Source: Candidatus Tenderia electrophaga
Lineage (GTDB): Bacteria > Pseudomonadota > Gammaproteobacteria > Tenderiales > Tenderiaceae
Assembly: GCA_001447805.1 (NCBI GenBank)
Contig: CP013099.1
Span: forward strand, 3,047,181-3,111,180
Length of the DNA: 64,000 nucleotides
Direction of reading: 5' to 3'
A program made the position numbers and the translations under genes. Of the stretch, positions 1 to 64,000 are shown piece after piece; position 1 is the stretch's first letter; every line of letters starts with the position of its first letter. The notes under the pieces were generated by a model. It was not told the origin of the DNA. It searched no databases and worked only from the letters and a program-made list of their open reading frames with translations.

Positions 1-719
1 AGCTGGGTCTGCGTTCCCGGGTGGCCGAGGGCATCGAGCTGCGCGGCAGTGTCGCCAACGGCTTTGGCCTGCCCAATGGCGAGGCCAAGTACGATCCCAC
101 CCTGGACGTGGACGCCATCGAGTATTGGCAATACGAAATCGGCGCCACCCTCACCGCCAGCCCGGATTTCTACGTCGATGCGGCCTACTTCATCCTCAAC
201 AGCTCCGACGAGATCCTCGAAGACCCCGTCGGCTCCGGCAACTTCCGCAACGTAGGCGAGACCCGGCGCAGCGGTCTGGAGGCGGAGTTCCGTTATTTCA
301 CCCCGGTGGAATATCTCGAACTGTCCCTGATTACCTCGCTCTTCGACAGCGAGATCGAGAGCAATCCGAATGCCGCCCTGGTGGGCAAGGAAGTGGTCGG
401 ACTGCCCGACAATATCACCACCCTCAGCCTCGACTACAACCCGGCCAGCGGCTGGGGCGGGCGGCTGAGCTGGCGCCAGGTGGGCGAGTACGCCCTCACC
501 GACGACAACAGCCAAAGCTATGAAGGCTACGACCTGGTCAACGCCAGCCTGTTCTACAAGGCCCGTTTCGAGCGCGGCCGCAGCCTGCGCTGGTATCTGG
601 ACCTCTACAACCTCACCGACGAAGACTATGCCGAGGCGGTGTTTTTCGGCTCCGGCACCCGGAACTACGCCCCGGCACCGCCGACCCATCTCACTGTTGG
701 TGTAGCACTGAAATACTAA
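1..719 (+). CDS. TonB-dependent outer-membrane receptor, C-terminal part
   Basis: Open reading frame that is already running at the left edge, so the N-terminal plug is outside the window. The visible 239 residues have the alternating amphipathic strands and aromatic girdle residues of a TonB-dependent receptor barrel: NSSDEI loop, 'RRSGLEAEFRYF', 'YDLVNASLFYKARF', 'LYNLTDEDYAEAVFFG', and a C-terminus ending in an aromatic residue (ALKY). Such receptors import siderophores, metal complexes or cobalamin across the outer membrane. It is followed within 65 bp by a DUF4198 protein and then tonB and exbB, so a dedicated metal uptake locus is likely. The substrate cannot be told from this fragment. 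Confidence 0.88.
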   Translation, partial: LGLRSRVAEGIELRGSVANGFGLPNGEAKYDPTLDVDAIEYWQYEIGATLTASPDFYVDAAYFILNSSDEILEDPVGSGNFRNVGETRRSGLEAEFRYFTPVEYLELSLITSLFDSEIESNPNAALVGKEVVGLPDNITTLSLDYNPASGWGGRLSWRQVGEYALTDDNSQSYEGYDLVNASLFYKARFERGRSLRWYLDLYNLTDEDYAEAVFFGSGTRNYAPAPPTHLTVGVALKY

Positions 720-784
720 CGACCCAGCTGCCCGGCATCCGGCTGCTTCGGTCGTCGAGCACTCAACTTAAAAGGAAAACCAAT

Positions 785-1486
785 ATGAACAAACATTCCG
801 TATTATTGCTGACCGCCGGCATCGCCATGACCACCAGCATCCAGGCCCACGACGTGTGGCTGGAAGGCGAAAGAGGAAATCTGCGAGTGGTCTACGGCCA
901 CGTAGGCGAACTGCAGGCCTACGACCCGGATAAGGTTAAGGCCGTGCGCGCCTACAACGACTCGGGCAAAGACGTAGACATCCGCGCCGAGACCAATGAC
1001 CATAGCATGCGGGTCAAACCCGCCGGCGAGGCCGGCATGATCACCGTCGAATACGACAACGGCTACTGGACCAAGATCGACGCCACCACCTGGGAAAATC
1101 AGTCCAAGCGCCGCTTCGACAACTATCTGGATGCCTCCCACTCGTTGAAATACAACAAGAACCTGCTCAGCTGGAGCAATGAGTACAAACAACCCACCGG
1201 GCTCAGCTTTGAAATCGTGCCCCTGGAAAACCCCCTGGCGGTGCGCGCCGGCGATAAGGTCACCCTGCAGGTGTATTACCAGGGCAAGCCCTTGGCCGAC
1301 GCCGGGGTCGAGGTGCACGGCTTTGACGACAGCTTCAAGACCGATGCCCAGGGTAAGGTGGAGGTGCCCCTCAATGCCAAGCACGACCTGCAGCACATCG
1401 CCGCCTATTATCGCTATGATGTGCCGGGCCACCTGGACGCCGACGAGGTCTCTCTGACCGCCAATCTGGTATTCCACACCCGCTAG
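785..1486 (+). CDS. DUF4198-family periplasmic protein
   Basis: 233 residues with a clear signal peptide (residues 1-21, cleavage after SIQA) and then the HDVWLEG start typical of DUF4198 proteins. The C-terminal third contains an Ig-like stretch ('[22 protein letters not shown]') as seen in NikK-like and other metal-uptake accessory proteins. A good ribosome binding site (AAAGGA) precedes the ATG. Family members are periplasmic and frequently neighbour TonB-dependent receptors or cobalt/nickel transporters. By context it probably helps the receptor encoded just upstream to handle a transition metal, though the metal is unknown. It ends 7 bp before tonB, so the genes look co-transcribed. Confidence 0.8.
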
Positions 1487-1493
1487 CCGCGCC

Positions 1494-2237
1494 GTGTCGA
1501 TGGTAGTAGTCAATCAACATCGACTGTTTGCGCTGGGACTGTGCGCCGCCCTCGCCCTGCACGGGGTAGGGGCGGCCGCACTCCTGTATCGTCATTACGA
1601 GCCGCCGCAGCCCCTGTTGGCGAGCTCCAGTTTTCAGGTGGTGGCACTGGGGGAAGTAAGCACCGCGCCGCCACCACTGGCACAGCGCCAAGCGCCGCCG
1701 GAACCCATTCCCGAGCCGGAACCCATTCCCGAGCCGGAACCCATTCCCGAGCCGGAACCCATTCCCGAGCCGGAACCCATTCCCGAGCCGGAGCCTATTC
1801 CCGAGCCGGAACCGGAACCCATCCCCGAGCCAGAGCCCCTGACCGAGCGTGTGGCGCAACAGGCCCCGCCCCCGCCGACCACGGCACCAGCCATGCCGGC
1901 CGCACCGGTCAAGGACGCCGTAATGGCCAAGGCTGAGTCCGCCACCACGATACAACGCACGCCGCCGCGCAGTGATGCCGCCTATCTCAACAACGCGGTG
2001 CCGGACTATCCCCACTCGGCGCGGCGCCGGCGTCTGGAAGGTTTGGTATTGCTGGAGGTGACGGTGGATCGGCAGGGCTTTCCCGAAATGGTCGAGATCA
2101 AGTCCAGTTCCGGCCACAGCATCCTGGACGACGCGGCGCGCGGCACGGTCGAGTCGTGGCGTTTCGTCCCGGCCCAAGAGAACGGACGCAACATCACCGC
2201 CAGGGTGGAAGTGCCGATTCGTTTTGCGCTCAATTAG
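1494..2237 (+). CDS. tonB: TonB energy transducer
   Basis: 247 residues. One N-terminal membrane segment (about residues 10-30) is followed by a Pro/Glu-rich periplasmic spacer built from repeated PEPI units (residues about 68-118). The C-terminal TonB domain (about 164-247) has the conserved YP motif ('[14 protein letters not shown]'), '[18 protein letters not shown]' and 'VESWRFVPA'. It couples the ExbB/ExbD proton motor to outer-membrane receptors such as the one upstream. The start is uncertain: GTG at 1494 or ATG at 1500, neither with a clear Shine-Dalgarno. The spacer is a DNA tandem repeat and may vary in length among strains. The exbB gene that should serve it is broken 250 bp downstream. 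Confidence 0.9.
1701..1808 (+). repeat. 18-bp tandem repeat inside tonB
   Basis: Six consecutive 18-bp units of the form GAACCCATTCCCGAGCCG (five exact, the last with GAGCCT at its start). Each encodes Glu-Pro-Ile-Pro-Glu-Pro. It forms the rigid Pro-rich TonB spacer. It is coding and not a CRISPR, because there are no spacers between units. Confidence 0.9.
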
Positions 2238-2258
2238 ATCAGATGAGAGGTAGTCGCA

Positions 2259-2487
2259 ATGTTGGAGCATGAATCAAGTATGTGGATTTCATGGTGGGGC
2301 GAGGCCGACCTGGTGGTACGCGGGGTATTCGTCACTCTGGTGGCCCTGTCCCTGCTGTCCTGGACCGTCATCCTCTACAAGTCCCTGTTATTCGCCAAGC
2401 TGGCGCGCCTGGAAGCGGCGGTGAGTCGTCACTTGCGCGACGCGACGGCGCATGCCCTGCCCACGGCCATGTCCATGGTGTTTGTAG
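2259..2487 (+). pseudogene. exbB: ExbB/TolQ-type proton channel subunit, 3'-truncated by an IS3 element
   Basis: The ATG follows a GAGAGG ribosome binding site 20 bp after tonB. The 76 native residues give the ExbB N-terminus: a short amphipathic start ('MWISWWGEADLVVRGVF'), the first membrane helix ('VTLVALSLLSWTVILYKSL') and the start of the cytoplasmic domain. The sequence then runs into the end of the IS3 element at 2488 and reaches a stop inside it at 2516. The second and third helices, which carry the proton path, are missing. Neither the remainder of exbB nor exbD is found beyond the IS, so the motor gene is lost here and not merely interrupted. Confidence 0.88.
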
Positions 2488-2490
2488 TGG

Positions 2491-3366
2491 TCAAGTGTTT
2501 CCGGACACTTTGTTAAGGTCCTTTTCGTAATCCATCGGTGTCTTGTAACCCAGCGTCGAATGCAGGCGCTGAGCATTGTAATACACCGCCACGTATTCCC
2601 GGACATCAGCAATCGCTTCCTTCCGGGTCCGGTACAAGCGATCACCGGTCCATTCCCGCTTCAGGCTACTGAAGAAGCGTTCCACCGGGGCATTATCCCA
2701 GCAGTTACCCTTGCGACTCATACTGCAAACCATCCCATGTTGTGCCAGCAGCCTCTGATAGGCGCGACTGGCATATTGGCTGCCACGGTCCGAATGATGG
2801 ATCAGGCCTGGTGGCAGGTTTCTCAGATTGATCGCCATCAGCAAGGCCCGGATCACCAGGGCTTTCTTCATGCACCGATCCATGGCCCAGCCGACCACGC
2901 GGCGCGAATACAGGTCGATCACCACCGCCAGGTATACCCAGCCTTCCTGCGTCCACAGATACGTGATATCTGCGCCCCAGGCCTGGTTCGGCCTCGTCGG
3001 GTTGAACTGGCGGTTCAGCACATTCTCCGCCACCGGCAGCTGGTGTTTGCTGTCGGTTGTCGCCTTGTATTTGCGCTTCGCTCTAACCTCCAGGCTCAAC
3101 GCCTTCATCAGGCGGCGCGTCCGGTCACGGCCGATCTCAAAGCCCTCCTCGCGCAGTTTGCGCGCCATCGTTCGACTACCCAAACTGTCCCGGGAGGCCT
3201 TGAACAACGCCTTCATGCGCCGCCGCAAGGCCAGTTCCTCGGCCGGAATGACCTGGCCAGGCCGGTCCCGCCAGTCGTAGTAGGCACTGCGCTGCACACC
3301 TAGCAGGCGGCACAGATGCAATACCGGCCAACGGCATGCATGGTCCCGGATGAAGGCGTACTTCAC
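2491..3366 (-). CDS. IS3-family transposase OrfB (DDE integrase core)
   Basis: 291 residues from a GTG that overlaps the orfA stop. The retroviral-type integrase domain shows the three acidic positions: D in 'GADITYL', D in 'HHSDRGSQYAS' and E in 'APVERFFSSLK'. The element-typical 'MSRKGNCWDN' is also present. It is probably made mainly as an OrfAB fusion. A -1 slip on the A7 run in orfA (plus-strand positions about 3395-3401) leads into this frame without a stop. The protein cuts and joins the ends of the 2488-3714 element. Confidence 0.93.
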   Translation of the reverse strand: MKYAFIRDHACRWPVLHLCRLLGVQRSAYYDWRDRPGQVIPAEELALRRRMKALFKASRDSLGSRTMARKLREEGFEIGRDRTRRLMKALSLEVRAKRKYKATTDSKHQLPVAENVLNRQFNPTRPNQAWGADITYLWTQEGWVYLAVVIDLYSRRVVGWAMDRCMKKALVIRALLMAINLRNLPPGLIHHSDRGSQYASRAYQRLLAQHGMVCSMSRKGNCWDNAPVERFFSSLKREWTGDRLYRTRKEAIADVREYVAVYYNAQRLHSTLGYKTPMDYEKDLNKVSGNT

Positions 3367-3659
3367 TTCATTTCCTTCGCGAAGTACTGGCTGGCTTTTT
3401 TTAAAATCTCCTTTTCCATCCGCAGCATGCGGTTCTCCTTCCGCAGCCGATTCAGCTCCTCGCGCTCATCCGCCGACAGCTGCGCACCGCTGGCATCGTC
3501 CGAAAATTCCTGCCGCCATCGGCGCAGCAGATTGTCGTTGATCCCCAGACTCCGGGCCGCCTCCGCCACCTTGTAACCCTGTTCGGTCACCAGCGCCACC
3601 GCGTCCCGCTTGAAGTCTTCCGTGTATTTCCGTCTTGTCTTCTTCTCTGTTGGCATCAT
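3363..3659 (-). CDS. IS3-family transposase OrfA (helix-turn-helix)
   Basis: 98 residues: 'RRKYTEDFKRDAVALVTEQG' followed by a helix-turn-helix ('KVAEAARSLGINDNLLRRWRQEF') and a leucine-zipper-like C-terminus ('ELNRLRKENRMLRMEKEILKKA'). This is the DNA-end-binding part of IS3 transposases. The ATT TTA AAA AAA G run near its end is a -1 frameshift signal leading into orfB. Confidence 0.92.
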   Translation of the reverse strand: MMPTEKKTRRKYTEDFKRDAVALVTEQGYKVAEAARSLGINDNLLRRWRQEFSDDASGAQLSADEREELNRLRKENRMLRMEKEILKKASQYFAKEMK

Positions 3660-3714
3660 TCACCCCGTTATGGCATTTTACAGCCTTAACTCGGTGTCCG
3701 GATGTATCAGACCA

Positions 3715-3859
3715 CATCATAATGCTTGGTCTAAGCAGCGAGTCAAGAGTTCTTATCGTATGTCATTGTGAAAGGGACAATGGCGATACTATTCGAATAA
3801 TTTCCGCCAGAAGGGCAACTAAGAAAGAACGTAGGTTCTATGAAGGTGATCCATCATGA
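3715..3859 (+). pseudogene. brnT: BrnT toxin, 5'-truncated by IS3
   Basis: Only the last 45 or so codons remain: 'MLGLSSESRVLIVCHCERDNG', 'DTIRIISARRATKKERRFYEG'. The IISARxAxxxERRxYE segment is the diagnostic C-terminus of BrnT, a RelE-fold ribonuclease toxin of about 90 residues. The N-terminal half has been removed at the IS3 end (3714). Its TGA overlaps the brnA ATG (ATGA at 3856-3859), the usual brnTA arrangement. It cannot make a functional toxin from this locus. Confidence 0.82.
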
Positions 3860-4092
3860 AAAAAGAATATGATCTTTCAAAAATGAAATCACGCAAAAAT
3901 CCATATGCCTCAAAATTAAAAAAACCTGTCACGATGAGGCTGAGCGAGGATGTAATCAATTATTTCAAAGAAATGGCTGAAGAGTCAGGTGTGCCATACC
4001 AGAGTCTTATTAATTTGTATCTTCGAGATTGTGTGGCTCACCATAGAAAAGTAGACATATCATGGCAAAACAGCCCTAACAAAGCCAATTAA
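3856..4092 (+). CDS. brnA: BrnA antitoxin, orphaned
   Basis: 78 residues. The motifs 'MKKEYDLSKMKSRKNPYASKLKKPVTMRLSEDVINYFKEMAEESG' (given here as landmarks) and 'PYQSLINLYLRDC' are those of BrnA. BrnA is a ribbon-helix-helix antitoxin that binds BrnT and represses its own operon. The gene is intact, but its toxin partner is truncated, so this is an orphan antitoxin. It could still bind a BrnT encoded elsewhere. The stop lies inside the following attC site. The gene is AT-rich compared with the core genes, as expected for a cassette. Confidence 0.88.
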   Translation: MKKEYDLSKMKSRKNPYASKLKKPVTMRLSEDVINYFKEMAEESGVPYQSLINLYLRDCVAHHRKVDISWQNSPNKAN

Positions 4093-4181
4093 CTCGGACA
4101 TACCTCCGCGGTGCTTCTTTTGTGCTTGAAACACTAGCACAAAAGAAGCACCGCGGAGGTATGCCGGTTATTGGCGGCGTT
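4074..4181 (+). other. attC site of the brnTA cassette, interrupted in its R' core by IS1182
   Basis: R'' CCCTAAC at 4074-4080 pairs with R' CGTTA. The CGTT is at 4178-4181, and the rest (ATATGC) continues after the IS at 5920. L'' GCCAATTAACTCGG pairs with L' CCGGTTATTGGC with bulged bases. The central arm is a perfect 28-bp inverted repeat from CATACCTCC to GGAGGTATG with a short loop. This is the folded single-strand structure that IntI recognises. The IS lies exactly at the R' recombination core. Confidence 0.82.
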
Positions 4182-5915
4182 GAGGCTGTAGAAAAACCCC
4201 AAATTTGCTAACATCACTCTATATATAAAAACATCGTCGGGGGGATTGATGGCACGCTTCAAAGACTACAGCTACGAGCAGATGACCATGTTGCCGGTGT
4301 CGTTTGATCGACAGATACTTCCCGGCAGTTTCGAATACAATCTCACCTATCTCATTGAAGAGTGCCTGGACCCCTCCATTTTTCACCATCGCTACAAAAA
4401 CGATGATGGCGGGCGTCCAGCTTATGATCCAGCGATCCTGTTGAAGGTTGTTTTGTTGGCCTATTCAAAAGGGATCACCAGCAGCCGCAAGATCGAGCAG
4501 CTGTGCCGCGATAACATTCTATTTATAGCCATATCCGCCAATAGTCAGCCTCACTTCACCACCATCGCCGATTTTATTTCCTCCTCTCATCAAGAAATCG
4601 AAAAGCTGTTCCTCCAGGTACTGATGGTCTGTGACCAGGAAGGCCTGATCGGCAAAGACATGTTCGCCATCGATGGCTGCAAGCTGCCCAGCAATGCTAG
4701 CAAGGAGTGGAGCGGCACCCAGGCCGATCTTAAGAAAAAGAAGCTCAAAATGGAAAAGGCCGTGCGGCGCATGCTCAGCAAACATCGCGAAGTAGACAAG
4801 CATGGTCTCGATGAAACGATCGTCGAGCGGCAAAAACAACAGTGCCGAAAGCTGGCCAAGACCGCCAAAAAGATCCAGGCCTTTCTCGACAGCCACGACG
4901 ACCGCAAAGGCGTCAGTGGTCGCACCGTACAGAGCAACATCACTGATAATGACAGCGCCAAGATGAAAACCAGTCACGGCGTCATTCAAGGCTACACCGG
5001 CGTCGCCACCGTTGACGCCAAGCACCAGGTCATCGTCAGTGCTGAAGCCCACGGTCAAGGTCAGGAGCACAACCTGCTCAAGCCCAGCCTCGAATCGGCC
5101 AGTGCCAATCTCAAACTCAACAAGCAGGAGCGTCGCCAGATCAAGATCACCGCCGACAGCGGCTATCACAACCTAAGCGCCTTGCAATACCTGGATCAGG
5201 AAAAGCTCGACGGCTACATCGCCGATGTTGGCTTTCGATCACGCGATCCCCGTTTCAAGGACTACGAACGCCACAAGCCCGTCACACGGCTCAAGCCCAA
5301 AGAGCGCTTCACCTCAAATGAATTCAAGGTCGATCTCAAGCACAAAACCTGTATCTGTCCCGCCGGCAATGCCATGTGGTTGCAGTGCGAAGAGACAAAA
5401 ATCGGCAACAGCCTGTTCATGAAATTCCAGGGCTATGAAAATGATTGCCGTCACTGTCATCTTAGAAAACGCTGCCTCAGATCAGAGCAACAAAAGAGCC
5501 CGCGCCAGTTTGCCGTAAAGCTAGGCAACACCAAAAAACATCAACAAACCAGTCTCATCGAGAAGATGAAACAAAAGATCGACAGTGCCATGGGACGGCA
5601 TATCTACAGCCAACGGCTGGGCACTGTTGAACCTGTATTCGGAAATATCACCAGCAGTATAGGATTCAAGCGATTTAGTCTGCGAGGAAAACAGAAGGTC
5701 AACGGTCAGTGGCAATTGATTAGCATGATCCACAACATATTTAAAATACACCGATATGCGTGGAATGGGGCATAACGAATGGAATAGGTCTCAAGTATCG
5801 GGAAGAATTGATCTGTATTATTTCTCGGTGAGGATTGGATCAAATGGGGAGTAGTAAAATATTAACTGAGGCGAGTGATGGTGGTGAGACTTGTATTTGG
5901 GTTTTTCTACAGACT
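4182..5915 (+). mobile_element. IS1182-like insertion sequence, copy 1, inserted in attC
   Basis: 1734 bp. The ends are near-identical inverted repeats: left GAGGCTGTAGAAAAACCCC, right (reverse complement) AGTCTGTAGAAAAACCC. It is flanked on both sides by CGTT (4178-4181 and 5916-5919), read as a 4-bp target duplication. One transposase gene fills it. A second copy at 38222-39955 has the same ends, the same flanking CGTT and only one noticed base difference inside the gene (5616, synonymous). Confidence 0.87.
4249..5775 (+). CDS. IS1182-family-like DDE transposase, copy 1
   Basis: 508 residues from ATG 4249, preceded by a strong GGGGGGA ribosome binding site (a TTG one codon earlier is also possible). 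N-terminal 'GRPAYDPAILLKVVLLAYSKG' and 'SSRKIEQLCRDNI' are typical of the IS1182/DUF772 domain. Likely catalytic acids are D in 'NITDNDSAKM', D in 'ITADSGYHN' and E in 'GTVEPVFGNI'. A Cys-rich insert ('CICPAGNAM...CRHCHLRKRC') precedes the last acid. The product is identical in both copies, which argues for recent transposition or gene conversion. Confidence 0.88.
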   Translation: MARFKDYSYEQMTMLPVSFDRQILPGSFEYNLTYLIEECLDPSIFHHRYKNDDGGRPAYDPAILLKVVLLAYSKGITSSRKIEQLCRDNILFIAISANSQPHFTTIADFISSSHQEIEKLFLQVLMVCDQEGLIGKDMFAIDGCKLPSNASKEWSGTQADLKKKKLKMEKAVRRMLSKHREVDKHGLDETIVERQKQQCRKLAKTAKKIQAFLDSHDDRKGVSGRTVQSNITDNDSAKMKTSHGVIQGYTGVATVDAKHQVIVSAEAHGQGQEHNLLKPSLESASANLKLNKQERRQIKITADSGYHNLSALQYLDQEKLDGYIADVGFRSRDPRFKDYERHKPVTRLKPKERFTSNEFKVDLKHKTCICPAGNAMWLQCEETKIGNSLFMKFQGYENDCRHCHLRKRCLRSEQQKSPRQFAVKLGNTKKHQQTSLIEKMKQKIDSAMGRHIYSQRLGTVEPVFGNITSSIGFKRFSLRGKQKVNGQWQLISMIHNIFKIHRYAWNGA

Positions 5916-5919
5916 CGTT

Positions 5920-6160
5920 ATATGCTCAGAGGGGAAGAAGCATGATCGAATGGATATGACCGCCCCTTGTCAAGAGCACAAACCCACCCAAAACTGAAAA
6001 ATACATTTCAGTTTTTAGTTTGCACAAGCCATGTTCCTGCTGCGAACCCGTTAGTGAGTTTTACAGAGTAACTGAAAACAAACATCTATTGAGCATCAGC
6101 CCCTGAAGCGCGTAAGCGCTTCAGGGGGGGAGCTTACGGACGCATATTTTCCTTAATAAC
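5920..6160. other. Gene-free stretch between IS copy 1 and the Phd/ParE cassette, with two hairpins
   Basis: No convincing coding sequence. Hairpin 1, 5990-6015: AAAACTGAAA / TTTCAGTTTT with a 6-nt loop and a T-run, which could be a bidirectional terminator. Hairpin 2, 6100-6127: CCCCTGAAGCGC / GCGCTTCAGGGG, a perfect 12-bp stem around GTAA, without a T-run. The second might be a transcription barrier or a remnant end of another element. No attC core pair was seen here. Confidence 0.5.
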
Positions 6161-6164
6161 CATC

Positions 6165-6225
6165 TTGAAGACCCGATAACAGGTGCTATAATCAGGTCTA
6201 TTAAAGTCTATTTTAATGAGGTGGC
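6165..6225 (+). promoter_or_regulatory. Sigma70-type promoter and ribosome binding site of the Phd/ParE cassette
   Basis: -35 TTGAAG (6165-6170), 16-bp spacer, -10 TATAAT (6187-6192). A short direct repeat GTCTATT...GTCTATT lies just downstream and could be the antitoxin operator. AGGTGG stands 8 bp before the ATG at 6229. Toxin-antitoxin cassettes commonly bring their own promoter, so they do not depend on the integron Pc. Confidence 0.7.
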
Positions 6226-6228
6226 CCC

Positions 6229-6501
6229 ATGCAAACTAAGTTCTCTGAAGACGTCATTCCCCTTACGGATCTGAAGGTTAACCCCGGTAAGGTCGTTAAT
6301 CATGCCAAAGATACTCGTCGCCCTATATTGCTCACAAGCCGAGGTAGAGGCGTGGCTGTGATGCAAGGTCTTGAAGAATATGAAAAAAATGAAGAAGAGC
6401 GAGAGTTTATTAAGGCTGTTGCCGCAGGCCTGATGGAAGTGCGCGAAGGCAAAGAGCTGGAATTGGATGAAGTAAAGAAGAAGCTGGGTATCGATAAGTG
6501 A
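6229..6501 (+). CDS. Phd/YefM-family antitoxin
   Basis: 90 residues. The N-terminal DNA-binding fold has family landmarks 'VIPLTDLKVNPGKVVNHAK', 'RPILLTSRGRGVAVMQGLEEYE', and an acidic C-terminal helix ('REGKELELDEVKKKLGI') that would wrap the toxin. It neutralises the ParE/RelE-type toxin encoded by the overlapping next gene and probably represses the pair through the repeats upstream. The start has a clear ribosome binding site and promoter. The gene overlaps the toxin gene by 4 bp. Confidence 0.9.
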   Translation: MQTKFSEDVIPLTDLKVNPGKVVNHAKDTRRPILLTSRGRGVAVMQGLEEYEKNEEEREFIKAVAAGLMEVREGKELELDEVKKKLGIDK

Positions 6502-6797
6502 AGATATTTTTTGCTAACGCGGCCTACAGTGATCTAGAGGGAATCAAAGAATATTATGAGGAGGAAGGCATTCCTCATATCGGTAAGCAGTTTATAGCTG
6601 CAATTATTGAGCATGTACAAACATTGTTAGAAAACCCCGATATTGGGCGGGTGGTTCCTGAGTTCGGGGACGAGCGAATAAGAGAGCTAATCTATTCCCC
6701 TTTTCGTATTGTTTATCTAAGAGGGCAAAATTCAATTCATATCATAAGGGTGTGGCGCAGTGAGCGTTTGCTAAAATTGCCAGAAAATGAAATATAA
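6498..6797 (+). CDS. ParE/RelE-family toxin
   Basis: 99 residues: 'YSDLEGIKEYYEEEG', 'PDIGRVVPEFGDERIRELIYSPFRIVYL', 'IHIIRVWRSERLL'. These are RelE/ParE superfamily landmarks (…GR.VPE…iREl…yRIvY…). Whether it is a gyrase poison or an mRNA endonuclease is not decidable by eye. The gene is translationally coupled to the antitoxin. Its TAA (6795-6797) is part of the attC R'' core (ATATAAC). Confidence 0.88.
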   Translation: MKIFFANAAYSDLEGIKEYYEEEGIPHIGKQFIAAIIEHVQTLLENPDIGRVVPEFGDERIRELIYSPFRIVYLRGQNSIHIIRVWRSERLLKLPENEI

Positions 6798-6898
6798 CGA
6801 GCGCAATTAACACGGACATACCTCCGCGACGCTTCTTTTGTGCTTGAATAACACAAAAGAAGCACCGGTCCGGCCTGCTTCTCACCGCGGACGTTATG
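6792..6898 (+). other. attC site of the Phd/ParE cassette
   Basis: R'' ATATAAC (6792-6798) and R' CGTTATG (about 6892-6898). The central arm CTTCTTTTGTG / CACAAAAGAAG is a perfect 11-bp inverted repeat, almost the same as in the brnTA attC. The right side is rearranged (CCGGTCCGGCC then CTTCTCACCGCGG), so the outer pairing is imperfect. The shared arm sequence shows that the two attC sites are related. Confidence 0.72.
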
Positions 6899-7295
6899 TT
6901 TTTATGAGCGCTGATTTAAGTTTCAAGTGTTTTACGAAAGGTAGAAAGTCTCTATCAGAAAAGAGCAAAGGAACTTTGTTCTCAATACAGAATGTAGCAA
7001 TGATTATGTCATTGGTTTTTCTGATGGTAATACCCTTCTTCTTAAGTAGGCGATAGTTATCAGCACATTTTATAACAATGTCTCGGCCAAGCATTTCGTA
7101 TTGCTCAAGAACAGAAAGCTTTGAGCGGGCCATTTTATAGTCTCTATCACTCCGAAAGCCTTGAAGAATTTCGAGAAATATAATATCACCAATGGCAACT
7201 TCCCCTTGTTCAAGCGCTGCGTCTAGAGCATTGGTTTCGACAGAAAGAGTACCATTGAAATAATCTATCCATACGCTCGTGTCAGCTATAACCAC
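6894..7295 (-). CDS. vapC: VapC-type PIN-domain toxin, in reverse orientation in the array
   Basis: 133 residues starting at a GTG that overlaps the vapB stop (TAGTG at 7293-7297). PIN-domain acidic residues are visible: D in 'VIADTSVWIDYF', E in 'IIFLEILQGF', D in 'KTNDIIIATF' and D in 'LLFSDRDFLPF'. VapC toxins are Mg-dependent ribonucleases of tRNA or rRNA. The gene reads against the neighbouring cassettes, and its TAA (6894-6896) lies in the R' core of the preceding attC. That makes an ordinary Pc-driven transcript impossible and implies its own promoter. Confidence 0.9.
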   Translation of the reverse strand: MVIADTSVWIDYFNGTLSVETNALDAALEQGEVAIGDIIFLEILQGFRSDRDYKMARSKLSVLEQYEMLGRDIVIKCADNYRLLKKKGITIRKTNDIIIATFCIENKVPLLFSDRDFLPFVKHLKLKSALIKT

Positions 7296-7486
7296 TAGCC
7301 GCCCCTCATCTCTTTGAGGTCTCCTTCCCACTTCAACTTGCCCCTAAGCTTCCGAATAGACTGCTGTTTATTCTTTTGAATTAGAAGCTTAAGACCTGCT
7401 TCAACAGCCTCTTTCTTGGTTTTGCAGCCTGTAGCCTTCAAAGCATCATTCATCAGTTTGTCGTCAATTACAATATTTGTTCTCAT
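7295..7486 (-). CDS. vapB: VapB-type antitoxin (ribbon-helix-helix)
   Basis: 63 residues: 'MRTNIVIDDKLMNDALKATG' and 'KTKKEAVEAGLKLLIQ' form the RHH/'VapB type 2' DNA-binding fold, followed by a basic and aromatic toxin-binding tail ('LRGKLKWEGDLKEMRGG'). It neutralises VapC, to which it is coupled by a one-base stop/start overlap. The palindrome just upstream (7499-7526) is a likely binding site for autorepression. Confidence 0.9.
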   Translation of the reverse strand: MRTNIVIDDKLMNDALKATGCKTKKEAVEAGLKLLIQKNKQQSIRKLRGKLKWEGDLKEMRGG

Positions 7487-7496
7487 GGCGCACCTG

Positions 7497-7526
7497 TGTG
7501 TATGATAGTATCATCCAATACACATT
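7497..7526 (-). promoter_or_regulatory. Candidate vapBC operator palindrome
   Basis: TGTGTAT ... ATACACA flank a central TGATAGTATCA palindrome immediately upstream of vapB. Nested inverted repeats at this position are typical for RHH antitoxin autoregulation. Confidence 0.6.
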
Positions 7527-7544
7527 GTAGCCGGAAAGTAAAAA

Positions 7545-7611
7545 GCATAACAATCGGATCAAGCGGACAGGCCTCCGCGGCGCTCATTTGTGCGTGAATC
7601 GCACAAGTGGA
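7545..7611 (+). other. Truncated attC site of the vapBC cassette
   Basis: R'' GCATAAC (7545-7551). The left arm is similar to the other attC sites of this array (GCGGACAGGCCTCCGCGGCGC), with the apical hairpin GTGCGTGAATCGCAC. The right arm and R' core are missing because the sequence changes at about 7611 into an IS256-like remnant. It is probably not recombination-proficient. Confidence 0.6.
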
Positions 7612-7835
7612 CTTCTTGGTTACGCACCTTGAGCATTATTTCGCCGGCATTGGTATGGAATTTCAGTTCGTAACTACCGGCGCGGTATTGACCCGGTCCG
7701 GACTGCGTGGGTAGCGCTGGGCGCGTACAGCGTATCTGCCTCGGCTCACGTTAGGATCGCCTCCACGGTGCCTTTGGCCAACTCTCTGACGGGGTCGGGG
7801 ATCTTGGCCTCGTCAATGCGTCCCGCCCCGGTTTT
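7612..7835 (-). pseudogene. Remnant of an IS256-family transposase
   Basis: Reading the minus strand gives 'IDEAKIPDPVRELAKGTVEAIL', then after a stop 'AEADTLYAPSATHAV', and in another frame 'RAGSYELKFHTNAGEIMLKV'. This order matches the N-terminal part of IS256-type (mutator) transposases, where '…EADxL…RYERS…RAGxYERxLxTKAGExxLKVP' is expected. At least one stop and one frameshift separate the pieces. The base composition is richer in GC than the cassettes. Confidence 0.55.
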
Positions 7836-7968
7836 TTGCTATTGTTGTTCGTGGTGGTGATTCCTCGTTTGTGGTTGTTGAAACGCCGCAATTGCAGCTT
7901 AACCACATGAACCACTGCCGTCTCAAATGTGCGAAAAAGTGTTTACGTTATCAATGGAGGACAGCGTT

Positions 7969-8355
7969 ATGCGTATAGCTAAAGATGATGTGCCCGTTCA
8001 AATCGATGCGCCCGGTGCGACTGCCAGACAGCAGAGCGATTTTGGCGATGTGTCAAGATACGGAAAGATGGGGGCAGAATACTTCTCTTTTGGTGCAGGA
8101 ACCGATATCACGGAATTGTTGCACGGGCTTGAGAACGATAGTTGTCAGAGCCCCCATTGGGGATATGTTATAACCGGCGCAATCACGGCCCTGTATACGG
8201 ATGGTGAAGAAGAAACATCGAGAACCGGAGACCTGTTCTACTGGCCGCCAGGGCACAGCGTTAGGGCAGAGGAGGATACCGATATCGTGATGTTTAGCCC
8301 GCAGCACGAGCACGGTGCCGTAATCCAACACATCAAGCGCAAAGTGGGCAGTTAA
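7969..8355 (+). CDS. Cupin-fold cassette protein
   Basis: 128 residues. The ATG at 7969 has a strong GGAGG at 7956-7960; an upstream in-frame ATG at 7927 lacks one. 'SPHWGYVITGAITALYTDGEEETSRTGDLFYWPPGHSV' resembles the first cupin motif region, with a metal-ligand-like His in 'SPHWGYV' and G(X)5P-type turns. The last part 'VMFSPQHEHGAV' adds two His. Small single-domain cupins have many roles, and none can be assigned. It is the only gene between two damaged attC sites and probably the whole cassette. Confidence 0.75.
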   Translation: MRIAKDDVPVQIDAPGATARQQSDFGDVSRYGKMGAEYFSFGAGTDITELLHGLENDSCQSPHWGYVITGAITALYTDGEEETSRTGDLFYWPPGHSVRAEEDTDIVMFSPQHEHGAVIQHIKRKVGS

Positions 8356-8586
8356 GCGAGAGATTTGAGGCGTGGGATGTAGAATTGGGTGGGCACAACG
8401 GAGGTGGGAGCCTGCTCTCTCGCAAGCAACAAGGATGAACATCCTTGTGACACGTGTGCTGTCGAGTTGATTGGTTCGTAGCGATCACAGCGTCGCTTAA
8501 CAAGCGGCGGCAGTCAGGCACGGCAAAAGTTGTCATTCAAATTGCGCGCAATTACCTACCTGTTTAACCCTTCCGCCTTGCCGGTG
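8356..8586 (+). other. Spacer with a degraded attC candidate
   Basis: No gene. A perfect R''-type heptamer GCTTAAC lies at 8494-8500, followed by GGCACGGCAA (near 8516-8526). This could pair with TTGCCGGTG just before the IS3 fragment at 8587. The matching R' core was not found. The attC of the cupin cassette was probably broken by that fragment. Confidence 0.4.
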
Positions 8587-8695
8587 TGAACTGCCCCGGG
8601 GTTTTGAGGAGGATCTGAGATCCGAGAGAATGGAGCCATACACAAGACGAACAACTTCACACCTGATGTCCGTGAGCGGGCGGTTCAATTAGGTT
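8587..8695 (+). pseudogene. Left-end fragment of another IS3-family element
   Basis: It starts TGAACTGCCCCGG, the type of terminus seen in IS51/IS3411-group elements. It then encodes 'KTNNFTPDVRERAVQL', the N-terminus of an IS3 OrfA helix-turn-helix protein. The homology stops abruptly at about 8695, 20 bp before the next gene. Only about 110 bp remain. Confidence 0.6.
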
Positions 8696-8716
8696 TCTCA
8701 TCACACCTTACCGGAT

Positions 8717-9496
8717 ATGAAAATCAAACAATACCAAGTAGATGCCTTTGCAACCCGAGTGTTCGAGGGAAATCCGGCGGCTGTGTGCCCCTTGGAAAAC
8801 TGGCTGGACGATAACTTGCTTCAAGCCATCGCAGCGGAAAACAATCTGTCAGAAACCGCATTCTTTGTGCGCAGTGCGAAGGGGTATAATCTGAGATGGT
8901 TTACCCCGGTCAATGAGGTTGATTTGTGTGGCCATGCCACGTTGGCAGCGGCTCACGTAATTTTTGAATTTCTTAGCTTTACAGAATCAGTCATCACCTT
9001 TGAAACGCGTAGCGGCGATCTATTCGTTAAAAAGCAAGGATGTCTCTTGCAACTGGATTTCCCGGCATACAAGTTAACTGCCTGCGAAATTCCAGAAACC
9101 CTGGTTCAAGCCCTTGGCGTGCGCCCTATCGAAGTATTGGCCGACGACGACTACCTGGCTGTGTTCGATAGCGAAGCCACCGTTCGCGCCATCACGCCAA
9201 ACTACGCCTTGCTCAACCAGCTCGATTTGCGCGGTGTTATCGTTACTGCGCCGGGCAATGACGTGGATTTTGTCAGTCGTTTCTTTGCCCCCAAGATCGG
9301 CATTCCCGAAGATCCCGTCACCGGTGCCGCCCACTGCACGCTTGCACCGTACTGGGCCGCAAAGCTTGGCAAGAACACGCTGCACGCTACACAGGTCTCT
9401 AAGCGAGGTGGTAAGCTCACATGTGAGGTAAAAAAAGACCGCGTGTTGCTTTCCGGAAGCGCCGTAACGTTCATGGAAGCGGATATCGTCTTCTAG
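8717..9496 (+). CDS. PhzF-family isomerase/epimerase-like protein
   Basis: 259 residues, full length for the family. Landmarks: 'QVDAFATRVFEGNPAAVCPL' at the start, the catalytic Glu context 'AAENNLSETAFFV' (about residue 46), 'LRWFTPVNEVDLCGHATLAAAHV', and the second-lobe 'VDFVSRFFAPKIGIPEDPVTGAAHCTLAPYW'. PhzF proteins adopt a diaminopimelate-epimerase-like fold and act without cofactor. Most relatives outside phenazine operons have unknown substrates. It stands alone as a cassette, so a phenazine role is unlikely. Confidence 0.92.
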   Translation: MKIKQYQVDAFATRVFEGNPAAVCPLENWLDDNLLQAIAAENNLSETAFFVRSAKGYNLRWFTPVNEVDLCGHATLAAAHVIFEFLSFTESVITFETRSGDLFVKKQGCLLQLDFPAYKLTACEIPETLVQALGVRPIEVLADDDYLAVFDSEATVRAITPNYALLNQLDLRGVIVTAPGNDVDFVSRFFAPKIGIPEDPVTGAAHCTLAPYWAAKLGKNTLHATQVSKRGGKLTCEVKKDRVLLSGSAVTFMEADIVF

Positions 9497-9664
9497 ACCT
9501 AATAGGCACGCTGAGCAAGACTGTCAAGAAACATATTTGTTTTCCCGCCTTCGGCCAGCCCTAACGCGGAACCTTAGACATCAATAAAGCGCCCGTACGC
9601 CTTGGAAATCACAAATAACATTGACCTGCGGTATTGCAGTGTGTCATTTAAGTTGACGGAGAAT

Positions 9665-9737
9665 CTTTAACAATGGCGTCGTGAGGTGCGCTGATTTCGC
9701 TGCGCTTCATTCACGCACCTCGCGCCAAGTGTTAGGC
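9665..9737 (+). other. Canonical attC site (PhzF cassette)
   Basis: R'' CTTTAAC (9665-9671) and a perfect-consensus R' GTTAGGC (9731-9737), 73 bp in all. Inner arms: ATGGCG / CGCCAA and GTGAGGTGCG / CGCACCTCGC, with the apex around GATTTCGCTGCGCTTC. The preceding 168 bp (9497-9664) hold no recognisable gene. Confidence 0.85.
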
Positions 9738-9802
9738 TTCTTATCTCGGCACAGCACCAAGCATGGTGTGAAAATTGTTTACAAATTTAGAGGAGAATAC
9801 AG

Positions 9803-10381
9803 ATGTCAATACGCTTTATTGCCATACTTGCAATGCTATTTTTATCTTCAAATGCGTTAGCTCAATGGACGCTGGTGAATGATGAATCAACAGTCAGTTA
9901 TGTTTCTATAAAAAAGTCAAAAGTGGGGGAAGTGAATTATTTCAAGGAACTCAACGGCACCATAGAGCGAAATGGAAAACTATCTGTGGATATCGATTTA
10001 GGCAGTGTTGAGACAAATGTTCCGATACGTAATGAACGCATGAAATCCATGTTTTTTGAAGTTGCCTCATTTCCAAAAGCAAATATCAGCGCCAGCTTGG
10101 ACCCTGAAACGCTTGCAGGCATGGATATTGGAGAAACATACAAGGACTCAATTACGTTCGATTTGTCTTTGCACGGGGTTTCAAAAGAAAGGGATGCCGA
10201 TGTGCGCGTTGTTAAATTAGCACAGAACAGAATTCTGGCCATGTCACTGAATCCAATTATTGTAAACGCTGATCAATATAACTTGGCAGAGGGCATTGAG
10301 AAATTGCGTGAGGTTGTCAGTCTGCCATCAATAAGCACCGCAGTGCCGGTAACCTTCAGTTTGGTGTTTAAACAACAATAA
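9803..10381 (+). CDS. YceI-family secreted protein
   Basis: 192 residues with a Sec signal peptide (about residues 1-20, cleavage after NALA). 'WTLVNDESTVSYVSIKK', 'LNGTIERNGKLSVDIDLGSVETNVPIRNERMKSMFFEVASFPKANI' and 'TFDLSLHGVSKERDADVRV' are YceI landmarks. YceI proteins are periplasmic lipocalin-like barrels that bind isoprenoid-type lipids. RBS AGAGGAG lies 9 bp before the ATG. It is a single-gene cassette, and its periplasmic location is unusual but not unknown for cassettes. Confidence 0.92.
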   Translation: MSIRFIAILAMLFLSSNALAQWTLVNDESTVSYVSIKKSKVGEVNYFKELNGTIERNGKLSVDIDLGSVETNVPIRNERMKSMFFEVASFPKANISASLDPETLAGMDIGETYKDSITFDLSLHGVSKERDADVRVVKLAQNRILAMSLNPIIVNADQYNLAEGIEKLREVVSLPSISTAVPVTFSLVFKQQ

Positions 10382-10421
10382 GCGCTAGTGGTTCAGACTT
10401 GACCTGGCAGTGACTGGTGTT

Positions 10422-10497
10422 TGCCAACGTGACTGTCAGCTCAAGTCGACACCAATTCACTTGAGGTAACATGTGTCGCCCTGGGCAAGTGTTAGGC
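10422..10497 (+). other. attC site of the YceI cassette
   Basis: Consensus R' GTTAGGC at 10491-10497, with an R''-like TGCCAAC at 10422-10428. The arm CTCAAGT / ACTTGAG is a perfect 7-bp inverted repeat. The outer pairing is weak, so the left boundary is uncertain. Confidence 0.62.
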
Positions 10498-10541
10498 CCC
10501 CGCGTTTCTTTATATCTCCGGAAATGCGTCGAGGACACACA

Positions 10542-10613
10542 ATGGTTAACACAAAAAACATCAACATCGTCCCGGCGTTTAGCCGGATCACGACGATTAC
10601 CGTTACTTTTTGA
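10542..10613 (+). pseudogene. Truncated cassette ORF at the end of the left array
   Basis: After the last R' core, an ATG with GAGGA upstream opens a 23-codon frame ('MVNTKNINIVPAF...'). It runs straight into the 3' end of the minus-strand SPOR gene (stop at 10603). It looks like the beginning of a further cassette gene cut off at the chromosome junction. This is a weak call because it is so short. Confidence 0.35.
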
Positions 10614-11211
10614 TTTGAACCAGCATGGTATTGATATTGTTAGTGTGTAGTCGATTACGCACCTTATTGAGTTCACGCTTGCTGGTAAACGGCCCCACCC
10701 GTACCCTTAGCCACCGCTCGCCCTTGCTGGAGACCGGCTCAATATCCGCTTCGATGCCCAGCAGTGCCAGTTGTGCCTTAAGGCTGTCGGCCTCACCGTA
10801 GGCGCGGAAGGAGCCGACCTGGATCATGTAGGCCACGTCGTCCTTCGCTTTCATGCGCTCCCGCTCTTCCTTGATCTCGCTTTCGGGGATGATGATCTCC
10901 AGCTCCGGCAGCAGGGTATAAAAGTCGAAACGTGATTCTTCCTCGGGCGCCTGTGTCACCGGGTTTTTGGGGGCGGACTTGATGGCATTGTCGACCGCTT
11001 TTTTGGCGCTTTGGATGGTTGCGTCATTGCCGTCGACCAGATACACAATCAGCGCCACGAACAGGCCGATGGCCAGGCCGCCCAGCATCCAGACCCAGCC
11101 GGGCGTGGGCTTGGCCTGTTTTTTGTTGGTCTTGGCAGTGCCCTTCTTCGGGGTCCGTTTGGTTTGTTTCTTGTCGCTGCTTCGGGGGACGTTTTTGTAG
11201 TCCTTGGTCAC
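10603..11211 (-). CDS. SPOR-domain inner-membrane protein (FtsN-like)
   Basis: 202 residues: a basic N-terminus (Lys/Thr-rich, residues 1-35), one membrane helix ('[21 protein letters not shown]'), a linker, and a C-terminal SPOR domain ('[25 protein letters not shown]', '[22 protein letters not shown]'). SPOR domains bind denuded septal peptidoglycan, so a division role like FtsN is likely. The GTG start overlaps the argS stop by 4 bp (ATGTGA), so the pair is translationally coupled. An argS-SPOR order is common in gammaproteobacteria. Confidence 0.9.
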
Positions 11212-12968
11212 ATCGCCTCCGGCGCCGAGACACCCAATAATTCCAGGCCGTTGCGGATCACCTGGCGCACCGCCAGGATCAGGCTCAGGCGCGCGTCGCG
11301 CAGCTTGGCGTCCTCCACCAGAAACTGGTGGGCGTTGTAGTAGGTGTGGAACTCATTGGCCAGGTCGCGCAGGTAGTGGGCCAATTGGTGCGGCTCGTGA
11401 TTCAGTGCCGCCGTCTCCAGTACCTCGGGATAACGTGACAAGCTCACCAGCAGCGCCTGCTCATGTTGTTCGTGCAGCAGGTGCAAATTGTTCAGGCCGT
11501 GTTCCACGTCGCGCCTGAAGCCCTTTTCTGTCATCTGACGTAGCACACTGCAGACGCGTGCATGGGCGTACTGGATGTAGTAGACCGGGTTGTCGCTGGA
11601 CTCGGACTTGGCCAGGTCCAGGTCGAAGTCCATGTGCTGCTCGCACTTGCGCAGTACGTAAAAGAAACGCGCCGCGTCATTGCCCACCTCGGCGCGCAGT
11701 TCGCGCAGGGTGACGAAGGAGCCGGAACGGGTCGACATCTGCACCCGCTCGCCGCCGCGATACAAGATGGCAAATTGCACCAACAGCACGTCCAGTTTCG
11801 ACGCATCGTCGCCCAGGGCTTCGAGCGCCGCTTTGACGCGCGGCACATAGCCGTGGTGATCGGCGCCCCAGACGTCGATGACGCGCGCATAGCCGCGTTC
11901 CAGCTTATCCATGTGATAGGCAATGTCGGAGGCGAAGTAGGTGGTCTGGCCGTTTTCGCGCACCACCACGCGGTCCTTTTCATCGCCGAAATCGCTGGAC
12001 TTGAACCACCAGGCACCGTCCCGCTCATACATGTGGCCGCTGGCCTTGAGGCGCTCGATGGCCTTCTGCAGCGCGCCGCTCTTGCTCAGGGAGTGCTCCG
12101 AATACCACTCGTCGTAGGTGACGTTGAACTCGGCCAGGTCGGCGCGGATGTCGGCCAGCACGGTGTTGAGGCCCAGCTCGAACACGGCGCGATAGTCCGC
12201 GTCGCCGAGCAGTTGTTTGGCCGTGTTCACCAGGCCGTCGATATGCGCCTCCTTGTCGCCGCCCTGCGGTGCGTCGGCGGGCACATTGTCGAAGACCCGC
12301 TCGGCGGGATGATACAGTTTGTCGCCATGGATCTTGTGCAGCGCCGCGGCGATATCGATAACGTAATCGCCTTTGTAGCCGTTGCTGGGAAAGGCGAAGC
12401 TTGCGCCGCACTTTTCCAGGTAGCGCAGCCAGACGCTGGCGGCGAGGATATCCATCTGGCGGCCGGCGTCGTTGACGTAGTATTCACGGTGCACCGTGAA
12501 GCCGACGGCATCGAGCAGGTTGGCCACCGTGGCGCCATAGGCGGCGCCGCGGCCGTGGCCCACGTGCAGCGGGCCGGTGGGATTGGCGGAGACGAATTCC
12601 ACCTGCACCGGCATGTTCTCACCCACAGCGCTGCGACCGTAGTGGTCACCCTGTTCCAGCACCTGGCCCACGACGCTGTGATAGGCGTCCGGCGTGAGAA
12701 AGAAGTTGATGAAGCCGGGGCCGGCGATCTCGATCTTTTTCACCAGCTCGGACGCGTCCAGCGCGGCGACGATGGCGGTGGCGATGTCGCGCGGCTTGCG
12801 CCTGGCCGGTTTGGCCAGCATCAGCGCCGCATTGCAGGCGAAATCGCCGTGTTGGCGATCCTTGGTGCGTTCCACCATGACCTTGATATCAAGATCGGCG
12901 GGCAGGGTCGCGTCGGCCTGCAATTGCCGGATGGCGGCCAAGACCAATTGCTCGAGTCGCTGTTTCAC
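11208..12968 (-). CDS. argS: Arginyl-tRNA synthetase
   Basis: 586 residues, normal length, GTG start. The N-terminal Add1 domain is followed by the class I signature '[10 protein letters not shown]' and 'FVSANPTGP'. The KMSKS equivalent has the ArgRS-type form 'QMSTRSG'. The C-terminal anticodon-binding helical domain ends 'LGVSAPEAM'. It charges tRNA-Arg in the cytoplasm. It sits between priA and the SPOR gene, all on the minus strand. Confidence 0.97.
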
Positions 12969-13040
12969 TGAAAACTTCCTGGTTGGGGGTAAGACAGGGC
13001 GCCAATTATCCCTTGCGCGGCTTCAGTCGCGCAAGGTGCG

Positions 13041-15254
13041 TTAGATCAGATCCACCGGGTCCACATCCAGCGACCAGCGCACCTTGCGCGCCTCGGGCAA
13101 TGCATTGAGCTGTGCTGTCCACGGCGTGAGCAGGCGGTGCAGGTCGGCGCGGCGTTCGGCCTGCAGCAGGAGTTGAAAGCGGTATTTGCCGGCACGCCGC
13201 TCCATCACCGCCGGCATGGGGCCGTAGCGTTCCACCCCGGTGCTGCCCAGTTGCTGGGCTAGCTGCTCGGCCTGCTGCAGAAAATTCTCCGGCGGCAGGG
13301 AATGGCTGGCCTCGGCGCGCAGCAGGGCCAGGTGGCTGTAGGGCGGCAGGGCGGTGAGGCGCCGTTCGTCCATCGCCGCCTCGGCATAGGCGTGATAGCC
13401 CTCGCGGCACAGCAGCTGCAGCATGGGGTTGTCCGGGTGATGGGTCTGAATCACCACTTGGCCCGGCTTTTCGGCGCGCCCGGCACGCCCGGCCACCTGG
13501 ATGATGAGTTGGGCCATGCGCTCGCCGGCGCGAAAGTCCACCCCGAACAGGCCCTGGTCGCCGTCGAGCACGCCTACCAGGGTGACGTCGGGGAAGTGGT
13601 GACCCTTGGCCAGCATCTGGGTGCCGATGAGGATGCGCTGGCCGCCGCGGTTGATCTCGTCCAGCAGGGCCTCCAGGCTGCCCTTGCGCTGAGTGGAGTC
13701 GCGGTCGATGCGGCTTACGCCGATGTCGGGAAAGTGCCGGGTCAGGGCGGTTTCGATGCGCTCCGTGCCGCTGCCCAGCGGACGCAGGTCGGGGCTGCCG
13801 CAGTCGGGGCACTGCGCGACCACCGGCCGCTGGCTGCCGCAGTGATGGCAGCGCAGCTGGCGCTTGTTCAGATGCAGGGTCATATGGGTGTCGCAGCGGC
13901 GACAGTGGGCCACCCAGCCGCATTCGTGGCAGATCAGGGTGGGCGAGAAGCCGCGCCGGTTGAGGAACAGCAGCACCTGGTTGTCGCGGTCGAGATGCTG
14001 CTGCATCAGCCGCAGCAGCGGGGCCGAAAGCTGATCCTCCATGGGCTGGTGGCGCACATCCATGAGCTGGATAGTGGGCGGTTGGGCGCTGCCGGCGCGC
14101 TGCGGCAGGGTGAGGTGCCGGTATCTGCCCTGCGCCACGTTAAGCAGACTCTCCAATGACGGCGTGGCCGAGCCCAGGATGACCGGGATGTCGAGCCGCT
14201 GGGCGCGTACGATGGCCAGGTCGCGGGCCGAGTAGCGCAGCCCGGACTGCTGCTTGAAGGCGCTGTCGTGCTCCTCGTCGACAATGATGATGCCGGGGTT
14301 CAGCAGCGGGGTGAACACCGCCGAGCGGGTGCCGATGATGATGGCCGCCTCGCCGCCGCGCGCCAGCAGCCAGGCGTTGAGACGTTCGCGGTCGCCCAAG
14401 CCCGAGTGCAGCACCGCCATGGGCACGTTGAAACGGCGTTTGAAGCGCTCCACCAGCTGCGGCGTGAGGGTGATCTCGGGCACCAGCACCAGGGCCTGGC
14501 GGCCCGCCAGCAGCACCGCGGCGATGGCGTGCAGGTAGACCTCGGTCTTGCCGCTGCCGGTGACACCGTCCAGCAGCACCGGGCTGAACCTGTTCAGGCA
14601 GCGTTCGATGGCTTCCACCGCCTGGGCCTGGGCCGGGTTCAGCGCCGGCCCGGGATCGGATTCGGCGTGGCCGCATTCCAGCGCCGCGATTTGCTCCACC
14701 GCGGCCCAGCCCTTTTTCACCAGTGCCGCCATGGCGTCGGTCCAGTTGCGCGGCAGTTCGCTGAGTTGGTCGGCGGTTAAGCCATTGCGGCTGGCGGCCA
14801 GCCGTTGCAACAGGTCGGCCTGACGTTTGGCGCGCCGACCCAAGGTGGCGGTGTTCACCGCCTGACCGGCAGCGGTGATGCGCCAGCGGGCGCGATATTT
14901 GGCCGTCGCCGTTTCGCCCTGACGCAGCGCCACCGGCAGGGCGGTGGCCAGGGTCTCGCCAATGGGGTGATGGTAGTAGTCGGCCACCCAGCGCAGCAGG
15001 GCCATCAGCTCGGTCGGCAGCAGGGGCTCGTCGTCCAGCAATTCCAGCGCCGCCTTGAGTTTGTGGCGCTGGATCTGTGTCGTGTCGCTGATGTCCAGCA
15101 GCACGCCGACGGTCTGGCGGCGGCCGAAGGGCAGACGCAGGCGCGCGCCGGGTTTGAGGTTTTCCACGTTGCAGCCGACGGGCGGCAAATAATCAAAGCT
15201 GCGATACAGGGGGGAGGGGACGGCGAGGCGCAGTACAGGGGTGGATGTCGGCAT
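13041..15254 (-). CDS. priA: Primosomal replication-restart helicase PriA
   Basis: 737 residues from ATG 15254 (a TTG two codons upstream is less likely). The N-terminal fork-DNA-binding domain is followed by Walker A 'GVTGSGKTEVYL', DEAH-like 'VDEEHD' and the helicase motif 'GSATPSLESL'. The zinc-binding Cys series is 'CHECGWVAHCRRCD...CHHCGSQ...CPDCGS'. The helicase C-terminal motif is 'QVAGRAGRAEKPGQVVIQT'. It reloads replisomes at stalled forks. A perfect DnaA-box nonamer lies 134 bp upstream. Confidence 0.97.
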   Translation of the reverse strand: MPTSTPVLRLAVPSPLYRSFDYLPPVGCNVENLKPGARLRLPFGRRQTVGVLLDISDTTQIQRHKLKAALELLDDEPLLPTELMALLRWVADYYHHPIGETLATALPVALRQGETATAKYRARWRITAAGQAVNTATLGRRAKRQADLLQRLAASRNGLTADQLSELPRNWTDAMAALVKKGWAAVEQIAALECGHAESDPGPALNPAQAQAVEAIERCLNRFSPVLLDGVTGSGKTEVYLHAIAAVLLAGRQALVLVPEITLTPQLVERFKRRFNVPMAVLHSGLGDRERLNAWLLARGGEAAIIIGTRSAVFTPLLNPGIIIVDEEHDSAFKQQSGLRYSARDLAIVRAQRLDIPVILGSATPSLESLLNVAQGRYRHLTLPQRAGSAQPPTIQLMDVRHQPMEDQLSAPLLRLMQQHLDRDNQVLLFLNRRGFSPTLICHECGWVAHCRRCDTHMTLHLNKRQLRCHHCGSQRPVVAQCPDCGSPDLRPLGSGTERIETALTRHFPDIGVSRIDRDSTQRKGSLEALLDEINRGGQRILIGTQMLAKGHHFPDVTLVGVLDGDQGLFGVDFRAGERMAQLIIQVAGRAGRAEKPGQVVIQTHHPDNPMLQLLCREGYHAYAEAAMDERRLTALPPYSHLALLRAEASHSLPPENFLQQAEQLAQQLGSTGVERYGPMPAVMERRAGKYRFQLLLQAERRADLHRLLTPWTAQLNALPEARKVRWSLDVDPVDLI

Positions 15255-15260
15255 GGCCAA

Positions 15261-15671
15261 AGCCTAGCATTTTCAGCGCCTGATTATCGCAGTGACGCAG
15301 GTCGGATTGCTTGAGAGACGCGTAGGCCTTGAGCAATGAGGGCTAAATTATTGTTTTTCTATGCGACTTGACCTTATGCACAAAAGCTGTGGATAACTTT
15401 GTGGAAGAAACCGGGGTAAGCATCGCAACTGCTTGCCACTGTTACAGATTTGTCAATCTGGCGCGACAATGACCGCCTATTATATCGATTAAAAATCAAT
15501 AGCTTAGTTTTTTGCCGCGGCCGCGGTGTGGTTTTGTGTGACAGCGTCAAGTCAGGGCTTGTGCGGGCACTGTTAATGTGCATAACGTGCTGGCCGGGCG
15601 CTGCGGCGAGGGGAGATTTGTGCCCGTTCTCCCTTTGCCGCGCTTCAAATCCCCCTAAACCCGCCAGGCGT
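15261..15671. other. Intergenic region between priA and hemJ
   Basis: No coding sequence recognised. It holds a DnaA-box nonamer (15388-15396), a 12-bp GC palindrome CCGCGGCCGCGG (15515-15526) and AT-rich stretches around 15340-15360 and 15470-15510 that may contain the priA promoter. hemJ ends at 15672 and is transcribed away from this region on the other side. Confidence 0.5.
15388..15396 (-). promoter_or_regulatory. DnaA-box nonamer upstream of priA
   Basis: TGTGGATAA here is the exact complement of the DnaA consensus TTATCCACA. A second, weaker match, TTTGTGGAA, follows at once. A single box near priA could regulate transcription. There is no box cluster or DUE to suggest an origin. Confidence 0.5.
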
Positions 15672-16094
15672 CTAGAACGGCTGTACCACCGCCAAAATCA
15701 CCACAGCAATCAGAATCAGCACCGGAAACTCGTTGAACCAGCGGTAAAACACGTGGCCGCGTTGGTTGCGGTCGTGCTTGAAGTCGGCCACCAGCTTGCC
15801 GCACCAGACGTGGTAGGCGATCAGAAGCACCACCAGGGTCATCTTGGCGTGGAACCAGCCGCCGCTGTTCAGTCCCGCGCCGTAGCCGAAAATCAGCCAC
15901 AGGCCGAAAATCGTGGTCAGAACCCCGCCCGGCGTCATGATGCCGTAGAACAGCTTGCGCTCCATGACCTTGAAACGCTCGTTGCTGATCGAATCATCGC
16001 TCATGGCGTGATACACGAACAGTCGCGGCAAATAGAACAGCCCGGCGAACCAGGTGACCATGAAGATGATGTGAAACGCCTTTACCCACAGCAT
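15672..16094 (-). CDS. hemJ: Protoporphyrinogen IX oxidase HemJ (CopD-like)
   Basis: 140 residues from ATG 16094 (a longer frame exists upstream, but this start matches the family: 'MLWVKAFHIIFMVTWFAGLFYLPRLFVYH'). Four membrane helices. It carries the conserved heme-ligand His in 'KAFHII' and the invariant 'RKLFYGIMTPGGVLT' and 'WFHAKMTLV' segments. It catalyses the penultimate step of heme synthesis. The hemE gene is also in this window (58.1 kb) but in another operon. Confidence 0.92.
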   Translation of the reverse strand: MLWVKAFHIIFMVTWFAGLFYLPRLFVYHAMSDDSISNERFKVMERKLFYGIMTPGGVLTTIFGLWLIFGYGAGLNSGGWFHAKMTLVVLLIAYHVWCGKLVADFKHDRNQRGHVFYRWFNEFPVLILIAVVILAVVQPF

Positions 16095-16173
16095 GCGAAA
16101 TTCCCTGTCGTTGGATGAGTCAGGGGGCATGTGTATCACAGCCACGGCCGCCGGCGCCAGTATTCCGCGCCGA

Positions 16174-17913
16174 TTACTGGGTGTTGATGTAGTGGCTGCC
16201 CGAGTAGCGGTAGTGTTCTTCGATGTTTTCGCGCGTCACCACGCCGTACACCGCTTGGTCGGCGGGCGTCGACTGGTCCACCACGTAAAGGGCGTCGGCG
16301 CCGTCCCGTTCCAGCAATTCCAGCCCCTCCTGCAGCGTGGCGCGCAGGTCGATGGGGCTGATACTGCGGCGCTTGGCCGGAATTTCGTTGAGATCGATCA
16401 TGTCGTATTCGCGGCTTTGCAGATGACGCGCCAGTTCGGCGCCGGGCAGGATGAAGGGGCGTTCCGTCTCGGTCACCAGCAGCCACTGGGGATGCTGACG
16501 CAGCAGCTCGTCGGCCTGCTCGCGTTCCAGCTGCGCCGGGCTGCGGGTGATATCGCGCTTCATGGCGTTGGCGATGCCGACCCGGCGCAGGAATTGGACC
16601 ACCGGATCGTCGTGATACACCAGGCCGAGCGCCCGCATCTGGCTGAGGAACACCGACTCCTTGCCGAATAACTGGCTGCTGATCAGGCTGGCGCTGACCA
16701 CGGCCAACATGCCCGGCAGGATGATATTGGGGTTGGCGGTCAGCTCCAACAGGGCGATCAGGGCTGCCAGCGGCGCCTGCAGGGTCGCACCCATCATGGC
16801 ATAGAGGGCCGGATTGGAGACCATGTCGGGGCTCAGCAGGGCGGCGATCATGCCGCAGGCGGCACCGGCGCAGGCGCCGATCACCAGGGTCGGGCCGATC
16901 AGCCCGCCGGGCAGGCCCAGCCCCAGGCCGACCGTGGTGGCGAGGATCTTGACGGCCGTGATGAGCAATAGCAGACCGAGGCCGATTTCGCCCAGCAGGG
17001 CGGCGTTGACCGTGTCGTAGCCCAGGCTCATCACCTGCGGCACCAATACGGCGCACAGGCCCACGGCCAGCCCGGCCAGGGTGGTGCGCTGCCACAGCGG
17101 CCGTTGCTTGGCACGGCCGGAGAAGAATTGCAGGGTGTGCGTGAACCCGGCCGCCAGGCAACCGATGAACAGCCCGGTAATGAGCACATAGGGCAACTCG
17201 CCGAGGGAGCCGAGTTGCAGGGCGGGTACGGAAAAGGCGGGCTCGGGGCCGTAGACCCAATGGCTCAGGGCGGTGGCGGTGACCGCGGCCAGGATCAGGG
17301 GAATGAAACCGGCCAGGGTGTATTCCATTAGCACCACCTCCATGGCGAAGATCACCCCCGCCAGCGGCGTGTTGAAGGAGGCGGCGATGGCGGCGGCGAT
17401 GCCGCAGGCCACCAGGGTGCGGGTGCTGTTATTGGGCAGGTGCAGCCATTGGCCCAGGCGACTGCCGCTGGTGGCGCCGAGGTGGATCGCCGGCCCCTCG
17501 CGTCCCACCGAGTGACCGCAGATGATCGAAATGGCGGCGCCGAGGAACTGCATCACCGCATTGCCGGTGGGCAGGTTGGCCTGGTGATAGGCCAGCCGCT
17601 CCATGGCGTGGATTACGCCGACGGTGCGGTGTTTCTTGTCCACCGCGTGAAACAGCAGGCCGATCAACAGGCCGCCGGCGAGGGGCAGACCCAGGCGCCA
17701 GGTCCAGCTCAGGGCCTCATAGTTCTCGGCGTCGGCATTGGGGAGAAAGCTGACCTGAACCGCTTCGATCAGCAGCCGGAAGGCGATGATCACCCCGCCG
17801 GCGAGCAGGCCCACCAGCACGCTGAGGAGGGCGAGATGGGTCAGTTTGTCCATCGTCGCCATGCGCATGTGAAAGCTCTGGCGGCGTTGCTGCGGCGGCT
17901 GCGGTGGTTTCAT
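16174..17913 (-). CDS. ClC-type chloride channel/antiporter with CBS domains
   Basis: 579 residues. The ClC fold of about ten helices contains 'GHSVGREGPAIHLGA' (selectivity-filter GREGP), 'FNTPLAGVIFAMEV' and 'GLGLGLPGGLIGPTLVIGA'. Two CBS motifs occupy residues about 440-579 ('EREQADELLRQHPQWLLVTETERPF', 'ISPIDLRATLQEGLELLERDGADALYVVDQ'). The gating/proton glutamate is the Glu of GREGP. It moves chloride across the inner membrane, by channel or H+ exchange. The start at 17913 gives a 15-residue polar leader; ATG at 17868 is an alternative. Confidence 0.92.
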   Translation of the reverse strand: MKPPQPPQQRRQSFHMRMATMDKLTHLALLSVLVGLLAGGVIIAFRLLIEAVQVSFLPNADAENYEALSWTWRLGLPLAGGLLIGLLFHAVDKKHRTVGVIHAMERLAYHQANLPTGNAVMQFLGAAISIICGHSVGREGPAIHLGATSGSRLGQWLHLPNNSTRTLVACGIAAAIAASFNTPLAGVIFAMEVVLMEYTLAGFIPLILAAVTATALSHWVYGPEPAFSVPALQLGSLGELPYVLITGLFIGCLAAGFTHTLQFFSGRAKQRPLWQRTTLAGLAVGLCAVLVPQVMSLGYDTVNAALLGEIGLGLLLLITAVKILATTVGLGLGLPGGLIGPTLVIGACAGAACGMIAALLSPDMVSNPALYAMMGATLQAPLAALIALLELTANPNIILPGMLAVVSASLISSQLFGKESVFLSQMRALGLVYHDDPVVQFLRRVGIANAMKRDITRSPAQLEREQADELLRQHPQWLLVTETERPFILPGAELARHLQSREYDMIDLNEIPAKRRSISPIDLRATLQEGLELLERDGADALYVVDQSTPADQAVYGVVTRENIEEHYRYSGSHYINTQ

Positions 17914-17996
17914 CGTGATAAAAAACTGTTCGTGGTACGGCTAACTTAACAGCTTTTAAGGGACGCTGTCGGCGCGCCCGTCGTGAGTGTGGTGCT

Positions 17997-19097
17997 TCAG
18001 CCCGCCTCTTGGGTCAGTTCAACAGCACTGTCCAGGCTGGGCAGGCCGCCCTTGAGCACGCTCACTTCAAGGCCGTATTGGCTGAGGATGAAGGCGGCGG
18101 CCGAGCTGCGCCGACCGGTCTGGCAGTAGCAGATATAACGCGCGTTGTCATCCAGGCTTTGGGCGCGGCGGTGGGCCTCGTTGAGCGGGATGTTGATGGC
18201 GCCCTGCAAATGGCCCTGGTTGAAATCGGCGGGGCTGCGCACGTCGACCCAGACCGCACCCTGCTCGATCTGCGCCATGGCCTGGTCGTAGTCGATCCAG
18301 TGTTGCACCGGGTCCTGCATCAGTTTGAGAAAGTTTTCCTTGTTCAGGCGCAGCAGGATGCCGTCGGTCTGCATGGAGACGGTGGCGTTGCGCGGGCTGT
18401 CGGAGATCAGCGCCGCCTCGCCGAAGCTGGAGCCCTCGCCCAGGTGGGCCATTTCGACCGAGTCCTCGGTATCTTCGTCGTCATCCACCATGCGCGTCAC
18501 CAGGGCCTCGCCCTGTTCGATGACATAGAAATAATCACCCTCATCGCCCTGGCGGATCACCACTTCGCCGGCGTTCATGCGGATCGGTTCCATCTTTTCC
18601 AGCAGCAGATCGATATTGGCCGCTGGCAGTTTGCGGAAGTTGGGTGAGTGTTGCATCTTGTTTTTCAGGCCGCTGGTGTCGATGTTGATAATGTCATCGC
18701 CGCTCATAATCACTTCCTCCGTGTCGGAGGAGGCGCTCTCGGCCCAAGTCAGCATGGTGTCCACCAGATCGTTGTCGCAGCGGATATAGAGGATGGGCGT
18801 TACCGCCACGGCGCTGCTGCGGCGCGGACTGTGTTGGGTCAGGGGCTCACGGCTTTGCGGCGTGCCGCTCTTGATCAGGTAGGGCTCGGCGGCGGCGGGG
18901 CGGATTTCCACCTCGCCCTCGATCAGGTAGATCAGGTCGCTGTCCGTATCGCCCTCTTTGAATAAGGTCTTGCCGGCCAACAGGGCGTGTTCCTGGGTCT
19001 GCGCGGCGAGCTCGCTGATCTGCTCGACCAGCAGCGAATTGATGGGATTCAGACGCGCCAGCGCACTTATGGAGACCCCGGTGTTGCTGCCGTTCAT
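17997..19097 (-). CDS. Double cyclic-nucleotide-binding domain protein with C-terminal rhodanese
   Basis: 366 residues. The first cNMP-like domain (about 17-110) has a partly degenerate phosphate-binding loop. The second (about 145-260) shows 'VVIRQGDEGDYFYVIEQGEALV' and 'GEGSSFGEAALISDSPRNATV', close to the cAMP-binding cassette consensus with GEAAL and an Arg. A rhodanese domain follows (270-366, 'VWVDVRSPADFNQGHLQGAINIPL') with active-site Cys in 'YCQTGRRSSAAA'. It has no DNA-binding domain or signal peptide, so it is probably a cytoplasmic sensor or sulfur-handling protein. It is divergent from the large oxidoreductase at 19264. Confidence 0.88.
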   Translation of the reverse strand: MNGSNTGVSISALARLNPINSLLVEQISELAAQTQEHALLAGKTLFKEGDTDSDLIYLIEGEVEIRPAAAEPYLIKSGTPQSREPLTQHSPRRSSAVAVTPILYIRCDNDLVDTMLTWAESASSDTEEVIMSGDDIINIDTSGLKNKMQHSPNFRKLPAANIDLLLEKMEPIRMNAGEVVIRQGDEGDYFYVIEQGEALVTRMVDDDEDTEDSVEMAHLGEGSSFGEAALISDSPRNATVSMQTDGILLRLNKENFLKLMQDPVQHWIDYDQAMAQIEQGAVWVDVRSPADFNQGHLQGAINIPLNEAHRRAQSLDDNARYICYCQTGRRSSAAAFILSQYGLEVSVLKGGLPSLDSAVELTQEAG

Positions 19098-19263
19098 ATC
19101 ATCCGCATCCTTATTCGTATTGCTGGCCAGTCAGGCGTGGAATTGATGGTGATTTCGGTTGTCATAGAAATACCATGGGCAGCGGGCCGTTAATCCAAGT
19201 CCTTAGCCATGTTAGAATTATCCACCTTTCTATAACTCACTATCTCTATCGGCCAATTTATTT

Positions 19264-22200
19264 ATGATATTAGAGTCTCGCCGCCGCTTGCGCGAAATCC
19301 CCTACAATTACACATCTTTTTCCGACCGCGAAATCGTCATCCGCTATCTGGGCGAAGGGATGTGGGAGGTGCTCAACGAGCTGCGCGGCTCGCGCCGCAC
19401 CGGCCGTTCGGCGCGCATGCTGTTCGAGGTGCTGGGGGATATGTGGGTCATCGATCGCAACCCTTTTATTCAGGATGATTTGATCGAAAACCCCAAGCGC
19501 TGGCAGTCGCTGACCCATGCCCTGCACCACCGTCTCGACCAGATTGTGTTGCGCGCCGAGGGCAACGCGCTGGCCCTGCAGTTGGTGGAAAGGGCGCGCC
19601 AGGCGGTGGCAAAATTCGAACACTGGCTGCCGCAACAGGCCGAGCTGCGCGCTCAGGCCTTCAAGCGCCTGAGCAAGATTACGCGCAAGGACAATATTCA
19701 GTTCGATGGTCTGGCGCGCGTCTCCCACGTCACCGATGCCACCGACTGGCGCGTGGAATATCCCTTCGTGGTCATCAATCCCGACACCGAAGAAGAGATG
19801 GCCCATATCGTCAAGGCCTGCATCGAACTGGGCCTGACCATCATCCCGCGCGGCGGCGGCACCGGCTACACCGGCGGCGCCGTGCCGCTGCACGCCGAGA
19901 CGGCGGTGATCAACACCGAAAAACTGGAAGGCCTGTCCCAAGTGGAAATGCGCCAGCTCGAAGGCGTGGACGCGCCGGTGGCGACGGTGCGCGCCGAGGC
20001 CGGCGTGGTGACCAAGCGCGTCGCCGAGCGCGCCTACGCCAACGGTTATGTCTTCGCCGTCGACCCGACTTCGCAGGACGCCTCCACCATCGGCGGCAAC
20101 ATCGCCATGAACGCCGGCGGCAAGAAGGCGGTGCTGTGGGGCACCACCATCGATAATCTGGTCTCCTGGCGCATGGTCATGCCCGACGCCAAGTGGCTGG
20201 AGGTGGAGCGCATTCATCACAACCTGGGCAAGATCCATGACCAGGAAGAGGTCCAGTTTCGCGTCACCCGCTTTGAAGCCGACGGCAAGACCAAGGTGGG
20301 CGTGCCCGAGATGATCGTCATGCCCGGTCAGGCATTTCGTAAACTGGGTCTGGGCAAGGACGTCACCGATAAGTTTTTGGGTGGCCTGCCCGGCGTGCAG
20401 AAGGAGGGCTGCGACGGCCTGATCACCTCGGGTGTGTTCATCCTGCACCAAGAGCCCAAGTTTATTCGCACCGTGTGTCTGGAGTTTTTCGGTTCCGATC
20501 TGCGCCGCGCCGTGCCCGCCATCGTCGAGACCAAGGATTATCTGGACCAGCACGAGGGGGTCATGCTCTCCGGCCTGGAACACCTGGACGAACGTTACGT
20601 GCGCGCCGTCAAGTACAGCACCAAGGCGCCGCGCCGCGACCGCCCCAAGATGGTGTTGCTCATCGATGTGGCCGGCGATGAGGAACAGGTCGTGGCCGAT
20701 GCCGCCTCGCACGTGGTGCGCCTGGCCAATGCCCGCGGCGCCGAGGGTTTTGTGGCCGTCAGTCCCGAGGCGCGTAAGCGCTTCTGGGCCGACCGTTCGC
20801 GCACGGCCGCCATCGCCGCCCACACCAATGCCTTCAAGATCAACGAGGACGTGGTGATCCCGCTGGCGCGCCTGGCCGATTACAACGAGGGCATCGAGCG
20901 CATCAACATCGAGTACTCCACCCAGAACAAGCTGCGCATGATCGCAGCGGTGAAGGAGTACCTCTCCGGTGAGGTGAGCGAACGACGCCTGCCGGGCGAA
21001 TACGAGGACAGCGACGAGGCCGACCAGATCTTCGCCGCCAAGCGTCAGGCCGCGCTGGAGCATTTGACTGCGGTGGAGTCGCGCTGGCAGCAGACCCTCG
21101 ACGCCTTGGATCAGGCCGCCCTGGATAATAGCCCGCTGCTCGATGATGCCGCGCGTGAGAAGGTGCAGCCCGGCGACACCCTGCTGAATCTGCTGTTGCG
21201 CCGCGACCTGCGCATCTCCTATCGTGGCGAGGTGGAGAAGCCGCTTAAGGAGATCTTCTACGGACGCGACCTGGCCGGCGTCCACGACCGGCTGGACAAG
21301 ATCCACGAGGAGATCCGTTCCAGCCGCCTGTTTGCCGCCACCCACATGCATGCCGGCGACGGCAACGTGCATACCAACATCCCGGTCAACTCCAATGACT
21401 ACCTCATGATGCGTCAGGCCGACGAGATCGTCGACCGGGTGATGCAGCTGGCCACGGATTTGGGCGGGGTGATCTCCGGCGAGCACGGCATCGGCCTGAC
21501 CAAGATCCAGTATATGGGCAAGGACGACATTGGCCGCTTCGTCGACTACAAACACAAGGTCGATCCCGACGGCTGGTTCAACCGCGGCAAGCTGATGCCC
21601 GACTCCGGCCTGGATAACGCCTATACGCCGTCGCTCAGATTGGTGCAGCAAGAGGCGTTGATCCTGGAGGAGAGCGAGCTCGGCGCCCTCAACGAAGACA
21701 TCAAGGACTGCCTGCGCTGCGGCAAGTGCAAACCCGACTGCACCACCCACGTGCCGCGCGCCAACCTGCTCTATTCGCCGCGCAACAAGATCCTGGCCAC
21801 CGGCCTGATCATCGAGGCGTTTTTGTACGAAGAGCAGACCCGGCGCGGCATCTCCGTCCGCCACTTCGACGAGATGAACGATGTGGCCGACCACTGCACC
21901 GTCTGCCACAAGTGTCTCAACCCCTGTCCGGTGAACATCGACTTCGGCGATGTCACCATCCGCATGCGCACCATCCTCAAGGACCGCGCCCAGCGCCGCA
22001 GCAGTCTCAGTACCCAGGCGGCCATGGCCTTTCTCAACGTCACCGATCCCGGCACCATCAAGGCCATGCGCAAGGGCATGATCCAGCTGGGTTACGCGGG
22101 CCAGCGCATGGCCTACAAGGTCGCCAAACAGTTTCGCGGACTGGGCGAGAAGAAACGCCCGGCCGCCACCACCGGCAAGATGGCGATGAAGGAAGAGATT

Positions 22201-23118
22201 ATCAATTTCGTCAAGAAGCCCATGCCCGCCGGCCTGCCCATGCAGACCATGCGCGCCATGTTGGGTGTGGAAGACAATAAGGTGGTCCCTATCCTGCGCG
22301 ATCCGGCCAAGGTCACCGACGACAGCGACGCGCTGTTCTACTTTCCGGGTTGCGGCTCCGAGCGCCTGTTCAGTGAGATCGGTCTGGCCACCCTGGCCAT
22401 GCTCTACGACAGCGGTGCCCAGACCGTGCTGCCGCCCGGCTATCTGTGTTGCGGCTATCCGCAGACCTCGGCCGGCGATCGCGCCAAGGGCAACAAGATC
22501 ACCACCGACAACCGGGTGCTGTTCCACCGTGTCGCCAACACGCTCAACTACCTCGACATCAAGACGGTGATCGTCTCCTGCGGTACCTGCATGGATCAGC
22601 TGCTGAAATACGAGTTCGAGAAGATCTTCCCCGGCTGTCGGCTGCTCGACATCCACGAATACATGCTCGAGCAGGGTGTGCGGCTTGAGGGCGTTGAGGG
22701 TACGCAGTATCTTTATCACGATCCCTGTCACACGCCCATGAAGACCCATAACCCCATCAAGGTGGCCTCGACGTTGATGGGGCAGGACGTGCAGCTGTCC
22801 GACCGCTGCTGCGGCGAGGCGGGCACCTTTGCGGTTTCCCGTCCCGACATCGCCACCCAGGTGCGTTTCCGCAAACAGGAGGAACTGCACAAGGGTATAG
22901 AGTCCCTGACCGGTGAACCTAAGGCCGAGGGCGGCAATGTGAAGTTGCTGACCTCCTGCCCCGCCTGTCAGCAGGGCCTGTCACGTTACCGTGAGGACAC
23001 CGGTGTGGAGGCGACCTACATTGTCACTGAGATGGCCGGCAAGCTGTTGGGTGACGGTTGGCAGAGGCGCTTTGTCGAGCGCGCCAAGCAGGGCGGTGTT
23101 GAACGGGTGTTGTTGTAG
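19264..23118 (+). CDS. Large FAD-linked oxidase/Fe-S oxidoreductase (DUF3683 family)
   Basis: 1284 residues. The N-terminal DUF3683 region ('[22 protein letters not shown]', '[20 protein letters not shown]') is followed by a FAD PCMH domain ('[17 protein letters not shown]', '[19 protein letters not shown]') and a lactate/glycolate-oxidase C-terminal domain ('[16 protein letters not shown]', '[10 protein letters not shown]'). Two 4Fe-4S motifs follow ('[11 protein letters not shown]', '[13 protein letters not shown]'), then CCG cysteine-rich domains ('[10 protein letters not shown]', 'CCGYPQ', 'CGTCMDQ', 'CCGEAGTF', 'CPACQQG'). Architecture resembles D-lactate or D-2-hydroxyacid dehydrogenases fused to a heterodisulfide-reductase-like module. 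Substrate unknown. It is monocistronic as far as can be seen. Confidence 0.92.
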
Positions 23119-23185
23119 GGTGCGCACAGCGCACCAGTTTCTTTCGCGGACGGCAATGTAACGCAGAGGTTTTGTATAAATCATT

Positions 23186-23241
23186 CTCTGCGCCTCTGCG
23201 CCTCTGCGCCTCTGCGCCTCTGCGCCTCTGCGCCTCTGCGC
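23186..23241. repeat. 8-bp tandem repeat, seven copies
   Basis: Seven perfect consecutive copies of CTCTGCGC in the short space between the 19264 gene and the chemoreceptor gene. It is non-coding. The flanking sequence has the complementary run ACGCAGAGG at 23162-23170, so the region could fold. Copy number is likely variable. Confidence 0.9.
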
Positions 23242-23306
23242 TCTTTGCGTTTCTTACACCTACCTTGCTATAGCTGCATCAGGGTTATGGCTGCGCTGTG
23301 CGCAGC

Positions 23307-25337
23307 CTACACACTGATCTTGAACTGACTCACCAGCCCCTGTAGCTGGGCTGCCAGTTTGGCCAGCTCTTCGCTTGCCGCAGTCGTCTGCGCTGCACCG
23401 GAGGCGTTGCTCTCCGCCAGGGAATGGATATTGGTGATGTTCTTGTTCATCTCTTCGGCGGTGGCGCTTTGTTCTTCGGCGGCGCTGGCGATCATGGTGT
23501 TCATCTCATTGATGGTGCCCACCGCCTCGGTGATGGCCTTCAGCGCAGCGGCGGCCTGCTGGGCCTGCTCCACACTCTGCTGCGCGGTCTGGGTGCCTTG
23601 GGTCATGGTGCTGACCGCATTGTGGGCACCGCTTTGCAGCTTGGTGATCATCTCCTCGATCTCGGACGTGGACTGCTGGGTACGCGCTGCCAGGGTGCGC
23701 ACCTCGTCGGCTACCACGGCAAAGCCGCGACCCTGTTCACCGGCGCGGGCGGCCTCGATGGCGGCGTTCAACGCCAACAGGTTGGTCTGGTCGGCGATGT
23801 CCTTGATGACGTCGAGGATGGTGCCGATGTTTTCGCTTTCCTGCGCCAGGCCTTGAATCACGCCGGCGGCGTTGCCGACCTCGCCGGCTAAGCGATCGAT
23901 AGTGCTGCTGGCGCCCTGTACCACCGTGAGACCGTTTTGCGCCTCGTTGTTGGCGGCGCTGGCGGCGTTGGCCGCGTTGCCGGCGTTGTTGGCCACCTCG
24001 GTGACTGTCGCCGACATCTCGTTCATGGCGGTGGCCACTTGATCGGTTTCGCGGCTTTGCTGTTCGATGTTGCCCGCGGTTTCATTGGCCACCGCCGAGA
24101 CTTCCTCGGTGGCACTGGCCAGTTGATTGGCGGAGTTGATGATGCTCTTGATCAGTTCTTCGATATGGCCGGCCATGTCATTGAAGTTGGTGGCGATCTC
24201 CTGCATCTCATCGCGGCTGTTGAGCCGGGCGCGGGCGGTCAGGTCGCCCTTGGCCATGGCCTGGGCGGCGGCGCGGATCTGGTCCGCCCCGGTGTGCACC
24301 GAAAAATAAAGGCCGGTGAAGAGATAAGCAACCACCAGCAATACCGAGACGACGATGGCGATGGCGATAATCTCCTGCCGGATGTAGGCGTCGACACGTT
24401 CGGCAAGCAGGTCGTCCATCACGGGCAGGGCCTTGTCGAACAGCTCGAAGGCATTATCGATGGCCTTGGTGCTGGCGTTGAACACCGCGCCGCTATCCAC
24501 GGTGATGTTTTCCGTGTCGAGAAGCTCGCGCGTCAATAGGTTTTCGAGGGTGTCGATGGCGTGGTCGTTCTCGTCGATGAACTGCTTCAAGGCGGCGGCG
24601 ACATCGGGATTGTGGTCCATGGCAGACTCGAGACCGGCATCAAGGCTGTTGTTGTTGGCGTTGATGCGATCCACCAGTACCGACAGGCGCACCGCCTCCT
24701 TTTGCCCGATTTGACCCTGGGCGGCAATACTGGAGCCGAGGGCGCGCGATTGTCCCATGGCCTCGGTCAGCAGCGGTAGCTTGCTGACCAGGGCATCGCC
24801 CAGATAATAGGTGTCCAGTTCCGGGTCGAGCGTGATCTCGGATTTGTCTGCGATATGCATCAGCAGCGCCAACAGGTCGCTGATCATTTGCGTGTGGGCG
24901 CGGATGCTGTCCGCGGCCTGCATGTGCAGCGAATTGTTCTTGATGTTATGCCACTGCGCCTGGATATCGCTGACCATTCCGGTCGTGGCCAATGCCGTGC
25001 CCAGCGCCTTGTCGGTCGCCGTCAATAATTCGAACGCGGCATCTGCATCCTCACGCTTCTGCGTGATTCTGGATTTAAAACCAACATCGCCGTTGAGATA
25101 GGCCGCGGTCATGCCGCGGTGTTGTTGGATCTGGGCGATCAGTGGGCGTACGTTCTTGATGTAGCTGAGGCCGTTACGTTCGTTCTTGAAAAGCTTGATT
25201 TCGTCATTGACGTTTGCGATGAGCAGGTAGCTGAGCGTGATCAGCGGGATCATGATCAAGACGAAGATTACGGTGAACTTCACCGGATAGCGGAAGCGAT
25301 CCATCAAGGCGGTAGCGGGGTTGAATAGTTTTTTCAT
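23307..25337 (-). CDS. Methyl-accepting chemotaxis protein
   Basis: 676 residues: a membrane helix at about 20-40, a periplasmic helical sensor region (about 41-330) with '[15 protein letters not shown]', which resembles the start of nitrate/nitrite-sensing (NIT-like) four-helix domains, and a second helix at about 330-352. A HAMP domain (to about 400) precedes the long coiled-coil signalling domain with the invariant hairpin tip '[34 protein letters not shown]'. It would report a periplasmic ligand to CheA/CheW, but no che gene is nearby. Ligand unknown. Confidence 0.94.
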
Positions 25338-25480
25338 TGTGAGGTCTCGTCCGTCTTATGCAGGCGCTGATTCATGAGTATGGAATATGCCAACAGATAT
25401 CGGCGGCCGCCGCGGCAGGCTTTAGCGACATGCCCTTTTGCTTGCTACACGTGCCTGGACAGAATTGATAGAGCGGGCGT

Positions 25481-26461
25481 TTAACTCGGCGGCAGGAAGT
25501 TGATGGGGAAGTCGATGCTGGTGGTTTCCACATCCTTGGCGCCGAAGTTGATGCGCTTGATGCGCAGCGCCAGTTTGCGTTCCAGGGCCTCATCGTTGAG
25601 CTCCGATTCCAACACGGTGCATTCGGACACCGAGCCGTCAGGCTGGATGACGATGCGGAACAACACCTTACCCTGCAGGAACGGATTTTTGCGCAGGGCA
25701 CGTTGATAAATACTGTCGATGGCGCTGTAGTTGGCCATCATGGTCTTCTTGATCTCGTCTTCGGAGCGACCGCGAGCGTCCTGAGGCGCGCCGGTGGCTA
25801 CTTCGATTTCCTCGATCTCGCTGTCGACCTGGGTGGTCTGGCGGCCGGTCAGTTCGTTGTCGCTGGCGTTGCGGCTGAACCCGGAGGTATCGATGCCGCC
25901 GCTGCCCTTGCCGGCCTTGGCGGTGAGTACCGAGCGGGCCTGGGCGCGCTCGCTGGTCCCCTCGGTCTGCAGCGGCTTGGTGGCCTGCTTGAGGTCTTCC
26001 ACGGGCTTGGATTCGCGCAGGTCGGCGAGCATGTCCTTCATGGCCAGCACGCCGGTACTGGCGGCCTTCTGGCGGATTTCCTCGACGCTGCGTTTGGGCT
26101 TGGGCTCGGGTTTCGGCTCTGGCTTAGGCTCGGGTTTCGGTTCTGGTTTCGGTTCTGGTTTCGGTTCCGGCTTGGGCTCCGGTTTCGGTTCCTCGACCTT
26201 GGGCTTTTCCGGTTCTACCGGTTTGGGGGGTTCCACCTTGGGCGGCTCGACCTTTTTCTTTTCCAGTAGCATCTTGGCCAGCCGCGGCGGGATCTTCTCG
26301 GCTTCGACCCGGTCACGTTCGGGCAGGTCGATGAAGGGAAAGATGAAGCTCATGATCAGCGCCAGCACCAGACAGACGACGACGATAATACGGAAACGCC
26401 GTTCCACCTCGGGGGAGGCGGACCAGGGCAGGGCCAGGTTGTAAGGTAAAACTGCTTTCAC
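25481..26461 (-). CDS. TonB-like protein with AgmX/PglI C-terminal domain
   Basis: About 326 residues from GTG 26461 ('MKAVLPYNLALPW'; a GTG at 26482 overlapping exbD is an alternative). One membrane helix ('FRIIVVVCLVLALIMSFIFPFI') is followed by a Pro/Lys/Glu spacer of repeated PKPEPKPE units (about 85-125). The C-terminal domain is 'IDSIYQRALRKNPFLQGKVLFRIVIQPDGSVSECTVLESELNDEALERKL'. This AgmX/PglI type is TonB-like, with proteins of this kind linked to ExbB/ExbD motors in gliding bacteria. It lies directly downstream of two exbD and one exbB genes, so it should transmit motor force to the envelope proteins of the same operon. Confidence 0.88.
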   Translation of the reverse strand: MKAVLPYNLALPWSASPEVERRFRIIVVVCLVLALIMSFIFPFIDLPERDRVEAEKIPPRLAKMLLEKKKVEPPKVEPPKPVEPEKPKVEEPKPEPKPEPKPEPKPEPKPEPKPEPKPEPKPKRSVEEIRQKAASTGVLAMKDMLADLRESKPVEDLKQATKPLQTEGTSERAQARSVLTAKAGKGSGGIDTSGFSRNASDNELTGRQTTQVDSEIEEIEVATGAPQDARGRSEDEIKKTMMANYSAIDSIYQRALRKNPFLQGKVLFRIVIQPDGSVSECTVLESELNDEALERKLALRIKRINFGAKDVETTSIDFPINFLPPS

Positions 26462-26465
26462 TGAA

Positions 26466-26963
26466 CTAACCTTGTGTCCCACCCTTCTTGGAGACTGCCA
26501 ACGAGATGTTGTTGTAGTTGACGCTGTTACACGTGATCATGATTTTCTTCAGCAGGCGATAGGGGATATGCTTGTCGCCCAAAATGGTGATTTCGCGACG
26601 CGCCTCTTGCTCCGCCGGGATGCGGCTGCGGCCGGCCTGGTATTCCAGTTCTTGTTTCAAGGCCGCGATGAGGTTTTCATCGCTGGCCAGCACTTCGTCC
26701 ACCGAGGCCACCTTGCGACCCTGCACCAACAGGTCCTCCTCGCTCACCATGATGAACAGGGTTTCCTTGGGGCGTTGCTCGGCGATGGATTCGGGCAGCT
26801 GGATCTCCTTGGTGTTGGGGATGTTCTGCACGTCGGAGGAGTTCACCAGCAGGAAGAACACCAGGATGGTGAAGATATCCATCAAGGACACCAGATTGAT
26901 GGCGCTGCGTTTCGAGCGTCCGTGATGGCGCTGCATGCGCCGGGCCCTGCGCGACATCTTCAT
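26466..26963 (-). CDS. ExbD/TolR-family motor protein 1
   Basis: 165 residues: a basic N-terminus ('RRARRMQRHHGRSKRSAINLVSLMDIFTILVFFLLVNSSDV') with the essential membrane Asp in 'SLMDIFTIL', and a periplasmic domain ending 'ITILGDKHIPYRLLKKIMITCNSV'. It forms a proton-driven motor with the ExbB-like protein at 27486. It is spaced 2 bp from the second exbD. Two non-identical ExbD subunits per ExbB, as here, are also found in the AglRQS motor of Myxococcus. Confidence 0.92.
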   Translation of the reverse strand: MKMSRRARRMQRHHGRSKRSAINLVSLMDIFTILVFFLLVNSSDVQNIPNTKEIQLPESIAEQRPKETLFIMVSEEDLLVQGRKVASVDEVLASDENLIAALKQELEYQAGRSRIPAEQEARREITILGDKHIPYRLLKKIMITCNSVNYNNISLAVSKKGGTQG

Positions 26964-26965
26964 GG

Positions 26966-27481
26966 TTAAGGCTTTCCTTTCGCCGCTGGCGCGTCACCCA
27001 GGGCGATGTCGGGGAACAATTCGGCCTGGACGGTCTTGTCGTCGCGTTTCAGTTCGATCAGGCGCGTGGCGTCCATGACGTGGATCAGGCGTTCGTAAGG
27101 CACGTCCGGTTCCAGTAGCAGGGTGGCGACGGTCTCGTCGGGAAAGCGCGCCTTGAGTTCACGCAACAGCTCGCGCAAGGCCTTGAGATCATAGCCTTCC
27201 TCCTCGCTGATCAGCGGAATGCGCTTGAGCACCCGGCCGGGGCGGTCGCCCACCACCAGCGTGTCATCGCGCAGGATGATCTCGAGCTGGAACTCGGGCG
27301 GCGTTTGATCCGCGCGGGTCTCCTCCGCCGACTGCTCCGGCAGGTTCATCTCCAGGATGTTGACCTGGTTGAACACCGCTGTGATGAGCAGAAACGGCAC
27401 CAGGATCACCATCAGATTCATGAAGGCGGTAATATCCAGCTCCGGCGCTTGCCGGTGGGCACGACGAAAACGCGATCTCAT
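26966..27481 (-). CDS. ExbD/TolR-family motor protein 2
   Basis: 171 residues: 'RSRFRRAHRQAPELDITAFMNLMVILVPFLLITAVFNQVNILEMNLP'. Here the motif has 'LDITAFMNLMVIL', so the usual helix Asp is shifted or replaced (N at the expected position, D at the helix start). That suggests a subunit with a changed proton-binding role. The periplasmic domain 'ALRELLRELKARFPDETVATLLLEPDVPYERLIHVMDATR' is typical. It is co-transcribed with exbB upstream (4 bp gap) and exbD1 downstream. Confidence 0.9.
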   Translation of the reverse strand: MRSRFRRAHRQAPELDITAFMNLMVILVPFLLITAVFNQVNILEMNLPEQSAEETRADQTPPEFQLEIILRDDTLVVGDRPGRVLKRIPLISEEEGYDLKALRELLRELKARFPDETVATLLLEPDVPYERLIHVMDATRLIELKRDDKTVQAELFPDIALGDAPAAKGKP

Positions 27482-27485
27482 GGGG

Positions 27486-28133
27486 TCAGCCCGCGCTGCT
27501 GTCCTTGGTGATGATGTTGAGGAATTTCACCGCCGCCATTTCAAAGCTGTCCACCAGCTCGGTGGTCTTGGTGCTGAGGAAGGCGTGCATCAGCAACAGC
27601 GGGATGGCCGCCATCAGGCCAAAGGCGGTGGTATTCATGGCCACCGAAATACTGGAAGACAGCAGGTCGGCCTTTTGCGACGGATCGGCGCTGGCCACGG
27701 CGGTGAAGGCCTGGATCAGACCGATAATGGTGCCCAGCAGGCCCATCAGCGTGGCGATGTTGGCCAGGGTGGCGAGGTAATGGGTGCGCTTTTCCAGGCG
27801 CGGGATAACCTCCATCAGGCCTTCTTCCATGGCGGTCTCGATTTCGTCGCGGTGTTGGGTGCGTTCCTTGATGCGGGCCAGGCCGTAGGCCAGCATGTGA
27901 GAGATGGTGGCCTTGGACTTGGCCGCCAGTTCGCTGGCCTGATCGAAATTGCCGGCCTGGATCAGGGGCACCACGTTGTTCCACATCTTGCGGCTTTTGC
28001 TCTTAGCCGACTGCAAGTAGATAAAACGTTCGATGGCAATGGCGAGGCCCACCGCGAATAGCAGTAGGATGAAATACATGAAAACCCCGCCTTCCTGGAA
28101 GAAGCGCACGATTGTGGAAAAAGCGTCCATCAT
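27486..28133 (-). CDS. MotA/TolQ/ExbB proton channel family protein
   Basis: 215 residues with three membrane helices: 'GGVFMYFILLLFAVGLAIAIERFIYL', then 'LATLANIATLMGLLGTIIGLIQAFTAVA' and 'ISVAMNTTAFGLMAAIPLLLMHAFLSTKT'. The GLLGTxxGLIxaF and NTTAxGLxxAIPxLL motifs are the ExbB/TolQ core. It starts the motor part of the eight-gene operon (order of transcription: 33965 down to 25481). In principle it could also serve the tonB at 1.5 kb, whose own exbB is broken. Confidence 0.93.
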   Translation of the reverse strand: MMDAFSTIVRFFQEGGVFMYFILLLFAVGLAIAIERFIYLQSAKSKSRKMWNNVVPLIQAGNFDQASELAAKSKATISHMLAYGLARIKERTQHRDEIETAMEEGLMEVIPRLEKRTHYLATLANIATLMGLLGTIIGLIQAFTAVASADPSQKADLLSSSISVAMNTTAFGLMAAIPLLLMHAFLSTKTTELVDSFEMAAVKFLNIITKDSSAG

Positions 28134-28213
28134 TGTCTCCTTAGAGCACTTACTTGAGATTGGATAATTGCGTTAAAAAATAGCGGGATCTATCGTAAAC
28201 CCGCCAGTATAAC

Positions 28214-28537
28214 TCATGGTTGTGGCGTACGCTGGCTTTGCAGGATCAGCTCATGATAGCGGATCTGGCGGCGAAAGATTTCCGGATCGATCGGTTCCAG
28301 CACGTCGCTGGCCAGGCTTTTGCTGGCGGGCATTTCGATCTCGCCGGGCTGGCGCCGTTTCCACGGCACGATGTAGAGCACCTTGGGCAGCTCGCTCTGG
28401 CCGTAGACGTTCATGCCCTCGGATTGCAATTGTACCTCCGCGTCCTGGGGCGCGGCAGCGCCCGGCAATAGCGCCAGGCAAAGAACGGCGGTGCCCGTAC
28501 TTAAGGTTCGATACGCCGGCTTAGATCTGCGATCCAT
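28214..28537 (-). CDS. Small secreted protein of the motor operon
   Basis: 107 residues with an N-terminal signal-like segment ('TLSTGTAVLCLALLPGAAAPQ'). The body contains 'SELPKVLYIVPWKRRQPGEIEMPASKSL' and 'LEPIDPEIFRRQIRYHEL'. I do not recognise the family. It overlaps the preceding TPR gene by 37 bp and lies 80 bp before exbB, so it is part of the same transcript. The neighbours suggest an envelope role with the motor complex. Confidence 0.72.
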   Translation of the reverse strand: MDRRSKPAYRTLSTGTAVLCLALLPGAAAPQDAEVQLQSEGMNVYGQSELPKVLYIVPWKRRQPGEIEMPASKSLASDVLEPIDPEIFRRQIRYHELILQSQRTPQP

Positions 28538-29172
28538 ATTTGTACCTGTCTGTCATCCGGTTTCAGTTCAATATAGCGCTGATAATATTCCAGCGCCGCT
28601 GCGGGGGTGTTGAGATACAGCTCCAGCAAGATGCCGGCGTTGCGCAGCAGGTTGCTGTTGTTCGGTGCGATCTCCAGCCCTTGGCGATAAGCCTCCAGGG
28701 CCTTGTCAAAGCGTCCGTCGCGGCGGTATAGCATGCCCAGGTGATTGTAGATTTCCGCATTGCCGGGGTTGAGTTGCTGCGCCCGCTTCAATGCTGTTTC
28801 GGCCGTTTCGTAGTCTTTTTTAGCCAATAGCACCGCGCCCAGGTTGGCATAGGGGCCGGGCAGGTCGGGGTAGCGCTGGGTCATGTCATAAAAAATGGCC
28901 TCGGCCTGGTCGTAGGCCTTGGCCTGCAGGGCCCGCACGCCGCGCTCGAACTCGCTCACCACGGCCGAGGGCAGGGCCGGCTTGTCGCTTTGTTGTGTGC
29001 CCGCCGCTGTACTTTCCGGTTGCGCGTCGCCGCCGCTGGTTGCCTGCTGCGCGCTTGCGCCAGTGGGGGGCTGCGGGGCGCCGGTACTGCTGCAGGCCCC
29101 GAGCAGGGCCGTCAGGCAGACGATGCCTACGCCTCTAATTAGCTGTCGTGGCGGCAAGATCATGGGTTTCAT
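28501..29172 (-). CDS. TPR lipoprotein of the motor operon
   Basis: 223 residues from ATG 29172 (a longer frame begins upstream, but this start places a lipobox, 'CLTALLGACSS', at the right distance). After a Thr/Ala/Gln-rich linker come about four tetratricopeptide repeats: 'AEAIFYDMTQRYPDLPGPYANLGAVLLAKKDYETAETALKRAQQLNPGNAEIYNHLGMLYRRDGRFDKALEAYRQGLEIAPN' (landmarks). It would sit at the outer membrane periplasmic face as an assembly scaffold. It is comparable in type to GltE/AglT of Myxococcus, though not demonstrably orthologous. Confidence 0.86.
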   Translation of the reverse strand: MKPMILPPRQLIRGVGIVCLTALLGACSSTGAPQPPTGASAQQATSGGDAQPESTAAGTQQSDKPALPSAVVSEFERGVRALQAKAYDQAEAIFYDMTQRYPDLPGPYANLGAVLLAKKDYETAETALKRAQQLNPGNAEIYNHLGMLYRRDGRFDKALEAYRQGLEIAPNNSNLLRNAGILLELYLNTPAAALEYYQRYIELKPDDRQVQIWIADLSRRIEP

Positions 29173-31969
29173 TCCTCGCATAACGGGCCGGCACCAATTT
29201 GGCCAGGGCGCCGATGCTGCGTTCAATCCAGTCGTTGTAGATAGCGCCGTCGGTCATGCGGGCGATATTGGTTTCGTGCAGTTCGATGGCCTGTTCCTCG
29301 AAGGGGAAGGCCTGCTCTTCCAGCATCAGCTCGTATTGCTCCATCTCTTCGTCATCGAGGTTGGTGGGGCGATCCGAGTCGAACAGTTTGCGGCTGAAGT
29401 CGGCATACATGTCGGCGATGCGGAAGGTGGCGGCAGTGGTGTATTCCGCCACGCCCAGTTCGGCCGCCTTGTTGTAGGCCTCCAAGGCCTGTTTCATGAG
29501 CTGGTTTTTTAGCTGCATATTGGTGCGGATGGGCTCGACCAGTTCGATCTTGGCATAGCGCTCGTAATGGGGCTCGGCCAGTACGAAGGCGGCCTGCGCC
29601 GCCAGATAGCGGGTGCGATGGGTGCGCTGCGGACCGCCGCTGTGGTCGGCCTCGTAGATCTTCTCGAGTTGAATGCGATAGTAGTTGTCGCGGCCGACGG
29701 CCTTGTGCATCAGACCGGCCTTGTAGAGGGCTTCGATGGCCGGCTCCAGCGGGCTGGGAAACATTTCGGCATAGGCGTTGTAGGTGGTGGCGGCCTTGTG
29801 TCGGTCGCCGGCTTCTTCATACAATTCGGCGGCCTGCCACAGGGCCTCGCGCTTGGCTTCGGGCGAAGCGGCATTGTCGACGATGTCACGCAGCGCCTCG
29901 GCGGCGCGCAACGGGTCCTCCAGGCGCATATAGGCCACCGCCAGTTTTTCTTCCACATCGTTGATCAGCGCGTGCTTGGGATGATTGCGTTTGAAGGCCT
30001 CCAGGGCGTCGGCGGCCTGCTGCCACTGGTCGAGGATGATGTGGGTGGTGGCGATGTCGAATTCGGTCGTGGCGCGGATGGAGGCGTTGGGTACGGTCTC
30101 GATCAGGCGTTTGAATTCTTCGATGGCGCTGGTGACGGCGCCACGGGCGCGGAAATGCTCGGCCTGTTTATAAATACTGGCGGCCAGGCGTTCGCGCACC
30201 TCTTCCTGCAATGGGTCGTCCTCGCCGATGAGCAGGCGCAGCTCTAGATAGAATAGTTCGGCGATTTCGAAGTTCTGCATTTCGAACTGGGTGTTGGCCA
30301 GCACGACGAGGGCGGTGCGGCGGATGTCGGCATCGCTCTTGGGATAGCGGTTGAGGATGGTTTCCGCCGCCATGACGGCATCGCTGTAATGGCGTCCCTC
30401 GTAGAGTTCGTGGGCCGCCTTGGCCAGTACCGCCGGTGCCCTGGGATCCTTGGAGAAGACCTTGGCGAAGGACAGTGCGCTTTGCAGGGCGGACTGGCCC
30501 CAGGCCTTTTTGTCGGGACCGGTGAGTAGTTTGTCCTGCTCGGTATAGGCCACCAGGGCGGCGTAGCCGGCTTCGGCGGCGTCGTCATGGGTGCCGTATT
30601 CATAGGCGGTGCGTTCGAACTCGCGCGCCGCTTCGCCGTAGAGCTTGTCTTCGAACAGGGCCTCGGCCAGCAGGAAGTTGATGTGCGCTGCATCCTCGCC
30701 CCGGGGGAAGTGGGCGAGATAGAGTCGGTACCAGTCGGCGGCCTCCTGAAAGTCGAGCAGGTTGTCGGTTTGCTGGGCCTTGGCGTGGTGGTACTGGGCG
30801 GTATCCAACAGGTGGACCTTGAGGCGCGCGCGTATCCGGGACTGGCTTTGGTTGTCGCTCTTGAGCAGGTAGCGGTAGTAATCGTTGTGGACCGTCTTGT
30901 CGAGGTGTTCGCTGAGGATATCGTAACGGCGTACGAATTCCTTCTTCGCTGCGACGATTTCCTGTTTGGACTTTTGCGTGGTGTAGATATCGATGGCCTT
31001 GTCATGCAGGATCAAGGCGTAGGGGTGCCAGGGGCTACGATCGAAATATGAGCTATAGATCGCGGCGGCGGCGAGCGGCCGCTCCTGTTTGAGATAGAGT
31101 TCAGCCAGCTTCTGATAGACGATGAACTCGTAGACCCGCGCGGATTTACCGCGCAGGTAATTGGTGAGCGCATCCCTGTCGCCCTGCATGGAGATGCACA
31201 GGGTGACGGCGCGAAAGCTGTCGTTGATCAGTTCGACGTCGGAACGCGAAAGATATGCCATTTCGGCCAGTTCCGCCGGGGTGATGTTGCGGCTCAGTTT
31301 TAGATCGAGCACGGTAAAGAACGGGTCGAGCGACGCGCGGCAGCGGTCTTGCTTATAAATGGACCAGGCGTATTTGAACAGGGCCTGCTCGTAAAAGCGG
31401 TTGTTGACCTGGCCGCGGCCGACGATGCCGGCGTAGGCGATTTCGGCGTCATCATAGCGGCCCTCCTGGAACAGCAATTCGCCCAGGCGGAAGCCGACCT
31501 CGTCGGCGCGCTCCGAATTGGGATAGTCGCGCGCGAAGATCTTCAGCGCCTTGACCGCCTTGTCCAGGCGGCCGCTGTGTTCGTAGGCGCGCGCCAGTTG
31601 ATAGATGATGATGTCACGGTCGTAGTAACGCGGATAACGGGTCAACAGCGTTTGATAGGCATCGATGGCCTTGGCGTAGCTTTCCGGGGTGACGTGTTCG
31701 CCGTCGCCTTCTTCATAAAGCCGGTCGATGCGTTGCATTTCCAGGTCACCGAGACGGCGCAGGGCCTTTTCGCTCAGTTCGGCATCACCGCTTTTTTGAA
31801 TCAGTTCTTCATAGGCCTTGATGGCGTCGTCCACCGACGCCGTTACCGGCGCGTCTTTTTTAATCTCGATGGATTTACCCTTGAGGCTGCCCAGAGTATC
31901 GCTGCCGCTGGTGCTGCAGCCGGCGATCACCAAGGCGAGCGGCAAGGCGACCAGTGCACGAGGCTTCAT
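29135..31969 (-). CDS. Large TPR-repeat lipoprotein (944 residues)
   Basis: Signal peptide with lipobox ('LALVIAGCSTS', Cys at residue 18). More than ten TPR-like repeats fill the length, for example 'AIDAYQTLLTRYPRYYDRDIIIYQLARAYEHSGRLDKAVKALKIFARDYPNSERADEVGFRLGELLFQEGRYDDAEIAYAGIV' and 'AEHFRARGAVTSAIEEFKRLIETVPN'. Proteins of this architecture scaffold envelope complexes. It overlaps the next gene (28501-29172) by 38 bp and the previous one (31966) by 4 bp, which implies tight co-expression. Confidence 0.88.
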   Translation of the reverse strand: MKPRALVALPLALVIAGCSTSGSDTLGSLKGKSIEIKKDAPVTASVDDAIKAYEELIQKSGDAELSEKALRRLGDLEMQRIDRLYEEGDGEHVTPESYAKAIDAYQTLLTRYPRYYDRDIIIYQLARAYEHSGRLDKAVKALKIFARDYPNSERADEVGFRLGELLFQEGRYDDAEIAYAGIVGRGQVNNRFYEQALFKYAWSIYKQDRCRASLDPFFTVLDLKLSRNITPAELAEMAYLSRSDVELINDSFRAVTLCISMQGDRDALTNYLRGKSARVYEFIVYQKLAELYLKQERPLAAAAIYSSYFDRSPWHPYALILHDKAIDIYTTQKSKQEIVAAKKEFVRRYDILSEHLDKTVHNDYYRYLLKSDNQSQSRIRARLKVHLLDTAQYHHAKAQQTDNLLDFQEAADWYRLYLAHFPRGEDAAHINFLLAEALFEDKLYGEAAREFERTAYEYGTHDDAAEAGYAALVAYTEQDKLLTGPDKKAWGQSALQSALSFAKVFSKDPRAPAVLAKAAHELYEGRHYSDAVMAAETILNRYPKSDADIRRTALVVLANTQFEMQNFEIAELFYLELRLLIGEDDPLQEEVRERLAASIYKQAEHFRARGAVTSAIEEFKRLIETVPNASIRATTEFDIATTHIILDQWQQAADALEAFKRNHPKHALINDVEEKLAVAYMRLEDPLRAAEALRDIVDNAASPEAKREALWQAAELYEEAGDRHKAATTYNAYAEMFPSPLEPAIEALYKAGLMHKAVGRDNYYRIQLEKIYEADHSGGPQRTHRTRYLAAQAAFVLAEPHYERYAKIELVEPIRTNMQLKNQLMKQALEAYNKAAELGVAEYTTAATFRIADMYADFSRKLFDSDRPTNLDDEEMEQYELMLEEQAFPFEEQAIELHETNIARMTDGAIYNDWIERSIGALAKLVPARYARNETHDLAATTAN

Positions 31970-33432
31970 TGCAGCCCTTCCTCCAGCTCGAAGGTGCCAC
32001 CTTCGATGGCTTGGGCGATGCCGAATTTGATTTGATCCACATGGCCGGCGAGTTGGGCCTGGTAGCGGCTCAGTGTCCTGAGCGCCTCTTGCTTGAGCTG
32101 TTTGAGCTGCAGCTGCCGGGCCTTGTCGATTTGCCGCCCGATGGTCTGGTGGCGCCGCTGAAGCGCGGCGACATCGGCGTCCATCCGGCTGCGATCCTGG
32201 TGTTGTTCAATGGCGCCGATGTCGCTCTCCAGCGACTCGAGTTGGGCGCCGAGTTTGATCAGGGCGCGATATTCCAGCAGGGCGGCCTGGAATTCCGGGT
32301 TGTCGAGCAGCAGCGGCAGGAAGCGTTGCTCCGGTGCTTCCGGGGTATTCTGCCAATGCTCGAGCCAGCCGGTCTCATCAGTCGGAATGGCGCTGATCAG
32401 CTTGGGAAACAGATCGCTGTTGATCTTTTTCTTGGCCTCGTTCATGTCCTGAGTATCGGCATCGATCTGCTTTTGTGCAGCCTGATAGTGCTCGATGGCT
32501 TGATTGAAGGCGCCGGCCTTAGCCAGGGCGTAGGGCACGGCCAGCATGGTTTCGTAGCCGTAGGCGCTGCGGTAGGGACGGCCTTCCAGTTCCATCCAGA
32601 ACACCAGGGCTTGTTCGTAGTTTTGATCGCTGGAATAGCTCCAGCCCATGCCCAGCAGAGCGATGTTGGACAGATGACTCTTGAGGCGCACCTTCTCCAG
32701 GTAGCCACGCGCCTTGTCGGGCTGACCGATCTTGAGCAGCGAATAGCCGAGCGCCAGGTTGGCCTGGTCGCGGATCGCCTCCACCTCCCGGTCGCGGCTG
32801 TCAGCCAGCCGGCCGATCTGGTGCAAGATCAGGGCGCCGTTTTTGTTGCGGTGCTCGATCAGCTGCACGCCGATGTTGAACAATTGATAGAGTGCCCAGC
32901 TCGATTCGTCGTTGATGCGCGGCAGGGCGGCGAGGGCCTCCTGTCGCTTGCCGGCCTCCAGCAGGGCGCGGGCGCGGATGCTGTCGCGTTCGACTCGCTG
33001 GGCCGGACTCAAACTGCGTTTGATATGGGTCAGCGATTGCAGGGCGGCGTCCATGCGCCCCAGCACGAGCTGCAGTTTGGCGTGTTCCAGCCAGGCGCTG
33101 TCGCGCATGCTTTGCGGGCCTACACTTTGGCGCGCCAGACGGGTATACATGGCGAGGGCTTCTTCATGCAGCCCCAGCCTGGCGAAATTGTCGGCCAGAA
33201 ACAGCCGGGCCAGGTCGCGGTCGTCGCCGAGGCGCTTGAGTTTGTCGGCCGCCATCAACATGGCCATGGCGCGAAACCGATCCCCTTCCCGGTACGTCAG
33301 GTAGGCGTGGCCGAGCAAGGGGTTGCTGATTTTTTCCGCCTCGAATTCTTCGCTGTGCGCCGCTGGACTGGCCGTGATACCGCCGAATGCCAGCGCCAGG
33401 GCGATAACGGCGTGACGGCAGCGCGCGCTCAT
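31966..33432 (-). CDS. Periplasmic TPR-repeat protein of the motor operon
   Basis: 488 residues with a signal peptide (cleavage near 'ASPAAHS'). The N-terminal half carries TPR-like repeats ('LTYREGDRFRAMAMLMAADKL', 'HEEALAMYTRLARQS', 'LAKAGAFNQAIEHYQAAQ'). The C-terminal third is a long coiled coil ('IKLGAQLESLESDIGAIEQHQDRSRMDADVAALQRRHQTIGRQIDKARQLQLKQLKQEAL'). Coding overlaps its neighbours by 4 bp on both sides. Function unknown, probably a structural partner of the lipoproteins. Confidence 0.85.
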   Translation of the reverse strand: MSARCRHAVIALALAFGGITASPAAHSEEFEAEKISNPLLGHAYLTYREGDRFRAMAMLMAADKLKRLGDDRDLARLFLADNFARLGLHEEALAMYTRLARQSVGPQSMRDSAWLEHAKLQLVLGRMDAALQSLTHIKRSLSPAQRVERDSIRARALLEAGKRQEALAALPRINDESSWALYQLFNIGVQLIEHRNKNGALILHQIGRLADSRDREVEAIRDQANLALGYSLLKIGQPDKARGYLEKVRLKSHLSNIALLGMGWSYSSDQNYEQALVFWMELEGRPYRSAYGYETMLAVPYALAKAGAFNQAIEHYQAAQKQIDADTQDMNEAKKKINSDLFPKLISAIPTDETGWLEHWQNTPEAPEQRFLPLLLDNPEFQAALLEYRALIKLGAQLESLESDIGAIEQHQDRSRMDADVAALQRRHQTIGRQIDKARQLQLKQLKQEALRTLSRYQAQLAGHVDQIKFGIAQAIEGGTFELEEGLQ

Positions 33433-33965
33433 TGGATCGCCGCCCAGGTGTCGTGGCGGTAGAGGATGTCCGGGCTGCGCTGCTGCAAGAGGGTGGTGAT
33501 GGTGATTTTCAGGTGGTCACGGCCGGGGGATTTGTCCAGCGCGAGCGTTTTGGTGACGCTGCGGCCGCTGCCGGTGACGGTGGTCTTGAGCACATGGGTG
33601 CCGGGCTGCAGCGCGATGACGCCCAATTCCTGCATGGCACCGCCGGTCAGTAGGTCCTGTTCCACGGCCGTCAGGTCGCGCTGGACCACGGTCTGGTCAT
33701 CCAGACTGATACGGATGCTTTGGATTTTCCCCTTGGCGGACGGAGTGATGTCGAGATAAAGGGCCAGCCCTAGCCGCTCCCGGTCTTGGAGTTTTTCTTG
33801 TGCCAGCAGCAGGTCGCGTTGCAGTTCCAGGGTGGCCTGCGTCAGCGCGGCGCGGTCGACGGTGTCGGCCGTCACGGGTTCGGCCGCCTGACTGTGGGAC
33901 AGGGGCAGCAGTACCAAGAGCAGGCGCAGCGAACGGGTAAGCGAGAGTGGTTTGGCCGACAACAA
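33429..33965 (-). CDS. Secreted protein, first gene of the motor operon
   Basis: 178 residues with a signal peptide ('LLLVLLPLSHSQA'). It has a short coiled coil ('ALTQATLELQRDLLLAQEKLQDRERLGLALYLDI') and a beta-rich part that looks like a carbohydrate- or Ig-like fold ('IQSIRISLDDQTVVQRDL', 'LGVIALQPGTHVLKTTVTGSG'). No family name recognised. It is the most upstream gene of the operon running down to 25481. Confidence 0.8.
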   Translation of the reverse strand: MLSAKPLSLTRSLRLLLVLLPLSHSQAAEPVTADTVDRAALTQATLELQRDLLLAQEKLQDRERLGLALYLDITPSAKGKIQSIRISLDDQTVVQRDLTAVEQDLLTGGAMQELGVIALQPGTHVLKTTVTGSGRSVTKTLALDKSPGRDHLKITITTLLQQRSPDILYRHDTWAAIQ

Positions 33966-34056
33966 GAAAAAACCTCTATTTTGATGCGGTATGGGGGGCC
34001 GCCCTACGACAAACGCATTACGTTATACCACACCCTTTTGCCGTTTTGCCAAAACG

Positions 34057-34078
34057 AAGGGGCCTGAAAAGGCCCCTT
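34057..34078 (-). terminator. Rho-independent-type hairpin after prk
   Basis: Perfect 8-bp stem AAGGGGCC / GGCCCCTT with a 6-nt loop, located 36 bp after the prk stop. On the minus strand it is followed by CGTTTTGGC, a short T-run. It likely ends the prk transcript and separates it from the motor operon. Confidence 0.7.
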
Positions 34079-34113
34079 GTCAATAGCACACGGCATGGCC
34101 GTCGCGGCTGAGC

Positions 34114-34986
34114 TTAGCTGGCGGTGCGCTTTTTCTCCATCATGTCGTGGATGATGGGTGTCAGCATGATTTCCATCGCCATCCCCATCTTGCCGGCCGG
34201 CAGGACCATGGTATTGGGGCGTGACATCCAGGAACCCTGCAGCATCTGCAAATAGGTGCTGATGTCGTGCTTCTTCGGATAGCGGAAGCGCACGACGCAG
34301 AAGCTTTCGTCCGGCGTTGGGATGTCGCGGGCGATAAACGGGTTGGAGGTATCCACGATTGGCACGCGCTGGAAGTTGATGTCGGTGCGCGAGAACTGCG
34401 GTGCGATGCAAGTGACGTAGTCAGGCATGCGGCGCAGGATGGTTTCGACCACCGCCTCGGCGGAATAGCCGCGCTCTTTGTTATCGCGATGGATCTTCTG
34501 GATCCACTCCAGGTTGACCGAGGGCACCACGCCTACGAGCAGATCGACCCACTGGGCTACGTCCACATCCTCGGTGACGACGCCGCCGTGCAGGCCTTCG
34601 TAGAACAGGATGTCTGAGCCCGGCTCCACGTCTTCCCAGGGGGTAAAGGTGCCGGGCTCCTGATTGTAAGGGGCGGCCTCATCCTGATTATGCAGGTACT
34701 TGCGTACCTTGCCGGTGCCGGTTTCGCTGTAGCTGCGGAACAGTTCTTCCAGTTTGTCGAAGACATTACCCTCGGGACCGAAGTGACTCAAAGTGCGGTC
34801 TTCGGCCAGGGCCTTGGCAACGGCTTCTTTCATCTCCTTGCGGTCGTACCGGTGGAAGCTGTCACCCTCAACCACGGCGGCCTTGATGCCTTCGCGGCGG
34901 AAGATGTGTTCCATGGCGTTCTTGACGGTCGATGTGCCAGCGCCAGACGAACCGGTTACGGCGACAACGGGATGTTTTCTGGACAT
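34114..34986 (-). CDS. prk: Phosphoribulokinase
   Basis: 290 residues from ATG 34986, with AAGGAGG just upstream. P-loop 'VTGSSGAGTSTVKNAM', substrate loop 'VEGDSFHRYDRKEM', 'HFGPEGNVFDKLEELF', 'FYEGLHGGVV', and 'WIQKIHRDNKERGYSAEAVVETILRRMPDY' match the proteobacterial (class I) enzyme. It makes ribulose-1,5-bisphosphate for RuBisCO, so the host very probably fixes CO2 by the Calvin cycle. RuBisCO itself is not in this window. Confidence 0.96.
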   Translation of the reverse strand: MSRKHPVVAVTGSSGAGTSTVKNAMEHIFRREGIKAAVVEGDSFHRYDRKEMKEAVAKALAEDRTLSHFGPEGNVFDKLEELFRSYSETGTGKVRKYLHNQDEAAPYNQEPGTFTPWEDVEPGSDILFYEGLHGGVVTEDVDVAQWVDLLVGVVPSVNLEWIQKIHRDNKERGYSAEAVVETILRRMPDYVTCIAPQFSRTDINFQRVPIVDTSNPFIARDIPTPDESFCVVRFRYPKKHDISTYLQMLQGSWMSRPNTMVLPAGKMGMAMEIMLTPIIHDMMEKKRTAS

Positions 34987-35265
34987 GGGGTCCTCCTTAA
35001 GCTCAAATGAGATTGCGAAATGGAAACCTGGTGGTATCACTCCCGCGGCGCTTGTGTCAGTGCCTTGCCAGTTGGGGCGGGGGGCTGCTCGTTATTGTTG
35101 ATGCCTGGATACTCGAAAGCGCGCCATTATACTACAACCCCTCGGATTTGCGATGTTTTGCCCGTGGTTTGCAGCCGGCTCGCGGATCTGCCGATATATT
35201 CGTATAGAGACGGTGTTTTGAAGCGCTTCCCGTCGGGCTTGCTAGAGGTGTTAAAGATTAACTGT

Positions 35266-36591
35266 ATGCTGTTGTTTTTAAGAAGGATTTTACGACCGCT
35301 CGGTTGCCTGCCGTTGGCCCTGATCGTGCCCCTCGCCCAGGCCTCGGCGCAACAAAATGAGGTCGAAAACGGCTATATCGAGGAGATCCGCTTCGTCGGC
35401 AATGACACGACCAAGCGGCGCATCATGCTCCAGGAGATGGTGATCCGCGCAGGCGATTCGGTCGACGCCGCGAAGATCGAGCGTTCGCGCCAGGCCATTA
35501 TGGACCTGGGCCTGTTCAAGTCCGTCAAGGCGCGTCTGCTGCCGGGACAGGAGGGCAAAATCCTGGAAATCGGCGTCGACGAAAAGATCTATATTATCCC
35601 CTTGCCGCAGCTGGACCGGGACGCCGACGGCGAGGTCAGTTACGGCGGCCGCCTGACGGTGGACAATCTGAATGGACTCAATCAGCGCCTTAGGCTGACC
35701 TATGAGGTGATAAGCGGCAGTTTCGCCAGCGATCGCACCGTCCATGCGGCGGATGTATTCTGGGATTATCCGCGTGTCGCCGGCACCCATTACGGCCTCA
35801 GCCTCGGGCTGAAGCGCGAGGTATCGCCGGAGTTGACCCAGGACAGCCTGGGAGAGACCGTGGCGGAGCATGATCGGATCTTTAATATCTTCGATGTCGG
35901 CGTGTCGCGCTGGCTCAGCCGCGAGGGCCCTTCGCAGGGCTGGAATGTGGGCTTTGGCACCTTCTGGCGCTACGAACTCCACGACCAGCAATTCGGTGTC
36001 CCCCTGGACCGGTCGCCGGAAAAGGCCGTGGGGATCTCGTTCGCCCTCCGTTATACCCGAGTGCACAATTATCTCTACAGTCGCGAGGGGCTGGAATACG
36101 GTTTCGTCAGCGACCACGGGTTGGTGGCTTTGGGCTCGGATACCCCCTATAGTCGCAATCACGCCTATTACCGCCATTATTTTCCCCTCGGCGCCATCCC
36201 GCAGCATCGTAACTTCAATTTGCAGTTGCGCTTCGGCGGCACCGGCGGCAGCGTGCCCATCGACGACTTCCCCTATATCCTGGGCGGCAGCCGCGACCTG
36301 CGCGGCTATGAAAAGGACGCCATTGGGGGGCGTTCCTTCTTCGTCGTCAACCTCGAGTTGCTGGCGCCCCTATGGGGATACAGCCCGGCGCGCGGTGTGC
36401 TCTTTGCCGATGTCGGCAACGCCTATGACGACAATCGCGTGATCGATTTCGGCGACCTCGAATCCAGCGTCGGTGTCGGTTTGCGTGTCAGGCTCAAGGC
36501 CTTCGTCGATCTGCAGCTGCGTCTCGACGTCAGTTACGCCTTCGGGCTGGAGCGGCGCAAGGTCTATTTCGGCAGCAAGAACACCTTCTGA
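35266..36591 (+). CDS. BamA/TamA-like outer-membrane protein (Omp85, single POTRA)
   Basis: 441 residues from ATG 35266, giving a signal peptide that ends near 'PLAQASAQ' (the frame is open upstream; a GTG at 35248 is possible). One POTRA-like domain ('IEEIRFVGNDTTKRRIMLQEMVIRAGD', 'SRQAIMDLGLFKSVKARL') precedes a surface-antigen D15 barrel with 'GGSRDLRGYEKDAIGG' (the conserved RxxxGY-type loop), ending in Phe. With one POTRA it is shorter than BamA or TamA. Role in outer-membrane protein or lipid handling is unknown. Confidence 0.86.
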   Translation: MLLFLRRILRPLGCLPLALIVPLAQASAQQNEVENGYIEEIRFVGNDTTKRRIMLQEMVIRAGDSVDAAKIERSRQAIMDLGLFKSVKARLLPGQEGKILEIGVDEKIYIIPLPQLDRDADGEVSYGGRLTVDNLNGLNQRLRLTYEVISGSFASDRTVHAADVFWDYPRVAGTHYGLSLGLKREVSPELTQDSLGETVAEHDRIFNIFDVGVSRWLSREGPSQGWNVGFGTFWRYELHDQQFGVPLDRSPEKAVGISFALRYTRVHNYLYSREGLEYGFVSDHGLVALGSDTPYSRNHAYYRHYFPLGAIPQHRNFNLQLRFGGTGGSVPIDDFPYILGGSRDLRGYEKDAIGGRSFFVVNLELLAPLWGYSPARGVLFADVGNAYDDNRVIDFGDLESSVGVGLRVRLKAFVDLQLRLDVSYAFGLERRKVYFGSKNTF

Positions 36592-36672
36592 GCCGCCCCC
36601 GGTATGGCGACGGACCTTTGAATACCGTAAACTGTCAAGCAGCAATCGGATTAAATCGCGGGAGCGGGGACA

Positions 36673-37194
36673 TTGAATCGAGCCAACCTGATCACCGGGC
36701 TGATGCTGCTGAGCTGCGGCCTGTTGCTGTCGGCCTGTGCCATGTTCCGGATCACCGACGTCAACAACCGCCACAGTCTGATCCAGGCCGACTCCAGTCG
36801 TCCCCACGCCACGGTCTATTTCATTCGCCCCAAGACCGAACACCCCATGGGGTTTGCCGGAAACGTCCTCGATGTCGAGGCCGACGGTGAAGATCTGATG
36901 GCATTGGCCAAGGGCGAATACACTATGGTGCGGCTCAAACCGCGCGATGTGCGCGTCACCCTGCGTAACCGCACCCAGGTGCGCGGTCGCTGGGAACTGA
37001 CTGAAATGGCGCGCAGCCGCCAGTTCAGTTTCGAGGCCGGCAAGGTCTATTTCGTGTTGGCCGATATGTTCAACGGCGAGTTTCGCGGCGTGCACTTTAC
37101 GCCCAAGGCGATCAGCCTGTATGAGGCCAAACATGCGGTGCAACATCTGGAACCGGCCGGGCAGGCGCGCCAGCACCCCATCGCCAAGTTGTAA
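36673..37194 (+). CDS. DUF2846-like lipoprotein
   Basis: 173 residues from a TTG with GGGAGCGGGG upstream. The signal sequence has a lipobox ('LLLSACAMF', Cys at 22). The body ('HATVYFIRPKTEHPMGFAGNVLDVEADGEDLMAL', 'KGEYTMVRLKPRDVRVTL', 'FSFEAGKVYFVLADM') matches DUF2846 proteins. It is anchored in an envelope membrane; function unknown. It follows the Omp85-like gene by 80 bp in the same direction. Confidence 0.82.
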   Translation: MNRANLITGLMLLSCGLLLSACAMFRITDVNNRHSLIQADSSRPHATVYFIRPKTEHPMGFAGNVLDVEADGEDLMALAKGEYTMVRLKPRDVRVTLRNRTQVRGRWELTEMARSRQFSFEAGKVYFVLADMFNGEFRGVHFTPKAISLYEAKHAVQHLEPAGQARQHPIAKL

Positions 37195-37227
37195 TTCCCC
37201 TCTGTTGCCACCCCCGCGGGAGGTGCC

Positions 37228-37911
37228 GTGCACTTTCTGATCATCGCTGTGCTGTTGTTATTGCTGATCTTCGGGCCGCAGTGGTGGGCCCGCGCGGTGC
37301 TGCGCCGTTACAGCAAACCGCGGCCGGATTATCCCGGCGACGGCGGCCAGTTTGCGCGCCACCTGCTCAAGCAGTTCGACATGCATAAGGTGAAGGTGGA
37401 AGGCACCGAGCAGGGCGATCATTATGACCCCGTCGCCAAAGTGGTGCGGCTGACCCCGGATAAACTCAACGGCAAGTCCCTTACCGCCGTCGCCGTGGCG
37501 GCCCATGAAGTGGGCCACGCCATTCAGGATCATCTCAACTACGCCCCGCTCAAGTGGCGCGCCCGGTTGGTGAATATCGCCCAGGCAGCGGAAAAGACCG
37601 GTGCCGGGGTGATGATGGTGTTGCCGCTGGTGGCGCTGATCACGCGCTCGCCGGCGGCCAGCGCCGCCATGTTTGCCGTGGCGATTGGCAGCATGGCCAT
37701 CGGCACGGTCGTGCACCTGATCACCCTGCCGGTGGAATGGGACGCCAGCTTCGGTCGCGCCATGCCCCTGTTGAAGGCGGGGGGCTATCTAGACCCCAAG
37801 GACGAAAAGGCGGCGCGTCGCATCCTCAAGGCCTGCGCGCTGACCTATTTCGCCTCCTCTTTGGCCAGCCTGCTGAATGTCTGGCGCTGGTGGCGTTACT
37901 TGCGGCGTTGA
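37228..37911 (+). CDS. Neutral zinc metallopeptidase, YugP family
   Basis: 227 residues, GTG start with GGGAGG 6 bp upstream. An N-terminal membrane helix is followed by 'VVRLTPDKLNGKSLTAVAVAAHEVGHAIQDHLNYAPLKWR', containing the zinc motif HEVGH, and three further membrane segments. Family members are membrane-embedded metallopeptidases of unclear substrate. The 3' end overlaps the convergent gene at 37896 by 16 bp. Confidence 0.9.
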   Translation: MHFLIIAVLLLLLIFGPQWWARAVLRRYSKPRPDYPGDGGQFARHLLKQFDMHKVKVEGTEQGDHYDPVAKVVRLTPDKLNGKSLTAVAVAAHEVGHAIQDHLNYAPLKWRARLVNIAQAAEKTGAGVMMVLPLVALITRSPAASAAMFAVAIGSMAIGTVVHLITLPVEWDASFGRAMPLLKAGGYLDPKDEKAARRILKACALTYFASSLASLLNVWRWWRYLRR

Positions 37912-38221
37912 CCGTCGCCTTGTTCTTTTTGCAATAACCTCGGCGCGACGAGGACGCCGGTGCCGACGACGAGATACACAAGGCCCAGGCCGACCAGGGT
38001 GAATTTCACCGCGGCCAGCCACTGGATCACGGCGGGCCAGCCGGCGCCGGAGGATCCCAGCAGTAACCGGATCAGCCCATAATTCTCCACCGCATCCAAC
38101 AGCGCTGCCGCGATAACCAGCCAGGCCAGGCACGTGCCGGTGAGCGCCGCGATGTTTGAGCGCGTACGCAGGTGCATGGCCACGCGGCTGCACGCCAGGG
38201 CGACGCTTATGCCGTACAACG
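37896..38221 (-). pseudogene. Membrane protein truncated at its 5' end by IS1182 copy 2 / array junction
   Basis: About 108 native codons remain: 'LYGISVALACSRVAMHLRTRSNIAALTGTCLAWLVIAAALLDAVENYG' and 'VIQWLAAVKFTLVGLGLVYLVVGTGVLV' give at least two membrane helices. The frame stays open into the IS end and would use an IS-derived start. The high-GC codon use matches the core chromosome, so this is a chromosomal gene cut by the integron/IS junction, not a cassette gene. Family not recognised. Confidence 0.7.
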
Positions 38222-39955
38222 AGTCTGTAGAAAAACCCAAATACAAGTCTCACCACCATCACTCGCCTCAGTTAATATTTTACTACTCCCCATTTGATCC
38301 AATCCTCACCGAGAAATAATACAGATCAATTCTTCCCGATACTTGAGACCTATTCCATTCGTTATGCCCCATTCCACGCATATCGGTGTATTTTAAATAT
38401 GTTGTGGATCATGCTAATCAATTGCCACTGACCGTTGACCTTCTGTTTTCCTCGCAGACTAAATCGCTTGAATCCTATACTGCTGGTGATATTTCCGAAT
38501 ACAGGTTCAACAGTGCCCAGTCGTTGGCTGTAGATATGCCGTCCCATGGCACTGTCGATCTTTTGTTTCATCTTCTCGATGAGACTGGTTTGTTGATGTT
38601 TTTTGGTGTTGCCTAGCTTTACGGCAAACTGGCGCGGGCTCTTTTGTTGCTCTGATCTGAGGCAGCGTTTTCTAAGATGACAGTGACGGCAATCATTTTC
38701 ATAGCCCTGGAATTTCATGAACAGGCTGTTGCCGATTTTTGTCTCTTCGCACTGCAACCACATGGCATTGCCGGCGGGACAGATACAGGTTTTGTGCTTG
38801 AGATCGACCTTGAATTCATTTGAGGTGAAGCGCTCTTTGGGCTTGAGCCGTGTGACGGGCTTGTGGCGTTCGTAGTCCTTGAAACGGGGATCGCGTGATC
38901 GAAAGCCAACATCGGCGATGTAGCCGTCGAGCTTTTCCTGATCCAGGTATTGCAAGGCGCTTAGGTTGTGATAGCCGCTGTCGGCGGTGATCTTGATCTG
39001 GCGACGCTCCTGCTTGTTGAGTTTGAGATTGGCACTGGCCGATTCGAGGCTGGGCTTGAGCAGGTTGTGCTCCTGACCTTGACCGTGGGCTTCAGCACTG
39101 ACGATGACCTGGTGCTTGGCGTCAACGGTGGCGACGCCGGTGTAGCCTTGAATGACGCCGTGACTGGTTTTCATCTTGGCGCTGTCATTATCAGTGATGT
39201 TGCTCTGTACGGTGCGACCACTGACGCCTTTGCGGTCGTCGTGGCTGTCGAGAAAGGCCTGGATCTTTTTGGCGGTCTTGGCCAGCTTTCGGCACTGTTG
39301 TTTTTGCCGCTCGACGATCGTTTCATCGAGACCATGCTTGTCTACTTCGCGATGTTTGCTGAGCATGCGCCGCACGGCCTTTTCCATTTTGAGCTTCTTT
39401 TTCTTAAGATCGGCCTGGGTGCCGCTCCACTCCTTGCTAGCATTGCTGGGCAGCTTGCAGCCATCGATGGCGAACATGTCTTTGCCGATCAGGCCTTCCT
39501 GGTCACAGACCATCAGTACCTGGAGGAACAGCTTTTCGATTTCTTGATGAGAGGAGGAAATAAAATCGGCGATGGTGGTGAAGTGAGGCTGACTATTGGC
39601 GGATATGGCTATAAATAGAATGTTATCGCGGCACAGCTGCTCGATCTTGCGGCTGCTGGTGATCCCTTTTGAATAGGCCAACAAAACAACCTTCAACAGG
39701 ATCGCTGGATCATAAGCTGGACGCCCGCCATCATCGTTTTTGTAGCGATGGTGAAAAATGGAGGGGTCCAGGCACTCTTCAATGAGATAGGTGAGATTGT
39801 ATTCGAAACTGCCGGGAAGTATCTGTCGATCAAACGACACCGGCAACATGGTCATCTGCTCGTAGCTGTAGTCTTTGAAGCGTGCCATCAATCCCCCCGA
39901 CGATGTTTTTATATATAGAGTGATGTTAGCAAATTTGGGGTTTTTCTACAGCCTC
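38222..39955 (-). mobile_element. IS1182-like insertion sequence, copy 2, inserted in attC
   Basis: Same 1734 bp as copy 1, in the opposite orientation. AACG (complement of CGTT) flanks it on both sides (38218-38221 and 39956-39959). On the array strand the order is attC arm, CGTT, IS, CGTT. It therefore has the same position and polarity relative to attC as copy 1. One base difference from copy 1 was noticed (38521). Confidence 0.87.
38362..39888 (-). CDS. IS1182-family-like DDE transposase, copy 2
   Basis: 508 residues, protein identical to copy 1 at 4249-5775, with the same GGGGGGA ribosome binding site. Catalytic acids as in copy 1 (NITDNDSAKM, ITADSGYHN, GTVEPVFGNI). Identity of two copies 34 kb apart makes them substrates for homologous recombination. 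Confidence 0.88.
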   Translation of the reverse strand: MARFKDYSYEQMTMLPVSFDRQILPGSFEYNLTYLIEECLDPSIFHHRYKNDDGGRPAYDPAILLKVVLLAYSKGITSSRKIEQLCRDNILFIAISANSQPHFTTIADFISSSHQEIEKLFLQVLMVCDQEGLIGKDMFAIDGCKLPSNASKEWSGTQADLKKKKLKMEKAVRRMLSKHREVDKHGLDETIVERQKQQCRKLAKTAKKIQAFLDSHDDRKGVSGRTVQSNITDNDSAKMKTSHGVIQGYTGVATVDAKHQVIVSAEAHGQGQEHNLLKPSLESASANLKLNKQERRQIKITADSGYHNLSALQYLDQEKLDGYIADVGFRSRDPRFKDYERHKPVTRLKPKERFTSNEFKVDLKHKTCICPAGNAMWLQCEETKIGNSLFMKFQGYENDCRHCHLRKRCLRSEQQKSPRQFAVKLGNTKKHQQTSLIEKMKQKIDSAMGRHIYSQRLGTVEPVFGNITSSIGFKRFSLRGKQKVNGQWQLISMIHNIFKIHRYAWNGA

Positions 39956-40059
39956 AACGTTAGCGGTAAGCTGACCAATGGAGTGGTGAAGATTTTGTGC
40001 TATTTAAAGCACAAAATTTGCGCCGCGGAATTGGGTCAGATTGACCGCCGTTGTTAGGG
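39956..40059 (-). other. attC site A (zinc-ribbon cassette), R' core interrupted by IS1182 copy 2
   Basis: On the minus strand: R'' CCCTAAC (40059-40053), L'' GGCGGTCAATCTGACC, central arm TTTTGTGCT / AGCACAAAA, L' GGTCAGCTTACCGC, then the R' core CGTT at 39959-39956, where the IS begins. After the IS the sequence resumes CGTTGTAC. The cassette stop codon is the TAA within R''. Confidence 0.82.
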
Positions 40060-40281
40060 GCGATTTTCACTGCCAATAAACTCATGGCACATTGGACACT
40101 TCTTGGCTCCATTTTCTATTAGCTCCCTACAAACTGGACATCTCGCTTTACTTATATTCTTAAATATCTTATCGCCACTCCTAGTTCTCTCAAAGCTAGA
40201 AGTAGCATCTCTTATGGCACTGGAAATTTTGGAAGCTGGGTCGGTGAATGACTCGAACAAGACACCATCATACTGACGCAT
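40054..40281 (-). CDS. Small zinc-ribbon cassette protein
   Basis: 75 residues. C-terminal 'ARCPVCRELIENGAKKCPMCHEFIG' has four Cys in two CxxC knuckles, a compact zinc ribbon. The N-terminal half ('SFTDPASKISSAIRDATSSFERTRSG') is polar and unremarkable. It starts 20 bp after the membrane-protein gene at 40302 with no attC between, so both are in one cassette and may act together. Function not recognised. Confidence 0.72.
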   Translation of the reverse strand: MRQYDGVLFESFTDPASKISSAIRDATSSFERTRSGDKIFKNISKARCPVCRELIENGAKKCPMCHEFIGSENRP

Positions 40282-40301
40282 ATGTATAACAAATATTTTC
40301 T

Positions 40302-40736
40302 TTATATTCTTTTTTGCTCTGAGTCATACTCTATTGAAATAGTTACTTCGCTATTTTCATCCGTAAAGGTTTTGTTGTCGTCTATAAAGCCAGCTTCAAA
40401 CTTGAGAGTTCTACTAGGCGCCAAATACGAAATTCCATTTTTAACACCTACTATCTCGGAGAACCCGAATGCATAGCCTTCCATACATCTCCAAGGAACC
40501 TTATCAACAATACTGAATCTCAAATTTTTTGCCGGTGAAGGACCGCTATTACCAACAAGAAACTTCACTAGATACGACGAAACTTCAACATCTACCCACA
40601 CATTTGGTTCTCTAGTAGATCTCGATTCATTTAGCATGTGATGAGTTAGTCTTACATACCAGCCGGTTAAAATAGCTAACACCACCGTAGCTGCAGCTGT
40701 AATTAGACTTTCAGGCTGACTAAACAGATTTTCCAT
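40302..40736 (-). CDS. Membrane-anchored cassette protein of unknown function
   Basis: 144 residues. One N-terminal membrane helix ('LITAAATVVLAILTGWYVRLTHHML') is followed by a beta-rich soluble part ('VWVDVEVSSYLVKFLVGNSGPSPAKNLRFSIV', 'ISYLAPSRTLKFEAGFI', 'SEVTISIEYDSEQ'). The fold looks like a small beta-sandwich as found in many short 'hypothetical' membrane proteins of genomic islands. It is paired with the zinc-ribbon gene in one cassette. Confidence 0.72.
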   Translation of the reverse strand: MENLFSQPESLITAAATVVLAILTGWYVRLTHHMLNESRSTREPNVWVDVEVSSYLVKFLVGNSGPSPAKNLRFSIVDKVPWRCMEGYAFGFSEIVGVKNGISYLAPSRTLKFEAGFIDDNKTFTDENSEVTISIEYDSEQKRI

Positions 40737-40817
40737 GCAGATGCTCTCTTGCCCCTAACGACAAAGCTGTGCGGCGCAAACGAAGCGCAGTGATCTAGCA
40801 CCACTTTTGTGGACGCC

Positions 40818-41630
40818 TTAAGCCAATAGTTTTTCATACATATCTGGCGATTGATAGCCCAATGAGGAATGCAATCGCTCCCGGTTGTAGAATTCAATGT
40901 ACTCCACAATATGAGCCACGGCTTCAATTTCATTTTCAAACATTTTCTGATGAACAAGCTCGGCTTTCATTGTATGGAAATAGGATTCCATAGTGGCATT
41001 ATCCAGCGGGTTTCCTTTTCTGCTCATGCTACGCACAAATCCTGCACCTAGAACCATGTCCCGGAACTCATGAGCGGCATACTCAATGCCTTGGTCAGAA
41101 TGGAATATACAGTCGGTGTCTGGTTTGCTTCGTACCAAGGCCATTCTTAATGCGCTCTTCGTCAATTCAGTGTTTCGTTTTTTACTGAACGACCAGCCAA
41201 CTACTTTTCGGCTGAACAGATCCAACACGACAGCATGATAGATCCATCCATTCCGGGTGCGTATATAGGTGAAGTCACTGACCCACTGCTCACCCACTTT
41301 TCCCGGCTCCTGCAGTTCCTTGAGCTGGTTTCCCGTTGACGAATAAAACTCATGCTGCCCTGGTCTCCACGCATACAACCCTGTCGTTGAGGCCTTAATG
41401 CCAAGCTCGCGCATAAGGCGGTTGATGCGCCTGCGGCTGCAGCCATAGCCTCGATTACGTAATTCCCAATGCATTCTGGCGGCCCCATAGGCTCGACGAT
41501 GCCCTTGATGCAACTCACGAATAAGTTTCATTAACTGAATATCATATTGGCGTCGCTGACTTATCGGGCGTACACGCCAGGCATAAAAACCACTCGTGGA
41601 GACACCCAATAAATCACATAATGTCGACAC
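40818..41630 (-). CDS. IS3-family transposase OrfB
   Basis: 270 residues as an independent frame, but the frame is open upstream to the orfA slippery run, so the OrfAB fusion is longer. Integrase acids: D in 'VSDFTYIRTRNGW', D in 'FHSDQGIEYAAHEF', E in 'NATMESYFHTMKAE'. Also 'SMSRKGNPLDN' and the C-terminal 'YNRERLHSSLGYQSP'. Confidence 0.93.
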   Translation of the reverse strand: MSTLCDLLGVSTSGFYAWRVRPISQRRQYDIQLMKLIRELHQGHRRAYGAARMHWELRNRGYGCSRRRINRLMRELGIKASTTGLYAWRPGQHEFYSSTGNQLKELQEPGKVGEQWVSDFTYIRTRNGWIYHAVVLDLFSRKVVGWSFSKKRNTELTKSALRMALVRSKPDTDCIFHSDQGIEYAAHEFRDMVLGAGFVRSMSRKGNPLDNATMESYFHTMKAELVHQKMFENEIEAVAHIVEYIEFYNRERLHSSLGYQSPDMYEKLLA

Positions 41631-41668
41631 TTTATGAAAACAGCGGTTCTTCTCGATAAATTCAAATC

Positions 41669-42040
41669 TTACCGTCTTGCTTTCGAAAAGAACCGCTTGG
41701 CTTTTTTTAGGATATCGAGCTCCTCTTGCTTTGCTGCCAGAGTCTTCTCGAGATCCTTAATTCGTTTATTAGCTTTTAGTAATTCGGCCTGCCTCTCGAC
41801 CATGGGATCAGGCTGTGGTTTTGCTTTCCGGGATGGCTTGGCTTTCTTCTTCATCTGTTTGTTTTCACGCAAGGTTCCATTTTTCTTTTCCATTCGCCAA
41901 CGATACAACATGACAGGGTGGATACCTAGCGTCTCCGCCACATCCAGCGCGGTGATATTTGGATGATCGGACAGTTTTATGGCGTGCAGTTTGAATTCCA
42001 GAGTGTAGCGGTCATAGTTTTTCTTGATGGTCTTTCCCAT
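41669..42040 (-). CDS. IS3-family transposase OrfA
   Basis: 123 residues: 'YTLEFKLHAIKLSDHPN', helix-turn-helix 'ALDVAETLGIHPVMLYRWRM', a Lys-rich linker, and the coiled coil 'LLKANKRIKDLEKTLAAKQEELDILKKAKRF'. The CTA AAA AAA AGC run near the end (plus strand about 41699-41706) allows a -1 shift into orfB without a stop. Confidence 0.92.
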   Translation of the reverse strand: MGKTIKKNYDRYTLEFKLHAIKLSDHPNITALDVAETLGIHPVMLYRWRMEKKNGTLRENKQMKKKAKPSRKAKPQPDPMVERQAELLKANKRIKDLEKTLAAKQEELDILKKAKRFFSKARR

Positions 42041-42158
42041 CTTGCGCCTCTTCAGCAGTACAGTGATAAACTGTCCACAAAAGTGGTGCTAGATCACAGC
42101 GTAGTTTGCGTCCGAACAAGCACATTGTTATACGGCGCAATTAAAGTTTCAATTCTTA

Positions 42159-44597
42159 TCATTGCTGAAGACAGCACTTTTTATATTTTTTCCCACTCCC
42201 ACATGGGCAAGGATCATTTCGGCCTATCTTTCCTGCTTTTTCAATCCTCCTGGCCTTGAGGGTATTAGCAATACTCTTTAAGCGCTCCATATCTGAATCC
42301 GAAACATCTGACAGAGTTACATTGCTCCAATCAACGTCCTTAAGTACCCCTTCGCTAGTAAAGAATAATTCAAGAATCAGCCTATCGTTATCTCCCGTGA
42401 CAAGCATTGCTGCTCGAGAGTGATCTATTGCCATTTCTTCGTTACGTGGAAGGAATGAATCTTGCCAACAAAAAATTGTTAATCTAATGTCACCATAAGT
42501 AGATAGTGGTAGAGGTCTCTTATGTATTTTCTGGCTCGCTAATGTCTTCCCTATACCATCGGCGATATTGTTTCGCCAACTACCTCCGCAATCTAGAAGA
42601 TAACTAGCAACACTGGATCTTCCTTGCTTACCGCTCTCAGATAAGACTCTAACAATTTCGACCAGATATTCTGGCATCTCTTGATTTAGTGGAGAAGGCG
42701 TACTAGGTTCGTGTAATTTCTCTGTGAAATATTTGTCTACATCCGATCTGTATCCGATAAAGTTAAGTTGAGCCTTAGAACCCGCCTGCAACTCTTTTGC
42801 GTACTGAGTGTAAACATTATGTTTGATGTATAAGCCAAGATGATCTAATTCATCATCTGTTTGAATAATGTCAGACTTAAATCCTCGCATGCGTTGCTCG
42901 ACAAAGTGAAGAAATATCAAAGGGTTTACAAAGACATCTGAATAAACACGCAAATCATCAATCGAAATAGACCAAACAGGAGAATCCCCAACATCGACGC
43001 CAAGGGCTTTTAAATGTTGCGATTGCGCAGCTAGCTCTGTGAATGTATCAAGTGTAATAGGGCAGATTGTGATATGACGAAAATCCTCGCTGGACAATTG
43101 ACCAACTTGAATGTGGCTTTCATCGAAAATATCTACTGTTTTGTCGCTTTTAAGATATTCAAGGAAGCGCTTTCCTTGAACTGCAGGTTTCAAAACCAGA
43201 TTCTTAATTGATTCTATATATGCAGGAAAATCATTTGCTGGTGATGTATATGTGAACGCTCCAGCTTTTACTTCAATGATAAATAAATGATCATCATAGA
43301 TAAGTAGCCCATCGGCTTCGCACCACTGTTTATTTCTAGCATCACCCGAATGCCATTTATAGTAGACAGAACGGTATATTGTCGCGCCAGGAAGCAGTTT
43401 CAGTAGATATTTAAATGGAAGCTCCTCAGATATCTCCTTTTGCTTTTTGTTCCATTCTGTGCGGTATGCTTCGTTTAATGCTATTACCCTTTTTTGTAAT
43501 ACTCTATAGAAATTGTCGAGCAAGCTGTACAGATCAAAGCAATAGTACCTTTCATTTAACTTGATAAATGGTCGTTTGAAAATAGGCCATATGCGTAAAG
43601 GCCAACCTTTGTATTCACCGTCCGCAAAAAACTCCACATCTTGGCCTTGCTCCCACGCCAGCTCATTTAAAAGCAATTTTGGGATTTGCGTCACCTTCTC
43701 CAAATCAAAAAGGTCTAATCCAAGAAATCGTCCAAATACATCTGCTTGCCATTCTTCCCATCCATTGTCTCGAATGACCCCTGCCATTAATTCTCTAATT
43801 TCGTCTTGGGTTACTTTTTCATTATCTCTAAGTAATGGCTCAAGTGCATCCATAGTAACTTTCTGAAATTCCTTTAACTCAAGACCAGCCTCAATAATCC
43901 CTCTTGTCAACGCATGCTGAATTTTCGATATTTCAGTAACAAGCCGCTCGGCGGTTATTCCAAACAGTGTGCTTAAGATATCTGAGTGCGGAGATACAAG
44001 ATCTATAAAATGTTCCTCCTCATGATAAAGATATCGGTGACCTCGAATATTGCACCAATACATTTGAGCTTTGTAATAGAATTCTTCATACTCTATATCA
44101 AAATCAGGATCTTCCTTTCTTCGAAGTGCAGTTTTACTAATTTGATAATCAATATTTAATTTATTAAACAATTCCTCGACTGAGTCGCGTAATACTTGCC
44201 AGTCATCCTCTTCTACTTCGTCCTTAGGAGGGCCCTTCGGTTTAACTGAGGCTATTACGCTCTGGAGATAGTCAACCATTCGAAGCGAAACCACATCGTC
44301 TGCATCCGCATCACTTTCAGAGGCCATTCCCATATGGTGAACGGCCATTTCACCCCACGCTCGCTGTAACACTTTTTCTGGGGGTAGATCTATGACAATG
44401 TCAACGATCTTGCAAATAGTGTTTTCGATGTCTCGCACTACCTCTGGAAATTGCTCAACGAGTTTTTGCTGCATTTCATCAAATGTATCTTCTGGCCAGT
44501 TTGTTTGGAAGATAATATTCTTACCATAACGAGCCATCTGTAATGGCCCCGCAGAAAAATAGTCATCTGGCGGAGTTGTTTTTGACTTTTTGGACAC
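42159..44597 (-). CDS. 812-residue cassette protein with PD-(D/E)XK-like core and C-terminal SEC-C zinc motif
   Basis: Very large for an integron cassette. The C-terminus 'GRNDPCPCGSGKKYKKCC' is a complete SEC-C metal-binding motif. In the middle (about residues 445-470) 'WCEADGLLIYDDHLFIIEVKAGAF' has the acidic residue, hydrophobic strand and ExK spacing of PD-(D/E)XK nucleases (D of EAD, E and K of EVK). The N-terminal half is helical and acidic with no recognised domain. Proteins combining a nuclease-like core with SEC-C are often found in defence islands, so a role against phage or plasmids is plausible but unproven. Its attC lies 25 bp after the stop. Confidence 0.8.
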   Translation of the reverse strand: MSKKSKTTPPDDYFSAGPLQMARYGKNIIFQTNWPEDTFDEMQQKLVEQFPEVVRDIENTICKIVDIVIDLPPEKVLQRAWGEMAVHHMGMASESDADADDVVSLRMVDYLQSVIASVKPKGPPKDEVEEDDWQVLRDSVEELFNKLNIDYQISKTALRRKEDPDFDIEYEEFYYKAQMYWCNIRGHRYLYHEEEHFIDLVSPHSDILSTLFGITAERLVTEISKIQHALTRGIIEAGLELKEFQKVTMDALEPLLRDNEKVTQDEIRELMAGVIRDNGWEEWQADVFGRFLGLDLFDLEKVTQIPKLLLNELAWEQGQDVEFFADGEYKGWPLRIWPIFKRPFIKLNERYYCFDLYSLLDNFYRVLQKRVIALNEAYRTEWNKKQKEISEELPFKYLLKLLPGATIYRSVYYKWHSGDARNKQWCEADGLLIYDDHLFIIEVKAGAFTYTSPANDFPAYIESIKNLVLKPAVQGKRFLEYLKSDKTVDIFDESHIQVGQLSSEDFRHITICPITLDTFTELAAQSQHLKALGVDVGDSPVWSISIDDLRVYSDVFVNPLIFLHFVEQRMRGFKSDIIQTDDELDHLGLYIKHNVYTQYAKELQAGSKAQLNFIGYRSDVDKYFTEKLHEPSTPSPLNQEMPEYLVEIVRVLSESGKQGRSSVASYLLDCGGSWRNNIADGIGKTLASQKIHKRPLPLSTYGDIRLTIFCWQDSFLPRNEEMAIDHSRAAMLVTGDNDRLILELFFTSEGVLKDVDWSNVTLSDVSDSDMERLKSIANTLKARRIEKAGKIGRNDPCPCGSGKKYKKCCLQQ

Positions 44598-44633
44598 TTA
44601 GTTTTTGCTTACCGTTTTGTGTGCGGCCAAGCC

Positions 44634-44693
44634 GTATAACGCTTGCAGCAGGGGCGCGACGTGAGGAGCGTCCCTTGCCTGCACTGGTTATGC
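44634..44693 (-). other. attC site C (60 bp)
   Basis: On the minus strand: R'' GCATAAC (44693-44687), R' GTTATAC (44640-44634). Arms CAGTGCAGGCAAGGGACGC and GCGCCCCTGCTGCAAGC pair with one or two bulges. The stop codon of the 44688 gene is the TAA in R''. Confidence 0.85.
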
Positions 44694-45332
44694 ATTTCTG
44701 CCAATGTATGGTGTGACGTCACAAATTGTCACTTCACGCTTCTTCATCTCGTAGTAATCCCTGACCTTGGTAATACTATCTCCATATTTTTCTTGGATAC
44801 GCTCCAAGATCTTCGGATACCGACTCAGAACACTGGTTAGCGCCCGCCCCCCGCTGAAGAACTTTAGCGGGTACTCGGTGCCGACAACGTATAGGTACTT
44901 TTTCTTGTGGGTCTCATACTCTGCTAGCTCGAAAAAGTCCTTGAATATGCCATTCTGACGAATTGACTCTGGACCGCCCTGCCAGTCAATAAACTTGTAT
45001 TCGGCGACGCGCATGTTTGTCTCAAGGTCAAACTGACGCCCTGTGTTTCCAGCACCCAAGGAGACACTCTCTACCTTTTCCCCAGGCTCAATGATGCCAG
45101 GCAGGGAGCGAAGAATGCCGGCGGCATGGATAATGACGTTGATTTGACCCGCAACGCGCTTCACCGCTATGGCGGAATCCATGAAGGTTTCGTCGATTCC
45201 TTGAGCCGCACATAACTCCCCAACGTCTCCTACCCCGAGGCCGATGATGCGACTTTCGATGTCGGAGAGGCTCTCGGTAAGTGAGTCTCCTTGAAAGGCT
45301 TCGAGAGCGCGAAGTGCCTTATCGATGGTCAT
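44688..45332 (-). CDS. Uncharacterised 214-residue cassette protein with a nuclease-like EYK motif
   Basis: No family recognised. The N-terminal half is helical ('DKALRALEAFQGDSLTESLSDIESRIIGLGVGDVGELCAAQG'). The centre 'RQFDLETNMRVAEYKFIDWQGG' has a D-x(n)-ExK arrangement like a PD-(D/E)XK nuclease active site, followed by 'KKKYLYVVGTEYPLKFF' as a possible following strand. The C-terminus is basic. If the motif is real, this is a small restriction-like or toxin-like nuclease. The start has no strong ribosome binding site, but the whole frame is bounded by two good attC sites. Confidence 0.75.
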   Translation of the reverse strand: MTIDKALRALEAFQGDSLTESLSDIESRIIGLGVGDVGELCAAQGIDETFMDSAIAVKRVAGQINVIIHAAGILRSLPGIIEPGEKVESVSLGAGNTGRQFDLETNMRVAEYKFIDWQGGPESIRQNGIFKDFFELAEYETHKKKYLYVVGTEYPLKFFSGGRALTSVLSRYPKILERIQEKYGDSITKVRDYYEMKKREVTICDVTPYIGRNA

Positions 45333-45344
45333 TTCTTACCTTGT

Positions 45345-45405
45345 GCATAACGGTTGCCATAAGCCGCGCGAGGTACGAGCGTCGGATTTGATGGCATGGT
45401 TAGGC
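45345..45405 (-). other. attC site D (61 bp)
   Basis: On the minus strand: consensus R'' GCCTAAC (45405-45399) and R' GTTATGC (45351-45345). Arms CATGCCATCAAATCCGACGC and CTCGCGCGGCTTATGGCAAC pair with bulges. The DUF2199 stop codon is the TAA within R''. Confidence 0.85.
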
Positions 45406-45909
45406 CTCTTTGCCATGCATCATGATTGAATAAATTTCAGCAACTCGTTCTTTTGACATACCTTCACGTTGCTCCACTGCTAAAGGGTGTTCTGTTGGCT
45501 CTAGCTCGATATACGGCCTAGTTCCTTTATCGCGCAGGTGTACTTTGGTTTTTAAATTGATGGTTTCTGGGTACGGCTTTAACCAGGCATTAAGCCACCC
45601 GAAAAATGGGCCAATATGCGAACGTTTTTCTTTATCAAAGCATTCAATCCACTCTTTAAAGCTTTCTTCGCTGAGTGACACCCAAACACCCCACACAAAT
45701 GGTTTTTCCTCACCATGAACAGGTATTTCAATGCAACCACGTATAAAAAACCACTTTTCATCAATCACGCAATCGTCAGAACCACAATCACAGCGTTCTT
45801 CTCGTTCCTCTTCTGGAACCTCATAATAGCTCAATGGTTTATCCGCACCGAAGGTTGGAATACCTCTGTGTACTTCACCACAAGATGTGCATTTAAACTC
45901 GAATTCCAT
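45400..45909 (-). CDS. DUF2199-family cassette protein
   Basis: 169 residues from ATG 45909 (an ATG at 45927 lies inside the neighbouring attC and is less likely). Zinc-knuckle start 'FKCTSCGEVHRGIPTFG', then 'DCVIDEKWFFIRGCIEIPVHGEEKPFVWGVWVSLSEESFKEW' and 'RPYIELEPTEHPLAVEQREGMSKERV', all characteristic of DUF2199. Function unknown. Members are common in mobile and cassette contexts. Confidence 0.88.
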   Translation of the reverse strand: MEFEFKCTSCGEVHRGIPTFGADKPLSYYEVPEEEREERCDCGSDDCVIDEKWFFIRGCIEIPVHGEEKPFVWGVWVSLSEESFKEWIECFDKEKRSHIGPFFGWLNAWLKPYPETINLKTKVHLRDKGTRPYIELEPTEHPLAVEQREGMSKERVAEIYSIMMHGKEA

Positions 45910-45918
45910 TTTTAATTG

Positions 45919-45977
45919 GCCTAACATCTAAGCATTTATACGCCGTGCCGCGCATGGCGTATAAATGTCTGTTGGAC
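45919..45977 (-). other. attC site E (59 bp, canonical)
   Basis: On the minus strand: R'' GTCCAAC (45977-45971) and R' GTTAGGC (45925-45919), both perfect matches to RYYYAAC/GTTRRRY. Arms CATTTATACGCCATG and CACGGCGTATAAATG form a nearly perfect hairpin. Confidence 0.9.
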
Positions 45978-46150
45978 TAAGCCGCGGCGCCACGACTGTC
46001 ATATATAGGGGATTGTATTTTGTCGGGCCATGGAAACCAAGCCCATTATGTGGTTTTGTTGGGACTCTTTTCAGCTCGATATCGAATTGGCAAGGTAATT
46101 TTTCATACGCGACTCGGTCTTCTGGTGATTGAAATGCCGTCTGTTTTGGG
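45928..46150 (-). pseudogene. First cassette ORF, cut at its 5' side by the IS91-like element
   Basis: Open frame ending inside attC E. 'FQSPEDRVAYEKLPCQFDIELKRVPTKPHNGLGFHGPTKYNPLYMTVV' is the probably native part. The apparent start (46194) lies in the IS91-like end sequence, so the original N-terminus is probably lost. Family not recognised. Boundaries are approximate. Confidence 0.45.
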
Positions 46151-46221
46151 TGTTGACGCGTGCAGCCCCAGGGGGCTCTGCCCTGTATAAACATCAGCCG
46201 GCTGTAATATTGGGTTTAGGG

Positions 46222-47382
46222 TTAATCGGTCACCTCTCGTCGTCGTTGGGGCAACAGCGTTGCAATGATGACAAGTCTTCCGTTTTTGCAGCGTGGGCAG
46301 CGACAGACCGTTGCCGCGGGTGGAATAGGCGCCGGGCTGTGAGGACTGTCTTGATCGCGCGTATCTACATCGAGTTCAGCCGTGACGGCCAGGGCGTGCT
46401 TGATGGAGTCGGTTCGCTGTTGCCGACAGCGGTTGGCGAGAATGCCGTAATGGCGGATGCGCATGAAGCCGTCGGGCAGGATATGTTGCAGGAAGCGGCG
46501 GATGAATTCGCCATGCTCGAGCTGCATGATTTTGTGCTTGTCGTGGTCGCGGTAGTCTTTGTAGCGGAAGCGTACATGCTGGTCATCGCTGTCGATGAGA
46601 CGGTGGTTATCCATCGCGATCTTGTGAGTGTAGCGGGCGAGGTAGTTGATGATGGTCTCGGGACGCTGGATGTTGGCTTGGGTGTAGACCACCCAGTCGG
46701 TCTGCATGAGTTGTTTCAGGGTATCGTTGAAGTGTTTGTCATCCGTGAGGCGATGCAGCGCCTGCGCTTGACGTGATTTCCTCAAGGCATTGACCATCGC
46801 GCCTCTAAATTTTCGTGACAGGGCGCGCACCGGGAAGAGGTAGCTGCTCTTGGCCGGGTGCCATTGCTGTGTCTCTTCGTTCCAGGCGCCGCCGGGGATC
46901 AGGCAGTGGAGATGGATATGGCGGCTGAGGTTTTGGCCCCAGGTATGGAGGACGGCGATCATGCCGAGGTCGCCGTCGAGCCGTTTGGGGTCGTTGGCGA
47001 ACGTCTTGAGGGTCGACCAGACGCATTGAAACAGCAGGCGGTAGATCACCTCGGGGTGCAGGTCGACCCAAGGGTTGAGCTGATGCGGCAAGGTGAACAC
47101 CAGGTGAAAATAGGGCACCGGCAGTAGTTGGGCGGTGCGTTGCCGGCTCCAGGTTTCACTGGCATTGCGCTGACATTGCGGGCAGTGGCGGTTGCGACAG
47201 GAGTGGTAGCGGTATTGTTCGAAGTCGCATTGGCTGCAGCGGACCTGTTCGCCGCCCAAGGCGGCGCTACGGCACAACCCGATGCGATGACAGGCCCGGG
47301 CCTGTTGTGGGGTAAGCGTATGATGTTGGCGATAGTGGTCCAGATGGGTGGCGAGGATGGATTGCATTGAGACATTACTCAT
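46222..47382 (-). CDS. IS91-family rolling-circle (HUH) transposase
   Basis: 386 residues. N-terminal zinc-binding 'VRCSQCDFEQYRYHSCRNRHCPQCQ', HUH motif 'HIHLHCLIPGG', and the Tyr motif region 'INYLARYTHKIAMDNHR', as in IS91/IS801 transposases. It initiates single-strand rolling-circle transposition, which can carry neighbouring DNA. The start overlaps the tyrosine recombinase stop by 8 bp. Confidence 0.93.
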   Translation of the reverse strand: MSNVSMQSILATHLDHYRQHHTLTPQQARACHRIGLCRSAALGGEQVRCSQCDFEQYRYHSCRNRHCPQCQRNASETWSRQRTAQLLPVPYFHLVFTLPHQLNPWVDLHPEVIYRLLFQCVWSTLKTFANDPKRLDGDLGMIAVLHTWGQNLSRHIHLHCLIPGGAWNEETQQWHPAKSSYLFPVRALSRKFRGAMVNALRKSRQAQALHRLTDDKHFNDTLKQLMQTDWVVYTQANIQRPETIINYLARYTHKIAMDNHRLIDSDDQHVRFRYKDYRDHDKHKIMQLEHGEFIRRFLQHILPDGFMRIRHYGILANRCRQQRTDSIKHALAVTAELDVDTRDQDSPHSPAPIPPAATVCRCPRCKNGRLVIIATLLPQRRREVTD

Positions 47383-48223
47383 GACCCACCTCCAATCCTT
47401 GAATCAGGTCCGTCCCATGAGCTTTGGTGTATTGCGGTACCCAGTGGAGATAGCGCATGGTCGAGTGCAGGTCGCCGTGTCCCAGCATTGCTTTCAGTTG
47501 CGGTAGCGGCATGCCCGCCGCCAGCTGATGGGTGGCATAGGCGTGACGCAGGCTGTGGATGCCGCCGACCTTTTCTATTCCCGCCCTTTGCTTGGCTGCC
47601 TGAAACACCTTCTGCGCCGTGGTGATACTCAGGCGCGTCAACGGACTGCGGCCATAGAAGAGCCACGTCGTAGGATGGAAAACAGACCAGTAACGGCGCA
47701 ACAGATGCAGCAACGATTGGGAAAGCAGCACCTGTCGGTCTTTGCCGCCCTTGCCTTGGGTCACGCGCAACAAAGCGCGTTCGCCATCGATGTCACTGAC
47801 CCGCAGCGCCACTAACTCGCTGACCCGCAGACCACAGCCGTAACAGGTGGTCAACATCATGCGGTGTTTGCGGTTCTCCACCACTGCCAGCAGCCGCGCC
47901 ACCTCGTCGCAGCTCAACAAGTCGGGGATGCGTTGCTTGCGTTTGGGCGTATTGATCTCCAACGCCATCTCGTCCCAGCCCACCACCTTGAGGTAGAGAA
48001 AGCGGATCGCATTCAAATACAACCGGCAGGTCGCCGGTGATAGTTGCCGTTCCTTCGCCAGATAGAGAAAATAGTCCTGCAATTGCGCTGTCGTTAACTG
48101 CTCGGGTGAACAGCGGTAATACTTCACCAGCTGAATCACGGCATCCAGATAACTGCGTTGTGTCCGCACCGCAAAACCACGCACCAGCATGGCATCGATC
48201 ATTTTTTGACGTAGTGGGGTCAT
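47375..48223 (-). CDS. Tyrosine recombinase accompanying the IS91-like transposase
   Basis: 282 residues. N-terminal SAM-like core-binding domain ('VRTQRSYLDAVIQLVKYY'), catalytic 'GLRVSELVALRVSDID', 'HSLRHAYATHQL', 'LGHGDLHSTMRYLHW' (R, HxxR, H, Y). It lacks the extra domain found in IntI, so it is not the integron integrase. Several IS91-like elements carry such a gene upstream of the transposase. Its exact role is unknown. Confidence 0.9.
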   Translation of the reverse strand: MTPLRQKMIDAMLVRGFAVRTQRSYLDAVIQLVKYYRCSPEQLTTAQLQDYFLYLAKERQLSPATCRLYLNAIRFLYLKVVGWDEMALEINTPKRKQRIPDLLSCDEVARLLAVVENRKHRMMLTTCYGCGLRVSELVALRVSDIDGERALLRVTQGKGGKDRQVLLSQSLLHLLRRYWSVFHPTTWLFYGRSPLTRLSITTAQKVFQAAKQRAGIEKVGGIHSLRHAYATHQLAAGMPLPQLKAMLGHGDLHSTMRYLHWVPQYTKAHGTDLIQGLEVGHE

Positions 48224-48506
48224 GACTTATCTCCTGGGTTAACCCCCGGGATGGGGTGGAGATAAGTATGGAAATTATGGTGCGGTAAATCGAAGGGAAA
48301 AAGCCCCGCGTAAGCGGTTTAGTTCAACATTTTAATTAGAAGTCACTTTGGTGCGATTAAATACCCCAAAGTGTCCTATAACCCTCACAGAGTATACCCT
48401 TAAAGCAATATGGTATATCAACCTCCTCTATGTCCACCCTAATAATAATCATATAGTTATCTACTCTCCCATTCCTTCTTAGGCAATCCACGAATGCACA
48501 GACACC

Positions 48507-48540
48507 GGGGTTATGAGACATTTTGTCCCATAACCCCGTT
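48507..48540. repeat. Near-perfect 34-bp palindrome upstream of intI
   Basis: Outer arms CGGGGTTATG / CATAACCCCG and inner arms GACA / TGTC around TTT. It has no T-run, so it is not an obvious terminator. The arms contain GTTATG and CATAAC, like attC core sites. Confidence 0.8.
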
Positions 48541-48564
48541 GCATTTATCAAACACCCTCCTATA

Positions 48565-48580
48565 CTGTATAAAATACCAG
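48565..48580 (+). promoter_or_regulatory. LexA (SOS) box of intI
   Basis: CTGTATAAAATACCAG matches the CTG-N10-CAG LexA consensus and lies 24 bp before the intI ATG, inside an extended palindrome TACTG...CAGTA. LexA control of intI is well known in chromosomal and mobile integrons, so cassette recombination here is expected to rise under DNA damage. Confidence 0.82.
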
Positions 48581-48603
48581 TATCGATACCTTTGGGGGTC
48601 AAT

Positions 48604-49719
48604 ATGGGCAACACATCTGATTATGGGTCGCCGTTTCTGAACTCGATCGCCGCGGCGATGCGCAGTCGTTATTACAGTATTCGTACGGAGACGGTCTATA
48701 TTGACTGGATAAAGCGTTTTATCCTCTTCCACAAGAAGCGGCATCCGTCCGAACTGGATGAATCGGATGTCGCCCGTTTTCTTTCCTTTCTGGCTAATCA
48801 ACGGAATGTGGCACCCGCCACCCAAAAGCAAGCACTCAACGCACTCAATTTCCTCTACAAAGTCATATTGGAGCGGCCGCTGGGTCAGATCAATGGCGTT
48901 GCGCGACCGAGAAAGGCGACTAAGCTACCCGTGGTATTTACCATGGCGGAGGTAACCGCCGTGTTGCGCGAGCTTAACGGTTGGCACTGGCTGGCCGCTT
49001 GCCTGATGTACGGCTCGGGCTTGCGTTTGATGGAGTGTTTAAGGCTGCGCGTCATGAATCTCAATTTCGATCACCGCGCCATCTACATCTTTGACGGCAA
49101 GGGCAACAAGAACCGTGTGGTCACCCTACCCGACGATCTGACCCTTCCCCTGCGCAGGCATTTGGCGGCGGTGAAGAACACCTACGAAAAGGATATACGG
49201 GAAGGCTTTGGCGCGGTCTATCTGCCCTATGCCCTAAATCGAAAATATCCCCATGCCGCTCGGGAGTGGGCTTGGCAATATGTGTTCCCATCGACTCAGC
49301 GCGGTATCGATCCGCGATCCGGTATCGAACGACGCCATCATGTTGATGAGAAAACATTACAGCGGGCCGTCAAACGGGCGATACGCAAGGCCGGGATACA
49401 CAAGCCGGCGAGCTGCCACACCTTTCGCCACTCCTTTGCAACTCATCTTCTGGAACGTGGCATGGATATTCGCACGGTGCAGGAGCAGCTGGGACACAAC
49501 GATGTGCGCACCACCCAGATCTACACCCACGTATTGAAGCGCGGCGGTAATGCAGTCATCAGTCCACTAAATGCGCTATTGGGTGGCAAGGAGATCAAAG
49601 AGCCGTCAGCGCCCTATTTTTCGCCCCAACGCGGCAACAACTCATGCTCGATATCGAGATGGTCGAGGATGCGGGCCACCACAAAATCCACCAGATCATC
49701 AATCGTCTCCGGGTTTTGA
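48604..49719 (+). CDS. intI: Integron integrase IntI
   Basis: 371 residues from ATG 48604. Tyrosine recombinase signature '[18 protein letters not shown]' (Arg), '[16 protein letters not shown]' (HxxR), '[15 protein letters not shown]' (H, Tyr), plus the IntI-specific extra segment '[20 protein letters not shown]' (about residues 205-224). The usual IntI end '[18 protein letters not shown]' is followed by about 45 extra residues, because the frame runs 106 bp into the antisense strand of ubiX before a stop. All catalytic residues are present, so it may be active. Expression is probably SOS-controlled. Confidence 0.95.
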
Positions 49720-50225
49720 TAAAAGCCCGGATTGGCCGGCAGAATGGTGGCGCCAAGATGCGCGAGTTTTAACGCATTCTCTAAATGAATTGCCGACAGC
49801 GGTGTCTCGCGGTGCACCAGGATCAATTTGCGCCGTTCTTTGATGGCGACATCGGCGGCACGCTCCATGAGGTCGGCGCTGCCGCCATGGGCGGCGGCGG
49901 AGAGAAAGGCGCTGGTGCAGGGGCAGACCACCATGGCCCGCGGTGCGCCGGAGCCGCTGGCGACGGGTGAACCCCATTGATCCTTGCCCCAGACATACAA
50001 CTGTCCTTCGTTGGCACCATAGCGTGAACTCAATTGTTGCTGCATCTCGCTGGGTGTGCCGGAGAGCTTGATGTCGGTCTCCATGGCAATGACGATCTGC
50101 GCCGGTCTGGAGATCATGAGATGCACCTGCTCACCTGCCTTGACCAGGCATTCCAGTAGGCGCAGGCCGTAGGCGGCGCCGGAGGCGCCGGTCATGGCCA
50201 GGGCGATGCTGTTGCGTGTACTCAT
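49614..50225 (-). CDS. ubiX: Flavin prenyltransferase UbiX
   Basis: 203 residues: '[25 protein letters not shown]' (FMN-binding loop), '[58 protein letters not shown]', '[15 protein letters not shown]'. It makes the prenylated FMN cofactor for UbiD decarboxylases in ubiquinone synthesis. The 3' end overlaps the convergent intI by 106 bp. It lies 3 bp from mpl, suggesting co-transcription. Confidence 0.95.
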
Positions 50226-50228
50226 ATG

Positions 50229-51599
50229 TTATCCCAAGGCTGCCAACAGTTTCTGGTGAATGCCGCCGAAGCCGCCATTGCTCATCACCAATACATGGTT
50301 GCCGGGGCGCGCCTCGGCGGCGACATGCTTGACGATCTCGGCAACGTCGTCGAATAACTTGGCCTGGTCGCCCATGGCGGCCACCACTTGGCTCAAGTCC
50401 CAAGCCAGATCGGCCGGGGCGTAGAACAGCACTTCGTCGGCCGCCTCCAGCGACGGTGCCAGGGCATTGGCGTGCACCCCCATGCGCATGGTGTTGGAGC
50501 GGGGCTCGAGAATTGCGATGATCTTTGCGCTGCCCACCCGGGCGCGCAGGCCTTCGAGGGTGAGATTGATGGCGGTGGGGTGATGGGCGAAATCGTCATA
50601 CAGGGTGATACCGTTGACCTCGCCGCACACTTCCATGCGCCGCTTAACGTTTTTGAATTCGTTTAAAGCCGCCACGGCTTCATGGGCGATCACCCCGGCA
50701 TGCCGGGCTGCGGCGACGGCGGCGAGGGCGTTGTGCACGTTGTGCATACCGAACAGGCTCCAATTGACGTCTCCCACATGCTCGTCACCCCAGTAGACGG
50801 CGAAGCTGCTGCCGTCTTGCGCCACATCGCGGGCATTCCATATATTGCGTTCGGGCTGCTCGACCCCGGCGACATCAAAATATTCCAGCGGCGTCCAACA
50901 CCCTTGCTTGATCACATCGGCCAGATTGGGGTCATCCACTGGCGCAATAATCAGGCCGTTGCCGGGCACGATACGCAGTAGATGGTGGAATTGTGTCTTG
51001 ATGGCATCCAGATTCTCGAAGATGTCGGCATGATCGAATTCCAGATTGTTGAGTATCAAGCTGCGTGGCTGATAGTGCACGAACTTGGAGCGCTTATCGA
51101 AAAAGGCGGTGTCGTATTCATCGGCCTCGACGACGAAGAACGGCGCATCGCCCAGGCGCGCCGAGATACCGAAGTTGGCGGGAATGCCGCCGATAAGAAA
51201 GCCCGGGCTGAGCTTGGCGTATTCCAGTATCCAAGCCAGCATGCTCGAGGTGGTGGTCTTGCCGTGGGTGCCGGCCACCGCCAATACCCAGCGATCTTTG
51301 AGAATGTAATCCGACAGAAACTGGGGGCCCGAGATATACGGCAGTCCGCGCTCAAGCACGTATTCCACCGAGGGGTTGCCGCGCGACATGGCGTTACCGA
51401 TGACGACCATATCGGGGGGCGGATCCAAGGGCGCGGGATCATAGCCTTGCTGCAAGCCGATGCCCTGCTCTTCCAGCTGGGTGCTCATGGGCGGGTAGAC
51501 ATTGGCATCCGCACCGGTGACACGATATCCCATCTCCCGCGCCAGGATGGCGATACCGCCCATGAAGGTTCCGCAGATTCCCAATATGTGTATGTGCAT
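50229..51599 (-). CDS. mpl: UDP-N-acetylmuramate:L-Ala-gamma-D-Glu-meso-DAP ligase (Mpl)
   Basis: 456 residues from ATG 51599 (a TTG two codons upstream is possible). Mur ligase family: 'ILGICGTFMGGIAILAREMGYRVTGAD', P-loop 'AVAGTHGKTTTSSMLAWIL', 'VVEADEYDTAFFDKRSKF', 'YDDFAHHPTAINLTLEGLR'. It re-attaches recycled murein tripeptide to UDP-MurNAc in the cytoplasm. Full length. Confidence 0.95.
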   Translation of the reverse strand: MHIHILGICGTFMGGIAILAREMGYRVTGADANVYPPMSTQLEEQGIGLQQGYDPAPLDPPPDMVVIGNAMSRGNPSVEYVLERGLPYISGPQFLSDYILKDRWVLAVAGTHGKTTTSSMLAWILEYAKLSPGFLIGGIPANFGISARLGDAPFFVVEADEYDTAFFDKRSKFVHYQPRSLILNNLEFDHADIFENLDAIKTQFHHLLRIVPGNGLIIAPVDDPNLADVIKQGCWTPLEYFDVAGVEQPERNIWNARDVAQDGSSFAVYWGDEHVGDVNWSLFGMHNVHNALAAVAAARHAGVIAHEAVAALNEFKNVKRRMEVCGEVNGITLYDDFAHHPTAINLTLEGLRARVGSAKIIAILEPRSNTMRMGVHANALAPSLEAADEVLFYAPADLAWDLSQVVAAMGDQAKLFDDVAEIVKHVAAEARPGNHVLVMSNGGFGGIHQKLLAALG

Positions 51600-51655
51600 A
51601 TTCAAACGTCTGTTAAAGGGCGTAAACGAAGCCGGCGCCGAGGTGGTTCCAGGGC

Positions 51656-52165
51656 TTAGCCTGTGGTGACAAACAAGGAACGCATCACGCTGACCGACAC
51701 GTACATAAACACCACCGCCAGCAGCAGGCCGACGAAAAACGGCGCGCCCATGGCATGGCGCAGGATGTGGCCGACCACGGCGAGATTCCAGACCACCAAC
51801 GCCAATATCAATACAGAGGGCAGCAAGGCCGCTTGCTCACCCACCTGCAACTGTATATACAATAAGGGCAGGGCCAATAGCCCGAGGATGGCCCCGGTGC
51901 CCATCAGCGCGGTAAAGGTTTGCTGAAAGCGCGCCCCCAACTCCCTTATCCATAGCAGCAACTGGGTCATGGCGGCCACCAGTGCCATGTCGAAAACACC
52001 CGACACTAGCGCCACCACGGGTGACAGATTCAGCAAACCTACGAACACGCTGGTCGCGGCGTAGGCCAACATACCGAGCAACATCAAGGCGCTGGAGGCC
52101 GGCAAATCCTGCGGCCCCTGCCGGAACAGGCAAATCTTCCAAAAGGCGTCGACAATTTTCCCCAT
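51656..52165 (-). CDS. Polytopic membrane protein (Yip1-like)
   Basis: 169 residues with about five membrane helices ('SALMLLGMLAYAATSVFVGLL', 'VALVSGVFDMALVAAMTQLLLWI', 'TGAILGLLALPLLYIQL', 'LPSVLILALVVWNLAVVGHIL', 'FFVGLLLAVVFMYVSVSVM'). Composition and the 'WNLAVVGHILRHAM' turn resemble Yip1-type proteins commonly next to mpl in gammaproteobacteria. Function unknown. Confidence 0.8.
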   Translation of the reverse strand: MGKIVDAFWKICLFRQGPQDLPASSALMLLGMLAYAATSVFVGLLNLSPVVALVSGVFDMALVAAMTQLLLWIRELGARFQQTFTALMGTGAILGLLALPLLYIQLQVGEQAALLPSVLILALVVWNLAVVGHILRHAMGAPFFVGLLLAVVFMYVSVSVMRSLFVTTG

Positions 52166-52290
52166 GGCGCTAAATTATCACATCTATTCCCGGCTGTTGG
52201 CGCCTTATTTTCACCTTCGCAGCTGCCGCGCGCCAGGGCTTGCCCGCGCCTGGCCGCGCCCGTGGTTTCGTGCTTAAATCATACGCTCTC

Positions 52291-53466
52291 ATGGCCAAGC
52301 ATTCCGACAGTCACCATTATCATTTTCCCTGGCGCGGCGGCAACCGCTTCCGCTTACACGTGGACGGCGGCAATTTCTTTCCCGCCATGCTAAAGGCCAT
52401 CCAGCGGGCGCGCCATGTTGTCGCCCTGGAAATGTATTTGGTGGAATCGGGAAAACTCTTCAACCAGTTCATCGACGCCTTGCTCGCCGCCGCCCGGCGC
52501 GATGTCAAGGTCTTTATACTGGTGGACGATTTCGGTGCCGGCGGCATCAACAGACACGACCGGCACAGGCTGCAACATGCCAATATCGCCTTGTGTTACT
52601 ACAACCCCATGCATTACGGTCGTTTGGGACGCATACTGTTTCGCGATCATCGCAAGTTATTGCTGGTAGACGGGCAAATCGCCTTTGTCGGCGGCGCCGG
52701 GCTCACCGACGCCTTCGATGAGCGCTATGCCGGCCAGCATCCCTGGCACGACGTCATGGTGGAGGTTCGTGGACCCTGTGTCGCGGACTGGGCAGGCCTG
52801 TTTGTCGAAACCTGGCCGCTGCAAAACGCAGAGCAGGGGGTTCTTAATCATATATCCCAGCGGGAACATGCACCGCATCAACCCCAGCTGGGGCGGGTCA
52901 GCCTCACCCATACGTCGTCCGGCCGTCAGGAAATCAAGCGCTCCTTGCTCAAGCGCCTTAAGTCGGCCGAGCACTGGGTCTGGATCTCGACCGCCTATTT
53001 CGTGCCGTCATGGAAAATCCGCCGCACCCTACGCAAGGCGGCGCGGCGCGGGGTGGATGTGCGCCTGTTGCTGCCCGGCCCCCACAATGATCATCCCGGC
53101 ATCCGGCATGCGGGGCGGCGTTTCTATTACAATCTGCTCAAACATGGCGTGCGCATTTTCGAATACCAACCGCGCTTTAACCACACCAAGGCCCATTTGT
53201 GCGATCAATGGTGCTCCATCGGCTCAAGCAATCTGGATCGCTGGAATCTGCTCTGGAACCTGGAGGCCAACCAGGAGATCGACGACCAAGACTTCGCCGA
53301 AGAATTAAAACACATGTTCGAACACGACTTCGACGACAGCAGCGAGATCACGTATGAACATTGGCGCCGCCGCCCCTGGTACCACCGCCTGCAGGAGTCG
53401 TTCTGGGGCCGGGTGGATATCTGGCTCAACCGCTTCACCGCGCGCTGGCGCAACTACCGCGACTAG
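52291..53466 (+). CDS. Cardiolipin synthase-like phospholipase D family protein
   Basis: 391 residues from ATG 52291 (an earlier in-frame ATG at 52240 gives a 17-residue extension). Two HKD motifs: 'RDHRKLLLVDGQIAFVGGAGLTD' (about 118-140) and 'NHTKAHLCDQWCSIGSSNLDRWN' (about 295-317). No N-terminal membrane helices, so it is nearest to ClsB-type enzymes, which join phospholipids to form cardiolipin at the inner membrane. Neighbouring genes are unrelated. Confidence 0.9.
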   Translation: MAKHSDSHHYHFPWRGGNRFRLHVDGGNFFPAMLKAIQRARHVVALEMYLVESGKLFNQFIDALLAAARRDVKVFILVDDFGAGGINRHDRHRLQHANIALCYYNPMHYGRLGRILFRDHRKLLLVDGQIAFVGGAGLTDAFDERYAGQHPWHDVMVEVRGPCVADWAGLFVETWPLQNAEQGVLNHISQREHAPHQPQLGRVSLTHTSSGRQEIKRSLLKRLKSAEHWVWISTAYFVPSWKIRRTLRKAARRGVDVRLLLPGPHNDHPGIRHAGRRFYYNLLKHGVRIFEYQPRFNHTKAHLCDQWCSIGSSNLDRWNLLWNLEANQEIDDQDFAEELKHMFEHDFDDSSEITYEHWRRRPWYHRLQESFWGRVDIWLNRFTARWRNYRD

Positions 53467-53593
53467 CCCGCATTCTCACCGGGCGGCCACCGCCGTGGCG
53501 TAGAGGACTGAAACGATGGGGGCGTTATCAAGAATACGACCATAGCGCGACACACTGTCTCACCCTTGGCCTATCACGGTTCAGGCGAGTCGC

Positions 53594-53800
53594 TCAGGCC
53601 CGGTACTCCGGATTCACCCAACACTCGGGCAGGGCTTCGTTGGAGGGAAAACACAGCTCGGCCTTGGCGAAGCTGCGCGCATCGCCCATCTCTTCGCCGG
53701 CATGGAAACGACCTTTTACCGCGTCCTCATTGGGGTTGACGAGCAATTGTAGATCCAGCACTTCCACTAAATCGCCTGATTTCTTTTCTTTTAGGTACAT
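53594..53800 (-). CDS. Small conserved acidic protein
   Basis: 68 residues, preceded by GGGAGACGG 5-10 bp before the ATG. 'MYLKEKKSGDLVEVLDLQLLVNPNEDAVKGRFHAGEEMGD' and 'FAKAELCFPSNEALPECWVNPEYR' match a short conserved protein family widespread in gammaproteobacteria (sometimes labelled acetyltransferase without good reason). No signal peptide. Function unknown. Confidence 0.78.
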   Translation of the reverse strand: MYLKEKKSGDLVEVLDLQLLVNPNEDAVKGRFHAGEEMGDARSFAKAELCFPSNEALPECWVNPEYRA

Positions 53801-53945
53801 TTCCGTCTCCTTCCCTGTGCCGATGATTATCTTTTAACGCTTTAACCTAATAGTAGGCGCAGTCGGGTAGCGTGGCAATAATCAAGCGTCGCGGACAACA
53901 TGGATGTTTGTCACACAGCGGCGAACCGCTATACTCTGAATATCT

Positions 53946-54830
53946 ATGTCACTCTGGACCGACATCGCCGACGACATCAGCGCCGCCACCGGCGAGCCTT
54001 TCCACTGCCGCGAGCAACAGGCCGGCGGCGGCGGCTGCATCAATACCACCAGCACGGTACGCGACGGCGAACGCAGTTACTTTGTCAAACTCAACCGCGC
54101 CGAGCTGGCCGACATGTTCGAGGCCGAGGCGGCGGGATTGAACGAGATCGCCGCCAGCGAGTCCATCCGCGTGCCGGCGGTGATCTGCAGCGGTGTCTCC
54201 GGCGAACAGTCCTACCTGGTGCTGGAACAGCTGTCACTGGGCCAAGGCAACACCACCAGCCACGAGCAGCTGGGCCATGACTTGGCCGAAATGCACCGCG
54301 GCTATGCCGAACACTACGGTTGGCACCGCGACAACACCATCGGCTCCACGCCGCAGCGCAACACCCCGTCCAAGGACTGGGTCAACTTCTGGCGCGAGCA
54401 ACGTCTGCGCTTCCAACTGCGGCTCGCCGCCGGCAACGGCCACGGTGGCCGGCTGCAACAACTGGGCGACCAATTACTGCCCAATATGGAGGCCTTTTTT
54501 GCCGGCCACATCCCCAGTGCCGCGCTGCTGCACGGCGACCTGTGGTCAGGCAACTACGCCTTCCTCGCCGACGGCACGCCGGTGATCTTCGACCCGGCGG
54601 TGTATTACGGTGACCGCGAAACCGATCTGGCCATGACCGAACTGTTCGGCGGCTTCAACGCCCGTTTTTATCAGGCCTATGAAGAGGCCTATCCGCTGGA
54701 GTCGGGTTATGAATTGCGCAAGAAACTCTACAACCTGTACCACGTGCTGAACCATTTAAATCTGTTCGGCGGCGGCTATCTAAGCCAGGCGGAGGCGCTG
54801 ATGGGTCAGTTATTGGCCGAGATTCACTAG
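53946..54830 (+). CDS. Fructosamine kinase family protein
   Basis: 294 residues. The aminoglycoside-phosphotransferase-like fold shows 'GGGCINTTSTVRDGERSYFVKLN' (nucleotide-binding Lys), 'LVLEQLSL', the catalytic loop 'ALLHGDLWSGNYAFL' (HGDLWxxN) and 'VIFDPAVYYGDRETDLAMTELFGGF' (D of the metal motif). It phosphorylates ketosamines or ribulosamines on glycated proteins, a repair function. Stand-alone gene. Confidence 0.93.
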   Translation: MSLWTDIADDISAATGEPFHCREQQAGGGGCINTTSTVRDGERSYFVKLNRAELADMFEAEAAGLNEIAASESIRVPAVICSGVSGEQSYLVLEQLSLGQGNTTSHEQLGHDLAEMHRGYAEHYGWHRDNTIGSTPQRNTPSKDWVNFWREQRLRFQLRLAAGNGHGGRLQQLGDQLLPNMEAFFAGHIPSAALLHGDLWSGNYAFLADGTPVIFDPAVYYGDRETDLAMTELFGGFNARFYQAYEEAYPLESGYELRKKLYNLYHVLNHLNLFGGGYLSQAEALMGQLLAEIH

Positions 54831-54872
54831 CCCCCATTTCTCACCGGGCAGGCAAAGGCCTGCAACAGACAC

Positions 54873-55655
54873 TTACTGCAGGCTCAGCTCCAGCATCTTG
54901 CCACCGGTCTTGTTGGCCAGGGTCTCGTACTGATAGCGGGTACTGGGGTTGGATTTGCCGATGGGGATGGTAAACACCGGCGCCGGGATATCGAGATAAT
55001 AGATGCGATCGTCCGAAGGTTCATCCCCCATCAACACGTAGGCGCCCGGCACGCTCGCGTTCTGTTCCGCCTTGACAAAGGCATCGCCGATGGTCTCGTT
55101 GCTGCCGATAAACGGTGCACCCCTCATGAAGGCGTCGAACATCTCGCCCATGGTGCCCTGATAGGTTTCGGCCTCATTATCGGAAAACCAGGTCACCGCC
55201 GACAACTCCTTGCCCGAACGGATAACGATGACGCGCAACAGCGGCACCAGAAAGGTGGCGGCGCCGTGCATGGAGCCGGTGGCATCCACCACCAGGTGCA
55301 TGTCCTTACCGGGCAGGTCCTTAATACCTTTGACGAACAGATCGAAGTCGTGGCGCCCCATGCCGCTGTTCAGGCCGACGCTCTCCAATATGGCCTCGAC
55401 CTGGGTCTCCATGCTCATACCCGCCATCTGACCCAGCTCGCGGTTAAGACGGCTATTGTCCTTTTCCATCTCCTTGATCTCGTCCTTAAGCGCCTGGACC
55501 TCCTTTTGCAGCCGCGGCACCTGCACGGTCTCCTGCATCTTGGACGTGATGAGAATGGTGACCAGCAAAAAGATGAACGTCGCCAACATCAACAAGGCGA
55601 TGTCGGCAAAACTTTCATGCACATTGGTACCACCTGATCGACGTCTGATCTTCAT
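54873..55655 (-). CDS. Membrane-anchored VWA-domain protein partnered with a MotA/ExbB-like channel
   Basis: 260 residues. A basic N-terminus ('KIRRRSGGTNVHESFADIALLMLATFIFLLVTILITSKM') has a single membrane helix with an Asp at its start, as in ExbD/MotB. A coiled coil follows (about 46-80, 'RLQKEVQALKDEIKEMEKDNSRLNRELG'). The rest is a VWA-like domain with MIDAS 'LVVDATGSMHGAATF' (D-x-T-x-S type) and 'VTWFSDNEAETYQGTMGEMFDAF'. No peptidoglycan-binding OmpA domain is seen. It is adjacent to, and 6 bp downstream of, the ExbB-like gene. Confidence 0.83.
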   Translation of the reverse strand: MKIRRRSGGTNVHESFADIALLMLATFIFLLVTILITSKMQETVQVPRLQKEVQALKDEIKEMEKDNSRLNRELGQMAGMSMETQVEAILESVGLNSGMGRHDFDLFVKGIKDLPGKDMHLVVDATGSMHGAATFLVPLLRVIVIRSGKELSAVTWFSDNEAETYQGTMGEMFDAFMRGAPFIGSNETIGDAFVKAEQNASVPGAYVLMGDEPSDDRIYYLDIPAPVFTIPIGKSNPSTRYQYETLANKTGGKMLELSLQ

Positions 55656-55661
55656 ACCAAC

Positions 55662-56654
55662 CTAAAGTTTGGGGCGAAACAGATCGCGCAGTCGAATCAA
55701 GAACGGTTTGTTCATGGACGCCAACATCCGCATTTCGTCGCGCAGGGCGTTGCAATAGGCACGGTGTTCCTGAATCAGCACATGCAAGGGCTTGGTCTCT
55801 TCGTCCTCACTGTCTTCGCTGAGACGGTTGATCTCACTGCGAAAATCGCTCATGGCCAGGTGCGAACTGCCGAAGGCCTGCTCCAGACGGCGGATGTTCG
55901 CCTCCAGCGAGGCGATCTCTTTATTCAAATGGCGTACGTCACGCTCCATGGTCTGGGCGTAATCGGACGAGCAATAGATCATGCAGATGCGCAGCAGATT
56001 ATCGTGCAGACCTTCGACGCCGTGCAGGTTGATCTGCGCGAACATGCGTAGCAGCACGCCGCCCAGCACCGCCCCCAACAGGGTTGTATAAAAGGCCGTG
56101 CCCATGCCCGCCATGGCGGTGCGCAGGCCTTGCAGCAGCATCTCCTGGTCATGCCCCAGGGCCTCGAGCGAGCCGGTCAGACCGGTCAGGGTCAGGGTCA
56201 AGCCCATGACGGTACCGATCAACCCGAGTGTGATGAGCAGATTGCCCACCAGCTCCACCATGTGGCCGATGCGTTCGTAAGAGGCCAGCTCGACGTTCAG
56301 CAGCGTCTCGACCTCAGGCTGGCCCTTGCTGTCGATAGTGGATTGGATGGACTTGAAGAAACGATCAGCGGCATGCTTCATGGAGTGCACAGTGATGGCC
56401 TTGAGCCCACCCTCGCGCGCCACTTTGTCCAACTGTGCGGCACGATAGGATTCCTGGGTCACCATGATGGTCAACACGAAACTGCCCAACAGGCCGAGAC
56501 CGAACAGCCCGAGAATCAACCAAGTGATACGACTGGAATCAATCTCCATAAAGGCCCAGACCTCGGTATCCCGATACAAGGTCAGGTAGATCGCCATTGC
56601 GGCACTGGCCCAGATTGTCCATAGAGTCAAAGTACGAAACGGCTTTTGATCCAT
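55662..56654 (-). CDS. MotA/TolQ/ExbB-family proton channel protein
   Basis: 330 residues: membrane helices at about 8-27, 45-65, 133-160 ('VELVGNLLITLGLIGTVMGLTLTLTGL') and 180-208 ('RTAMAGMGTAFYTTLLGAVLGGVLLRMF'). The GLIGTVxGL and GMGTAFYTTLxGAxxG motifs are the conserved core. An extended C-terminal cytoplasmic coiled coil ('MERDVRHLNKEIASLEANIRRLEQAF') is longer than in ExbB or TolQ. It forms an ion channel with the VWA protein downstream. Substrate or mechanical output unknown. Confidence 0.88.
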   Translation of the reverse strand: MDQKPFRTLTLWTIWASAAMAIYLTLYRDTEVWAFMEIDSSRITWLILGLFGLGLLGSFVLTIMVTQESYRAAQLDKVAREGGLKAITVHSMKHAADRFFKSIQSTIDSKGQPEVETLLNVELASYERIGHMVELVGNLLITLGLIGTVMGLTLTLTGLTGSLEALGHDQEMLLQGLRTAMAGMGTAFYTTLLGAVLGGVLLRMFAQINLHGVEGLHDNLLRICMIYCSSDYAQTMERDVRHLNKEIASLEANIRRLEQAFGSSHLAMSDFRSEINRLSEDSEDEETKPLHVLIQEHRAYCNALRDEMRMLASMNKPFLIRLRDLFRPKL

Positions 56655-56903
56655 GCCTTAGCTTCTCCTCACTCCCCAGTGATTTTTACCAACCGATATA
56701 ATCGCTTATGCGCCAAGCGTAACATATCCGTGAACGCGGCCGACCGGCCCGCGACGCCAGACCGCATTCTCACCGGGATCCCGCCAGCAGGCGCAGGATT
56801 CGCGTTGCTAGGCGCCGCCTTGGAGCGACGGACATCGTGGTGGTGACTATGTCTTCTGAGGCGCAAGCCGAGGGGCACGCAGACCCGGGTGAAGCGTGCG
56901 GCC

Positions 56904-57770
56904 CTAGACGGCGATGCCCCGCGAACGCAGATGTTGCTTCGCCTCAATGGTCAGCAGGGCCATTTCCAACTCAGCCTCCCAGTCATAAGGCTCGGCCATC
57001 TGCTCGGGCGCATACTGGGGAATCTCCGGCACCGATTGATCGGCGAAGATGCGCACATAACGCGTCTCTTCGATGCTGGCGGCGAGATCGGGCCAGGCCT
57101 CCTGCAGCAGATTTGCCGGCCGGGCAATGGACCATTCGTCGACGATGCGGTAGTTGTCCGGCAGGTCGTTAAAGGCCGCTGCGCAACCGGTCTGCCACAG
57201 CTTGCTGTACTCATTCACATGTTCGGTATAGACATAAATGATCAGCTTTGGTTTCAGCCGCACGATATCGGGGGTGAAATTCTTGCCGGAGGGCATCCAG
57301 GCGGAAAAGGCCACATCGATGGGGAAATCCACGTCGGCCAGGCCGCCTTCACGCATGTCGTAGCAGGTGGGATCGTAGAAGTTGGCGATCTGGTTGGGCT
57401 TCTCCAAGGGATCGCGCAGGCCGACCACGTTCACGCCTTCGCGCGCCAGCAGGCTGCCGATGAAACCATTGCGGGCATGCACATCCAGCACCACGGGATC
57501 TTCGGCCACCTGCTTGGCGTAATACACCAGGGCGCGGTTTTCCTCGCGCAGCGGATAATAGTGGGCGATGGTCGGACCCAGCAGTTTGGGATCGCGATCC
57601 GGATTGCTGAACATCAAGTTGTGCAGCGGAATGGCGCCGATGCGCTGGGGAAACGGCTTGCTCTCGTCCCAGGCCGGATGTTGCTTCTCCTGAAAGGCGA
57701 AGATGCGGTTCATCAGGCCCTCGGTGAAGGTTTCCATGTCACGCAGCTTGTCGAACTTTTCCGGCATCAT
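56904..57770 (-). CDS. Methyltransferase-like conserved protein
   Basis: 288 residues. 'VVLDVHARNGFIGSLLAREGVNVVGLRDP' resembles the SAM-binding motif I and following acidic position of class I methyltransferases. 'DVAFSAWMPSGKNFTPDIVRLKPKLIIYVY' resembles motif IV-V. The N-terminal 85 residues are helical. No catalytic NPPY or similar motif is evident, so the enzyme activity is uncertain. Single gene. Confidence 0.75.
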   Translation of the reverse strand: MMPEKFDKLRDMETFTEGLMNRIFAFQEKQHPAWDESKPFPQRIGAIPLHNLMFSNPDRDPKLLGPTIAHYYPLREENRALVYYAKQVAEDPVVLDVHARNGFIGSLLAREGVNVVGLRDPLEKPNQIANFYDPTCYDMREGGLADVDFPIDVAFSAWMPSGKNFTPDIVRLKPKLIIYVYTEHVNEYSKLWQTGCAAAFNDLPDNYRIVDEWSIARPANLLQEAWPDLAASIEETRYVRIFADQSVPEIPQYAPEQMAEPYDWEAELEMALLTIEAKQHLRSRGIAV

Positions 57771-57814
57771 TGGTTGTTACCTCTGTTTGATTTTCAGTCC
57801 GCGAATAAACGCAA

Positions 57815-58044
57815 ATAAGGCCCTACCACACAACCTCCCCCTTTCTTAGAGGGGGATTGAGGGGGATTTAATGGTTCGGAGCGCTTAGCTTTAAATCTCC
57901 CCCAGCCCCTCTTTAGAAAAGAGGGGAGCCTTACGTGCCTCCGTTCACCGTCATTATCAATCCCCGAAGAACGTCGATAAAGCCCTGATACACAACCTCC
58001 CCCTTTCTTAAAGGGGGATTGAGGGGGATTTAATGGTTCGGAGC
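57815..58044. repeat. Duplicated dispersed-type repeat between the methyltransferase-like gene and hemE
   Basis: A unit of about 55-70 bp occurs twice in direct orientation (57828-57882 and 57990-58044, identical at all but one noticed base, with weaker similarity beyond). Each unit contains runs like CCTCCCCCTTTCTTA and GGGGGATTGAGGGGGATTTA. The sequence after the first unit (TAAATCTCCCCCAGCCCCTC) is partly inverted to it, so it can fold into hairpins. There is no gene in the 345 bp between 57771 and 58115. Confidence 0.85.
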
Positions 58045-58115
58045 TTTTAACTTAAATCTTTCCCAACCCTTTATGCCCTCCGGGTGCTCTTTAACAAAGA
58101 GCGGCGCTTTGCGGA

Positions 58116-59180
58116 TTAATTATGATATTTGGCGCTCAACTCATGCACGGCTTCAACAAAGGCACCGGCATGATCCGGGTTCACATGCTGGTGAATGCCA
58201 TGACCCAGATTGAAGACATGACCGGAACCCTTGCCGTAGGATTCGAGAATGATGGCCACCTCCTGGCGAATGCGCTCGGGCGCGGCATAGAGCGTGGACG
58301 GATCCATGTTGCCCTGCAGCGCCACTTTGTCGCCGACGCGAGCACGGGCGGCGCCGACGTCGATGGTCCAGTCCAGGCCCAGGGCGTCGCAGCCGGTGTC
58401 GGCCATGGCCTCCAGCCACTGACCACCGCCCTTGGTGAACAGGATCACCGGCACCCGGCGGCCGTCGTTTTCACGGCTCAGGCCGTCAACGATCTGCTGC
58501 ATGTAGCGCAGTGAGAATTCCTTGTAATCACGCGGGGTCAGCACGCCGCCCCAGGTGTCGAAGATCTGCACCGCCTGGGCACCGGCGGCGATTTGGGCGT
58601 TGAGATATGAAGTCACCGACTGGGCCACGGTGTCCAGCAGCCTGTGCATAAGATCGGGGCGATCAAACATCATGCCCTTCACCTTGGCGTAGTCCTTGGT
58701 GCCGCCGCCTTCCACCATGTAGGTGGCCAGGGTCCAGGGCGAACCGGAAAAGCCGATCAGGGGTACGCGACCGTTGAGCGCCTGGCGGATGGTGCGCACG
58801 GCATTCATCACGTATTGCAGTTCGCCCTCGGGATCGGGGACGAAGAGTTTTTTCACATCGGCCTCACTGCGCACCGGTTTGTCGAACACCGGCCCCTCGC
58901 CGGCGGCGAAGCGCAGCCCCAGGCCCATGGCGTCGGGGATGGTGAGAATGTCGGAAAACAGGATGGCGGCGTCGAGCGGAAAACGATCCAGCGGCTGGAG
59001 GGTGACCTCGCAGGCCAGCTCGGCATTCTTGCACAAGTCCATAAAGCTGCCGGCCTTTTCGCGCGTGGCGCGGTATTCGGGCAGATAGCGGCCGGCTTGG
59101 CGCATCATCCACACCGGCGTGACATCGACGGGCTGTTTCAACAGTGCCCGCAGGAAACGATCGTTTTTCAATTCGCTCAT
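58116..59180 (-). CDS. hemE: Uroporphyrinogen decarboxylase
   Basis: 354 residues, normal length. Start '[33 protein letters not shown]' (signature PVWxMRQAGR), '[18 protein letters not shown]', '[24 protein letters not shown]', '[16 protein letters not shown]', '[12 protein letters not shown]', '[26 protein letters not shown]'. It decarboxylates uroporphyrinogen III to coproporphyrinogen III in heme synthesis. Confidence 0.97.
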
Positions 59181-59384
59181 GTTTTATTTACCGCAAAGGA
59201 CGCCAAGGGTCGCGAAGAGTGTTTCATTGCTTAATCCCAGCCCCGTCAGTATCGACCTTGCGCACTCCTCCCAAAATTGTCACGTTGATTTACAATCACA
59301 AAAAACCGCTCGCCTCCTTCATCTATTCTGACGGGACGTATTATTGGTTTGCGCTCCTTGGCGGCCTGTGCGGTTGAATGCTTT

Positions 59385-60806
<1,422 letters not shown>

Positions 60807-60829
60807 TCAACGGTTATAGGGAGTCGGCC

Positions 60830-64000
<3,171 letters not shown>

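Follow-up and report, generated by a model that had tools for sequence, protein, structure and literature searches.

A nine-gene operon of Candidatus Tenderia electrophaga related to the Agl-Glt core complex, with an Asn/Asp asymmetry at the proton site of its ExbD pair

In Myxococcus xanthus, AglR contacts GltG and powers both the Glt and the Nfs complexes (PMC3169522, PMC3858216), and with the AglQ substitution D28N both proton conductance and motility are lost (PMC3858216). Whether AglQ partners AglS or each forms pairs of its own kind has been stated to be unsettled (PMC9389320). Luciano et al. (2011) described a gammaproteobacterial 'core complex' composed of AglRQS with GltC, GltD, GltE and GltG, which was then without known function (PMC3169522). 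The link between the operon analyzed here and Agl-Glt was thus published in 2011 and is not new.

The operon occupies positions 25481-33965 (minus strand) of the window, a 64,000-nucleotide stretch of the Candidatus Tenderia electrophaga genome. It is a single operon of nine genes in the order A-B-D-E-F-R-Q-S-G, R, Q and S denoting the motor. An earlier note on this DNA had called the operon "eight-gene"; all of the genes that it described are present at the coordinates given below, but they number nine, its title having miscounted its own list. The ExbB, two ExbD, AgmX/PglI TonB-like, TPR and secreted proteins that it listed were all found on the minus strand. The close spacing that it reported likewise holds, adjacent genes overlapping or lying 2-4 bp apart with the single exception of 80 bp between F and the ExbB gene R. 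A terminator-like hairpin, identified by eye, is located upstream of the operon at ~34068-34090, after a phosphoribulokinase gene. Rfam returned no match in 23000-36000, and the number of sites in a promoter scan was not above that in shuffled sequence. Purifying selection acts on all nine genes (pN/pS of 0.07-0.55 versus a same-genus relative), and in the loci from sampled genomes the full nine-gene order recurs in many gammaproteobacterial families. Recurrence of the order together with selection on every gene excludes chance as its origin.

Profiles built only from gammaproteobacterial copies and then run on Myxococcus recover GltD, GltE and GltG along with AglR-AglQ-AglS. The matches are collinear with the operon, in the order GltC-like, GltD, GltE, GltG, and separately AglR-Q-S. 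Gene D (29135..31969; all coordinates in this text are on the minus strand) encodes a 944-residue TPR lipoprotein of the GltD (AgmU) family identified by its ORF, a TPR match and the gammaproteobacterial profile, which reaches Myxococcus GltD-type ORFs with E values of 2.7e-95, 3.9e-75, 7e-67 and 2.3e-47. Gene E (28501..29172) encodes a 223-residue TPR lipoprotein of the GltE (AglT) family with a TPR match and a lipobox Cys that is invariant in the alignment; its profile finds Myxococcus GltE-type ORFs close to gltD (E 1e-33 to 2e-61). Gene G (25481..26482) encodes a 333-residue TonB-like, GltG-like transducer with an AgmX/PglI C-terminal domain (NF033768, 65 bits versus a cut-off of 40), and its profile reaches Myxococcus GltG-type ORFs with E values of 5e-24 to 6e-10. 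GltG has an FHA domain, whereas a Pfam profile search found none in G. Gene B (31966..33432) encodes a 488-residue periplasmic TPR protein, assigned as GltC-like by its TPR match and its position. In hmmsearch it matches the Myxococcus GltC-like gene at the corresponding position upstream of gltD (E 2e-8 to 1e-4), and hhalign gives a probability of 98.3 (E 3e-14) where other TPR families reach 95 percent, a similarity that is weak and in part generic to TPR proteins.

The two small secreted proteins stand apart, in that neither the A nor the F profile has a match in the Myxococcus clusters. Gene A (33429..33965; an ORF with a conserved alignment) encodes a 178-residue protein with a predicted N-terminal helix and β-sandwich and with no match in Pfam or NCBIfam. 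Its AlphaFold2 model is of fair quality (pLDDT 80) and has no significant fold match in the PDB (best E 2e-3), showing only a weak likeness to β-sandwich adhesin and transthyretin-like folds. Gene F (28214..28537), conserved in the gammaproteobacterial loci, encodes a 107-residue protein in the gltF position, for which the structure model is of poor quality. Position aside, hhalign gives a probability of 0.1-0.2 between F and GltF, a comparison based on three GltF-like sequences only, and F was rejected for now as a GltF homologue. The profile comparison with the Glt and AglRQS proteins that the earlier note had suggested thus bears out GltD, GltE, GltG and AglR-Q-S, is weaker for GltC, and fails for F against GltF. 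That note had also made the kinship depend on similarity of the TPR and secreted proteins to Glt proteins, and such similarity is present in the GltD and GltE matches. Homology and the conserved gene order support its proposal that the operon encodes a relative of Agl-Glt which transmits force in the envelope, a resemblance confined to the core.

The motor genes lie downstream of F. Gene R (27486..28133) encodes a 215-residue ExbB/AglR-type subunit (PF01618, MotA_ExbB, E 1e-28), followed by the ExbD-type subunits Q (26966..27481; AglQ-type, 171 residues, PF02472 E 1e-15) and S (26466..26963; AglS-type, 165 residues, PF02472 E 7e-17). The gammaproteobacterial R profile reaches Myxococcus AglR at E 1e-50 and 158-168 bits, the next ExbB paralogues there scoring at most 80 bits, and the Q and S profiles reach AglQ (E 7e-24) and AglS (E 1e-30) with the R-Q-S order maintained. 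The ExbB/ExbD/TonB domain architecture would also accord with a TonB-type uptake energizer or a Tol-Pal-like system of outer-membrane maintenance, but this explanation is very unlikely. The curated equivalog cut-offs for TolQ, ExbB, TolR, ExbD and TonB are far from reached (TolQ, 71 bits versus 221), and across 274 sampled gammaproteobacterial genomes the R profile scores 180-377 bits, separate from TolQ-like proteins at 131 bits or less. Moreover, the conserved neighbors are GltC/D/E-type proteins rather than receptors or Pal, and the genome encodes other ExbB-family proteins for those roles.

Within the ExbD pair the two proton sites differ. In Q the position of the proton-site Asp (E. coli ExbD D25, M. 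xanthus AglQ D28) is taken by Asn22 (codon 27416..27418), while S retains Asp29 (codon 26877..26879), the sole proton-site Asp of the pair. In the alignment of 67 gammaproteobacterial motor loci, the window operon included, the AglQ-type ExbD has Asn in 67/67 and the AglS-type ExbD has Asp in all 67, whereas in Myxococcus, Anaeromyxobacter and Sorangium the Asp is present in both AglQ and AglS. The Asn and Asp columns, numbered after E. coli ExbD, were confirmed by the Myxococcus rows themselves. Because D28N in M. xanthus AglQ abolishes both conductance and motility, a motor with Q alone should be dead. The presence of Asn in Q and Asp in S favors an obligate AglQ-AglS heterodimer, and in the working motor one Q and one S would most likely be paired within a pentamer of ExbB, leaving only one site to carry protons. 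The Asn/Asp pattern would also be compatible with homodimers of S to which Q is accessory. A term search of the main text of Luciano et al. (2011) found no mention of the asymmetry (PMC3169522), and the class-wide Asn at the AglQ proton site, with the partner keeping Asp, is apparently new, as we found no report of it.

The AglR-type ExbB and D co-occur. D is present in 63 of the 274 genomes, and the AglR-type ExbB in 60, each time with D; the three genomes that have D without R are all drafts. Of 82 D clusters, 22 have no motor nearby, as in the Nfs system of M. xanthus. One alternative is that the organism glides, with the operon serving as a full gliding machine controlled by a GTPase of the MglA type and by the chemoreceptor next to the operon. 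The homology to Agl-Glt would agree with this, as would an MglA homologue in the window genome (43 percent, E 8e-44; the MglA query sequence matched Myxococcus sp. CA023 at 100 percent), which is found in only 9/274 genomes, and a chemoreceptor gene located next after G, in the same orientation, in the window as well as in L213, L216 and L217. However, the chemoreceptor is missing from L214, L215 and L053, and the MglA homologue sits among histidine kinases and response regulators with no adjoining MglB. MglA is not associated with D (3/63 D-positive genomes versus 6/211 others), and it was rejected as a co-occurring gliding regulator. The core has moreover been argued to be insufficient for gliding (PMC3169522), and a search with gammaproteobacterial GltA/B-like barrel profiles found no GltA/B-type barrel in the window genome. 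Gliding by means of this operon is thus highly improbable; lacking an FHA domain in G and detected GltA/B-type barrels in the genome, the operon is most probably the core only and not a full gliding machine.

Elsewhere the module keeps other company. GltA/B-like barrels occur in 41/274 genomes, all 41 of them D-positive, and together with DUF4266/DUF3570 flavin proteins they accompany many module copies. In five other, related genomes, complete type VI secretion loci have R-Q-S-G and the D-E-F genes at their flanks. The confinement of the barrels to D-positive genomes and the presence of the module within type VI secretion loci are apparently new, no report of either having been found. These associations, along with the D clusters that have no motor nearby, would be in keeping with a force module that is portable and works for some machine of secretion or surface assembly, with a partner encoded elsewhere in the genome. 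For the window operon this is unlikely, since no such partner adjoins it and the barrel and DUF4266 searches of the genome were negative.

We consider it likely that the operon encodes a gammaproteobacterial Agl-Glt core complex, in which R, Q and S form the motor, G the transducer, and the TPR and secreted proteins its partners. R and the Q/S pair would assemble into a proton-driven inner-membrane motor, and G may pass its motion across the peptidoglycan to B, D and E, the putative periplasmic and outer-membrane TPR receivers, with the small secreted A and F. The most likely output would be to move or arrange a component of the outer membrane or the surface, rather than gliding by itself. More tentatively, and with somewhat less than an even chance, the gammaproteobacterial Agl motor may be an obligate AglQ-AglS heterodimer in which each ExbD pair has a single proton site, as an asymmetric form of the 5:2 rotary motor, and the Glt core may be a portable force module used by different machines of the envelope, type VI secretion systems among them. 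The natural, class-wide replacement of Asp by Asn in one ExbD makes the question of AglQ/AglS pairing directly testable, and the asymmetry suggests how a two-proton rotary motor could run on one. The links to GltA/B-like barrels and, in five genomes, to type VI secretion loci provide leads on the role of a widespread machine.

Compared with described systems, the operon has the ExbB/ExbD/TonB superfamilies and the 5:2 motor class in common with TolQR and ExbBD-TonB, but differs from these in its two different ExbD proteins, its TPR partners and its scores well below the curated cut-offs. With the M. xanthus Agl-Glt machine it shares the AglRQS motor, the GltG transducer and the periplasmic proteins GltD/E and, less certainly, GltC; it differs in the GltG homologue without FHA, in the absence of a detected GltA/B-type barrel from the genome, in a single operon that unites the motor with the Glt genes, and in the Asn at the AglQ D28 position. 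The NfsC/D/E/G-type genes of the M. xanthus Nfs sporulation complex (probably the L180 cluster) are collinear with B-D-E-...-G, but Nfs includes dedicated barrels and lacks a dedicated motor, whereas the window operon, without barrels, carries the motor. Closest is Group B of Luciano et al. (PMC3169522), in which homologues of aglR, aglQ, aglS, gltC, gltD, gltE and gltG are clustered, as they are here though less certainly for gltC, with an extra gene that has no Myxococcus homologue; one such gene was reported there, whereas the window operon has two, those of the secreted proteins A and F.

The nine genes of the operon lie on the minus strand at 25481-33965 of the window and encode, in order, a secreted protein (A, 178 aa), a GltC-like TPR protein (B, 488 aa), two TPR lipoproteins (D or GltD, 944 aa; E or GltE, 223 aa), a second secreted protein (F, 107 aa), an ExbB protein (R, AglR), two ExbD proteins (Q, AglQ; S, AglS) and a GltG-like TonB-like protein with an AgmX/PglI C-terminal domain (G). 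Signal peptides and lipoboxes were assigned by visual inspection, and the lipobox Cys is invariant in the E alignment. The genes overlap by 4 bp (A-B, B-D), about 37 bp (D-E, E-F) or 17 bp (S-G), or are spaced 2-4 bp apart (R-Q, Q-S), with an 80 bp gap between F and R. A terminator-like hairpin, read by eye, lies 3' of the upstream phosphoribulokinase gene. The order A-B-D-E-F-R-Q-S-G recurs in loci from diverse gammaproteobacterial families, and pN/pS is 0.07-0.55 across all nine genes between the window and a same-genus relative (L213). The operon is real and conserved, and represents a machine of known but uncharacterised type. On the same strand, G is followed by a methyl-accepting chemotaxis protein gene (23307-25337), present at this place in loci L213, L216 and L217 and absent from L214, L215 and L053. 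Elsewhere in the window, two 509-aa ORFs (4246-5775, plus strand; 38362-39891, minus strand), with matching antisense ORFs in the same relative place, are likely to be copies of one insertion element.

Myxococcota were reached by one genome scan, and these genomes were searched with profiles built from gammaproteobacterial copies only and the clusters fetched. Myxococcus ORFs of GltD type (E 2.7e-95, plus weaker paralogues), GltE type (1e-33 to 2e-61) and GltG type (5e-24 to 6e-10) were recovered together with AglR (1e-50), AglQ (7e-24) and AglS (1e-30); in the AglR cluster used (L186), AglR (245 aa) and AglQ (162 aa) have the published lengths. B matches the GltC-like gene upstream of gltD (E 2e-8 to 1e-4; hhalign probability 98), a weaker link because other TPR families also reach a probability of 95 against B. 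Luciano et al. (2011, PMC3169522) described aglR, aglQ, aglS, gltC, gltD, gltE and gltG as Group B genes. In Gammaproteobacteria, Geobacter and other taxa these are grouped in a single cluster that includes an additional gene, and the authors termed it a core complex whose function was unknown and which by itself was unlikely to power motility. Since the window operon belongs to this class, the relation to the Agl-Glt machine proposed in the earlier note is correct and was already published.

Among 274 gammaproteobacterial genomes, the set used for D, R, barrels and DUF4266 alike, D is present in 63 and an AglR-type R in 60, each of these also carrying D; these co-occurrence counts ignore shared ancestry, and the three genomes with D only are drafts. 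R scores (180-377 bits) stand apart from TolQ-like proteins (≤131 bits). R lies ≤8 kb from D in 60 of 82 D clusters, some contigs ending near clusters, and most of the 22 with none within 8 kb (L064 and L065 among them) belong to genomes with a motor elsewhere, as in the M. xanthus sporulation complex Nfs, which borrows the AglRQS motor (PMC3858216).

Two further associations are seen in relatives. Firstly, in six surveyed loci (L056, L059, L060, L061, L062, L068) a block directly upstream of A encodes an SH3-domain barrel and a second barrel, both small and outer-membrane, a TlpA-like protein, DUF4266 and DUF3570 proteins and, in some, ApbE; DUF3570/DUF4266 proteins occur in flavinylation-associated electron-transfer clusters (PMC8238504). 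The second barrel matches the Myxococcus ORFs that occupy the positions of GltA/GltB (NfsA/NfsB), with E 3.5e-7 to 2e-3 by hmmsearch on a small set and an hhalign probability of 97 (E 1e-11) versus 0.3 for a DUF3570 control, and occurs in 41 of the 274 genomes, every one D-positive. Luciano et al. (PMC3169522) regarded GltA and GltB as restricted to Myxococcales and Bdellovibrionales. Profile searches of the window genome gave no match to either barrel or DUF4266, placing it in the barrel-less subset (22/63). In three genomes a 909-981 aa lipoprotein with CxxCH haem motifs is encoded near the SH3 barrel gene, either immediately upstream of it or separated from it by one gene (L209:15923-18868:+, L211:916-3645:+, L212:12725-15526:-).

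Secondly, in five genomes a type VI secretion (T6SS) locus lies between or beside R-Q-S-G, which adjoins a PpkA-type kinase, and D-E-F (plus B if it was detected), which adjoins ClpV: G009:C23 (L205/L206), G087:C5 (L203/L204), G146:C8 (L207/L208), G210:C69 (L202/L070) and G248:C13 (L258/L259, where the contig ends within R). The first four motors fall into one clade (support 0.97). The window locus lacks this link, and no published Glt core-T6SS link was found in the literature searched.

From the homologies shown for the motor, transducer and TPR proteins we infer, as the likeliest assembly and output, that proton flow through R with a Q-S pair would turn or displace G, which would transmit force across the cell wall to the B-D-E proteins and from these, directly or via a further partner, to some component of the outer membrane or cell surface. 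Gliding by the window operon alone is unlikely. The window genome encodes an MglA homologue (L264:7734-8393:-; C1:1555835-1556380) between histidine kinase and response regulator genes with no MglB alongside; such GTPases occur in just 9 of the 274 genomes and do not track D across them. A Myxococcus-type MglA of 99 percent identity was seen in L072, from a record labelled Comamonas sp. KCTC 72670, a genome probably misnamed or mixed.

The most useful new point, ahead of the barrel and T6SS associations, is a class-wide asymmetry of the motor. The proton-carrying Asp of ExbD is replaced by Asn in Q (Asn22 in the window) and kept in S (Asp29 in the window), a pattern first noticed in the window operon and 16 further loci, next in the T6SS-linked copies, and present in all 67 gammaproteobacterial loci examined, which include a few overlapping ones and 65 different Q sequences. 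No earlier report of it was found in the literature that could be searched. The residue pair predicts from sequence that a Q homodimer would not conduct protons, and it favours pairing of Q with S in a heterodimer that has a single proton site. It is not known if AglQ and AglS each pair with themselves or with one another (PMC9389320), and a hand-over-hand role for the two has been put forward as speculation (PMC9120999). In M. xanthus the AglQ D28N substitution abolished proton conductance, motility and sporulation (PMC3858216). Myxococcus, Anaeromyxobacter and Sorangium carry Asp in both ExbD proteins, whereas the gammaproteobacterial loci carry Asn in Q.
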